Shown: in pieces, positions 1 through 64,000 of the stretch
Layout: each line of letters opens with the position of its first letter
Position numbering within the stretch: position 1 is the stretch's first letter
Notes under the pieces: generated by a model
Database searches by the model: none
What the model saw: only the letters and a program-made list of their open reading frames with translations
What the model was told of the DNA's origin: nothing
Made by a program: the position numbers and the translations under genes
From: Hoplostethus atlanticus
Taxonomy: Eukaryota > Chordata > Actinopteri > Trachichthyiformes > Trachichthyidae
Assembly (NCBI GenBank): GCA_034670405.1
Contig: JAXDDX010000010.1
Location: 827,501 to 891,500, forward strand
DNA: 64,000 bases
Direction of reading: 5' to 3'

Positions 1-30
1 AGGGATGACTGGTTTCCCTTGTGATTCCAG

Positions 31-183
31 GCATCACCAACTACGAGGAGTACTCTCTGATCCAGGAGGTGGCGGAGGAGAAGAAGGAAGACGGGATGGG
101 TACGCTGAAGAAAGACAGGACACTGCTGCGCGACGAGAAGAAGATGGAGAAGCTGAAGGCCAAGCTGCACACAGACGATGACT
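31..183 (+). CDS. tln2: tln2 window exon 1 (F1)
   Basis: Opens with the last two bases of a Gly codon and reads GITNYEEYSLIQEV, then the basic F1 loop with TLLRDEKKMEKLKAKLHTDD (residues ~122-172). In talin this loop is unstructured and contacts acidic membrane lipids. The acceptor is TTCCAG and the donor GTGAGT; it ends one base into a Leu codon finished by the next exon. The following intron (184-1583) holds a GA tract at 1010-1038 and nothing else recognised. Confidence 0.93.
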
Positions 184-2281
184 GTGAGTTCAGGAAAAAA
201 AGCCTCTAAACAAGGCTGAGATACTGGGAAGATGAATAAACCCTGAAGCCTGCAGGCGCCTGCAGGGTGCGGGGGTTTTGGTTTTGGTTTTGTTGAGAAA
301 TTCAGTAGTCCAGTCATGCAGACCATATTCTGATAGGTCGACAGTCATTTTTCACGTTTTTTCAAATGTGAAATTGGTCTGAAATGTCATTCAACTGGCA
401 TTAAAAAGGTCTTTTAAAATGTTAAAGTTGAAGTTGATGAAACTTACAGACACCCTGTTTTTCCTCATGAGTTGAAATGACAGTGGATTGTTGTGTAACA
501 TTTTAAATGTAATGTTGAAAAACATATTGGTGTCCTGGTGGATCAACAGGCTAAAATTGTTGTGATGCATTGGGTTTGAAGCCAGCTGACATAATTAATC
601 TCTTGCTTTCTCCCCCTCCACCTTCCATGTCACTGTTAACGTCTGTCAGCAGCAAAAATACCACAAAATGATCTCAAAACATAAAAAAAGGATTTTCATG
701 ACAGCAGCCACTTTATGGCCCGTTTGTGGAGGCTGTCTGTGTTATCTACCATCTTTCATTGGCATTTGGGAATATTGTGTCTGCAACCTGAGATCAAATG
801 AACCCTTTTCCTTCTCTCCTCCATTCCGCCTCGGCTGTACGTCTCTGTGTGCTCAGCCCAACCGCCACCTTATTTACACTAGATAAAAATGTGGCATTTC
901 TCAAGCCTGGGAGAGAGAGATCATAATAGTTTGCCCACTGATAAATAAAAAGCCAGGTTCTGCTTGTTCACACTTTAAAAAAGAAATCTTCTTGGCTTCA
1001 AAGTGAGATGGGAGAGAGAGAGAGAGAGAGAGAGAGAGCGTTTAAAGAAAAAACAGAGGTGAGAAAAAAACCTCATTTTTCAGCGATGTAAGCAGGGCCT
1101 TAGTCTGTCTGCAGCCAGTAGCCGCACAGGCCTTGGAGAGGGAGCAGATATTGACTCATCCGTTATCAGTGCAGACATTTTTACTGTGGTGTTGACACCG
1201 TTCCTAGCCCTCTCGGGGGAACCAGCATGCATTTATTTACTGTGGTTTTATGAAATATGCATGTATCAACACATTTCAGTGTGGAAACTATATGCCTGGC
1301 TAATGGGAGATGGTATGGAGTTGAAAGCCAGATAGTCTGGCCAGGTTCTACTGTATCTATTTCTAACTGTAGATATCTCTCTTGTTCTTCTCCTCGGGGA
1401 CATTTACCCACAAGCCTGCAGGGATTTCTTTTACATCTCAGGCACATTGCTTTTTAATGTATTCTTTGTAACCAAACAGGCTGGATTTTTGTAAAACAAC
1501 TATTTGAGTAACATTTAGTTTGTCAGGTTTTTTTTTTGTGCTTGGTGTATGTTTCTACTTGTGACTATATTCTGTGTCCTCAGTGAACTGGCTGGACCAC
1601 AGCAGGACGTTCAGAGAGCAGGGGGTGGACGAGAGCGAGACTCTGCTGCTCAGACGCAAGTTCTTCTATTCGGACCAGAACGTGGACTCCCGAGACCCGG
1701 TTCAACTCAACCTGCTCTACGTACAGGTCTGACCTTCTCTACTGTCTTTCTACCTCCCTCACTATATGTTTTTGTTTTTCTGGGAGCTCCTCTTCCTTCA
1801 CTTTTTCGTAAAACAGAAAAACAGATTACTGTTCTCGCAACCAGTTGCCAGTGCAAGTCCAATGACATCATCGTACGCTCGAGTTGACTGCACATCATCT
1901 ATCCAGCCAGTCCAATCATGTATTGGTTTAAGCATAACAAGCATCAATACAAACCAGAAGACGCATCATCCATCCATTCTCCCCACATCTCAATTCCTTC
2001 TATTGTTCCCTAATGGCAAAAAGCAATTAGTGACATGTGCAGTGATGGATGGCTTTTTGATGGATTCAGAAGTGTGTTGTTCTTCCTCGTTTAGCGGGGT
2101 CAAATCACAGCACCAGTAGCGTGCTCAAGGTTTTTCTCTTTTCTTTTGAAGGAGAATAAGAAACAGTGCTCTAGTGGGATTTGATCCTAAGGCAGTAGGG
2201 GCTTGTGTGACTACAGAGGCAGGGGACATAACCACAACATCATCTTCTGTACTGAAGTAGTATTACCGAGGCATTGAAATG

Positions 2282-2322
<41 letters not shown>

Positions 2323-5300
2323 TGCACAAGTATCCCTAATGGATGTGCAGGACACACACACACACACACACACACAATGCTGCATGTCACTGATGGGCTA
2401 TCATCATCATCTCAGAAATTATTACTGCTTCAGGGTCTAGCTATTTCTGTGTGTGAACGACGTGTGTGTGTGTGTGTGAGAGAGAGAAGAAGAGTAACAC
2501 TCAGGAGTCTTCCTATCACTGTGCACACAGTCACAGAAATGAGCCGTCCCGCTGGTCCTCAGACCTATGCTGTAGCGCCCGAGGACAAAAGCAGCGCTTT
2601 TCCAAGGCTGGTCTGCCTTGTTTTTTAAGTGGCTGTGAGCGATTGGTGGCGAGATAGAGGCCGGTTTCAATTAGCTGGCCTGCAGGACTGCAGAACAGGC
2701 TCCTTATGTCCTCTGCCGGTGTTTCTTCTGCATTCATTGAGTGGTGGAAGGCCACTGTAGCAAAACAAAAACCTGTCTGCTGCCAGAAGGAAGGTAAATA
2801 ATAAGGAAGGTAAGTAATATTTGAAGATATTCCATCTTTGCTCACAAGTTGCTCCCAGTTACTTTTATTTGGATACTTGTTATCTAATGCTGGCACCAGA
2901 ACAAGGAACGGTGTAGAACTGAGACCAAAAACAAGGCAGTCGGAGCACTGCAACATCTTGTATGCCTGCCAGCGTCTAAGGCTTTCTCGGTCAAAGTCGT
3001 GGATTTATTTTTGTCCCATGGCCCCAGTGAGCATTCTTTTTTTTGGATTTTTTTTTTTTTGATGGCTTACTCTGGAATGATAGCAGCGATATCTCTTTGT
3101 GTATCCTTGTATGCTTGTACACAGATGGTCATTACCGCCATTGCAATGAAGGATTGCAGTGGATATTGTGCAGTACACGCGGTTCAGCCACAAACATGAC
3201 ATAAAAAAGAGGAGCGATTTAGATGCACAGAATTTGGGCCATGCCAAACATTATCAATCTATTGTTTTAGAGACATCCCTTTTTTAAGAAGCCCTCTCAT
3301 CACTGAGCAGCATGGGTAAGGGAAAGGGGGGGCTGTCCCTTTCCTTGTATGCATTATATTGTTTTATAAAGAACTGGGATAGAGGTAAAATAAATGTTTT
3401 GGCATGGTTACGTCTGTGATAATCCCCCTGCTTAATGTATCCCTTTAATATGTCTGCACTTGGAGAGTAGGTATTCACTCCAATAAAGATGGTGGTGTGA
3501 AATGGGCCAAGGGCAGAGAACATTATTTCGATAGGATATCATTAGGTGGTGAAAGGTGAATACCAATACTTGGCATCAGCACATACCACATTATCAGGGA
3601 AAGTATTACGATATTAGGCTGCATTGGTTTCTTTTCCCACCAAGTAATGAAGGTTTTTTGTTTGACTTTCAGGCTCGAGACGACATCCTGAATGGCTCTC
3701 ACCCTGTATCATTTGACAAGGCCTGCGAGTTCGGAGGCATTCAGGCCCAGATCCAGTTTGGACCGCACATAGAACATAAACACAAACCTGGATTCCTAGA
3801 GTAAGCGTTTATCCCTCCAGGAGTTTGTCTGTGGTACAATATGAAGAGCTTCATTCCAAAATGAGATATCCACCAATTGAAAAAAAGTACACTCTCACTC
3901 TTAGTCTGCCAAACTTTTAGTGCAGAACCCATTTCATTGGATCAGAGTTTCATAAAAGTAGCCCGAAGGAAGAGGCCTTCCTTGTATCAAAGTGCAGCTA
4001 GAAATTACATTTGTATTTATGTTACAAATCCCGCTTCGGCAGTACATGAAATTGATTTTTGTTTGTTTGAGATGTATGGATGTAGTAGGAAAACAGAACT
4101 CATGATTTTATGTATGAACTCTCAACCTCTACCTGTGTTTCATTTCTCTCCTAGCCTGAAGGAGTTTCTACCTAAAGAATACATCAAGCAGAGAGGTGCC
4201 GAGAAGAAAATATTTCAGGTGTGGTCACTGACTTCCACGCATTTATTGCTTATGCTGACATTTATCTAATGGGATAATTGTTTAACAAGCTAAAATAAAT
4301 GGCTATTCCAACTTGCAGGATCACAAAGACTGTGGAGAGATGACAGAAATTGAAGTAAAAGTGAAATACGTCAAACTGGCAAGGTCTCTGCGGACATATG
4401 GAGTCTCCTTCTTCCTGGTCAAGGTAAGTGGAGAAACATGACATTTTGGAATGAGCTAAAACTACAGCAGATGCCTTTATTTCCTAAATGTGTTTCTTTG
4501 GTGTTTTTTGGTCAAAAGGTTTGGAGGTTCTACCCGTCATGTAGGGAGATTGGCCAGTTCCACCTTAATTTAGAAGGTTTTTCATGTCTCACAAAACGAG
4601 AGCTGCCTGTTGGCCCCTTGTCGTGCAGCAGGAATTTCTTCCCCTCGATGCTGGCCAATGAGACTCATGAAAAGAATTCAATTCCACCTGCGCATTAGCT
4701 TTAAAGCCAGCCAGATGTGAGGAAAATGTTCATCTGGCTTTGGCCACAAAAAAACAAGTGTGCACCCCCATGCACCTGTGCAGGATGATGAAGACGCTCT
4801 CTTCCCCAAAGTCCTTGGCCTTATGTATAAAATGTACTTGTTGCCTGCAAGTTTATGAATGACTTACTTTTTTATTTGTTGAAATCAGAATTTTCGGTTG
4901 ATATTCCATTTTCTGTTATATATCAAAGGCGGATGATATATTTCCCAAATGAAGGGATGCAAATGGATCTCATTTTCATTCGTTTTACCATTCTCTTTGA
5001 AATCGTTTTATAATGAAATGAGGGGGGAAAAAAGACCATTTTCATTGTTGGCAAGCGGCTTTAATGACATCATTATTCTGATGAAACAGAGATGAGGTCA
5101 CCTACTTCACTAGGATATTATGAACAAATTGTATTGATGTAATAATGCACAAATCAGACTTTCAGCCACCTTCATTAAAGTTGCCCTCTGAAAGCCAGTG
5201 TTTTAAATCACGGCGCTCATGTTGCCGTTGAGTAATGTTCAACCAATATTAAGGCTGCCTCCTATTACTTGCAAAGAACAATAAACCTGTCAAAATGCCT

Positions 5301-8300
5301 CACAGAGATTTATAAACCCGTTTTCTTTTTACAGATGTAGAAACTAAGAAGCACAGACACAGAAATGTATACACAGAAAAAACCTTGTGGATTTGTATGC
5401 CACACGTTCTCCTTCATACTGCTACATATCTCACTCTCTCACTCTCTCTCTCTCACTCACACACACACACACACACACCGCCAGCACCTCGTCTACGAGG
5501 AGTTCAGTGTGTTCCTGGCAGGGAAACCAAATGTGTACCGGCGCAGTGGAGTGTGACACTATGATTATTTCGGAGCAAGGGGGAGTAAGTGGAGGGGTAG
5601 AGTGAGGGATGCTGGGAGTCAGTGCGAGGGCAGACCTGGGCAACGGGAGTCACTGTACCGAACTGTCAGACTGCCAGCAGCCGCTCCATTTGTTGCCCGT
5701 TAGTTTGCTGATTTCCAGGTGAGGTCCCCATAGAAATGTGACTCGAGGGACAGAAAGCATTCTTTTGTTGCCAACATGCCATCCTGCCTGAACATTAAGC
5801 CACAGCCAACTCTGCAGCATCGACAGCCTGCTTGCCCATTGTCACGTTATCTGACTTCTCTCCATTTCTCAGTGCTCCTAGAAAATGAGATGATTTCCGG
5901 TAATTGCTTGAACAAGTTGCTTGTGCTCTGGGTAACGGTGCATGACTGTTTCTGACTCCCTGCCAGGCACTTCCTGGCTTTTCATCAGTCACCACTAGAG
6001 AATAGGGGATAAGGAGAAAAGATGAAGTAAACAAAAATGAACTAATTAGATTGTAGCTCACCTCATCAAGTCTTCATTAGCGATAGTTCACACATTCCGA
6101 AGGTCTGTTTTCATTTGAACTTGCTGAACCCTGTCTGTCCAGTGTGTCCCTTAGCTCCCAACTTTGTTTATTGGTGGTAGGGGGGAGATACTTTTCAATG
6201 CCCAATACATTTATTTTCCACTTGTTGATGATATGATGTTTGTAAATACATAGCTAGCAGCTAGGGTAACGTCATTTCATGGACGGTGACATCCCAAAAA
6301 AAAGTTGATATCGGCATTTTGTCAGACTGCCCTGTCCAGACTAACCCACAACCCCTGGAGGCCCCGGAGACTCCCGGGCCCTCCAGAACATTTACACACG
6401 TCACCTCTTTGCCCCCACATCACACCCCATCATGTTCCATCCATCTGCTAATACACACTGCACCTCCTGCTCCGAAGAAATGGGGGTAAGGAGGAGGGGA
6501 AGCGGGGGGAGAAACACCACCTCCTCTTCCTCCCTCCATTGGCTCAGGGTGTGTGGTGCTTGACATTAGGCAGGTTTGGTAAAGACAGAGGGTGGCGGAG
6601 AGTTGTTGAGATGGATAAAGAGACAGATAAAGAGAGAGCGTTGTTAACAAGGACAAAATCTAGCTTTCCACTTGATTAGACAAATTAAGACCGATATCAG
6701 CGGTTCATTCTGAAGACAGAACTGAATGAGGTTCACACTGTTAGGCTCAGCTTTTATTAGCTTAATCTTTGCTGCTTTTGTTGTTAATCTTTCCCATTCT
6801 TCTTTTAAACGCCTGATATTGCAATATGAACTATTAGCAGGAATGGGAATGTGCCAGTTTAGCTTGATCCAACAAGGACCAGGAAACATTTTCTAATGTT
6901 GGGATGTTTTTTTCTACTATGCTGGACATTTGTAAAAGGAAAAGGACGAATTTGGGGATTTTTTTGGATCACTGATTATGAGCAGTGGTCCCAGTTTTCC
7001 CAGTTTTTTGTTCGTATTTTTTTTGTCAGGTCTGTCTTGAAAAAGGTAAAGGCTCCATAAAAAATAATGTGTGTTTTGCAGGAGAAGATGAAGAGTAAAA
7101 ATAAGCTGGTGCCACGGCTCCTGGGCATAACCAAAGAATCTGTGATGAGAGTGGAAGAGAAGACCAAAGACGTGGTTCAGGAGTGGCCGCTCACCACCGT
7201 GAAGAGGTGGGCAGCGTCGCCCAAGAGCTTCACCCTGGTAAGCCTGGAGACAAACAGAGATTTAATGAGAGAATTTGCGAGACCTGGCAGTTGGAGACGC
7301 ACACACGCAAACACACACAATCCAGCCCTGTTATTGTCACGGAAGCCATGAAAGGCATTCTGCACTTGGAAAGTCATGGCTTTTGTTGTTTAGCGTGCAA
7401 TAAACTTAATACTCATCAGCTGGTTATTTTTTTTTCTCTCCTCAGCAGACCAGCCCCCCCCCCCACACACACACACACACACACACTGATGTAACACTGT
7501 TTTGGCGCCATTGTCCATTGGCTTTGTTCTTGCACCCATTTTATTCTCCGTTCTGAGCACCACATCGCTAGTAGCAAATAAGTACGTCGGGCTCGCCGTA
7601 CATAAAACCGTTCTCCACGATAGTCATAAATACCATACCACCATACTGCTGCCGCTCTCTGTCCATTCATTCCCTTGTGCACTTCAGTTATTGAACAGAC
7701 TCCTTTGTCATCCCTGTCAATATCCCTCCTTTGTGTCAGCACCCGGAGTCAGTGAGCAACAGGGATTTAATCTAGCAGATCTGGTAGACGCTCTGTCTCT
7801 ACCAGCCCTCTATTGAATTAACCCTCCCTCTCTCTCTCTCGCTGTTAATTTGGCAGAAGGCTTTGAAGTTAAGGCTGTGCCTTTTTGTGACACCCGATTT
7901 TTTGAAAGACTTGATTTGTCATTCAGGCTTTGAAGCAATTATGTATATTTTTGTGCGCAGCAGTTTTCATCCATGGTAAGATGGCTGCTGGCAGGGGGTG
8001 ATTCATCTCATATTGGAAGTGTGACCATGTGACCACTTTCATACTCTCTCTCTCTCTCTCTCACACACACACCACACACAAAACATCCTTTCTGGAGTGA
8101 AACAGACACACATATACAAGAGTATGATCGGGGAAACATGGTGTTTTTTTGTTTTTTTTTTAAAAGAAAAAAAGAAAAAAAAGAAAAGAAGCTTCATTTT
8201 CTACATAAAATCTGCCTTGTGCTGGTTATTAGATTAATCTGACACTTTGAATGTTGCAGCAGTTTGAGATCACCCAACACAATACCTGCTGGCTCCATAG

Positions 8301-8398
8301 ATTCCTATTAATCCTTACAGTAAACCCTCTGCCTGCATCCAGGGCAGTCACTGCAGTGGTTGCTTGCCTCATAGTCCAGTATGAAATGCGTTATGGTG

Positions 8399-8440
<42 letters not shown>

Positions 8441-11400
8441 GTGTGTAGGACTTTGGGGAGTACCAAGAGAGCTACTACTCGGTGCAGACCACTGAAGGAG
8501 AACAGATCTCCCAGCTCATCGCCGGTTACATTGACATCATCCTCAAGAAGGTGAGACATTTTTCTTTGGGGAAACGGATCCGTCATACTGAATCAATGTC
8601 CTCCCGTGGCAGATAAGTCGGCACTCGATGCTCAGCGTTAATGCTTGATGTTGCTGCTGTATTGTAACACTGCAGTCAAATAAGAGGCAGCGCGGCACAA
8701 CTGGGGTAGTATGGCCCAGGTGAGCATGTTAAGATAAGATAGTTTGCAATTTGTTGTGCAATATAAAACACACACACACAAAAAGTACTGTTGTGTAATA
8801 TCAGTAAAGAACATTGTGTATGTGATAGTTCTTTGCTGTGTTAAAAAGGATAGAGAGATTGTTCATGTGGTCTCACATGGGGCTGCTCAAGATTCAAAAT
8901 ATCCTGAGAATTTGTGTTTTTTTCATTCATTTAATAAGCACAATTATAACAACAGTTATAAAAAATACAATTTGAAATGGTTGCTTCAGTCCCAAACATC
9001 GATATACAACAAAATCGACGTCTTGTGGCTTTGCTAACTTGATCATTGTAAGATATTGTGGATAAGAACATCAGCTAAGCACCTAAACTGCCTAAAAATT
9101 AGAAATGAAATATAAACAGATAAAAATAAGAGTTAGAATTGTCCTTGTTCAGTCTTGACTACCAGCCATGTGATGTGGATGTGAAGGGTTTTGCTTGTGA
9201 AAGGGGCAGCATAGGCAGGATAGACATGAATTCAACAGTTAAGTGGAACAGAAGGTTTTTTTCTGTGTGTGTGAAGTACTGAATCCCTTGCCAACCATTT
9301 GATGGTTGCATCATTCAAAAGATAGCATCAGGGGAGCTGCTCTACGACTGCTGTACGTTCCTTTTATACTAATGTATTTTTTCCCTCCTGCAGAAGCAAA
9401 GCAAGGACCGTTTTGGACTAGAAGGTGATGAAGAGTCAACTATGCTGGAGGAATCGGTATCCCCTAAAAAGTATGTAAACACGCACCTTTATAATTAATG
9501 AAAGTGAAGGCCTATGTGGAATTTAAGTCAAACCAAAATTAGAGCTTCTCATACTTCATTTGAAAGTAACCATCAATTAATCCTTACAGTAAATCCCCAG
9601 AGTAGTCGCTGCAGTGCCTCCTTGCCTTATAGCCCAGTATGAACTGCATTGTGATCATGGTTTGACTGCTAGACGCTGATTGCGTATTAGTACAGCGACA
9701 CACCATATCAGACTAGGTCCGTTTTCATTTCCGTCTCACTATTGCTCTCCACCGCAGCTCACAGTGTATACATCTTCCAGGACCTCATCTTGCCACATGA
9801 ACACTTCCTTAGCTGGACTCCATCCAGAAAGATAACCATTATACGAGTAAATTTCGCTGCACCGGACAGGCAAAGGCCTCCATCAGAACATTTCCTGATT
9901 AGATGTGTATTAGTTCATTTATCTGCACCGGCCTCTCAATGCATAACGGAAACCCTTTTTCCTGTCTAGCCTCAATTGATATTGCTTCCCCGGTTCCAAC
10001 AGAGGGAGTATTGGCTGCAGTTGTTATTGTTATTTTCCCTTTTATCTGCAGGGGCCCAAGGCAAAAGTCTTTAATACTGCAAACACACAGGAAACCAAAA
10101 TCTGGAAGGCCACGTCTGAGGAATTAACTAAACAAGGCTTTGTTTGCGTTGACATACACAGCGAGAGGGCCTTGCAGTCTCATTCTGCTTTGTGTCCCAT
10201 TGTCACAAATGCACACACCCACACACCCTCACTCTCATGCACACACACACACAAGCACCAGGGATATCATTATGGATTTTCTTGCTTTGTTTATCTTTCT
10301 CTCTTGATTTGTGTTTATGTGAACACTGAAGGAATAATTACATTGAGTTTGTATCACTTACCTACTTAATAAAGTTAGTGTTGCTTATTACCTTTTCTGA
10401 GTTCCATAACTGAAATGAAAGGAAGCTGTGAGCTTACTGTCTTGCTGTGTATGCAGGTCTTGCATCCCCTCAGCAGTAGTTGAACCATCTATTACCATCT
10501 GTGTCTCTTTGCTTGGTGTATTTGTCACTGTGTCAGCATGTCTCCATTCCCACCTCTGTGACTCTAACCCTTGGCTTTAGTTTCGTGTTGCCACTGACAA
10601 TGCAACTCTAGCAGTGTTGTCCACAAAGCAGACATGAACTGATTTGCTTTTTAGAAATCTGGTCTCACTGCTTACTGAATTGAAAACTTCAAACATGCAC
10701 ATCTCCTAAAACATGGCATATGGGTCGTACAGTAGTAGTTTCGATATTGTTTTCATGCAGTGTACACCAGTCTACATGATGTGAAAGAGAGAATATCATT
10801 TAAAAAACCTGGAAGTGTGTATTAGATGGTTTTAAGATAAGGTTGTATTAACTGTCCATCTGTCCAGGTCCACCATCCTTCAGCAGCAGTTTAACCGGGT
10901 GGGTCGGGTGGAGCACGGCTCCGTGGCGCTGCCAGGCGTGATCCGCTCCGGCTCCATCGGTACGGAGTCGCTCAGCATGGGCACCATGCCATCTGCTCAG
11001 CAGCAGATCACTATGGGACAGATGCACCGCGGACACATGCCACCACTGGTCAGTATGGCAGTACGGCTCTCAGTACGGTGTCTGTTTATTTTTCACGCAC
11101 ATACCTCAATGTGAAAATGGCAATAATTCCTGTTAAAGAGATAAAGACATTTAATTGTTTCTGACTTTGAGGCGGTTGTATTGGACAGTAGTATCCTCAT
11201 CCTCTCATACGTTCAGGTTTGCTCTACATGCTAACAACTGGCTTCACTGCATAATTTGCATTGACAAGAATCTCCCCCTAACTAGGTTTCTGGAAAACAG
11301 AAGGCTCCAGACTACATACATTGGACCTAAATTGATCCTGTTTTGTTTTTTTCTCATATGTCCAGAGTTCAGCTCAGCAGGCTCTGATGGGAACCATCAA

Positions 11401-14127
11401 CACAAGCATGCAAGCTGTGCAGCAGGCCCAGGTTGACCTGGGGGAGGTCGACATCCTGCCACCACTGGGACAGGACATGGTACGGTACAGTGCACATGTG
11501 TGTGTACACATGTACGTACACATAGTTTAAAACTATGCCACAATGATAACAGTCAGAACAAGAACAAAGAACATGCATGGCATGCTCATGCCTCTCACTG
11601 TACATACTGATAACTAATGGTGTTATCTACAAAATGACAGGAAGCAGCGTTAGGTGATGAATGCCAAGCGATGACTAATGGTGTCTCTGTCTCTGTGTCT
11701 AGGCATCCAGGGTATGGATCCAGAACAAGGTGGATGAGTCAAAACATGAGATCCACTCTCAGGTTGATGCAATCACTGCAGGAACAGCCTCTGTCGTCAA
11801 CCTCACAGCTGGTTAGTGGCTCTGGCATGACTCAGCACAGTCAGATACTTTTCTTTTTCCATTCCACTGGCTCACTTTTGCATCTATTGCAGATCAAATC
11901 ATGTAACTCATATGTCAGAGTAGAGCAAGGCTACAGTACATAATGTGTTGCACAGGTTTTTGGCATTTACTGTAAACAACATTTTCTTGTCAAGTCTTTT
12001 TGAGTTTATAAAGGCAGTGAAAGTCTTAAGACTTGTGCCCAAATCTTATATTATAGTATATTTTAAGGGTCCTACTTCCTGCAGAGTTAAAGTTATCTGG
12101 ACCATTACTGATATTTAAGCAGAGCCTTTGCCATTGATCTGGTTTTCATGAACAACACTGTAGATCCTTTATAAAAGTCCTTTTGCTTTTCACCAATAGA
12201 GATTTGACACTTTTTTTTTCTTAACCTTTCTCCCCTCGTGGTACTCATTGATTATTAGCCTGTGTTAAAATGGACTGACGTGTTTCTAATACTATTCTCT
12301 CTCATACCATCTCTCATTCATTCTTCCAACAGGCGATCCAACCGACACAGACTATACAGCAGTGGGCTGCGCCATCACCACCATCTCCTCTAACCTGACC
12401 GAGATGTCGAAGGGCGTGAAGCTGTTGGCTGCACTGATGGAGGACGAGGTGGGCGGAGGTAACAACCTGATGAGGGCTGCCAGGACGCTGGCAGGGGCGG
12501 TGTCCGACCTGCTGAAGGCGGTGGAGCCTGCGTCCGGAGAGGTGAGCAAAGATGCCTCGAATTCAGAAATGGCTATCCTCACCCTCAAGTTTATATTTAC
12601 CAGATATACATGGCAAGTCCCTCTTTATATGGGTTAGATATCAACATTGTTAATTCTAGCCGTTTTGCTGCCGAAACAGCCATTTTTTCTTTCCTGGCTA
12701 CCCTTACTCTCCATCTATATATATCTGACCTGCTATAGACAGTGGATCTTAACATGGCTCAACATGTTGGGGTCCAACACAGGAAAGAGGTGTAGAGGAG
12801 ATGATAGTGGGTGTTTACTGTACTGAAATTGAAATGACAGAAGGCTCACGTGACAGACAGTTGTCCATCATAGTGAGCTTCTCAATACAGAACCTGCTTG
12901 CCATTTAAAGCTACAACAACCCTACACAAAATTGGCTAAAATGAAATGGAGAAATCAGGGAAGGCCGATGGAATGATGTGTGAAACTGCCTGGAATTGAG
13001 CCCAAGCAGCAAGCACAGTGCAACAGACGGACCCATACAATGAGTGTTGATTATTCCCCACATTTCTTTATTTTAGAGGGGAAAAGGATGTTTTAGTGGC
13101 AAATGAGCAACCTTCGCTGCTCAGATCTTGTGCTTCATGGACTTATTCTTTTATTTTGTACACAGTAAATTGATGATAACCTGCAAAATCTATTTGCCAC
13201 CAAGTGATAGGAGGGAATATCGAGGCCAGACTTGGCAGTGCAGCTCTACCCATAGGAGGCAAGACAATCCAAGCGTCTCTTAATAAATGTGGCATCTCTC
13301 CTGGTCCTCCAAACGACGCTTAATTGTGTCAATATCCTCTGTTTGTTTGCCAGCCTCAGCTGACTGTATTATCCTGGCATGTATGAACAAAGACCTCTGA
13401 CTGAGGCCAAGCTGACTGGCAGCCGCGGTGTTCGCTTTGTGTCTTTTATAGCAGCAGAGCTAGATAGAACAAAAACACTGGGGAGGACACTTGTGAATCA
13501 TTCACACCTGTCCTGATGAATAATGGAGCCTGAACATCCACCTGCGTTGCTGGATCATAATGCCCCCAACACGGTCTGTTGGGGGTGTATTGTTGCTCCC
13601 TCTGTTCAGGGAGCCCTTTTGTTCTGCTGTGGAAGAATCACTTACAGGTTGATGTAGTGTGCAGAGCTCGCTCAGTGAACTGCATAATGTGCAAGTTTCT
13701 CAAACCCAGGGTGGTGGACTCATGCCGGTCTTTGGGATGTTGCCAAGTGGTCTGTCAGAGATATGGGCTCATTTTAGTGTTAATTGTAATATAAAAAGAT
13801 GTTTACTTTAATAGTGTCTGAGGGAAGCAGTATGATGAACGGCTTTCTTGAAGCAGCCTAGTAATTGTCTATACTGTAGCTCAGTCGTGACTAGGCTGAG
13901 AGGTGGGTATACTTTAAATACCCAGACAAAGGGTGTCTAGTAGAGACGGCACACAACTACGTGTCGGTCCTATCACCACACTCATGAGTCCTGTATAACA
14001 TGAATATGCTTGTTAGTGCAGCGTTATAGTGTGTTTGCAATGTATAGTATGGTAAAAAACTGAGCAGGTTAATTCAGTAGAAGCCATATGTCACAACATG
14101 ATTATGCAAGTGCAAGCCAGGCATCTG

Positions 14128-14176
<49 letters not shown>

Positions 14177-17100
14177 TGTGTGTGTCGGTGGTCCTGCAGC
14201 CCAGACAGACTGTGCTGACAGCAGCAGGCAGCATTGGCCAGGCCAGTGGAGACCTCCTGCGCCAGATCGGAGAGAGCGAGACAGACGAAAGGTTCCAGGT
14301 AACGCTGCACCCCTTCCATTCATCATCATCATCATCACCGCACTTAATGTAATATTCCCGGGAAACTAGATCCCCAGAAAATGCCACTGAGCAAATCAAA
14401 AAAGTCATGTGTGTGTGTGACAAGCCAAAGGAATACTGCAGAGATGTTTTAGAAGAATCTGTTCCATCCTTTAACTAGATGTTTGTTTGTTTTTTGTTTA
14501 AGTTGAATATAATGTTCTAGCTTTCATATTTGTATCAGGAGGTTTGGCTAAATTAGGATTCTTGATTGTAGTACAATGTTGATCAAATCAAGCTTTCCTT
14601 GGCCTGCCAGCCACAACACTAGAATGTATTACACATCAGTCATGTTGGTAATGAGCTCCTTGTGCACTACATAGATTAGTAGTTGAGTAAAATCACAGAC
14701 TATGTTCATCCTGCATCTTCCTCAGTATGGCAGGTTGCAGTGCAGATTCACCCCCTAGTTCAATGATACATTCTCTCTATGCATTTGAATACAGCAGCTT
14801 CAGACACAACCCCAGCTCATTGCACTTGCACAGAGATCCCTTACTTCATGCCCATGGTCAATTGAGAGCTTTTAGCAATATTGAATGTTTTGGTTCAGTG
14901 CATATGTAGCAATACTCTTTACAACTGATGCCACGATATTTTTTTATTCTGCCCTCTGTGCCACTCATCAGCTGTTTCTGAGAATGGGATCAACATGTTG
15001 ACAGTGGCATAAATGTCGATGGGTTATGCTGAAAATCGCATAGATCTAGATAGATCTTTTGACGGACGGTGATGGAGGATAGACCGTGCAGATAGATCAT
15101 GTTTCCCTCCTGTTGTCCAGGACGTGCTGATGAATCTGGCCAAAGCAGTGGCCAACGCGGCGGCCATGTTGGTGCTGAAGGCCAAGAACGTGGCCCAGGT
15201 TGCTGAGGACACCGTGCTTCAGAACCGGGTCATTGCTGCTGCCACCCAGTGTGCCCTGTCCACCTCCCAGCTGGTCGCATGTGCCAAGGTACAGGGATAC
15301 ACATACAGGACATTCATATGATGGGGTTAAACCAAAGAATCATTAGTGCTTTGTGCATGCTGTGCATGCTGTACATTCCTCAATGATGCCAAAAGCAGGA
15401 AATGGTAAAGGTCCATTATACACAGCAACGCAAACATTAATTAATTATCCAGCATTTTTATTTTCACAAGTCAAAAGTGCAAGTAAAATGGCATGGAACA
15501 TGTTATTAACCAAGAAGTCAGCCTCTTGGGTGAGTGGACCTTTAGTGAATTGAGTGGATATGACAAATGCAGGGAAATTACTTTTGCATTTTCTTTATTA
15601 ATGGATTTAAAACTTTTCAAAGTAGCTGCACATGTCACTTTTTACCATTTGTTAGTTATTTCAGATCTGTTCTTTGAGTATTGATGGGTGTGTGAATATT
15701 ATACATATGAAGGTATAAGACCATAACTTGGAAAGCCGTTGTTCAAGCTGTTGGGGAAGTGTGTGACAATAATGACCTGCTTCACTATTTTACCATTTCT
15801 AATAAGTAGTTCAGTAGGTGAAGATTTGTATTATTATTTTTTTTTTAACTTGTTGAATAAATAACCTCAGGCTTTGTCTCCTGCTATGAAAACGGATTTA
15901 TGATCAGTGTGTTGTGGGTTAAAATGTGTTGACTTCATCAGAAAGGACCAAGGCGGTGTTAAATACTCTGCGCCCGCATCGTGTTTGCACATCCTTAATT
16001 GAGCAGCCACATGCATCCCATCAGGATAAATGCCCTCCTGGCTACCAGTCTAAATAGTTGCTCTTACTAAGCACTTCCTCACCTCTCTCTGCATTGCAGT
16101 GTGACGAGAACCATCTGCTAAATCCCTTTCAAATCTTACTTTCTCTCTCTCGCTCTCTCTGAAATGTGACTTTGATTTCCAGACTGTAGCATTGTGTTTA
16201 TACTGATTTAAAAGGTGTTTCATGTTGAAATCTGGTCCAAAGGCCGGCTCCATCCCATGAGCGATTAGTTTCCACCATGTGATGCCGCAATTGTTTCTCT
16301 TTCTTTCTTGTTCTCTCTCCGCATCTCGCGTTGGAGATGAACTTGAACTTAATCCAATTACTTTCTCTCTCCTCTGTCCTCCTCCACTCCCTATTAATTT
16401 CTCTCCCATTCCCCATTGTTGTCTCTCACCCCTCTCTCTCTCTCTCTCTCTCTCTCTGCACTCCCTTCCGCCCTCTCCTAGGTGGTGAGTCCCACCATCA
16501 GTTCGCCAGTTTGCCAGGAGCAGCTGATCGAGGCTGGGAAACTGGTGGATCGGTCGGTGGAGAGCTGTGTCCAAGCCTGCCTCTCGGCCACAGAGGATGG
16601 TGAGCTCCTCAAGCAGGTCAGTTTTCAAACGCCCCAAACAGAAGGAAGGACTTTATACCAGCAAAGATCTCACTTGATGTCTCTATAAACCAAGGGTGCT
16701 CTTAAGTATCTTATTTCATTTTGTTTTTCTTTCTTTGACTGTGACACATCGTAACAAACGTTCTGTGTGGTTTAATTCATTGAGCAGGAGTTGTCTAAAC
16801 TTTTTGGCACATCAAGGGAACCCAATTCAATAGGGTTTGTTCTTCAAAACCAAAAACATTAAGTGGGAGCAGTTGTTCTCTTTTCACATCAGCAACACCA
16901 CAATAATTGTTTTGGGAGTTTTTTTGGATGTTGTTTGTGCAGGTGAGCCCTGGGGTGTTTCTTCAGTGCTAAAGCAGCGTACTGGACTCTTTTTAAGCTA
17001 CTGACCTGCAGCTTCAGAAACCAGACTCTAACACTCTCGTACATGTCCTCTATTGAAGGTGAGTGCAGCAGCCAGTGTGGTGGGCCAGGCTCTGGGGGAT

Positions 17101-20100
17101 CTCCTACAACACGTCCGTCAGTACGCCTCTCGCGGAGAGCCCATCGGCCGCTACGACCAGGCCACAGACACCATTATGACCGTCACCGAGAATATCTTCA
17201 GCTCGATGGGAGATGCAGGTGAGTCTGAAGGAGAAAGCAGCCTGGAGGTGGAGAGCAAAGAGATGAGGCGAGGGAGGGCCTAGTGACATTACTTAGCTTA
17301 TAAATAGAACGCCCTCAAACTTGCATCCACAGCCAGCCATAGCGGGGCTTTTTGGGATATAAGTGCCATGGAAATATTGTGAAATAGCTGAAATATGATA
17401 CAAATAATTTAGTGTTTGAGATTAAGTCACATGCACTGCTTATGTTGAACAAGAGTAGATTAATTGGCCAATTCGAAAATTTTCTTTCAAATTCAAAGCG
17501 ATCATGGTTTACACACATTAGCAGTAAATCAATACAATACAAATATCAACATATAACATAACACAACATATATACAAATAATTAGTTAATACAGTTGCCA
17601 CCTGCATATAAATGGATTGGAACAATCTCTACTGAATTATTGGTAATCTGGGAAGAAAATACCAAAACGACAAAAGACCAACACAAGGAGGTTGATGGTT
17701 TGAGACAGGTAGCATCATGCAAGCAGGCCCTAGTCTGTTCCACTGGTCATATATTCAGTAATTATGTGCAGGTTGTGTATTTTGTTGACTGGAACTTGCC
17801 TGAACCTGGCCCAGATTCAGCCTGAACCTAAACAACCCCATCTCACGACATGTGTAAACTGACCCAAGATTTCCACTCCGATGCAGTGTAATTACAGGTC
17901 GTCTGGCCATGCTGTGAAATTAAACCAACCAAATTTACCGACGTGACTCAAATGTCTTAAAAACTGAAATTGGCCGATCCGGCGGTGAAACCACAGAACC
18001 CGTTAATTTGGAGTGGCGACGACGGCGAGCGGCAGAGTGTTAGAATGCGCTCGTCGTGGATGGATGCGGTCCTAAAGTTCATGGTGTATGAAGTGATGTC
18101 TAGATCAGCTCTCTTCAACCCATCTACTCTTCAGAGAGACCGGTATGAATGGTTTGAATGGACTACTGTCAGCATTGGCCAGACCACAGAGAAAAGCTGA
18201 CAGCGATGTTAAAAAGTCTGACAGCATAGAAGAGAGAGAGAGAGAGAGAGAGAGAGATGAGGAGAGAATGTCCTGGCCCAGCGGGCTGAAGCTTAGCTTT
18301 ATTGATTAGCATGATAGACGAGTTGAATTGGTGTTTTCACTGAGGCCTGAATACATGCAGCCAGTTGGAGAATACCGGCTTTGAACCAGTGTCAACTATG
18401 TGGGGTTATGTCACACCTGGCAGCAGGGTACAAAAATGAAGTGGAGGAAAAAAAACACTGAATCCTTCTGTAGTCGAGTGCTGGCAGATCGGCCAGTGCA
18501 TTCACATGAATTAAAGAGGCTTAGTGCCAGATACGTTTTGCTGTATGCCAAGTGTGCTTTGACAAAGAAAATATAGGCATCAACCCCGTTCTTACCTTTT
18601 TAGTCTGATTCAAAGAATATTTCCAGAGGGAAGGGCAAATTTTAATTCTGCACCAGAGCAGAGTTGGTTTTGCCCACGTGTGTTTGGTCAAGATCCCATC
18701 GCCATTCAAAATAGGTGTGCATGATGGAAAAGTTGACCTTTCCTGTATTGATTTGCTAGCTATGTATCAAAATTCACTGTCAAATCAGGAGGAGAAATTG
18801 TGCGCCATGACTGCAAAGGCAATTACATCCTGCCATTTTACACCCGTCATATACCAGATTATAGTTTTGAACATCGTCCTGCATTGTAAGTGTCACAAAA
18901 TACAGACGCACTCTGGATTAATTTTTTTTTTTACCTTTATTACAAATTATTTCATGACAATGGACGTGATAAAATTAAGCAATGAAATTGGAAAAAAAAG
19001 TGTGGAGAAATTCTGGCTACACAAGGCTATAACCACTTCCTGACTCCGACTCCATACTCACAATCTCTCTCACTACTCTTACTCATTCACTTTCTGTCTC
19101 ACTCTCCTCACCTGCCTTCTCCTCTATCTTTTCCTTCGCTCATTTCTCCTTCCTTCCCCCGTCTTTCTCTCAGGTGAGATGGTTCGCCAGGCGCGAGTGC
19201 TGGCCCAGGCTACCTCAGACCTGGTTAATGCCATGAGGTCTGATGCCGAGGCGGAGGTGGACGTCGACAACTCTAAGAAGTTGCTGGCTGCTGCCAAACT
19301 GCTCGCCGATGCCACCGCTAGGATGGTGGAGGCAGCAAAGGTAAGTGGGGTATGGGTGTGGGGTATGTACAGTGTGTGTATAAAAACCCTATATATGTAT
19401 GTTTTTTTCCTCCCCTCGGTTTCTTGGTACTCTTGTAGACACAACTCAACACAAAAGGCAGTAAACTGAGTGAGCCGAGACACAAACAAGCTTCATTCCT
19501 TTCACAGAATATGTTGAAGTCCCTTCTCCATAATGCATAGTGACCCAGTGAGGGTCCTTGACAGCTTTTGTTTTAATCAGAACAGTGACATTTCTTGCAC
19601 TAAGCCCCCAGATGAAGATGAAGAGGGCTGGATTTTGCTTTTCTATTACAAACAAGGTCACCTTTTCAATAGCTGCACAGGGGAAAGAAGCAGAACCCAG
19701 AGACATCGTGTGTGTATCTGTGTGTGTGTGTGTGTGTGGGGGGGGGGCCTATCCAATCCATTGATGTGCTCAGACCAGCTTTTTCCCATGCTCCTTTCTG
19801 CTGTGCGCTCACATCATCAGGACTGACCCCTGCTGACCTCTGGGTGGCCCTGACTGGGCCGACACACACAGAATAGTGGGAGACCGGTAGTGTTTACACT
19901 AAAAAAAGGTCTGTCTTTAACCCTTCCTGACCCAGCCAGATGTTATCTGTTCGGCTAAACATGATAAAGAATCAGATGTGAGTCTGTAGTATTCAAAATG
20001 AAGAATTTGTGTTGCTCTGCTAAGCCAAACTTAGCAACAAAGACAAGTTACTCATGGCCAAGGATAGCAGATGGGAAGGGATTCTGCTTGGTTTTGTTAC

Positions 20101-22856
20101 CATGGCGATGGTAGAGAAAAGAAAGATGACCTTTTAAACTTTCTCAAGTGAAAATTGGGACACACACAGAACCTTGAGTTGGAAAACAACTGAATCCCAG
20201 TGTGATAGTCCAAACTCAGGGAATAGTTTCACCAAATGAGTATTTCCCATATTCCCCTGGAGTCATTATGAGGAGGTTAGTTTGATTCTCACTGGAGCCA
20301 TAATTTTTTCATAGCATTTGGCCTACTGCCAGAGTTTGGATTGAAATGATTTACCAGCCAGTTGGTCTTGGAGCTCAAGCTTTGAGCACCATGATTGGGA
20401 GGAAGATGATATGAAATCCCTCCTTTCTAGCCCTTTCTGAAAGAGGGGTTTAGCTGGCTATTCTCTCAATCCTCCTCTATCCCATCTATTTATCTCATCA
20501 CATTTCTGTCTACATTTGTTTCATCATCTCTCTACTGAATCACAGACCAATATTAATAGCTCTTAAGTTACACGAGGCCCTTTATTCCAGCTGGTTAAAG
20601 TGTTTGATGCCAGATTAATCACCGTCACAGCGAGATCTCTATTGGTGTCAGTGGCTGAGACCTTGGCCAGCCGTTGCCTGGGTAACTTGGTGAGCTGAGA
20701 AGCGGACTGAGATTTTGAGATTTTTTTGATGATGGAAAATAGTTCAATTTAAAGACAATACGCTGCACCGCTGTATGTATCGGCTGTGTGTTTGTGCACG
20801 TTGTAATAGATCATTATTAATGTGTTTTCTCTCAATTCTGTCAGAATTTGTGTGCTGGTAGTTGTTCCTCTGACCCTCCTCTCTCTCACCAGTACTTGTA
20901 TTGTATTACTGAACATAAACATTACCCCCATTGAAGTGCATTTTTAGTTTAATATGAAAAACAAATGCACACGCACCCCTCTGTGCAGCTGCAGGTGACC
21001 AAATGACAGCGGGCTTAGCCTTTCTCTCCATCGCTGCTCACAACGACAAATGGGCAACATGGAGGCTCTCGGTGATGTTAGTGAGACTAAATGAGTTTAA
21101 AGCGATTGTCTGATCGAGGGAAGATGAATCGATCAGAAATTGTCTGTGCTCTTTAGTGTGATGATGCCTATGCCTTTTTAATTGCACTCCACCTCTCTCG
21201 CCTTCCTTATGAAGAGAGCTGCATGTCTGTATGAATGTAAAGCATCTCTGGACGTTGAGTCATTAATAAGGCACTGATGACTAGAATGGAGAGGAGGTGC
21301 AGATGGAGCTTGAGTGTGTGTGTGTGGTTACGTACTGCTGCTCATCTCATTAGGTGTGTGTTCTCATCTGTTTGTGTGCTTTAGGTCATGGAGGCATGCC
21401 AACTTAGTTATGGAAAGTCATGGAAAAGTCATTTCCATCCAACATTGCTTGTGTGTGTGTGTGTGTGTGTGTTTATGTATTCTGATCTGTGTATGTTCTC
21501 TGACGTGTGTGTGTGTGTACTGATTTATGTGTCTGTGTTTTTCTTGTTCAGGGCGCGGCGGCGTACCCAGAGAACGAGGACCAGCAGCAGAGGCTGAGGG
21601 AGGCTGCGGAGGGGCTGCGCGTCGCCACCAACGCTGCTGCTCAGAATGCCATTAAGAAGAAACTGATCAACCGGCTGGAGGTCAGTGATGCTAGCTTCGT
21701 TTCTGCCTGCATCCAGAATCCTGAAAGGCTTGTCGGCCTTATCAAATACATGGAAATATTTAGAGAACATCAGGATTGCTTGGTTTATCTTTCGTGAGCG
21801 TTTTAGAAAGAAGGTCATCACTCCCTCAGAGGGCTGGACTGGTTCAAATGGGTCAGATAAATACAACTTCAACTCACCGGGGATTGAAAGGTCTTGGGGC
21901 ACAGCCCTACAGGGTTATTTGACTCCCTGCTTCATACCATTTCCCCAAATCCTGTTCAATATATGAATAGGGTGTAAGTGTCTTTATTATGACAGGCTAC
22001 AAGCTGTCCCTTGTCCTGTTACAATCAGTTGATCCAGGTTTGTTTTATTTATTAGCAGTAGCAGTAGTAGTGTGAATATTATTAATGTGCTTATTTGTGA
22101 GACCTTATTTTGAACTTTAACATCTAAGGACAGTTTTATTCATGCTCTATTTTCTAATATAATGTATATTATGCTGAAAGAGACGTCCATGTAGCTTACA
22201 TTCCCAGAGACCTTCCTAGTTCTCCATCCTATGGTTTGGAATTGGGGAGGTTTAGCTTTAACTGTCTTTAAATGGAGACATTCAGAGATTGTGATACAGC
22301 GACAGAGAGAGAGCCACATGGATAATGTTTGGGCTGTGTGGGTGTGGGTTTAGATTGAACAGCATTGGGATTCAATGCATGTCTACATTATATGCGTTAT
22401 CTCAGAATGCTGCCAAGCAAGCTGCGGCTGCAGCCACGCAGACCATCGCCGCCTCTCAAAATGCTGCCGCCTCCAACAAGAACACTGCTGCCCACCAGCA
22501 ACTGGTGCAGAGCTGTAAGGTGAGGCAGACCACTGATAGTATGGGTGCAATTTCCTCATGTTTTTTTTCATGATTCGATTTTAGGCTTTTTGATCTCAAC
22601 ACTCCCATTTCTATTTACATTCCCAGTTTTCCTCACACTATATTTTTTCATCCAAATTGCTTACTTGATCATGTGTAGTGTTTTATACAGAAGCCTTCAT
22701 TTACCTGATGGCTTCCTCTGGGTTGTGTGTTGTGTAGGCAGTGGCAGACCACATCCCACAGCTGGTCCAGGGGGTGCGTGGCAGTCAGGCTCAGCCAGAG
22801 GATCTCAGTGCACAGCTGACCCTTATCATCGCCAGCCAGAACTTCCTACAGGTACA

Positions 22857-22916
<60 letters not shown>

Positions 22917-25900
22917 CGGCCCCTCTACTTTTCTCCTGTTGTAGAGAAAAGTTTTTGTCCTGGCACCCAAATTGAGTAACTTTAGTCTTACACAGGGAAC
23001 CAGGCTAGTGTTTCTCCCATGTGGGGACCCATCACAAAATAGTCCTGTAACCTCATTTTGGATCCAAGCATCTAGTTAAAGAAGTGCCCTTGTTGTGAGA
23101 TTGTTATACATCAGGTACATTAGATGTGGTACTTAAATACATCCATGTATCCAAGACATTAGGTGACTCCATATATGAAGAGACCAGTGATCCCTGGTCC
23201 GGCTGGACTCATGTGATTAGCGTGTCAGTGACACCCTAAAGCTGCTACTGTGGGCGGGTTTCCTCCCGTCAACATTGGTGCCTCAAGACATCCACAACAC
23301 AGTTTAACCCATGTTAACAGGCCGCTCCTGGGCTGAATACCATCATAAATCTTTCTTTCCCACTCTGCAGCCTGGCAGTAAGATGGTCACATCGGCTAAG
23401 TCATCTGTTCCCACGGTGACGGACCAGGCAGCAGCCATGCAACTGGGTCAGTGTGCCAAGAACCTGGCCACCTGCCTGGCTGAGCTCAGGACCTCTGCAC
23501 AGAAGGTAGAGCACAGATGCACCCAGGCACTCACATGGCAGGGCATCCAGAGAGTCACTGACACACTCACTCCCTTACACGTACACACAAACACACACAC
23601 ATACATGCATGCACAAACCTCTCTCACTCCCATAATGCCCGAAACCTCTCTGGACCATCTACACTAGCAATGTCAAACTCTTTTTATGTCGGCGGGCACA
23701 TTCGACCCATTTCCTCACACGAGACAAACCTTATAACACTAGACTAAAATAAATGACAACACCTCCACCTCTGCTCTTTTCACATTGAATCAGTCCATAA
23801 TGAAACAATCAACCTATTAATTATATATGAATATCCTAAAATGCCTCCCTCTTAACAAAAAATAGATGCGATCCACACAGTGTCATGTCTCGCTTTTTCC
23901 TCTACAGAAAATAGTGCATTTTGAATTAGGTCTATTTTGAGCAAATAATCACAGTGGCCAAATCTACAGCCGTGATTATTACAGTCTACTGACAGTGACA
24001 AGTTATTTTTCATTTTGTGATGCTATGGGGGAAAAAAACAACTCTCACACTCTCAACTTGCTGTTCCTGAAACCTGGCACCTCTTGGCTTTTACCAGTGC
24101 ATTAATATTGGGTGATTTTTGAGCAGTTGACACTTTATTATTATATCATGTGTTTGTGTGTGTGAGCCTGGAGTGCTGAGTTTTGTTTTGTTATGTTCAT
24201 AACAGAAAACACATGCTGACAAATATAAGTAGTCCCAAATATGCACTATATTTTCTGCATGCAGGCCTGTCGATGGGGGATACCTGGGTAAGAAATACTG
24301 ATAGAATGTGTTCAAACCCACAGAGGAAAATGTATGCTTCAACTCTTAATCGCACTGCAAGGCAATCATCTTCAATTGTAGGTACACTGGCACATCAGAA
24401 GCTTTGACTGTGAACAGTTGAGCGAAAAATTGTAAATTCCCTCTCAAGTTCACCGAAGACCTAGAATCTCTTTTGAAACTCACTCGGTAGTCTCGTAATC
24501 CTGTCTTTGGGCCGTTTCATGTCGGTATCTCTCTGAGTGGCCCACACATCGCTCTGATGAGGGGGGAAATGTGCAGGATCACTATTTGACAGCTGCGCTT
24601 CCCACCAAGTCAGCTTCACCTGGAAGGCACAGATGCTGTTATAATGTTGTGTGACGACTTTGGTGGCGACCTTGCATCATTGTATTCAGATTTTTCAAGT
24701 ACTCTGCAATATCCAACAAAAATGCAAGGTCCTTTATCCATTTTGGATGCTTTAACTCGGTCACTGCCTTCCCTTGTTGCCCCATGAATTGTCCAATTTC
24801 CTCACATAATGCAAAGAAACATTTCCGTACGGCTGCATGACTCAACCACCTAACTTCAGTGTGGTAGGGGAGGCCATGAGTAATATTGTTGTCATGCAGC
24901 AGGCTGTCAAACTCCCGGTGATTAACCCCATAGCTCATTCATGGCATCCTCAATTCTTAATGATTTACTACACAGTGCCTCCTGGTGCAAAATGCAGTGA
25001 AAAACAAAAATCTTGTCCTCCGCTTTCTACCTGAACTTCCTCTTTGGAAAAAAGGCTGGTGTTGCCAGTTTCAATCATTGATGGTGTGCCAGCAGCCGCC
25101 AGGCTGACAGCACGGGTCCAGTCCATCCCGAGTCTGTCCAGCACTCCAACAAGGCAGGTGAAAATGTCATGCGCTGTTGTGGTGTCTGTCATCGGCACCA
25201 ACTCCACAAACTCCTCGGTGACGGTCCAAATAACACAAACACCACAAATAAATGTGGCCAGTTGAGCAATGCCTATAATGCCTGTGCTCTCATCAATTGA
25301 CGTCACTTTTTGCTTAAGTTGACGATCCAAACGGCCTGACGCTTTTCAGGGCACGCCAGCTCTGCTGCCTTCAGCATACCAGTGTTAAACTCCCATTCAG
25401 CTCCCCTTTGATGCACATGCAATTTCCTTGCAATTATGTTGCTGCATCACTATCGTGACTATGAGTAAACACAGACTGCTGTTTCCTCACCCCTGCCAAC
25501 AATCAATTCATCTTCTCTTCTTGCATTTGTCCTTGCAAGTTTTTTTTTTTTTTCATGATGTGTCTGATAGTGGCATTGAACTTTATATTTCCTGTGCACC
25601 GACAGCCAGACATACCAGCACACTGATTGGCTGTGGGCCGAATGTTTGACATCGATGATCTACACTAACAGTCAATATTGAGTACTGTTGGCACTATTGA
25701 GGAATATTTGCACAATTGAGCAATGCAGGTACATAATCCTTGAGAATTGAATCGTGTCTGCTGTGCTCTGTAGGCTCATGAAGCCTGCGGCCCCATGGAG
25801 ATTGACTCTGCGCTCACTGCAATCCAGACCCTGAGAAGTGAGCTACAAGATGCCAAGTCAGCTGCTGTTAATGGACAACTGAAACCACTACCTGGAGAAT

Positions 25901-28900
25901 CGGTAGGGGTTACGTCAGACCCATACAGCCGTCCCTGCTACTGCCAGCCAAAGTCGAACCCTTCATTTTGTTGATGTTGATGTTTTGTTTTACCCTTCTT
26001 ATGTGTGAAGCTGATGGTCTGTATTTCATTCCCTTTTCTCACTGCCATAGTTGGAGAAATGTGCTCAGGACCTGGGCAGCACCTCTAAGTCAGTGGGATC
26101 CTCTATGGCTCAGCTGCTAACCTGTGCTGCACAGGGGAATGAACACTACACAGGTTGCTGCTATATTCACCAAATTGTTTTGTATTGCCTTTTAATGTCC
26201 TTGGTTGAATTCAGCACGAGGCTAAGTTAAAACTCTCCATAGCAACTGAGGAGAAATGTTGCTATCAGCTGGAACTTGTTACTTCAGTAATCTTGTCAAC
26301 AGCATCTAATATGGCTTGATTCAATTTGTTTCATCCCATCCAACTGATGTGTTAAAAGTGAAATGTCACCTTTCTTCAGGGACTCACATTGTTTGTTACT
26401 GGCTCAGAGACAAACAGCCTCTTGGACCAAATCACATTTCATAGATCCTCTTGGATGCAACACACATTTGCCAAAACAGAGGAATTACTTTTTATACATT
26501 AACCCAACATACCATACAGTTAGATGCCAGTGTTCCCATCATGAATCACCATAGCTGTGTACATTTATCTATGCAATACTTCTGCTGCGACATCCCCATT
26601 AACACTTGCCTGATCCTGTGTGTAGGCATAGCGGCCAGGGAGACAGCCCAGGCCCTGAAAACATTGGCCCAGGCAGCCCGGGGTGTTGCTGCTTCCACCA
26701 CAGACCCCATGGCCGCCGCTGCCATGCTGGACTCGGCTCGTGACGTCATGGAAGGCTCAGCCCTTCTCATCCATGAGGCCATGCAGGCATTGATTTCCCC
26801 CGGAGACGCCGAAAGCCAGCAGAGGCTGGCACAGGTGAGACGGGTTAGGGTAGCACGGGGTACTGCTCTCTCGATTTTATTTTGTTTTTTATTCATTTAT
26901 TATTTTTAGTCTTAATCTGTTTAGTAAGACATGAAACTGAACACCTGTCAAATACAGCAAGGAATTCTCCTAACAAACTGAGTACATCATTTATTTACGC
27001 CATGTCCTCCTCATATTCTCTCCACATATTGAATAAATGATGCGTTTCTCGATGGCAAGAGAAATTAATAAGGGGATCAGAGACAAAGTACTGGGATGTT
27101 GTTTTTGTCATCTTGAAAATGAGAAGCAAATATAATACTTTTATATATAGACCACTATATAATTTCTCATCAGAAATGTGTATGGGATTCAGAATGGAGT
27201 TTATTAAATAAGCGTATGCTTCTCTTGTTAATTATTGGCGTCACTCTGATCCTTTTCATGTTGTCATGTGCTTCTGTTTGTATTTTGTTGCGCACCCAAA
27301 GGGATGCACAAACATATTGGTTGGCATCTGTAAGAAACAGAAGTGCAAATTGTTGACATCAATTACTCTCCACTGCTGCCTTTTCTAGCTCAAACCAGGC
27401 CCTGTAGGAACATGTCGGTCGGCTGTGTAGTTCACACACACTTACCTGAGTTCACATACATCCTACACAGGCTCTCACCTACCTACTCTGTGTTCCAGGT
27501 GGCCAAGGCCGTGTCCCACTCCCTGAATAACTGCGTCAACTGTCTGCCTGGCCAGAAGGATGTGGACATGGCCCTCAAGAGCATCGGGGAGGCCAGCAAG
27601 AAGCTGCTGATTGAATCGGTGAGTAGGAGGTGTGACTCACTGACGCACTCCCAATATAATGTTATTATGATACTTAGGCCACATAGGTAGTCACTCTTAA
27701 GAGATTTCCACAGGATATGACTCAGAACACCTGGAGCTCATCTTGAATACTGCATGCTTTTTTTTTTTTTTTTTTTTAATGACACTCTGCATTAATCAAA
27801 GATCTAATTATTTTCAACAAGTCTCAGCACTTGCTCACCATTTCCACTTTAAAGTGCCGACTGCTGTTGTTGGATTGTGGCGTCTATATTTCAACTCATT
27901 CCTCTCTTATTTGTGGCATGTCGTTTTACATCAGCTTTTTAGAAAATTCTGGATGTGTGATGATTATCCAGAACCAGTTCAATATTTGTCAAATTTGTTT
28001 GTTTGTTAACGGCCACAAACCCCTGGATGCTTGTCTACATTTGTGTTGATTTCCGGATTGTAGTACCAATACTTGAGCTAGGATTTAATTCATCCAAACT
28101 CTCATCCACCTCCTCACATTTGATGCCAGCTTTTTAGAAGATGCTTGCTTTTCTAGATTTGGTTTCTATTATGTGTCAAGGACTGTAAATTATGACACCA
28201 ATATTCAACTATTACAGAACCACAACGTTTAAAATATGTCATCTGTCATGGTTCAGCCTCTGTCTGTGTTCCCCATCCAGATCCCTCCATCCTCCAAGTC
28301 GTTCCAGGAAGCCCAGTGTGAGTTGAACCAAACGGCAGCAGACCTGAACCAGTCAGCAGGCGAGGTGGTCCACGCCACCAGGGGCTCCAGCGGCCAGCTA
28401 GCTGTGGCTTCCGGGAAGTTCAGCCAAGACTTCGATGAGTTCCTGGACGCCGGCATTGAGATGGCCGGGCACACTCCAGTATGTCCTGTTGTATAGGTGT
28501 ATCACAAGAAAGTCAAGGTCTCTCAATTAGCTGCAATAGATATAACCTCCTTTTTTTATTAATTTGAACAAGAATATATAGCATTTCTAAAAACATAGTT
28601 ACACAACTCTTTATAAATGAATAAAAAAAATACAAAAACAGATCAAATTGACATCAAAATCAATAAAAGCAAGGTGAGAAATATAAACACGAGGCAACAA
28701 CATAAAAGTAAATCGTAAAAGGAAGGTCAAAGAAGATTAATAAGGCGAGTCTATAAAAGTGACTTTTAAGAAGGGATTTATAGATGTTGCTGATTACACC
28801 AGCCTAAGCTCCTCAGGCAGGTTGTTCCTAAGTCTAGGAGCCCTGAAATGTTAGTCTGTCATTACAAAATACACAGTACTGCTTTCATGTTGTCTCTTCC

Positions 28901-31900
28901 CTCAGATGTGATGAGACTTAAAGATCTTTGTTTCACAGCCGCGTTGCTCATCAGTTTGAATTGATGGTCTCTGAGAGGAAATGAGTATGGCATGACACAG
29001 ATCAGAGTCCCTGGTGACTGCCACAGTGTGACCACTAATATTTTACTGGGGAATGTAGTTAATGTTATACAGTGAAAATGTAGATTGCTGTAATGCCAGA
29101 CTGCTGTGTTCTCTCCACGTCTGCCATTATTTGGCTTCGTAGCTAAGCTATTTTTGGTCTAGTTAGGTTTCTCAAAGAACAGCATGTTTTGTTCCCATTG
29201 TGGACGATGACACTCAAGTCTGTCCTTGAATCCCTGGGCCCTCTCTCCTCAGCTCATAAAAAAGTGTTTTTACACTCAATGGTGCCTGCAATCCCAGTTC
29301 TGTCAGTTTATCTATGTTTACAATAGGCATACAATACTTTGTTCTTTATCTTTATCTTGAATCACTGTCAGTTCTTATATTGTGTGGCTCATAGTGCTTA
29401 AAAAATATTTTTGGTGAATGTAAACCTTGGCCAAAACATTTAATCTAACAGAAAACGTATGGGCAGCATAGTCTTGATGTAAAAGCAGACTGTTGAATAT
29501 AAAGATACACACTCATACATTATGAAGAAAGCTTCCAACACACAGTGCTGCTCAGGACTGCTTGCAGGCAGAGTAGCGCTGTGATTTTGGTCCGCGATTT
29601 CCACAAAAAACAGAACACACAGGACCCACTCTAAAACAGTGGTTCCCTACCATTTTTCCTTGGTGCCTTTTAACCCAGATAAAATGTTGCACTTACTATT
29701 TGAAATGTGGCCCCAGAACCCAGGGCTGCGGCAGACCACAGGCTGGAAACTACTGCTCCATGAGTTAGCCAATTTTTTTTTTATCTGCTGTGTTATGTGT
29801 CTTTTCAGAAAAAGGATGACCAGATCCAGGTAATTGGTAACCTGAAGAACATCTCCATGGCTTCCAGCAAACTGCTGCTGGCTGCTAAGTCCCTGTCTGT
29901 AGACCCTGGAGCAGCCAACGCCAAGAACCTGCTAGCAGCTGCTGCAAGGTACCACATCAAATTCAAAGAGATTGAATTTATTCATATTGAATTTATAGAT
30001 TTGAAATGGATTCAAATCCAAAAAGCATTAATGGTCAGCGCCAATGACTGGAAGCTGTGTATTTTTGAAAAGGTTCCCTAAAGCAAATGCAGGTGCTGCA
30101 GCTGTCAGAACGATGCAACTCGCTGCTAGGAAGTGCAATACGCATTCTGTTGAAAAGCAGCACAAATGTGTTCACTCTTGCAGTTCACGCTACGTGAACA
30201 TAACAGATGTGCTTGATGTAATTGTATTTGATGAGAGAGATGAGAATAATTGCTCCACTTCAGCTTTGTTTGATGAGGGATGGATAGCTAGTCGGTTGAC
30301 TTTCTAGCTAAGCTCCTTTAGCATTGAATGAAAGACAATATTTAAGTAACTTTGACGGCAAATACCAAACTGATCAAATGAAAACACTGAATTTGATCGT
30401 CTTGCGTGCTAGACTCAGCATTAGTAATCACTCAGATGATTTAGACTGTATTTGACAGAAAGGGTCTTCAATCACAGAAAACATTTACGAGCTAATCACA
30501 TTTTCTCCTATCTTTCTCTGGCTGGCTGTAAAATTGTGTGTACTGTTGTGTACGGTTGAGAGGTACCCACAAGGGAAAGGCACAAGTAAATCATTCTAAG
30601 GAGAAGCCAGTTAATCCCATTTTCCATCAGTGAATAGCTGCCATTCGTCTTTGGGGCCCCCTCTGGTATCAGCTGGGGAAGGTGGGTGCAGGATGGGAGG
30701 TAGTCAGTGTTTAACGTATATGTAGCTGGTAGAGCTTGAAGTCATCTCTGAACTAGTTTACCTGCTAAGCTGCTTAAACGGTAAGAATACAGTGCTGCTC
30801 TTCATTGTTTCTTTTAAGTGGGTCTAGTATGTTCTTTAAAGCGCTCCCTATTTGCTGTTGACGAAAATGAATTAGTTTGGTGGTAGTATATGATTGCGTA
30901 GCATAGCAGTATTTGGCTGGGAAGTGTTTCCTGCTCAGAGAAATCAGATATTGTAATTGTTTAGCCTGAAAAGCATTTATTCAGCCAGCGTTTTGCAGTG
31001 TGACAGAACTCGCCTAACTCATTTCCCGATGGCATAGATCCTAAGCAGGTCATGGGTCCCAGGACTGTTTCATCAGTAAGGCTGGCAGCTACCCCAACAA
31101 CGACTTACTAGTGGAAAACTGCTCAATTTCAACACACTGCAAAATTATTCCATACAAACAACAGATTCCATACAACAGATGAAAAACGTTGTTGTAAATG
31201 TTCCCATATCATATTTTAACTTCATATCTCCACAACCCTTACAATGCGTTAAACACCATCTTAGCAGGAAACCTTAGACCTGACTGATCTCATCATAGCC
31301 ACTGGTTACTGATGAACTGATAAAGCATACTTGCTCAGTCGTTTACACACAGAACATCTGCATCCTCACACACAGACACAAGCCTGCATGTGCACAAACA
31401 CTTTATTTATTAATATACACATTCACACACGCCTGTCTGGATGTTTTTTTTTTTGTTTCAGAGCGGTGACTGACAGCATCAACCAGCTGATCACGCTGTG
31501 TACCCAGCAGGCTCCTGGCCAGAAGGAGTGTGACAACGCCCTGAGAGAGTTGGAGGTATAGCTTATTCTTAGGAATGTACGATATTACTTCTATAATGAC
31601 GACCAGAAAGAACACTTTTTGCCAATGAATAGAGAAATACTGATCTAAGAGCTGTACTGCTCGTCTCCCAGGCTGTCAGAGGAATGCTGGACAACCCCAA
31701 TGAGCCGGTCAGTGACCTCTCCTACTTTGACTGCATCGAGAGTGTGATGGAAAACTCCAAGGTAGGCCTCACCATCAAACAGCCCAGTGATCAAGTTTTT
31801 TTGCACACACACACAACAAGGCCAGAGAGAGTTGTGGGTGTATGTATGACCTGTGTGCACGTGTGAGTGCACCGAGGTGACCTGGCCAAGGAGGAGGTCC

Positions 31901-34900
31901 TAATTCCTCCCTTTCTGCTCTGTTTCTTCTGCTGTCGTCGCTCTGTCTAGGTCCTGGGAGAGTCCATGGCAGGTATTTCTCAGAACTGTAAGACGGGAGA
32001 TGTGACACCGTTCGGAGAGTGTGTGGGAGCAGCCTCAAAAGCCCTGTGTGGCCTCACTGAGGCAGCAGGACAGGTATAGCATGGATGAACCCGCGCTTGC
32101 ACTACAGGAGCTATTAAATAGTTCATATTGTTCATTAGTAGGGGAAACGCCAGTGAATGGTGACGTCAGCTGTTACTTTCCTTGTTCTTAAACCATGTGT
32201 ATGATCCACAGGCCTCCTACCTGGTGGGTGTGTCTGATCCCAACAGTCAGGCGGGGCGTCAGGGGTTGGTGGACCCCATCCAGTTTGCCAAAGCCAATCA
32301 GGCAATCCAGATGGCCTGCCAGAACCTTGTAGATCCAGACAGTAGCCCCTCCCAGGTACATGGACCAATCGTATCACAGCATGATTACATACAAGTGTTA
32401 TACCTTGATGCCCCTGGTTCCCAGGTTTATGCTGACACTATAGACACAGCTGTGGACATTTTGTATATTGAACTGAAGCCAGCTTGTAAGAGCCCATGGT
32501 CCTACCCTTGTGTTGAAGCTACAACTTGTAAGTGATGAATTTAACATTATTTTACTTTATAATGTTGTAGGTCCTCTCAGCTGCCACCATTGTTGCCAAG
32601 CACACTTCGGCACTGTGCAATGCCTGCCGTCTGGCTTCCTCCAAGGCGGCCAACCCAGTAGCCAAGAGGCACTTTGTCCAGTCTGCCAAGGAGGTGGCCA
32701 ACAGCACCGCCAACTTGGTCAAAACCATAAAGGTAGGGCTGCTTCATTATCTGCTCAAAGGTTTGCACTAATCAACGTACCTCATTATAGGCTTAGATTT
32801 AGGTATTGACCTGTAGTGATATGTCAAGAGCAACTTTTATGAGATTGTTGTTATACACCAGAATCCAGTGTAGGAAACTAATGCATGCTCCATGAAGTTC
32901 AGTCCATGTCTGTGTTCTCTCTCTTTCTCTCGATCACTAGGCTTTAGATGGTGATTTCTCAGAAGAGAACAGGAACAAGTGTCGAGTTTCCACGAGTCCG
33001 CTAATCGAGGCTGTGGAAAATCTGACAACATTTGCCTCCAACCCAGAGTTTGCCAGCATCCCCGCCCAGATCAGCAATGAGGTATGGCTGTGTACAAACA
33101 TGTAAGGTAAACTGCAGCATTTTATGTGTGTCTGAATACTGTAAATAGTTCATATATTTCAGTCTGGCTGAAGTTGCTTGTCTTACATTTGTTTTTCTAT
33201 AGGGCTCTGCAGCTCAGGAGCCCATCCTCCAATCAGCACGCTCCATGCTAGATAGCTCCACCCACCTGTTGAGGACTGCACGCTCATTGGTGATCAATCC
33301 TAAAGACCCGCCCACCTGGTCTGTCCTGGCTGGTCACTCTCGCACCGTCTCTGACTCCATCAAGAGTCTCATCACAGCTATCCGGTTAGTGATCATTTGT
33401 TCATATTGAAGTACAGATTCTATACAGTTCCATGGCAACCAGCAAGAACAGGAAGAAACACTAACATTCACATTGTACTTGTCTTGACTTTTTCTCTACT
33501 CCGACAATAAACACAACATCATTTGTCTTGTTGTATGTTAGACATTTTTACAATACAACTTTTATTTCCTTTTATTAGATACTGTTCAATAAAGAAGGCA
33601 TGGTGTGTAGAAAATAAAATTCTCAAGTGTTGTGATGGTGGTACATTGTGATGAGGTTTGATAGTGCACAGGAATAGACGACTGATCCCAGCAAGCATTT
33701 GACAGATGGTGACATGCAGGAAGCAGCCAAGTTAAACTTAACAAGCGCACATTTTTCACAATATTAAATTACTTCATGGTAAAAATCATATTAAAACGGC
33801 TTTGAACTGATATCATAAAGATACTTAGTTCCTGATTACACAAAACGATGCAGCGGCTACAGATGTCGTTTCAACTTTGAATTAGGAACTATATTTAGAT
33901 GTGTTTTCAGCGTTTGTGCAGGCCATCCTGTCAACGTCTATTTTCAGCGTCAAAATGTTTGCTGGGATTCCCCACATTTGCTGGGATTTGCTGGGAAAAC
34001 ATTGCAGTTGTCTCAATGGTGTTATAGAGCAAAGTTCTTGAGGTACTCGGCCTCCAATGGTAGGAGAAACACTAGTGCTTACAACCACACCTACAGTCAT
34101 TGTTAACTTTTAATCTCCTCTCTCACACCTCTGTACCTGACCTTGGTCATAACAAAACAGATGCCCATCGGGGGAATAACTCCCAGTGTCAAATGTACTG
34201 AATTTTAAGCTTCTCACTGGACTGCATTAGCATTCACACACAGCCATCTTCACACCTCTTCAGTTCTGCCACCCTTATCAGACTCCTCCTCTGGACTGTC
34301 AATTGAGGACTGGGATTTAAACCCACACATTCAATGGTATTCAATGATACGCTGCAGTGCCAAACAAGCTCCATCCTGAACCTGCCAGCCTCAACATTTA
34401 GTTAGTCTCATTACATAGGAAGTAGAGGTTTTTATTTTGTATCAGTGTGTCGCCATGCATGGAAATGGATGTCTAACTAACTGACTCCGTCCCTATGGCC
34501 TGTCCCCCAAACCACTTGGAGGCTTCAAACCTAATTTGGCAGCTCGGCTTGATCTCTCTATGCAGCGAAGCGACCCCATAGGCCCGATTTCAACAGATGT
34601 TTCAACAGACATGAGCTGTAATGAGAGGAATGATTCAGCAGAAATGATGTTAGGATATCCTGGAACCTGCCGGTGTTTATAACAAATGTTCAACATGTTA
34701 ACATGCTCACCTCTTCACTCTCTTCCTGTCTCTTCTAACATCTCTTTTTTTTCTTCTTTTTTTTCCTCTCTATCTACATCCTCTCCGCCCCTCTCTCCCT
34801 CCCCGTCACTCTCGTCTTTGTCTCCCCCAATTTCCCTCTTTTCTCTCGCTCTTTTTCTCCTGTTCCCTTTTCATTCTCAGAGACAAGGCCCCAGGCCAGC

Positions 34901-35097
34901 GGGAGTGCGACTCATCAATTGATAACATCAACAAATGTATCCGGGACATTGAGCAGGCCTCTCTGGCAGCAGTCAGCCAGAACTTACCCAGCAGGGACGA
35001 CATCTCACTGGAGGTAAGTAACCATCAGAAAACGTCTTGATCTCATCCACAGGAAACTATCTCATTCTGTCTTTGTCTGTTTCCATTTGCCTTTCTA

Positions 35098-35169
<72 letters not shown>

Positions 35170-38100
35170 CTCTCCTTCCATCCAGTCAGATTAACATTCA
35201 GACACTTCAGTATGTTTTCTTTTGGTCCCTTTCTCTTTCTTTGCTATTCTGTGTCACAGATTGCTCATTAGAGAGAAATCTGAGATTCTGTAGACACTCT
35301 GTTCACCATTTGGCTCCTAATACGAGTATACAGTTGTGAGAAATGTTTGTGAAGCCTTTTGAAATATCTGCATTCTGGCATAAATGAGTCCTAAAATATG
35401 GGCTGATCTTCGTCCAAGTCATAACAATAGATAAACACAATGTGAATAACACACATGAAATGTATTTTTACATGTTTTATTGAACATATTGTTCAGACAG
35501 CCTAAGCTGAAAAAAGTATGTGAACCTCTAGGATAATGACTTCTATGAAAGGGGGTAATTTAATCAGATGATCGGCTCAATGAGATGATATTTAGGTGTG
35601 GGTTAGAGGTGTCCTGTCATATAAAAAACCCACAAAGTTTGGTTACCAATAGAGTCTGCTCTCGAAAAAAAAGATCTGTTGAAGTGGAATATGCCTCGGT
35701 CAAAAGAAATTTCAGAGGACAGGGTAACAGTCTGTGACCTGAAGCTTAACAGAGGTTGGGTCATGCTGCATGATGATGACCCCAAACACAAAAGCAAATC
35801 TACAACAGAATGGCTTCAACAGGAAAATTCACATTTTGGAATGACCAAGTCAGAGTTCTGACCTTCACCCTATTGAACTGTTGTGGCATGACCTGAAGCA
35901 AGCCGCTCATGCAAGACATCCCAAAAATATCAATGAACTGAAACAGTTCTGTAAGGAGGAACGGTCCAAAATACCACAACTGTTGCAGGTCTGATCAGCA
36001 ACTAGAGGAAGTGTTTGGTTGAGGTTATTGCTGCTAAAGAGGCTCCACCAGTTACTAAATCTCATTGTGTTTTATTTTATGGCTTAGATGAAGATCAGAC
36101 CGTATTTAATGGTATATGATTTAATATCTTCTAAAAACCATTCTATAATACTTAGATGTGTTCTCTAATTTGAACTGTCATATGTTTATTGTGCTTATTG
36201 TGTTTATGCTGAAATTGGTAATGGAGCTGGCAGCGTACCAGTTTTGTTGAATTATGCGTAATTTAAGCACACTTGCTAGAGGCTAAAGTAGCTTGGAGCA
36301 AATATCCCCCTGTCTAGTGCCTTTTGTGGGTCCTGGCTGGCTTATTAAAATTCTCCTGTCTTTTGTAAAGCGCAACACAAAGACTGATTTTTCTCTCTCT
36401 CTCTTGCCACACAGGCACTACAAGAGCAACTGACGTCCACCGTGCAGGAAATTGGCTATTTAATTGACCCCGTTTTCACTGCTGCCAGGGGCGAAGCTGC
36501 TCAACTAGGACACAAGGTATACAGTACAGGGAGTTATTAATTACTGTGACTATAAGGTACATACTTAAATGAGTAGCAAAGTAATACTTTTCTTTTAAAA
36601 AATGGGTCAATATTTCTTAAAGTAATGCAGTTACTCAAAGAAAACATGTTATTGATATATATTAAATGATGAGCAGTTAACTAAAGATATGTTGGCAGCT
36701 GTGACTTCACCTGTTAAATGAAAGGGAAGAGCAAAATATTGTAGTCTTTCTTAGAAAACTCCTTTCTAAACTTTGACCCTGTGTGTCTCAGGTGACTCAA
36801 CTGGCTGGCTACTTTGAACCATTGATCATGGCCTCTGTGGGTGTGGCATCCAAGCTGAGGGACCACCAACAACAGATGACCTTCCTCGACCAAACTAAGA
36901 CCCTGGCCGAGTCTGCCCTGCAGATGCTCTACGCCGCCAAGGAGGGCGGAGGAAACCCCAAGGTAAAACCATCACAGGAGGATCACATAGTTTCAATGGC
37001 TCAATATTAAAGAACCAAATATACCCACATCATAAAATATCTCATGTTTACTCACACGTTGGTGTCATAATTCACAGGCATCCCATACCCATGACGCCAT
37101 AGCAGAGGCTGCCCAGCTTATGAAAGAGGCTGTTGATGACATCATGGTGACACTGAATGAGGCTGCCAGTGAAGTGGGCATGGTGGGGGGCATGGTGGAC
37201 TCCATCGCAGAGGCCATGGGCAAGGTGAGTGCTACTGTGCTTGGTCTGTCTCATAGGATGTTTGCCTTCTGAGTGACACTGGTGATCAACTTCCTGTTTT
37301 TGAATGCCTGGATTGTGATTGGTTAAAGCAATTCACACTCTGGGTTACATCACATGTGATGCCATTTTAGCTCAATTTGAATGGACTGGTAGAACAGTAT
37401 GGTAGAAAATAACTTGGTTGGGTCGTGTGCCACTATCTATAGAAAGTGTGGTGCCAAATTGCCATACTGAAAACCAGACAGAAGAGAATACAACAGGCTG
37501 CAGGATATTAGGGTTTTGGACACACCATTAACTACCATTAATTTCTAAAGGTCTACTTTCCTATTTTTTGACCCATTATTTCCTGTTTTTGTGTGTGATG
37601 TCTTTATCCCAACCTAAAATTGGATCATTGTCCAGCCAAGATTGAAAAGTTGTTTTCGGGCCACACCCCAGACAAAAAAGTCATTGATTGACAAATTAAT
37701 ACAAATCACCTGCCATTGAAGCAAAGGAAAATCAACCGTTATGACAGCTATTCTCAGCCAGTGTCAGGCCTTTGGACTATCTCTCCAATTAACAGTCAAG
37801 CTGTTGGCAAACACACCCAAGTTGTGAAGCAAGACAACGTTTTTTTTATCTCAAGTACAGAGAATAGCATCACCTAATTACATCGCTCCCATCTTCCTTG
37901 AGCTCAGTGAGACTTGTTATCTCAAAGGTGCAAAAATGGCTCACATGTATTAGTTGCTAGTGGGAGCAGCATCTGTGCATCGGATTTTTGTTCATGCCCT
38001 TAAAAACTATATATATATTCATGCTGGGTGCCTGCACATGTTTGCATGTGTGTTGATGAGCGTGTGCACGTGTGTCGGATGATTAATTAAAGATACTCGA

Positions 38101-41100
38101 CTAAGATTATCCATTGACATGACGGTCACTCCTCGGCTCGGTTTCAGCAGAGGTGATTCCAAGGACACCTTTTCTGCTGCACTATTAGTCAGTTAGTCAA
38201 GACCGCAGTCAGATTACTAGGTATCATCTCTCTCGTCTCCCGTGGCTTTCCCATGACACTCCAATGTGTTGAGTGCTATCTAACTAAGCAGAACTGCCAG
38301 AAGAATAAGCCGGTGCCCAAATGATTTGGCGGTGAATGCCATTTCAATGTTGTAATTAATTACTGGATTTGGAGGCTAATTCATAATAAATGTTTATCAT
38401 TCATATCGAGTCTCTATCTGAATATGAAATTCAATTAATGTTTGTGATGTTATTGGATTGGACACGGTAGAGTGGTGTAAAACCAAAAAACAGGTGTCTA
38501 ATTATGGAAAGCAGATTTACAGACTGATGCCCGCGTACTGTCTGGCTTCATTCTATAATTGAAGGGTAGAGTTGCATGTCATTGCAAGTGAAGATGAGTT
38601 GGTTGTTTGTCTGGAGGATTTAAGATGTTTGTACAATTAGAATGACAAACCAGTGATGCAAATTACAAAGTGTGTGTGTGTGTGTGTGTGTGCATGCATC
38701 TCTCCTTAGCTGGATGAGGGTACACCACCTGAACCCGAGGGCTCATTCGTGGATTACCAGACGAGCATGGTGAAATACTCCAAGGCTATTGCCGTCACTG
38801 CTCAGGAAATGGTAAGATGTGAGAGCAAAGTAAATGACACTGTCGGACCGTATTGGAAATGAGCCTGCGACTTGAATGTGTTATGCCTGATTAGTTTAAA
38901 ATGCCTGCAGTCTTGTGTATTTTCAAAGTTGTTATATAAATGAAACTGTTCTGTGTAATATGCTATCAGCTGTTTGGTAGCGGTTCAGTTGCTAATGTTA
39001 ACTTGCAAGCCAAATAGCCTAACATTACGATATTCCCCATAGAAGACATGTAAGGCTGTTCATCAACTAGGGAACCTGAGATAACATAACATTTTAAATG
39101 AATATGTCATCATCACAAATGCATTGTGGGACTGTACAGAATCTCTAGTCTTTTCATGTGGTATGCAGATGGTCCTAAGGGCTGTGAGGAGTCCAAGAAC
39201 CAGGTGAAATTGTGTATTTTGGTTTTGGACTGACAGTGTGTTTGTCCACCAGATGACCAAGTCAGTGACGTGTCCAGAGGAGCTGGGAGGCCTGGCCTCT
39301 CAGGTGACCGTGGACTACAGCCAGCTGGCCCTTCAGGGACGACTGGCCGCTTACACTGCTGAGCCAGAAGAGGTGAGGAATGCCTGTGTGTCAACCAGAC
39401 AGATACAGGGCTAGCTGCAGCTTTCCTGTATTGACATGGCAGGTTTTTCAAAACCTTTCTTGTTGGTTAGGACAATGCTGCCGCAGCAGTGCAGCAGCAA
39501 GCATGTGAAAAGTGGGTCCAATACAAAAACTACAACTGTATGGAATATACACAGTTTATTCTCGGAAAGCCCATCCTATCTTGAGTTAGATTTTCAAAAA
39601 TGTCTGTATAAATCCTGGACAAGGAGTACAACATTTCACTAAGCACCTTTTTGCTTCTGTCTTGACAAGGTCAACATGATGAGACTCTAACCATTTCCTG
39701 TACATACATTTTTTTTTAATCCAAATTTTATTTGCGATCAATTTATAAATTGGAAATATACTTAACTACTCTGCATGTACTGTATATAATTGCTGTTTCT
39801 CCTATATCCAGATTGGTTTCCAGATCAAAACTCGAGTCCGGGAGCTGGGCCATGGCTGTATCTTCCTGGTCCAGAAGGCCGGGGCACTCCAGATCATCCC
39901 CTCAGACAGCTTCACCAAACGGGAGCTCATTGAGTGCGCCCGCTCTGTCACAGAGAAGGTACCACAACCAATGCATCCTATCCTTGAAGAGTCTTGCACT
40001 CCTATCCTCAAAGGTTATGATTATATGGGTGATATTTTGAGGAAAGGTAGATGGATGTGCCAATATTTGTGTCTAGTTTTCATCATATTGTTGTTCCTTG
40101 TTACTACTATGTTTTCCACAATCCACAACCCTACCAATGTAATATTGTCCATCCATTGCCTTAGATGTTTTACTCTACTATATGTGGGGCAACTTTTTGA
40201 GTCGTGGTTTACTAAATCAGCCGGGGTTGCTGATTCCTGTTTAGTTTGACCAAGGAGTTGAGCTGTTAGACCTATTACGCACCCCCTGAACTAAGCCATT
40301 TAGATGAAAGCCTTCGCTAAAGGCATGCTTATCCTTCAAAGGAGCATCCATTAGTCTCAGTTTGATTCATAGTCCTTAGTGGACGCCCTACTCTTCAGCT
40401 TGTTATCAATAATTCATAATAAGTATTCCATCGGTCAATAAATCACTTGTGAACTGTGAATGCAAGCAAAATTTTCTGAAAGGCCTTGGGCGTGGTAGCA
40501 TTTGGGGAAGCCACAGTAGATGGCTGCTGGGATGTTGTCTCCAAATCATGATGATCGGGTATATCTTCTTTTTTCCTGAAGCTGAAGAATTATTTTGCTT
40601 AACAGTTACACAGAGAGAAAGACAGAAGTTTTCTATGTGACACGTCATGTTTGTCCTGTTTTGTTTTTCTTTGATTTCCATGGCTCTCCCTAAACTACTC
40701 ACGTCCATTACTGCGTCCATTTAAGAATGGTCTGTCAAACGGTTTTTGTAGAGAGCCTAGGAACCTCAGCTGATCAATTCCCACTGCCACTCATGCATCT
40801 GAGAGGAGAACAAATTGAGTTGAAAACGACTTGACAAACATTCATTCCACTGAGTGGGTGATGCTGTGCAGCGCTGTGTGCCGGCGTGCTATTTTGCTGT
40901 CACAGCAGATTTTAAATCCTCCAGCGACTACTGTTTTGGGCTTTTCAATTGAGTGCTTTATTTGTCATTTGCCAAGAGGAGCACATCACAAAACAATGCA
41001 CTAAAAGCAAAATGGAAATGTTCATCAAAATCATTAACGCTGTGGTACTTTTTCTGCTTGTGCGTCACTCTTTTGACTTGGACAGTGTGTTCCACTGCTC

Positions 41101-44100
41101 TCAATCAAATTGACCAGAACAACACAGCTGAATCAGCTCCACTTCTCTCACATATGTTACACTGACTCTGATGCATTGATATAAAAATCCCTTCATAATA
41201 CTGGTTTACAAAACGAGCCAAACTGGTACCAGTCTGGACCTGTCCCTCAATCTGTATAAACTGGAATAAAATACAGAGAAATCCAGCCAGTGCCTGATGT
41301 AAGATGTCTACATCTCCTCACCTGTATTTCTATTGTGGTACCGTGTCTGTCTGTGTGTGTCCTCAGGTGTCTTTGGTGCTATCAGCCCTCCAGGCGGGCA
41401 ACAAGGGCACCCAGGCCTGTATTACGGCTTCTAGCGCCGTCTGTGGCATCATCGCCGATCTGGACACCACCATCATGTTTGCCTCCGCAGGCACACTCAA
41501 CGCAGAGAACGACGAGTCCTTCGCAGACCACAGGTGGGAGTTGCAAGTGTGTGTGTGCAAAAAATGTGAATCTGTTATGTGTTCATGTCGTGTATTTGGA
41601 TGTTTGCATGTTCAAACAATGTACGTGTAGTACCTGACTGAAGTCTAAAGTCAACCCTAAGGCCATCTTCCTTCCCAAACTGACAGGATGACATATTAGC
41701 TGTTGTACAAGGAGGAGGAAATGTCTGGAGTTAGAGACTACAAATTACCTTTAGGAGCAGAAAGATGGAGGAAGTGTCGCAGCTCTTCAGGCGGGCCGAC
41801 CACTCCACTCAGAGGAGGGGTTCCTATGGTCTTGGAAAACCTGGAAAAGTCCTAGAATTCAAATTGTATTTTCAATGCCTCGTTAAGTTGGAGAAAATGT
41901 ATCCAGAATCAATATCAATAATTGTTACAGTGTCCACAAGTCAAGTGTTTGGTTTTAAGCTTGGTTGGTCTAGTTACCTTTGAAGGAATAAAGTGCAAAG
42001 TGATAGTTGGAAGGATCTTGAACAAGACCAGGCACATTAAATTCATTAAACTATTTACCAAAAAAGTAATTTAGCCTACATCCTGACGAATCATTGTCAT
42101 GGAAATTCCTCACAGAAGAGACATGGAAGCAAAAATGTAGAGAAACCCTGCGGGGGGAGAATGCATCCCCCGTAGCTTCCTGACATTCTCCCTGTCGATT
42201 TCAACAAAATGACTGACTCCTTGTATAATCTTACCTATCCTTCTCGTGCCTGCACCAGCTTTGATGTAGGAATGAATGCCTTTGATATGAAAGGAGCTGT
42301 GCACCGATGGCTATCATTTTGATGACTGTAATTCAGAGGGAGCATTTTATTTCTAGGACATGTAGATCAGGGCTTTGTTATTTCTCATAGAAGGAGTGCA
42401 TAACACTCTTGTCCAGGATATACCTTTTAGACTTAACATAGTTTTTTTTGGTGCTTAGAAATTCATGGATCATTGTCATCATTGTCATCTTTTTGTGTCT
42501 TCCCTTTAATCTATTTTCTCTCTCTCCCTCCCACCCTCCCTTCTCCCTCTGCCTCTCCATCTTCTCTCTCAGGGAAAACATTTTGAAGACAGCCAAAGCG
42601 CTGGTTGAGGACACAAAGATGCTGGTGTCAGGTGCAGCTTCTGGTCAGGACAAGTTGGCTCAGGCTGCCCAGTCTTCTGCCAAAACCATCACGCAGCTCA
42701 CGGACGTGGTCAAACTGGGCGCTGCCAGCATTGGCTCTGATGACCCTGAGACACAGGTCAGCCACTAAGGCTCCACGCTTCTTTTTTGGATCCTTTTAAT
42801 TTCCTCAGCTTCGTGTTTGTCCTTCATTCAGTGAAGTGTTATGCAGTGTTATCAGAAGTAGCACGAGAGACTGAACTGTGAATGGAAATACCCTTTGGGA
42901 GTTTTGTCCTTTTCCCCCCAGATAAAGTGGTGATAAAGCCTTGTCTATTTGTGTGTCCTTTCTCTAGGTGGTTCTGATAAACGCTGTCAAAGACGTGGCA
43001 AAGGCCCTGGCTGAGCTCATTGGTGCCACCAAGTGTGCTGCGGGCAAGGTAGCAGATGACCCATCTATGTACCAGCTGAAGGGCGCTGCCAAGGTAAGGC
43101 GATGGTGTCCAATCACTGGCACTCCTACCCAGCATGGTAATGCTTGCTTCTGATAGGAGCAACAATGCCCCTCCTGGTGATGCCTTCATGTGGGATTTTT
43201 GATTTCAAACAGCAATTTCATGTTCTCTTCTCTGTCCATTGTTTGAGCTATTTTCCTGTCATTTGACCCCCTGTGGTTATTTGCTGTATTCCACAATCTA
43301 TTTGGTTGGCAGATTCATGGTAGAAGGACCTGAAATGGTTCCCACTAGCGCTAATATGCATCTTAAAGGTGTCCTGGTCAGTGTTCATTCAAAGGGAAAG
43401 ACATGCTGTATGTATAGCAGACCCCCCGCCCCCCCCCGGTGGGGTAAGCTTTGAAGCCAAAACAACACCCCCCTCCTGCCATTAAGAAACCTTATTGAAG
43501 GCAGTGACCCAATGATGTAAATGGGCAGTAAAGGAATCTTGACGCCAACAGAGCGCTGGGATATTTCTAACCTGGATGATAAAACAAGGAGTGGACGGTG
43601 TTCTCATGAGGGGCTGAACTCAACACATGTGCAGTGTAAATTTTTAAAGCCACAGACGTACAGGGTCTGCTGACGACACTCCTCACTCCTCATTATCACT
43701 TCTAACAAGGCAAGAAAATCTCAGTTCCACACCCCGTGATACTACGGCATGGTGTTGCAGGATAACTGATTTGGTCCCAGGGTAGTGCTATCTTATAATA
43801 ACCTGCCTCATGTGAGTTTCCAGGCCCTTGGGGTGAGCACATATTGTAAAGCATTTCCAAGATGTTAGCTGCAGCGACTGAGTGCCATGGCCTTTTCTAC
43901 GTGGGTGCTGTGCTCCCCCTATCTTTCAGTACCATGTAATACTGTCTCATATAGGTAAAGGCAATACTATTGCCTCAGAAGAAGACAATTTTAAAGGTTT
44001 CTCTGGTGCACACATACCCACGCTCACACACAGAGGGCAAATTACAAACAACTTGTGACATGCAAAATTGAAGAAATCAGCCACTGCTCATACACTCATA

Positions 44101-47100
44101 CCCCATAAATCATCTGTATTGATTTTTAATTTCTACAACTGTCGAGTTTTCATCAACTGTTCGGCCCAGGGAGGGGTTTTGTCTTACCTCAGATTGCAGT
44201 CCCAGTCCTGACTGGCTTTGGCAATAGATGCACACGGGCCAGCCGGGTGCTTGTGGGTTACAGCCAACACACTAGCAATACCACCAGTCACTCTTTATGC
44301 TTGTTATCATTACCTAGTTATTAATTGTTACCATTTACAGTCTGTTGTCAGTGGAGACAGCCATATAGGGGAACGTTGACTTGATTAACTTCTTGACAGG
44401 CTAACATTAATATAAAACAGTTGTTTAGATTTGGTTCACCCCAAATGAAAAACATGGTTTGAATGGGACTCGACGAGCGAAAGCTTAGTGTGCCCTGTTT
44501 GTTTTGTTTTTTTCCCCACTGCCCTCTGTGTGTCTCTGTTATATTCCCTCATTGTTCATCCAGAGTGTTTCTAGTCTGAACGGTACACTATATTTTCATT
44601 CTGTCCCATTGAATTAGAACAAATAGAAAGGGATCATGGTCATCTATTTCGATGCACCTAATATGGCTGCCTTTTTTGATGGTGTAATGCTTCAAACAAC
44701 TGCCAGTGAGATGACGAGCCAAATGATGCCTTTACCTTAGTAACAAATCACAACGTCATGCACTGTTCCAACTGGTTCTGTCGTAAACATGTCCATGTTA
44801 TAATGGAAGACTTTTTAGAGCAGTGGTTCTCAACAGGGGTTTCCAGGGGGTGGCCCAGCAAAAGAAGAAATAATTTAATTTCACTATAATTTAATTCTTT
44901 AGAGGTTATTCCAGTTAGAGTATTAGAGTATTGTAGACAGTTATACTATCAATACCAGCCTAATTACCCTTCAGTAACGTTGATCTGAATGGGACCGCTC
45001 CATCTGTTTTTTTTAATTTTGAGCTCTGTCGTTTTCCGTCATGCTCAGGTGATGGTGACCAACGTAACGTCCCTGCTGAAGACAGTCAAGGCTGTGGAGG
45101 ACGAGGCCACTCGGGGCACCAGGGCACTGGAGGCCACCATTGAGTGTATCAAACAGGAACTGACGGTGCGGATGAATTGATGCATGGATGGATGGATGTT
45201 GCTTTACAATAATGCACGAATGTCAGATGTCTTTGCCCCTCTCCGGATGGCATTAGTATTACCAGGGGAGGCTGGTTATTTGGGGGGCCGTGGTAATCAA
45301 ACAACATCACCCACAGTGCAGCAAAACTCTCTTCAAGTGGCTCCAGATCATTCTAATGCCAGATGCAGTGGCTCCTGCATTCTTTTCCACTTTCTTCTTT
45401 ATTTTTCTGTTTTTATTAATGCATTAAAGCACAGTTTGGTGCTATCTCTTCCTTTTATTGCTTATTTTATATTGTATTTTTGTGCTTATATTCTCTTATT
45501 TTTTCCCAGCTGAATCCTTTCAGTTCGGTGCTGCAGCAACCTAATTTCCCCACAGGGATCGTTAAAGTTTCATCTAATCTAAAGAGTCACGCCGCTCCAC
45601 CCCGCCACTGGTAACATGGCTCTTGTAATCCAGATGCCGGGCTATAATAAAATAAAGTAGATCATTTCATTGGGAATTTCTACCGCAGTAGCTCGAAAAT
45701 CACTGACCTGTTCGTTCTGGACCGGATAAAACTCTTGTGGTCCTGAACTAAAAATGACCTATCATCAGACCTCTCCTGGTTAAACTAATGCTGTCTGGAG
45801 AGCTTTTACCCGGTATTACCAATAGAGGCACCAGATAGATGCATTGATTGACAGTGAATGATGTTTAGGGTGGTTTATTATTTTGATTGAAATTTACAGG
45901 CGAAAAGATATTGAGCAACAATCTGATCATGAAACTCTCATTTATGCCACCAGTTCGTAAATGACCATATACCCTAAACACCGTTTAATGTTAACAACCA
46001 CACTGCCATGTCTCCTTGTTAGTCTTATCGCAGGCTGACACACTCTCCATTAGTTTTGTTATAGTGATAAGCTAGGGCTCTTATCAGTGTGCCCATGGGA
46101 CTTGTCCCTCAGTGTTTTCTGAAGAGTGAGAGCAAAAGCAAAGACCAGAGCATTTTAAATCAACACACAAAGCACTCCCAGCCAGTGTAACTAAAGCTAA
46201 TACAAGCTGAATACATTTAAAAGTTTTTAAGTATATGTTAGTGTATCGGGCACTGTTGAGATTAGATAGTGGCTAATAGAGGGTCCTAATAAACAAATAT
46301 TAGTAGCAACAACATACAATCTAAATTGTTTCTTAAAACATTTATATAATACAATTGCCTGTTCAAATGTAAGATTTCAAAAAAAAAAAAAGGTTTTATT
46401 TTGTGTGCTAAATAAAACACTAAAATACAATGACAATAATAATAACAATAATGTATAGTAACTCTTTTTTATATATTATAGTAGACTCCTCAACTGTGTA
46501 AATAGCTGTTGTATTATTATATTTTTTTATTTCATGTCAATAATATTGAGTGACATCACCACAAGGCTAACATAAAGCCAGTGAAATGTGTGTATGGCAC
46601 TATAATGAGAATATTATGAACAAAAACCTAGTAAATTACTACTATTAGTATTATGCTGCTCGTCCAACCAAGCCCTCTGACTTTGTCGCCCCCAGCTGTT
46701 CCAATCCAAGGACGTCCCCGACAAGTCGACCACACCTGAGGAGTTCATTCGCATGACTAAGGGCATCACCACGGCAACCGCTAAAGCAGTGGCTGCAGGG
46801 AACTCGGCTCGACAGGAGGACATCATTCATACGGCCAACCTCAGCCGCAAGGCCATGTCCGACATGCTCACCACCTGCAAGGTTCTCCTGCACCCCAACC
46901 CATAGGACAATTCATACCTGTATTAAATGTCCCATAGGCATTAAGAGTCTTTAGTTGTAGTTTTTAAAGAGAGGCCTGGCCAGCAATGCAGCAACATTCA
47001 AACATCTAAATTTCTCGCTCACACTAATCCTAGACAGTCTTATCAGTAACTGTCAATAGTAGTATAACAATCCAGTGAGGGTCTCTGAGTCCGTCTAGTC

Positions 47101-47257
47101 CAGAATCAGACGCTGAATTATCGCTAACAGGCAACAGTGCATTGCTCCAGAATCATGATGTCACATCTCCTAAATGTTACTCTTTCGTATGTTGAGACTC
47201 CTGCTAACTTGAATAGCAAACTACAGTGAGTTGTGCTTGTCAAGTATAGTTATCTTC

Positions 47258-47310
<53 letters not shown>

Positions 47311-47433
47311 TCCTTCAGCAAGCAGCTTACCATCCGGAGGTCAGTGAGGAGGTGAGGAACAGAGCACTGACGTTTGGAACGGAGTGTACAAGAGGATACA
47401 TTGACCTGCTGGAGCATGTGCTACTGGTAGGTT

Positions 47434-47478
<45 letters not shown>

Positions 47479-47741
47479 CTATGAATGATGCTCCGATGAA
47501 GGCTTAGTCTGAAATGCTTTAGCCTGATGTTGGCCATTATAATAAATACGGTGTAGCTGAGGTAAAGTCTTGTCCTAATTTTAGTTAGTAATTTAAGTTT
47601 TTTTTTGGAGTGTCACCAATCCCATGTTTTTATGGATTCATTGGAAACCGCTTTGTAGTTCTTGGCAGACCACCCAACCAGAACAGCTTATGCGGGGAGG
47701 TGAACCTGCTGTCCGTTTTTCAAACGTAATAGTATTGGCTT

Positions 47742-47776
<35 letters not shown>

Positions 47777-50700
47777 AGGTCCTGCAGAAGCCCACTCCAG
47801 AGCAGAAGCAGCAGTTGGCGGTATGTTCCAAACGGGTGGCGGGAGCCGTTACCGAGCTCATCCAGAGCGCTGAGGCCATGAAAGGTAAAATGATGCACAC
47901 ACGACCATGAAATATCTGGAGGAAAAAGATGTCATTACCAGGGTTCATTTGACTGCACTGACACACACACATCGTTCACAACAATGTGTTCAGCTCAGTC
48001 AGTGCTGACTTTTTGTTTATTTTGAAAATGAAAGTCCAACACAAGTTTCCAGACCTTATGCTTTATTTATTGTTGAATGCTATCCTTTGTAGAAACCCTC
48101 CAATTAGAGGCTGCTACAACCTGTTCTTTCCCAAATGTTGTAAAGTAAACCTGAATCAGCAAAGCCTGTGTGTCTGAATCTGATTGCCACATCATTCTTT
48201 GTGCCAAAGAGAATAAAATCTGAAATCTAAACCTGGAATTATGGATTAGATATCGTTAGCAGGAAGAATGTTTCAAAGCAGCTCTTGGTAATATCCCTGT
48301 CCTCCCTCTCTTGCCACAGATGGAGGTAAGTCAGGAATGTCTCCTGTACTGTGACTGATTTCACCAGTTGTAAGCTGCCCAACACCTTCTCTCCTCAGTG
48401 CTAGCTTTGACTCAATCATGTAATCTCGTCTTGAAAGCTAGCCGCTACCATGCTACTCGAGTCCGTAAACTGCAGAACCGGCTCCATTCGTCACGCTTCA
48501 TTTGACACTCCATCTCATAAAAAGGCCATCACTTCACCTTCATTTCAGCGAATGGCAGTTTGTAGTCTCCATCAGCTGTGCATGGGATATGGTGATATGT
48601 GGCACACCTTTGTCTGGTCACAGTGTTGGTGCTGTTTGTTGTGGGGCATGTTCTGTTGACATGCTGCTTTGTGAATGTTTGTGTTTTATCTGAGTGCTAA
48701 TTGTGTGTGTGTGTGTGTGTGTGTGCGCGCCCCCTTAGGTTCGGAGTGGGTGGACCCTGAGGACCCAACGGTAATCGCGGAAACGGAGTTGCTCGGGGCA
48801 GCAGCGTCCATCGAAGCGGCAGCTAAGAAACTGGAGCAGCTGAAACCACGAGCCAAGCCCAAGGTAGGTTATTACGCCGCCCATAATGCACTGGGATTTT
48901 GCCAGTGCATGGAGGAGAAGTCGAGGTCGGAGATATGGCACGTCGCGGCACTGTTTCTCTTGGAGGAGTTGCAATCTAACAAAACAAAAAACATTTTGTA
49001 CTGGGTTCAGTGTCACAAGGCCTGAAGGTTCTGGGTCGAACACCATCACAGGAGTAAGACATTAGGGTATGGCTCATAAATTCACAGTTGAATTTTCACT
49101 AGATTGGTCAATGTTTTACACACTAGCTTTCAGTGCCCCAGACTTTATTGCGTCAGCCAGCTGCTATTTTAAATCTGAATTCCCAGGTGGAGTTGTGTCC
49201 TTGTCCTATCCAGAAGATTGTGTTTTTTATAATTCCAAGACATTTTGGTGCAATTTCCATATAAAGAGTGTAAAGAAGGATGAAATCGGAGGCTTGCAAT
49301 CATTTCACCACAATACAAACTCCAGAGATGACTGTGCCTCCTCTTCTGTTTCCCTCCTTGCACCAGCAGAGTGGTTTTTAATTTGAACCTCTCATCCTGA
49401 GTTAACGTCTTTGAACAGTACAGATATCAAACCCCTGTGTTTTCTTCGCAGCGAAGCCTATAAGCATGTCTGTGTGTTTCACCTGACCTTTAATAATGGT
49501 CTGTGCCCGTCTCTAAGCATCTGTATGTCGTTCTTTGGAGTATCTTTAAGCTTGGGTGAAAATATAGGTAGCTGGTGTCATTGCACATGAACAAAACGAC
49601 TTGTTTTGTCGTGGTGACATTCAGAGAAAGAGTGCTCTGTCTCTTGTGCTGTCTCCTCCCTGTTGACATCATCCCATCAAATTTTCTATGGCCTAGAGTT
49701 AAGATTATTAGATTAGATTATTACTTGACCTGAGTCTCTTAATTTGAACTTCCCATAGCTATAACGGTCTAAGACCATTCACCTTTTACCCAGTTCATTG
49801 GGTATCCATAGCCATCAGAGGCCTATCTGAACTCACTACAACCCCCTCTCCATCTCCTCTACAGCATATGACTGGCCTTTCCCCTTCTCCCATACAACAC
49901 TTCTGCCATATTTCCCCCTCCTCCATCATCCATCCCTCCATCCATCTATGGTAGCTCTAGCCAGAGCCTGTCAGAGTATAGCTGTTCTCTGGGTCCCAGT
50001 TTAACCCCCTCCCTCCCTCCCTGCCTACCCCTACCACCGGAGGCCTTCTCTGCAGGGCTCTGTCTGATATGTTTGATATATTAGGTTGTTATTCAGTCCC
50101 AACTATATATCAAACATATTCCTACAGTGTCCCGCTCTGTCTACAGATTTGTGCTGTGAATGTGTGTGTGTGTGCGTGCATGTGTGTGTGTGTGTGTTGG
50201 TGTTTTAATAGGCAGACTGAAGTAGACTACAGCTGGATGTGTAATACTGACAGATAAACTTTGTGTGGAGTCTTGTTGTTCGTCTTCGTCTGCACCTATT
50301 TTCTTATCTGCTGCTGCAGTTCACTGATGAGTTGTTGAATCTGAATATGCACAGTTTTTGGATATATATATATTTTATTTTTTTTCTTCGTCACCCGCTG
50401 CCTCAATATTGATGGAAAAAGTTAAATCAGAGGAAACCTTCCCATCATAGACCAAAGTCTCAATTATAAATGTGTTTGTCTATGTGATGGGCACAATGTT
50501 CCCAAGGCACTTCTTAAATTGCACTCCATCAGTATTGGTGAACCAAAACAATCTGCTATATATTTAAGATTATATTTCTGGGTCTGTTGTTTTGAGAGTA
50601 AATTGAAAGCGTATTATTTAGACTCAGAATGTTTCTTTGAGCTTTCACATCCAGTGAACTAAAATTCCTCATGTTCTTAACAGCTTTGGACCAGATAATG

Positions 50701-53235
50701 TAGTCCTCACTGGACCCACACAGTCCACAAAGTTGGTTTCCTATTGATTAATCAGTGAAGCCCCCCCCCCCATCCAGTCTGACTGACTGTTCTCCTCCCC
50801 CTAGCAAGCGGATGAGACGCTGGACTTTGAGGAGCAGATTCTGGAGGCGGCTAAGTCCATCGCTGCGGCCACCAGCGCCCTGGTCAAATCGGCCTCGGCT
50901 GCCCAGAGGGAGCTGGTAGCCCAGGGCAAAGTGGGCTCTATCCCTGCCAATGCCGTGGACGACGGACAGTGGTCCCAGGGGCTCATCTCAGCTGTAAGTG
51001 TGTACCTAAGGACCATCATACAGGTTACATTTTGCGATGACCGTTATTACACTTATTTCTCTTCCTCTCCTTTTCTCTCTCCCTTTCTTTTCCTTCATCC
51101 CTCTCTCTCTCCCTCCCTCTCTCCACAGGCACGTATGGTAGCAGCGGCGACCAGCAACCTGTGTGAGGCAGCCAACGCCTCTGTGCAAGGACACGCCAGC
51201 GAGGAGAAACTCATCTCTTCAGCCAAACAGGTGGCGGCCTCCACAGCCCAGCTACTGGTGGCCTGTAAGGTGAAGGCTGACCAGGACTCTGAGGCCATGA
51301 GGAGACTACAGGTATGCTGCAAAAACGAGACAGTCTAAAGGCGATGGTTTAAGCGTGCTACGTGTAGCATTTTACCCTTTTTATACTTTGCAAGTGATAC
51401 ACAACTTTATTCCAGTTCCACTATTCTAGCAGCATCGTTTCAACTTCATGTGAGCTTACCTCAGAATGCATCTTCGCTGGGCTGTTATCGGCTCGTATCC
51501 TTCTTACTCTTCAAAACAAAACACACTTGATGGGTTGTAACCTCCCTATTTTAAGATGAATTATTTATGTTGCATTAGGATATAGATGCTCTGTGTAGCA
51601 ACGGTGCTCTTCTCAGGTGCGGGCTGGAGCCGGAATAATTGACATAATAATAACGGAGATAGGAAGTATTGTATGGTACACTGCAAGGCTTCAGACCCAT
51701 TCCATCACTTTCATACCTTTTATGGATGAAAGCAGGTACATTTGAGCAAACAATGTTTTGTGTATAATTTATAAATCTTACATGCAACTTGTTCGAAAAT
51801 GGTGTTTAGCATTTAGATACAAAACAAACAAAACCAAGCTGATAAAATACTGGGCTGTACATCAAAAAAGTAAAATGGAAAATTGCTGTTGACATAATTG
51901 CTGGAGAAGTTGGTCCTCTTGTCAGGGGTTTTACAGCAGGGCAATTACAGTATTCCTATTTGTTTATTAGATTTTATTATAGCATTTTGTTATGCTGTTT
52001 ATTGCAGTTGTGACTGTTAAATTTCCCTCTGGGATCAATAAGTTAGGTACTATTCTATTCAAACTTGGAGGAGGATGGTATTTCTCTTTATCTGTATATT
52101 ATTAGCTTTAGAGAAAATGTGAGGTTGAACAATTTAACACCCTCCTATTTGATCTCCTATTTCATTAATTGCTAATTGCTCTCAATGGATCTCCTTCTCC
52201 TAAAGGCTGCTGGGAATGCGGTGAAGAGGGCGTCAGACAACCTGGTGCGGGCGGCCCAGAAAGCAGCATTCGACAAAGCAGACGATGACAATGTGGTGGT
52301 CAAGACGAAGTTTGTGGGTGGACTTGCACAGGTGAGACTGTCCAAGTGATGTCGATGCCATTTCTACCTGATATATTTGACCTGAATAGAGCTCATTCAC
52401 TGATCGGATTCACTTGACTTGGATTTCAAATGTTTTCATGTAGTGTTTGTAGAGCCCCAGTTCATAAAATATGTAGGAGTAATAATTGATTTAGTTTTAC
52501 TGGTTGTATCAGGTGGCTGTCCATATCTCTGACTCTAGGCGCAAACAGGTCTCAGATCAGCACTCTTATCTTCATATTTTATGAATGTTGGCATTGAGTG
52601 TTTGCATTCACATTAACAATTTGGCACCTTAATATCTGTTTGAATCATGTGAATCACGTTTTGCAGTAAGTGTACAAGAGCAACAACTTACAACAGAGTA
52701 TTCATAAAACTATACAACAATAACAAAGTTCACTGAGCTCTATAAAAGTGTTGTTTTCTATGTTGTCTCAAGGTTTAAGTAGTAGGTTGTTATGAACTAC
52801 AAGAACAACGACTCAAGCAACACACACATATTGCTTTCTTAAGAAAATGGATAAAACAAGAAAATAATGCACATAAAAAAAACTGAAGATAAGCAACATA
52901 AAACCCAAATGAGGATACAGAACAGTAATAAAGTAAAATAATATTAAAAAAAAGATTTGAAAATGGGGACAGATTCTGCTGATCAAATTTTACACTTGAA
53001 GGTTTAAGGTTGTTCCAGAGTCGAGGGTATAGTAAAACATTTACTGTTGTCTACAGGTTTACATATTAAGTGTATAGTAAAAGGTTTTTGTGTGTCGTCT
53101 GTCCAGATCATTGCGGCCCAGGAGGAGATGCTGAGGAAGGAGCGAGAGCTGGAGGAGGCCAGGAAGAAACTGGCTCAGATCAGGCAGCAGCAGTACAAGT
53201 TCCTGCCCAGCGAGCTACGAGAAGACAACAACTAA
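31..53235 (+). CDS. tln2: Talin-2 gene, 53 exons, N-terminus outside window
   Basis: Talin is a large cytoskeletal adaptor that binds and activates integrin beta tails through its FERM head and ties them to actin and vinculin through its rod at focal adhesions. Fifty-three exons join in frame (7262 coding bases plus one carried-in base, about 2421 residues), ending in a TAA. Human talin-2 has 2542 residues, so about 121 (F0 and early F1) lie upstream. Order: F1, F2, F3, linker, R1-R13, dimerisation helix. Seen here: Ser at ~339 in ITKESVMRV (talin-1 has Cys), Trp ~362 in KRWAASP, LQQQ calpain site, Glu ~1772 in LAESALQ, C-terminus YKFLPSELREDNN. Every exon has AG/GT borders and compatible phases, and no frameshift or premature stop is seen, so the gene looks functional. 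Which fish paralogue (a or b) cannot be told. Confidence 0.96.
1010..1038. repeat. (GA)n microsatellite
   Basis: About 14 GA units in the first intron of the window. Nothing else distinctive is seen in that 1.4-kb intron. Confidence 0.9.
1584..1726 (+). CDS. tln2: tln2 window exon 2 (F1/F2)
   Basis: Encodes LNWLDHSRTFREQG through NLLYVQ (~173-220), the end of F1 and start of F2. The acceptor is TCCTCAG and the donor GTCTGA, which departs from consensus. The next intron (1727-3672) contains two CA repeats and a T-run at 3049-3060, with no other recognisable feature. Confidence 0.93.
2284..2377. repeat. Two (CA)n microsatellites
   Basis: CA tracts at 2284-2321 and 2352-2377, separated by 30 bases, in the intron between window exons 2 and 3. 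Confidence 0.9.
3673..3800 (+). CDS. tln2: tln2 window exon 3 (F2)
   Basis: Encodes ARDDILNGSHPVSFDKACEF to HKHKPGFL (~221-262) of the acyl-CoA-binding-like F2 subdomain. The donor is GTAAGC. It ends two bases into an Asp codon (GA|C) completed by the next exon. Confidence 0.94.
4155..4218 (+). CDS. tln2: tln2 window exon 4 (F2)
   Basis: Short exon encoding LKEFLPKEYIKQRGAEKKIF and Q (~263-284). It carries basic residues of the F2 surface that in talin face the membrane. The acceptor is CTCCTAG and the donor GTGTGG. It is followed by a 100-bp intron. Confidence 0.94.
4319..4423 (+). CDS. tln2: tln2 window exon 5 (F2/F3)
   Basis: Thirty-five codons, from DHKDCGEMTEIEVKVKYVKL to SFFLVK (~285-319), at the F2-F3 boundary. 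The donor is a consensus GTAAGT. The next intron (4424-7081) is the longest in the window (2.66 kb). It holds a CT/CA compound microsatellite at 5431-5478 and otherwise nothing I can name. Confidence 0.94.
5431..5478. repeat. (CT)n(CA)n compound microsatellite
   Basis: A CT-rich tract passing into CA repeats within the 2.66-kb intron between window exons 5 and 6. Confidence 0.85.
7082..7237 (+). CDS. tln2: tln2 window exon 6 (F3, integrin-binding)
   Basis: Fifty-two codons of the PTB-like F3 subdomain (~320-371), which binds the NPxY motif of integrin beta tails. KRWAASPKSFTL contains the Trp (~362) equivalent to talin-1 Trp359. ITKESVMRV places Ser at ~339, where talin-1 has Cys; this residue is known to separate the two paralogues and to raise the integrin affinity of talin-2. 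Phase 0 at both ends; donor GTAAGC. Confidence 0.95.
7454..7486. repeat. C-run and (CA)n tract
   Basis: Eleven C residues followed by eleven AC units, in the intron after window exon 6. A further CT/CA tract lies at 8044-8080. Confidence 0.85.
8308..8400 (+). repeat. Local duplication pair A, copy 1
   Basis: TTAATCCTTACAGTAAACCC through GTCCAGTATGAAATGCGTTA. It is similar to 9577-9655 in the same orientation. This copy lies immediately upstream of the TG tract that forms the exon 7 acceptor. Confidence 0.7.
8400..8446. repeat. (TG)n tract forming a splice acceptor
   Basis: Forty-seven bases of TG with one C interruption at 8436, running directly into the AG acceptor (8447-8448) of window exon 7. 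Confidence 0.92.
8449..8550 (+). CDS. tln2: tln2 window exon 7 (F3)
   Basis: Thirty-four codons from DFGEYQESYYSVQTTEGEQI to the C-terminal F3 helix AGYIDIILKK (~372-405). The acceptor AG is preceded directly by a 47-bp (TG)n tract (8400-8446) in place of a normal pyrimidine tract. Phase 0-0. Confidence 0.94.
9394..9470 (+). CDS. tln2: tln2 window exon 8 (linker)
   Basis: Encodes KQSKDRFGLEGDEESTMLEE then SVSPK (~406-430), the start of the unstructured, phosphorylatable linker between head and rod. The acceptor is CTCCTGCAG and the donor GTATGT. It ends two bases into a Lys codon. The following intron (9471-10867) holds a duplicated segment (9577-9655) and a CA-rich patch near 10215-10256. 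Confidence 0.93.
9577..9655 (+). repeat. Local duplication pair A, copy 2
   Basis: TTAATCCTTACAGTAAATCC through GCCCAGTATGAACTGCATTG. It is a diverged copy of 8308-8400 with a ~14-base gap, in the intron after window exon 8. The pair brackets window exons 7 and 8. Confidence 0.7.
10868..11048 (+). CDS. tln2: tln2 window exon 9 (linker, calpain site)
   Basis: Encodes STILQQQFNRVGRVEHGSVA to HRGHMPPL (~431-491). LQQQ is the position at which calpain-2 cuts talin-1 to release the head. The Gly/Ser/Met-rich remainder matches the talin linker. Acceptor TGTCCAG, donor GTCAGT. Confidence 0.94.
11366..11479 (+). CDS. tln2: tln2 window exon 10 (R1 start)
   Basis: Thirty-eight codons, SSAQQALMGTINTSMQAVQQ to LPPLGQDM (~492-529), the first helices of rod bundle R1. 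Phase 0-0; donor GTACGG. Confidence 0.93.
11703..11811 (+). CDS. tln2: tln2 window exon 11 (R1)
   Basis: Encodes ASRVWIQNKVDESKHEIHSQ to NLTA (~530-565). It ends one base into a Gly codon. The acceptor is TGTCTAG and the donor GTTAGT. Confidence 0.93.
12333..12541 (+). CDS. tln2: tln2 window exon 12 (R1)
   Basis: Seventy residues including DYTAVGCAITTISSNLTEMS and the vinculin-binding-site-like helix GVKLLAALMEDE (~566-635), within R1. Donor GTGAGC. The next intron (12542-14199) holds no recognisable gene or transposon; its 3' end is a (TG)n tract. Confidence 0.95.
14129..14198. repeat. (TG)n tract near acceptor of exon 13
   Basis: TG repeat 14129-14185 plus GTGTCGGTGGTCCTGCA up to the acceptor of window exon 13. 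Confidence 0.9.
14200..14298 (+). CDS. tln2: tln2 window exon 13 (R1)
   Basis: Thirty-three codons, PRQTVLTAAGSIGQASGDLL to ETDERFQ (~636-668), the last helix of R1. The acceptor is GTCCTGCAG with a 57-bp TG repeat just upstream (14129-14185). Phase 0-0; donor GTAACG. Confidence 0.94.
15121..15288 (+). CDS. tln2: tln2 window exon 14 (R2)
   Basis: Fifty-six codons, DVLMNLAKAVANAAAMLVLK to STSQLVACAK (~669-724), helices of R2. Phase 0-0. The next intron (15289-16481) ends in a CT tract (16431-16457) that serves as a strong pyrimidine tract. Confidence 0.95.
16431..16457. repeat. (CT)n tract
   Basis: Pyrimidine tract about 25 bases before the exon 15 acceptor; likely serves as its polypyrimidine tract. 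Confidence 0.85.
16482..16616 (+). CDS. tln2: tln2 window exon 15 (R2)
   Basis: Forty-five codons, VVSPTISSPVCQEQLIEAGK to EDGELLKQ (~725-769), in R2. Phase 0-0; acceptor CTCCTAG, donor GTCAGT. Confidence 0.95.
17059..17218 (+). CDS. tln2: tln2 window exon 16 (R2/R3)
   Basis: Encodes VSAAASVVGQALGDLLQHVR to NIFSSMGDA (~770-822). It crosses into R3, the mechanically weakest bundle, which unfolds first to expose vinculin sites. The acceptor ATTGAAG is weak; donor GTGAGT. The next intron (17219-19173) holds a GA tract (18229-18257) and nothing else named. Confidence 0.93.
18229..18257. repeat. (GA)n microsatellite
   Basis: About 14 GA units in the 2-kb intron between window exons 16 and 17. 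Confidence 0.9.
19174..19340 (+). CDS. tln2: tln2 window exon 17 (R3)
   Basis: Encodes GEMVRQARVLAQATSDLVNA to ARMVEAAK (~823-878) of R3. The long pyrimidine-rich acceptor ends TCTCTCAG; donor GTAAGT. The 2.2-kb intron after it (19341-21551) holds TG tracts at 19709-19737 (followed by a G-run) and 21450-21472. Confidence 0.95.
19709..19747. repeat. (TG)n followed by G-run
   Basis: TG repeat ending in a run of ten or more G residues, in the intron after window exon 17. Confidence 0.85.
21450..21472. repeat. (TG)n microsatellite
   Basis: Short TG tract about 80 bases before window exon 18, in TG-rich sequence. Confidence 0.85.
21552..21680 (+). CDS. tln2: tln2 window exon 18 (R3/R4)
   Basis: Forty-three codons, GAAAYPENEDQQQRLREAAE to KKKLINRLE (~879-921), spanning the last R3 helix into R4. 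Phase 0-0; donor GTCAGT. Confidence 0.95.
22406..22519 (+). CDS. tln2: tln2 window exon 19 (R4)
   Basis: Thirty-eight codons of very Ala/Gln/Asn-rich sequence, NAAKQAAAAATQTIAASQNA to LVQSCK (~922-959), in R4. The exon opens with Asn, where human TLN2 has Val as I recall it; the AG at 22404-22405 is the only sensible acceptor. Confidence 0.93.
22738..22851 (+). CDS. tln2: tln2 window exon 20 (R4)
   Basis: Thirty-eight codons, AVADHIPQLVQGVRGSQAQP to IIASQNFLQ (~960-997). The donor GTACAA is followed within 8 bases by a 56-bp CA repeat (22859-22914). Phase 0-0. Confidence 0.95.
22859..22914. repeat. (CA)28 microsatellite beside a donor site
   Basis: A pure CA tract of about 28 units beginning 8 bases after the 3' end of window exon 20. 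CA-rich RNA is a known hnRNP L ligand, so an effect on that donor is possible. Confidence 0.92.
23371..23505 (+). CDS. tln2: tln2 window exon 21 (R4)
   Basis: Forty-five codons, PGSKMVTSAKSSVPTVTDQA to AELRTSAQK (~998-1042). Phase 0-0; donor GTAGAG. The following intron (23506-25773) is largely filled by a 2-kb hAT transposon. Confidence 0.95.
23665..25657 (-). mobile_element. hAT-superfamily DNA transposon, decayed
   Basis: A 1993-bp element within one tln2 intron, flanked by an exact 8-bp target duplication ATCTACAC (23657-23664 and 25658-25665). Imperfect terminal repeats TAGCAATGTCAAAC and, inverted, CATCGATGTCAAAC match at 11 of 14 positions and share ATGTCAAAC, typical of Charlie-like hAT ends. 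On the minus strand it keeps transposase fragments: about 25330-24968 with SIDESTGIIGIAQLATFI and PMTDTTTAHDIF, and 24938-24639 with YHTEVRWLSHAAVRKCFF and WIKDLAFLLDIAEYL. These resemble the DUF4371/hAT transposase of GTF2IRD2- and ZBED-like proteins. The frame is broken, so the element looks dead. Confidence 0.85.
24639..25330 (-). pseudogene. Remnant hAT transposase (DUF4371-like)
   Basis: Two open stretches on the minus strand (25330-24968, then 24938-24639) cover parts of a hAT transposase in the expected order, separated by a frame break around 24940-24965. Identification rests on recognised family motifs (DESTGI..., EVRWLS..., DLAFLLDI). No intact start-to-stop reading frame remains. 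Confidence 0.8.
25774..25902 (+). CDS. tln2: tln2 window exon 22 (R5)
   Basis: Forty-three codons, AHEACGPMEIDSALTAIQTL to KPLPGES (~1043-1085), start of R5. The acceptor is CTCTGTAG and the donor GTAGGG. Phase 0-0. Confidence 0.94.
26051..26153 (+). CDS. tln2: tln2 window exon 23 (R5)
   Basis: Encodes LEKCAQDLGSTSKSVGSSMA to GNEHYT (~1086-1119), ending one base into a Gly codon. The donor CAG|GTTGCT is weak, but the reading frame and the next exon (G|GC) support this border. Confidence 0.93.
26626..26834 (+). CDS. tln2: tln2 window exon 24 (R5)
   Basis: Seventy residues, GIAARETAQALKTLAQAARG to DAESQQRLAQ (~1120-1189), helices of R5. Acceptor TGTGTAG, donor GTGAGA. Confidence 0.95.
27499..27618 (+). 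CDS. tln2: tln2 window exon 25 (R5/R6)
   Basis: Forty codons, VAKAVSHSLNNCVNCLPGQK to ASKKLLIES (~1190-1229). Phase 0-0; donor GTGAGT. The next intron carries a T-run at 27761-27777. Confidence 0.95.
28281..28478 (+). CDS. tln2: tln2 window exon 26 (R6)
   Basis: Sixty-six codons, IPPSSKSFQEAQCELNQTAA to IEMAGHTP (~1230-1295), in R6. The donor is GTATGT, one base before another possible reading, and was chosen because it joins in phase 0 to KKDDQIQ. The intron after it (28479-29808) contains a probable dispersed repeat. Confidence 0.93.
28540..28860. repeat. Probable dispersed repeat, class unknown
   Basis: A-rich stretch followed by GACTTTTAAGAAGGGATTTA and CAGGCAGGTTGTTCCTAAGT, a sequence type I associate with common fish interspersed repeats. 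A similar A-rich block ending GGTTGTTCCAGAGTCGAGGG occurs at 52790-53030. Family and ends cannot be set without a library search. Confidence 0.35.
29809..29948 (+). CDS. tln2: tln2 window exon 27 (R6)
   Basis: Encodes KKDDQIQVIGNLKNISMASS to NLLAAAA (~1296-1341), ending two bases into an Arg codon. Acceptor CTTTTCAG, donor GTACCA. The 1.5-kb intron after it (29949-31461) contains no feature I can identify. Confidence 0.94.
31462..31555 (+). CDS. tln2: tln2 window exon 28 (R6/R7)
   Basis: Encodes AVTDSINQLITLCTQQAPGQ and KECDNALRELE (~1342-1373). A T-rich acceptor ends GTTTCAG; donor GTATAG. Confidence 0.95.
31672..31761 (+). CDS. tln2: tln2 window exon 29 (R7)
   Basis: Thirty codons, AVRGMLDNPNEPVSDLSYFD to VMENSK (~1374-1403), of R7. 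R7 is the bundle that binds KANK proteins at the adhesion rim. Phase 0-0; donor GTAGGC. Confidence 0.95.
31951..32073 (+). CDS. tln2: tln2 window exon 30 (R7)
   Basis: Forty-one codons, VLGESMAGISQNCKTGDVTP to GLTEAAGQ (~1404-1444), in R7. Phase 0-0; acceptor CTGTCTAG. Confidence 0.95.
32212..32355 (+). CDS. tln2: tln2 window exon 31 (R7/R8)
   Basis: Forty-eight codons, ASYLVGVSDPNSQAGRQGLV to PDSSPSQ (~1445-1492). It leads from R7 into R8, the four-helix bundle inserted into R7 that binds LD-motif proteins such as RIAM and DLC1. Phase 0-0. Confidence 0.95.
32571..32732 (+). CDS. tln2: tln2 window exon 32 (R8)
   Basis: Fifty-four codons, VLSAATIVAKHTSALCNACR to NSTANLVKTIK (~1493-1546), covering R8 helices including a known vinculin-site helix. 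Phase 0-0. Confidence 0.96.
32941..33081 (+). CDS. tln2: tln2 window exon 33 (R8/R7)
   Basis: Forty-seven codons, ALDGDFSEENRNKCRVSTSP to SIPAQISNE (~1547-1593), returning from R8 to R7. Phase 0-0; donor GTATGG. Confidence 0.95.
33203..33384 (+). CDS. tln2: tln2 window exon 34 (R7, KANK-binding face)
   Basis: Encodes GSAAQEPILQSARSMLDSST to IKSLITAI (~1594-1653). PPTWSVLAGHSRTVSDS carries the Trp and Ser equivalent to talin-1 Trp1630 and Ser1641 of the KANK-binding face. Donor GTTAGT. The next intron (33385-34880) is unassigned apart from a pyrimidine-rich 3' end. Confidence 0.95.
34881..35013 (+). CDS. tln2: tln2 window exon 35 (R9)
   Basis: Encodes DKAPGQRECDSSIDNINKCI to SRDDISLE (~1654-1698), start of R9. 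Donor GTAAGT. The intron after it holds a 66-bp CT tract and a Tc1-like remnant. Confidence 0.95.
35104..35169. repeat. (CT)n microsatellite
   Basis: About 66 bases of CT with one interruption near 35152, downstream of window exon 35 and before the Tc1-like remnant. Confidence 0.9.
35331..36177 (+). mobile_element. Tc1/mariner-like transposon, internally deleted
   Basis: The left end begins CAGTTGTGAGAAATGTTTGT right after a TA (35329-35330). The internal part of the left terminal repeat (about 35390-35450, GGGCTGATCTTCGTCCAAGT...) is matched inverted by GATGAAGATCAGACCG near 36088-36103, so long terminal inverted repeats are present. In between, a short frame starts MPRSKEISED, the usual Tc1 transposase N-terminus, and jumps to GWVMLHDDDPKHKSKSTTEW from the catalytic C-terminal third. 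Most of the transposase is therefore deleted, and frameshifts follow. The right boundary (GAACTG at 36177) is approximate. Confidence 0.75.
36415..36516 (+). CDS. tln2: tln2 window exon 36 (R9)
   Basis: Thirty-four codons, ALQEQLTSTVQEIGYLIDPV to AQLGHK (~1699-1732). Phase 0-0; acceptor CCACACAG. Confidence 0.95.
36792..36962 (+). CDS. tln2: tln2 window exon 37 (R9, autoinhibition)
   Basis: Fifty-seven codons, VTQLAGYFEPLIMASVGVAS to AKEGGGNPK (~1733-1789). R9 binds F3 in the closed, autoinhibited molecule. The Glu in TLAESALQ (~1772) corresponds to talin-1 Glu1770, a key contact, and is conserved here. Confidence 0.96.
37078..37224 (+). CDS. tln2: tln2 window exon 38 (R9/R10)
   Basis: Forty-nine codons, ASHTHDAIAEAAQLMKEAVD to DSIAEAMGK (~1790-1838). 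Phase 0-0; donor GTGAGT. The 1.5-kb intron after it (37225-38709) ends near a TG repeat and holds nothing else recognised. Confidence 0.95.
38671..38692. repeat. (TG)n tract near acceptor of exon 39
   Basis: Eleven TG units ending 17 bases before window exon 39. Confidence 0.9.
38710..38811 (+). CDS. tln2: tln2 window exon 39 (R10)
   Basis: Thirty-four codons, LDEGTPPEPEGSFVDYQTSM to IAVTAQEM (~1839-1872). The acceptor TCTCCTTAG lies 17 bases after a TG repeat (38671-38692). Phase 0-0. Confidence 0.95.
39253..39372 (+). CDS. tln2: tln2 window exon 40 (R10)
   Basis: Forty codons, MTKSVTCPEELGGLASQVTV to AAYTAEPEE (~1873-1912). Phase 0-0; acceptor CCACCAG, donor GTGAGG. Confidence 0.94.
39812..39958 (+). 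CDS. tln2: tln2 window exon 41 (R10)
   Basis: Forty-nine codons, IGFQIKTRVRELGHGCIFLV to CARSVTEK (~1913-1961). Phase 0-0; donor GTACCA. The intron after it (39959-41366) is unassigned. Confidence 0.95.
41367..41533 (+). CDS. tln2: tln2 window exon 42 (R10/R11)
   Basis: Encodes VSLVLSALQAGNKGTQACIT to DESFADH (~1962-2016), ending two bases into an Arg codon. IIADLDTTIMFASAGTLN is highly characteristic of talins. Donor GTGGGA. Confidence 0.96.
42573..42756 (+). CDS. tln2: tln2 window exon 43 (R11)
   Basis: Encodes ENILKTAKALVEDTKMLVSG to GSDDPETQ (~2017-2078) of R11, a bundle with a second reported integrin-binding surface. Strong CT-rich acceptor; donor GTCAGC. Confidence 0.95.
42968..43093 (+). 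CDS. tln2: tln2 window exon 44 (R11)
   Basis: Forty-two codons, VVLINAVKDVAKALAELIGA to YQLKGAAK (~2079-2120). Phase 0-0. The following intron (43094-45048, 1.95 kb) has a C-run at 43421-43438 and nothing else I can name. Confidence 0.95.
45049..45165 (+). CDS. tln2: tln2 window exon 45 (R11/R12)
   Basis: Thirty-nine codons, VMVTNVTSLLKTVKAVEDEA to IECIKQELT (~2121-2159). The donor ACG|GTGCGG is weak; it is chosen because it keeps phase 0 to LFQSKDVPDK. A LINE-like tail lies in the next intron. Confidence 0.92.
45370..45590 (+). mobile_element. Probable LINE 3' tail
   Basis: The stretch ends AATTTCCCCACAGGGATCGT then TAAAGTTTCATCTAATCTAA, a pattern common at the 3' ends of fish LINE-type retroposons (TTTCCCC...GGGAT...AATAAAGT plus a short ATCT-like tail). 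No coding remnant is seen, so class and strand are inferred from the tail alone. Confidence 0.45.
46696..46881 (+). CDS. tln2: tln2 window exon 46 (R12)
   Basis: Sixty-two codons, LFQSKDVPDKSTTPEEFIRM to KAMSDMLTTCK (~2160-2221). Acceptor CCCCCAG. The donor AAG|GTTCTC is weak. Phase 0-0. Confidence 0.94.
47260..47305. repeat. (GT)n tract upstream of exon 47
   Basis: Twenty-three GT units ending 13 bases before window exon 47; the intervening sequence is TACTATCCTTCAG. Confidence 0.92.
47319..47426 (+). CDS. tln2: tln2 window exon 47 (R12), flanked by GT repeats
   Basis: Thirty-six codons, QAAYHPEVSEEVRNRALTFG to LLEHVLL (~2222-2257). A 46-bp GT repeat ends 13 bases before the exon and a 40-bp GT repeat begins 9 bases after it. 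Length 108 and phase 0-0 mean that skipping would keep the frame. Confidence 0.94.
47435..47474. repeat. (GT)n tract downstream of exon 47
   Basis: Twenty GT units starting 9 bases into the intron after window exon 47. Confidence 0.92.
47745..47774. repeat. (GT)n tract forming acceptor of exon 48
   Basis: Fifteen GT units followed only by CCAG before window exon 48. Confidence 0.92.
47779..47884 (+). CDS. tln2: tln2 window exon 48 (R12)
   Basis: Encodes VLQKPTPEQKQQLAVCSKRV to SAEAMK (~2258-2292), ending one base into a Gly codon. The acceptor is a GT repeat (47745-47774) followed only by CCAG. Donor GTAAAA. A candidate microexon lies in the next intron. Confidence 0.94.
48320..48325 (+). 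CDS. tln2: Candidate 6-nt in-frame microexon of tln2 (unproven)
   Basis: Six bases, ATGGAG, lie between a strong acceptor (CTCTCTTGCCACAG) and a consensus donor (GAG|GTAAGT) in the intron between window exons 48 and 49. The upstream exon ends in phase 1 (AAA G) and the downstream begins GT TCG GAG. Inclusion would change MKG|SEW to MKDGGSEW, adding two residues with no frameshift, at the linker between R12 and the R13 actin-binding domain. This is inference from splice signals only; a decoy splice pair is the alternative. Confidence 0.4.
48702..48725. repeat. (TG)n tract near acceptor of exon 49
   Basis: Twelve TG units followed by CGCGCCCCCTTAG before window exon 49. Confidence 0.9.
48739..48863 (+). 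CDS. tln2: tln2 window exon 49 (R12/R13)
   Basis: Encodes SEWVDPEDPTVIAETELLGA to KPRAKPK (~2293-2334), entering the R13 (I/LWEQ or THATCH) actin-binding domain. The acceptor is CCCCCTTAG after a TG tract (48702-48725). The following intron hosts mir-190a. Confidence 0.95.
50051..50135 (+). ncRNA. mir190a: mir-190a microRNA precursor
   Basis: Hairpin in the intron of tln2 between window exons 49 and 50, on the same strand. The 5' arm at 50065-50086 starts with TGATATGTTTGATATATTAG, the miR-190a-5p sequence. The 3' arm at 50103-50123 contains CTATATATCAAACATATTCC, matching miR-190a-3p, with a short loop GTTATTCAGTCCCAA between. In mammals MIR190A also lies in a TLN2 intron, so the location confirms both identities. 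It is presumably processed from the host transcript. Confidence 0.96.
50805..50993 (+). CDS. tln2: tln2 window exon 50 (R13, actin-binding)
   Basis: Sixty-three codons, QADETLDFEEQILEAAKSIA to DDGQWSQGLISA (~2335-2397), core of the C-terminal actin-binding site. Phase 0-0; donor GTAAGT. Confidence 0.96.
51129..51311 (+). CDS. tln2: tln2 window exon 51 (R13, actin-binding)
   Basis: Sixty-one codons, ARMVAAATSNLCEAANASVQ to DSEAMRRLQ (~2398-2458). LLVACKVKADQDS contains the Lys-Val-Lys patch known to contact actin in talin R13. Phase 0-0. Confidence 0.96.
51930..52070 (+). mobile_element. Probable LINE 3' tail
   Basis: Contains GTTAAATTTCCCTCTGGGAT then CAATAAGTTAGGTACTATTC, the same tail pattern as at 45370-45590 (TTTCCC, GGGAT, AATAA) ending in short TATTC repeats. 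There is no open frame. The 5' boundary is unclear. Confidence 0.45.
52206..52331 (+). CDS. tln2: tln2 window exon 52 (R13 to dimerisation helix)
   Basis: Forty-two codons, AAGNAVKRASDNLVRAAQKA to KFVGGLAQ (~2459-2500). DDDNVVVKTKFVGG fits talin-2; talin-1 has a different, longer acidic stretch here. Acceptor CCTAAAG. Confidence 0.95.
52451..52654 (+). repeat. Local duplication, copy 1 (last intron)
   Basis: From AGAGCCCCAGTTCATAAAAT to TTTGAATCATGTGAAT. It matches 53778-53969 in the 3' UTR in the same orientation, with few substitutions and two small indels. Copy 1 carries extra bases (GAGTGTTTGC) near 52597. Confidence 0.85.
52790..53030. repeat. Probable dispersed repeat, class unknown
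   Basis: A-rich block ending GGTTGTTCCAGAGTCGAGGG, resembling the block at 28540-28860 in the last tln2 intron. It could be the tail of the same repeat family. Weakly supported. Confidence 0.33.
53107..53235 (+). CDS. tln2: tln2 last coding exon (dimerisation helix)
   Basis: Encodes IIAAQEEMLRKERELEEARK to YKFLPSELREDNN then TAA (~2501-2542). This is the antiparallel dimerisation coiled coil, which is also needed for actin binding. The acceptor is CTGTCCAG. Confidence 0.96.
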   Translation: MIAAQEEMLRKERELEEARKKLAQIRQQQYKFLPSELREDNN

Positions 53236-53273
53236 CCGATTAACCAATCACCACCTCCTCACCGCTGCTAGAC

Positions 53274-53277
53274 GTCT

Positions 53278-53311
<34 letters not shown>

Positions 53312-53330
53312 CCGTCCGTCCGTCTGTCTG
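53274..53330. repeat. TCTG/TCCG higher-order tetranucleotide array
   Basis: A 24-base unit (three TCTG then three TCCG) occurs twice and is followed by two further TCTG. It starts 39 bases after the tln2 stop codon, in the 3' UTR. Confidence 0.9.
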
Positions 53331-53777
53331 CATACGCATGCATCGGTGTGAGGCGCAGATCTGTGTTTGTGTGCAACTTGAGTTTGTGTCCTTTTATGGC
53401 ACACATACACAAGTGGTGACCTACAGTGACTTTGAATATGATGCGACTGACGTAACTGACCAGTCCTGCCCAAGTGGTCTCCGATGCAGAGTCCACATCA
53501 GCCTCACCTGGAAGGGTCTCACAGTCAACTGCTAACAAGTTTATAATACTACTGTCTGGAACAGGATACTTTCCCTACTTCGGCATCGTAAACCAACTAA
53601 AGTCTCGATATGAGGTTTGTGTTGAAATGACTGAAGAACAGCTATATGTCCTGATGTACAGCATAACTACTATGAATGATAGATTCAGAATGTGATCTCC
53701 TTGGGCCAAACGGTACAGATCACATGCCCTCATGTTTGGCCCCAAGCTAGGTTTTCTATCTTTTTGTTTTACAAACC

Positions 53778-53969
53778 AGAGCCCCACTTCATAAAATATC
53801 TAAGAGTAATAACTGATTTAGTTTTACTGGTTGTATCACGTGGCTGTCCATATCTCCCCAGTGTGACTCAAGGAGCAAACAGGTCTCAGATCAGCACTCT
53901 TATATTTTATGAATGTTGGCATTCACATTAACAATTTGGCACCTTAATATCTGTTTGAATCATGTGAAT
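53778..53969 (+). repeat. Local duplication, copy 2 (3' UTR)
   Basis: Second copy of the segment at 52451-52654, from AGAGCCCCACTTCATAAAAT to TTTGAATCATGTGAAT. Shared blocks include AGTTTTACTGGTTGTATCA and ACAATTTGGCACCTTAATAT. It lies in the presumed tln2 3' UTR. Confidence 0.85.
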
Positions 53970-56247
53970 GGCCGTACAGTGTCTTGACACTATGAAGGCA
54001 GGTAGGATTTTGGGATATTGATGTTTATTGGACCATGCTGTAAATTTCAATAATGGACAGTTTTATGGAAATATTCCTCTATCTGAGACGGTGGTATAAG
54101 CATCTTTTACTCACTGTTTTTCCTTATTGACACTTTTTACCCTTAAATAGATGGGCTTTAAACGCAAAGTGCTTTTAAGATGAAATGAAACTTCTGCGTT
54201 GGTCTAAGCCCTTGAATATAGGTGTCATTGTGCGCAGCCTCTACGACTCCAGTAGAATGTGTTACATTATGCTATTCCTGTGAATGCTTTTCTACATAGG
54301 AAGAAGTATTACCGTAGAGGGAATATTTGTTACTCCCAATCATTTTTAGCAGAAAGTGTGTCTTTATCAAGCAGAAATGGTCTCACCTATTCACCACCAC
54401 TAGCAGAGCCTCTCGTGCTACAGACTGGTACCTGGACCATGCAAGATAACTTATCAGATTTCTTACAATGTCTTTCTAGTTCAGTTATTGAGCCACACCG
54501 TATAAACAGCAGGTTCATGATGCAATAACATGGATGGTGCTTTAGGGGGCAGTATTTGCTCACTGCACAAGCTACATTTCCCAGCTCCTGTGCAGATAAC
54601 TGATATAAGAAACTCAAAGTAATAATCTAGGAAACAATGTTGTATAATTGATTGTTTATTTTGCTTTCAATAGGAATAGATTTGGTTGAGCAATCCATGC
54701 AACCTGCGACATGCTTATGGTATGTGATAGGCTCCAACTCAATGCAAATCGGAGCGCTCCTTGAACGCCCCTTCAACTAATTGAATGCAATGCAGTACCT
54801 CCTCGTTGACTATGCACTTTGTGCTTCTCTTGATGGTTACTGTTCCCAGCAGATTCACTTCAGCCCTGCCGTCCCTATGAAGCCCTCTCCCACAGCGAGA
54901 GAGTGAAATACTTGTAGTTCCAGCAATACTGGGTCACTGCCAGGGTCTGAGTTGAGTCCATTCACTTTCAATTCAGTAAATTCATGAAGCAGAATTCCAA
55001 TGAAATCCAAAATCTGGAAATATTTTACCATTTAGTTAAATCTGATCCACTGAATTATTGCAAATGAAGACTATCATTATTATATACATTTTGAATTTGG
55101 TGAATTGAAAGTAAAGTGACCGCAACCCTGATCACTGCAGTCAGTCCTTTTACTCTTCTGTCTGTCAATCTCTCCTAATCTAAGGGTGCTCTGTGCAACG
55201 TTCATGAATATGCTACTTGCTGCAATAGATAGGCCATTTGTTTACAGAGTTTGATTGTAGTGTGTTTGACTCCCTCATCTTACTGTATGGGCAGTGTGTC
55301 CATATTAAAATATATTGTGAGATTAGGTCCTGCACTGATCATGCATGGCTTTGTGGTTCAAACGCCTCTCTACTTTCATACAGCAGCAGAGTGAAACTTA
55401 CAGGATGCGCCGAGTGATTCGGACCTCCACATAAGGACTATATCCCAACTGCACACAGTTAATGATCGATTCGTTTTCAGTCTTGTTGAGAGACTTGGGT
55501 CTGGAATTCAGAGGTGTTTTCTGACATTGTTTTGTGTGGGGGGGCTCCACTGCTCATTAGACAAGTCTGTAGTGTTGTTATTATTAGTGCCTTAGTCCGT
55601 AGCCCATACAGCGTCTGGTCTGCTTGAGTGACAGCTTCACCTCATTGGTCGATGGAAGGCACTGGACATGCAAATGTTTGGGGATGTGGGCTCGTGTCCA
55701 TCGGTCCTCAAATATTGATGTCACACTTGTTAATGGACTGTTCCTCTGAATCTTGTACCAACTGCATCCCCAGGCAGTCCCCCTCCCTCCCTCTGCCGTA
55801 CATATGGCCTTTTGGGGACAGCAGAGGAACTGTCCATCAGACAAAGGAAAAATGTGTCTGTAAAATGTACCATCAGTATATATGTATTTATATAATATAT
55901 ACACATATATGAAGACAACATTTTTGTACTGCATTCCATGGGCATGTACCACAATGCTTCTGAATCGCTTTATTGTATGTTGCGAGTAGAAATCACTGAA
56001 GCTTTATGGGTGGTCATTTTCTTGTCATTTTTAAGCCACTATGAAAGATAATGTGATAAGAATATTAAGATATGTGTGTCACCGTTAAGATGTCGTGTGA
56101 CACATTTAAATGGCGCTGGAGAAACCGAAGTGTATGTTTTTCCCTTAACAGAATTAAGATGAAATTAAATTACTACAATAAAGATGGGAAGTGATAGTGA
56201 AGCTATTTATCTGGCCTCAAGAAAGATATTTTTTTGTATTCACTGAA

Positions 56248-56253
56248 AATAAA
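56248..56253 (+). terminator. tln2: Polyadenylation signal AATAAA of tln2
   Basis: Canonical AATAAA followed after about 20 bases by T/GT-rich sequence (TTTTGTGTCTC, then TTTGTATGTCTTTTC). A second AATAAA lies at 56177-56182 and could be an alternative signal. Confidence 0.65.
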
Positions 56254-56570
56254 GGGTTTCAAAGTAATTTTGTGTCTCAAATTCTTTATGGTTTGTATGT
56301 CTTTTCTTGAGCACAGATGATGGGAGACCTTTGTGTGGGTGCATTTTGTGCCAATAGGACTGATTTCACACTAATGCATTTGCCCCATTATCCTCAGTTT
56401 CTAGTGAATGCATGTTTTGACAGTGACACCTTCCACCGTTTCTAAAGTAACTACCTGTATCCTATTCGGACAAAGATTTTTTTTTTTATGTCAACGATGG
56501 ACATTTTTCTAAATGCTTTTTACAGGGTTCTCACATCTCTGGAAAGTTTGGAAATGTAGAGAAGCCCCTC

Positions 56571-57237
56571 AATGCAGAGCCCCGTTGGGCAGGGTATGAC
56601 CCACCCACCCATGATGCATTTTCATTGGTCTAGCAAGACCACGCTGAACCTCAAAATTACCAGGGTTAACAGGAAGAAGTTTATGATTTATTGCAAAATA
56701 TCAAGGGAGTTTTTTGCCTTGTAGGTTACAGAATTACGTGTAACGTTTTCTATTACTTTAGAAGAAGAGTTGCAATGAAAAATCAAACCTGGTGGCTGCA
56801 TCTTGCTTGGCCTGTGGAGAGAAGCTCTTTACCTGACACAGATTTCTCCTGCAGAAACGATGATGCTGCACATTATGAAAAAGGATGGGAATAAGGAACT
56901 AACGTTAGCAATGTCAGCATAAAACTATCAAAAACTGTTATGCTGACCTAGAATTAGCCCATGACCCACACACAATAAAATACTTTACCCAGTAACAACC
57001 AGGAACTCCTTCCAAAATCTACTTCCAGTTAATCCTCAAGCAAATTAAAAATAACCTTCAAAACACCATTTAAGAAATACCGTAAACTTAAAAATAACTT
57101 CCTTGATGACACTGGTAGTTTTGCCATTCGATGGGATTTGGTGAGGTTTGCTAGACCAATGAAAATGTGTCATGGGTGGGGCTTGACTAGTGTAACCCAA
57201 CCCACAAGGTCATGCCCCGCCCAATGTGGCTCTGCAT
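56571..57237. mobile_element. Inverted-repeat (foldback or MITE-like) element
   Basis: The left arm 56571-56635 (AATGCAGAGCCCCGTTGGGC ... TTTTCATTGGTCTAGCA) is repeated inverted at 57149-57237 (TGCTAGACCAATGAAAA ... TTGGGC-like block, GGCTCTGCAT). The right arm has about 25-30 extra bases. An 11-bp direct repeat TTGGAAATGTA lies just outside both arms (56548-56558 and 57248-57258) and may be a target duplication. No coding capacity is seen in the ~500-bp interior. Class undetermined. Confidence 0.65.
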
Positions 57238-58754
57238 GGAGGAGCGCTTGGAAATGTATGGAAAAAGAATTTGGGAACTTCCAGGTCTTGATAAGTTTTG
57301 AAAATATGGAGCAATAGTCTTGTACTGCCCTGATAGACATTCAACTGCTTATTTTCTGTGGTTTTAGAGCTCCATCATCTCACATATTCTGATATTTGTA
57401 ACTGTAAAGAATAATCTTCATCTTTTAACACCAAAATCTTCAAATCAAATCAAGGAATTAAATTCTGCAAAACAAATGGAGTCTTTAAATTGAAACACTG
57501 TGGGAGCCCAGGTTTTAACTTTTAAGATTTTTGAAATGAGCTTTAAAAATTAAAACCTCCCTTAACCAAGCTTTCAGTCAAAATCTTGGTCTAATATTCA
57601 CTATATTTCTCCATGTCTGTGTTACATCCTCTCACACAAGACCTTTTAGCAGCAGTAATGACAGGATATGGAACCGCTGTACGTTCTCTAATCCAAGAGA
57701 ATAACAGAGAGGTGACTTCTGGCAAGTGAACAAGGTTTCTTTAAGTGTCACCTATGTCAGTAGGGTGTCAAGACTGAGTCAGCACTAAACCCTAAGCTAT
57801 ATCAAGCCATGGCTATGAACTGAGACGTGTGCTAAATTTGTCCCACTCTAAAATAGGATACAATGTCAATAACATGGGCACAGCTGCTCCCGGTACAGGT
57901 TTAAAACCTAGAAACCTTTCTGCCTTATTCTCTTAATGCTGCTACTGGCTATGCTTGCCCAACTGACACACTTATAGAGCTGTCTGTGTGAGAGCAATAA
58001 GTAATCTGGATAGGTGGAAGGCCTAACAAGTAGTCAAAGAGTCAATGCCGATCAATATCTAGCACTATCCATTGCCTACTGGATCTGTGAACTGTAGGGA
58101 CACGGTGCAGCAAGGAGAGTTGGCTGTCCAGGAACTTGGCTTGAGGGATGAGGGTGTTGAATTCAATGTGGGCAAGCAGCTGATTGAAGACAGCTCATCC
58201 ATTATATTTATGTCCTAAATCTACTAAGAAGAGACTACTCAGAGAGAGTATACTGTTACTGATGACTACAGTGTGCCGCATAGCACGGTTAGAGTCTTCA
58301 TCCTCTGAAGACAGTTGCTTTCAACTCAGAGTTATTATTTAAGATGATCCGTCCTGACTCGTTGGTACTTACCATAAACTGGATTGGCACTGACACAAAA
58401 AACATCAAATTTTCTTCCCAGCACATGTGACTCCTCCCATTTTAATGTTTTGCTTTTAATAAAAAATGAGATCTGTGTCGCGTAAGGCTATTGGCTGTGT
58501 TTATCCATTGAGGGAAAATGACACGTCGATGACATAACAACCCAGGCAGCTGTGATGCTGAGCACTGTGCCCAGTGGCTAAACACACTCATCACACTTGA
58601 CTGATATTAATACATGACCTCAGATAGGAGGTCTGCTCATCCAAACCACAACGATGAGCTTGATTGATGAGCAGTCACTGCCTGTGAGTGTGGGAGAGAG
58701 ACAGAGAGACAGACTGACAGACAGACTTTATGTGTATGATATACAGCAAGAGTA

Positions 58755-58755
58755 T

Positions 58756-58851
<96 letters not shown>
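58755..58851. repeat. (TG)13(AG)35 compound microsatellite
   Basis: TG tract 58755-58780 passing directly into an AG tract 58781-58851, in the tln2-tpm1 intergenic region. Confidence 0.92.
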
Positions 58852-58854
<3 letters not shown>

Positions 58855-61731
58855 TCTGACACCCACAGGACCTAAACAGGTATTTGAGTGTTGGGAAGGA
58901 AGTGAGAAACTCAAGTCTAGACATTAATGATGACATCATCACCTTACCCCCTCTCTGTCTGTGAGTTGATTCTCGCCAGCTGTCTCAGCAGATCTATGAT
59001 GAACCATTCAAACATCTTGGCGAATGGCACCAGTATTGTCTGTGGTCTGATCTTGCACCACTGGTGAACGACAGCATCAAGAATTGACTTTCCTTTGCTT
59101 TTACTTGATGTCACAGCTTTGGTCTTTGTCTGCTTTTGCAGTAGCCATTTTGCATCCATCCTACCAATTGTGTGAAATTATTTTGGCGATGCAAAATGGC
59201 GAGAATAAAAGCAATCCAATGATTACTGGAAGGGATCACATACACTGAATTCTATATATACCAAGAGGACAAAGGTTCCTGTCCCAACGCCTGACAACAA
59301 GCCACTTCTCCCTCTGTGATTTATGAGTACCTCACAACAAAGGACAGCAATAAATCATTACACATACATGGCCATCAACAGACAATGTCAGCATGCCCGG
59401 CTAATTAAGATGATTTCCAAAGGTCTTTAGAGTTCGCAGGTGGCTGTTCAAAGGCCATAGCATCATTGTTATTGGGCCACATACTTCCCAGCATGATGTC
59501 AATACTGGGAATACTCACCACTCTGGTAAGACCGATATAGTGGATTGCTCATATATGGGGCCGATACCAGCCAGTCAGTGTCATCCACTACTGATATGAT
59601 GGAGATTCCTTCCTGGCCACAGCCACATAAAAATATATGAAATCTGCAAACGAAATTTCAATTTGTTGATTTAATTTTGTAATATGCAATGTTTTTCGTA
59701 AATTAATTCTTCGTATAAAGTCAGTAATTTATCCCAGAGTTTCTTTGCCATGCAATAGGCGAGGTGGATCGCCCTCCCTTAACAAGCTGCAAAACAGTGG
59801 CCTTTACAGTGCTAATGCTGAAATAGATGCAGGATTGGATACTTCAGTAATGGCTGTCAATTCCAGACGGAAAAGGAAGAGATTGCTGGATATAAAGAGA
59901 AAGAAATATAGTTAGATTTATTAATAACTATGAGAATTTCTAAATTAGAGCATTTCAATGTTGAAACATGTCATATGCCAGTATGTGTATGTGCCAGTCA
60001 TATTTAACACAAGGACAGTTTGGTCATAGTTGCTGGTAAAATGTCCTCATAAAAGAATATCACCCTACCTATAGATAACAATCACACTTTGTCGCTGCCA
60101 TTACAATAACTGTTTTATCACTTTAATTTAAAGCACTATAGAGTACTGAAGTGCATGCATCTTAAGCATGGAAGGCCCCTTGAATCAAACCCCCAACCCT
60201 AACTGTGCAGTGTCATGCTTATAGCCACTGAGCTGCACGAGACCACATGTAAACCATTAATAGTTGGACAGGTACAGTGTGGTGATGTTTGCCGCTCTAT
60301 CTGTCCAGGCTACTCGGATGGCATGGATTGTGCCAGAAAGCCTCTCTGATCTCTGTGTATGAGTGGTATGCCGTGCTGGCCCGTTCCACAGCCAGCAAAG
60401 CCATGGCGGGATAACAACATAGTGACAGCTGACTACAGGATGGATATTGGGCCATAGCAACAATGATTTACTTTATTTGCAAAGTGAAGTGACAAAAACA
60501 CAGTGATAAAACAGACACTAATAAAAATACAAAATATTTCACCTCAAAACAAAACAAAATTTACCCCCAAGTACTTTGAGAACTATTGGTTGGATCCTCC
60601 ACAACCTCTCCTTCTTCAACTCTAAGTCTTCAAATCTTCAAGTCTTCAGAGTTAAATGCCCCAGTTGTGAAGGTGGGGCTTGGTAAGTGTGGGTGTGGGT
60701 GTGAGGGGCATGTACAGAGCCAAGCAGGTGCTCTCCAGGCAATAAGAACCCAAAAATACCCCCTCAGGAAAAACACGAGTAGGACAAAAACGGCAAGGGA
60801 GGATAGGGAGATTGTTCAAGAAAATCCTCTCTCGGGGGGCAGCCCACACACTTATTAGAGTGACAAGATACTACCAGTAATGGGTTGTTACTCCATGGTG
60901 AAGAAGTCATAATATAAATAATATAACATAACCGCAGTGCGTACATCCAACCCATTATGACACTTCATCTTAACTTTAGGCCCAACCAACCAACCAACCA
61001 CACGTCTTGACCACAGGTCCTGTGGTGTGACAGCTGCGACTGTGAACTATCACGGAGGGAGGAGGGGATTACTGAAATGCCAAAAGCTTCTGTATCTTTC
61101 ACTGGGGCCCATTTGACATATCTCCCAGGCACGTATTAGCTTAAAGATGAATCAGACAAGCTTGATGATATGCCTCTACGGGGTAAAGCCTGTCTGATAG
61201 CTCCTCGGATGTTGAACAATGCTGTCATGGATTTGCTGACATGATCCTTTACCCCTTACTGTGTTGGAAGACAGTCAGGCCATTAGGGCTAATATGACAC
61301 CCTCCTGAGGAAGGGTAACTTTCACAGGAGCTTATCCAATCAGATATATTTGCTTTGTATGAATATCTCTGATGGATGCAGGCCAGAATGCTATGATCAC
61401 TCTCTTTGGTGTTGGCCTCAATAGAACTACGAGAAATATTTCAAAATAGGAATAAATGTTGATCTTTGGTGCTTTATACCTGTGGATATTGTCTAGACCT
61501 TTCCTTTGGAAAATGAAAATGTACCGTGTAGATTTAAAACATCCAAATCAACTTATTTTTCATGTTTTTTTTGCTCCCAGGTAGTTATTATAGGCTTCCA
61601 AAATGTAGTGGTATGTTTGAAACTTTCAGGGTGAAAATTAGGTCATTATATGACTATGTGTCTGTCCCCTAACCCACCTCCTTGAGTCATGCCTGTAGTG
61701 GAGGGGTGTTAGAAATAGGAACCGGCGTCTT

Positions 61732-61734
<3 letters not shown>

Positions 61735-61767
<33 letters not shown>
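61735..61767. repeat. (GT)n microsatellite upstream of tpm1
   Basis: GT repeat about 310 bases upstream of the exon 1a start codon. Such Z-DNA-prone tracts can lie in promoters, but no effect can be claimed here. Confidence 0.85.
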
Positions 61768-61771
<4 letters not shown>

Positions 61772-61879
61772 TGGGCGATGTGCCTCCTTGACGCCCATAC
61801 CCCTTGTATAGTCATAAAAGCGGTCAAATGTCTTGGAAGAGCGAATCGCTGAAGAGATCCACAAAAAAACACAGGGCAG

Positions 61880-63994
<2,115 letters not shown>

Positions 63995-64000
63995 GTAAGC

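Follow-up and report, generated by a model that had tools for sequence, protein, structure and literature searches.

The Talin Locus

A large part of a talin gene lies on the + strand of the window, by which we mean the whole 64-kb stretch of DNA analyzed here. In a crude gene model, talin-like exons, the earliest of which are shaky, run from about 8.4 or 10.9 kb to beyond 52 kb. The model was obtained by a home-made dynamic program that covered the region 1000-53400, and its splice weight matrices are vertebrate consensus frequencies. The first two exons of the model, at 7082 and 8449, are shaky, and some talin-like stretches, e.g., near 36415, 46702, and 53107, are left out of it. All counts among 41 model exons given below refer to the second version of this model. 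The exons for the C terminus score 478 bits against a talin-1 chain of the PDB, and they also match the Pfam I/LWEQ family. We take the gene to be talin-2 (tln2), because of residues typical of TLN2 and a tropomyosin neighbor, which is also found beside human TLN2. The tropomyosin exons are located at 62071-62729, 3' of the talin gene. Two further acceptors in the window deserve mention in their own right. A strong acceptor at position 23908 (score 9.7) has no modeled exon and could belong to a missed or alternative exon. The very strong acceptor at position 42922 (score 10.4) lies 46 nt 5' of the modeled exon start at 42968, and its use would shift the frame.

A 6-nt Candidate Exon between R12 and R13

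The talin exon at 47779-47884 (+ strand) encodes the end of R12 and ends in phase 1 (...TELIQSAEAMK/G). It is followed by a phase-1 intron of 854 nt (47885-48738, + strand) and by a talin exon at 48739-48863 (+ strand) that leads into R13 (GSEWVDPEDPTVIAETELLG...). The exon/intron border at 47884 reads GCCATGAAAG/GTAAAATG, and the intron/exon border at 48739 reads CCCCCTTAG/GTTCGGAGTGGG. Both of these outer splice sites are weak by the matrices used, with scores of 2.4 for the donor AAG/GTAAAA and 1.5 for the acceptor.

The interior of the intron carries TCCTCCCTCTCTTGCCACAG/ATGGAG/GTAAGT on the + strand. An AG-free zone of 36 nt (48282-48317) contains a branch-point-like GTAAT with its A at -29, a pyrimidine tract, a UC repeat, and a UGC. 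The acceptor TCCTCCCTCTCTTGCCACAG at 48300-48319 includes the UC repeat, TGC at -8 to -6, and the AG at 48318-48319. The candidate 6-nt microexon ATGGAG follows at 48320-48325, and the consensus donor GTAAGT occupies 48326-48331. The original prediction had placed ATGGAG at 48320-48325, bracketed by an acceptor and a donor within an 854-nt intron, and the coordinates and sequence are as it claimed.

When 47779-47884, 48320-48325, and 48739-48863 are joined, the product is AEAMKDGGSEWVDPEDPT, which is free of stops; when ATGGAG is skipped, it is AEAMKGSEWVDPEDPT. Across the junction, skipping gives the peptide AEAMKGSEWVDPEDP and inclusion gives AEAMKDGGSEWVDPEDP. Inclusion would place Asp-Gly between the K and the G of MKGSEW, giving MKDGGSEW. 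The joined sequence agrees with the predicted two-residue insert between phase-1 flanks, and the frame stays open.

The site of the insertion in the protein was located by matches to talin-1 structures. The PDB entries 3dyj and 9qn7 match residues 1-34 of the query, 2jsw matches from residue 38, and 9az6 matches from residue 41. Asp-Gly would be inserted between query residues 32 and 33. This leaves two residues to the end of the R12 match and five to the start of the R13 match. The insertion thus falls on the R12-R13 junction, where R12 is just ending, and the talin-1 matches bear out the earlier claim that the insertion lies just before the R13 actin-binding domain. A search with a 104-aa talin query of bacterial, archaeal, and viral collections, which are uninformative on fish, returned 592 pattern matches in genome_contigs and 89 in viral_contigs, none of them confirmed.

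Strength of the Splice-Site Pair

The candidate acceptor scores 8.7 and is the best AG of the intron, the next best reaching 4.6. The donor GAG/GTAAGT scores 7.6 and is the sole GT in the intron above 3, all others scoring at most 3. The best acceptor and the best donor of the intron are therefore those that stand 6 nt apart. Their summed score of 16.4 is exceeded in just two of the 41 model exons. Over both strands of the 64-kb window, no other in-frame pair of 3-27 nt reaches 16.4. At a threshold of 10, one further in-frame pair of this length range is found on the + strand, where it is 3 nt long and uses the acceptor of a model exon (16482), and the - strand of the window has none even then. 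When any length of 3-30 nt is admitted at threshold 10, four more pairs on the + strand and two on the - strand (11 and 25 nt) appear, none near 16.4.

Simulated sequence gives low expectations. In 40 Mb each, pairs of at least 16.4 over nine lengths occurred 2 times in order-2 Markov sequence and 7 times in order-5 sequence, corresponding to 0.0032 and 0.0112 per 64 kb; the rate for 6-nt pairs alone was 0.0016 in both. In 60 windows of Markov-4 sequence, no pair reached 16.4 and 56 reached threshold 10; at the latter threshold, the real window contains 2. If all sites in the window, with true exon sites included, are paired independently, the expectation is 0.04 over the nine lengths. Since the feature was chosen after reading the sequence, the genome-wide look-elsewhere effect is larger than these per-window figures.

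Strong single sites that lack a model exon are not rare in the window, which counts against the microexon reading. Ten AGs score at least 8.7, comprising four model acceptors, the candidate, and five that are neither, and twelve GTs score at least 7.6, comprising five model donors, the candidate, and six that are neither; some of the sites outside both groups may belong to missed exons. As a control, 35 introns were examined, and in 7 of them the best internal donor follows the best acceptor at a distance of 1-60 nt. Apart from the intron of the candidate, the remaining six all have an acceptor weaker than that of the candidate, and their sums reach up to 12.8. The splice-site pair is well above chance.

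Upstream Layout and the Srrm3/4 Code

The canonical Srrm4 layout, as described in the available text of a zebrafish study, places a UGC together with a UC repeat or comparable tract immediately before the microexon, and it is reported for 42 of 95 microexons conserved between mouse and zebrafish (PMC12626420). The eMIC code, as outlined in the accessible part of a fly-mammal comparison, includes a long AG exclusion zone, a UGC near the acceptor, a UCUC-rich tract, and a strong branch point (PMC8797185). In the same source, the 3' splice-site regions of eMIC exons are said to be very weak, and their upstream donors strong, relative to fly constitutive exons. Most of these features are said there to hold in mammals, with a weak own 5' splice site being specific to fly.

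The candidate has a length of 6 nt, within the 3-27 nt of the class, and is in frame and open. A UC repeat and a UGC stand directly upstream of it (TCCTCCCTCTCTTGCCACAG), a feature absent from the original prediction, and its own donor is not weak (7.6). The AG-free stretch before it is 36 nt long and may correspond to the long exclusion zone of the class. The putative branch point GTAAT, with the A at -29, is a partial match that agrees with the consensus at four of five positions. A weak 3' splice-site region is a tendency of the class that does not define it. The acceptor is strong (8.7) by the matrix used here, which rewards a long pyrimidine tract, and the published analysis is described as using maximum entropy on the AG region (PMC8797185). 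The upstream donor, at 2.4, is weak and does not follow the tendency toward strong upstream donors, a tendency described for fly that does not define the class.

A UC repeat and a TGC are found jointly at one of the 41 model exons, TGC alone at 9, and a UC repeat alone at 13. An ordered layout rule applied to the window picks out 31 of the 4123 AGs of the + strand and 20 of the 4371 of the - strand. An ordinary talin exon that starts at 36415, outside the model, is preceded at 36385-36414 by TTTTTCTCTCTCTCTCTTGCCACACAG, which has nearly the same UC-repeat and UGC letters. Because other AGs fit the layout rule, including the start of this ordinary exon, the layout is suggestive and non-exclusive. 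It suggests a fit to the Srrm3/4 code, though not every tendency of the class is present, and the strong-scoring acceptor and weak upstream donor tell against the eMIC reading.

Interpretation and Alternative Explanations

The candidate is likely to be spliced as a microexon in some tissue. With moderate confidence, we propose that tln2 has in ATGGAG a real cassette microexon of 6 nt that keeps the frame and probably belongs to the neural Srrm3/4 (eMIC) class. The original claim of a microexon is supported, as a prediction, by the exceptional in-frame splice-site pair and by the R12-R13 position.

The same letters could also have arisen by chance, as an acceptor-like pyrimidine-rich AG and a GTAAGT whose 6-nt spacing is accidental and which are not used together. 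A rate of 0.003-0.011 per 64 kb would still yield some such pairs across a whole genome, and the same upstream layout is seen at an ordinary talin exon. Against this, the expectation is well under one per window, and the antisense strand lacks an in-frame 3-27-nt pair even at threshold 10. A coincidence would need an extra factor as well, because the UC repeat and TGC occur together at just one of the 41 model exons, and we consider chance an unlikely explanation. It is less likely still that the microexon is real but broadly included, or controlled in muscle or heart by RBFOX, MBNL, or QKI instead of Srrm3/4. The strong candidate sites and the weak outer donor and acceptor of the intron (2.4 and 1.5) would favor broad inclusion, and a muscle-regulated microexon has been described in Snap23, according to the available part of the source (PMC12064062). 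A TGCATG at 48579, 254 nt downstream of the candidate, carries little weight because the window has 30 copies of this motif, and the UC/UGC layout points to Srrm3/4 instead.

Separate use of the two sites, in which the acceptor pairs with a donor further downstream or the donor with an acceptor further upstream, would create a poison exon or a longer exon. Such pairings reach a summed score of 9.3, which is about 7 bits below that of the 6-nt pair, and the nine other listed pairings (score at least 5, 3-300 nt) are all out of frame or bear a stop; we regard this possibility as highly improbable. Two further ideas about the intron were rejected. A CA repeat at 47955-47971 and a GT repeat at 48702-48726 could pair and loop out the candidate, but the fold is no better than that of shuffled sequences (z 0.60, 13 of 20 at least as stable). 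An origin from a mobile element is not indicated either, as no clear copy of the intron occurs in the rest of the window, where its other matches are 20-52 nt long with E values of 0.01-0.05.

If ATGGAG is a neural Srrm3/4 microexon, its regulation may proceed as follows. In cells without Srrm3/4, exon definition would fail on so short a candidate, which would be skipped, and PTBP1 may sit on the UC-rich tract. In neurons, and possibly in endocrine cells or muscle, Srrm3/4 would act at the UGC by the acceptor, and this action together with the strong GTAAGT donor would lead to inclusion. The product would gain Asp-Gly (MKDGGSEW) and with it a longer hinge right ahead of the first R13 helix. 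This helix is reported, in the accessible text of one study, to limit actin binding by ABS3 (PMC6927945). The longer hinge could, speculatively, alter the release of this helix under force or the presentation of ABS3. The full proposal, an undescribed talin-2 neural microexon that lengthens the R12-R13 hinge by two residues in neurons or another cell type and alters the force-release of the R13 actin site, is tentative and less likely than not to hold. The two inserted residues may also do nothing. Removal of microexons is described as having minimal impact on the form and function of the larval zebrafish brain in the available text of the study (PMC12626420). If the proposal is true, talin-2 as an adhesion force linker would be subject to a splicing switch.

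Comparison with Known Microexons and Talin Isoforms

A talin-2 microexon was not found in the open-access literature searched, and VastDB or supplementary tables may already list one. Such tiny exons are said to be often missed by standard RNA-seq aligners, and zebrafish brain RNA-seq is reported to have revealed 1882 microexons, 23.8% of them absent from the Ensembl annotation, both according to the accessible part of the source (PMC7821500). That fish brain is rich in microexons favors a real one in tln2. Because aligners often miss tiny exons, silence of the annotation is weak evidence of absence. The zebrafish share of lineage-specific microexons seems to be larger, as far as the available text describes it (PMC12626424).

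Talin-2 has been described, in the text available, with tissue-specific splice isoforms of unknown function. In mouse, four tissue-specific splicing events are reported in the coding region of talin-2, and those described in the accessible part of the paper, i.e., skipping of exon 43, skipping of exons 43 and 44, and inclusion of exon 54b, include none at the R12-R13 junction (PMC2702505). According to the same source, exon 54b, reported in mouse and human, inserts 15 aa between residues 2458 and 2459, and the variant with this insert is the major one in mouse brain. Like exon 54b, the candidate would be an alternative insertion that keeps the frame and lies in the C-terminal actin-binding part of talin-2. 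However, exon 54b is a 45-nt extension of another exon elsewhere, and the candidate stands in a different intron. The window exon matched to mouse exon 54 (51129-51338 region) ends at 51311. Reading on from there, the frame meets TAA after 8 codons, and the 15-aa extension is therefore not encoded as such in this window. The candidate as the exon 54b variant is ruled out by its location in another intron and by this TAA 8 codons past 51311.

The talin-1 cassette exon 17b is likewise in frame, long overlooked, and near a rod-domain junction, and its inclusion is reported to change mechanical stability, as described in the accessible text (PMC9997659). It differs from the candidate in belonging to another gene, in its R1-R2 position, in its length of 17 residues, and in its high levels in skin and pancreas (PMC9997659, same text).

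The closest likeness is to the vertebrate neural Srrm3/Srrm4 (eMIC) microexons. Shared features are the length of 6 nt within the range of 3-27 nt, the preserved frame, the UC repeat and UGC, the strong donor, and the placement between two domains encoded by a cytoskeletal gene; the AG-free zone may be another. In contrast to the published tendency, the candidate has an acceptor that scores as strong by the matrix used here and a weak upstream donor. The Dctn2 microexon has the same length of 6 nt; it is neuronal and was unannotated before being validated, according to the available part of the source (PMC7821500). Dctn2 is another gene, and its microexon is supported by RNA. ATGGAG is a well-supported sequence candidate for a known microexon class, and it is not categorically new.
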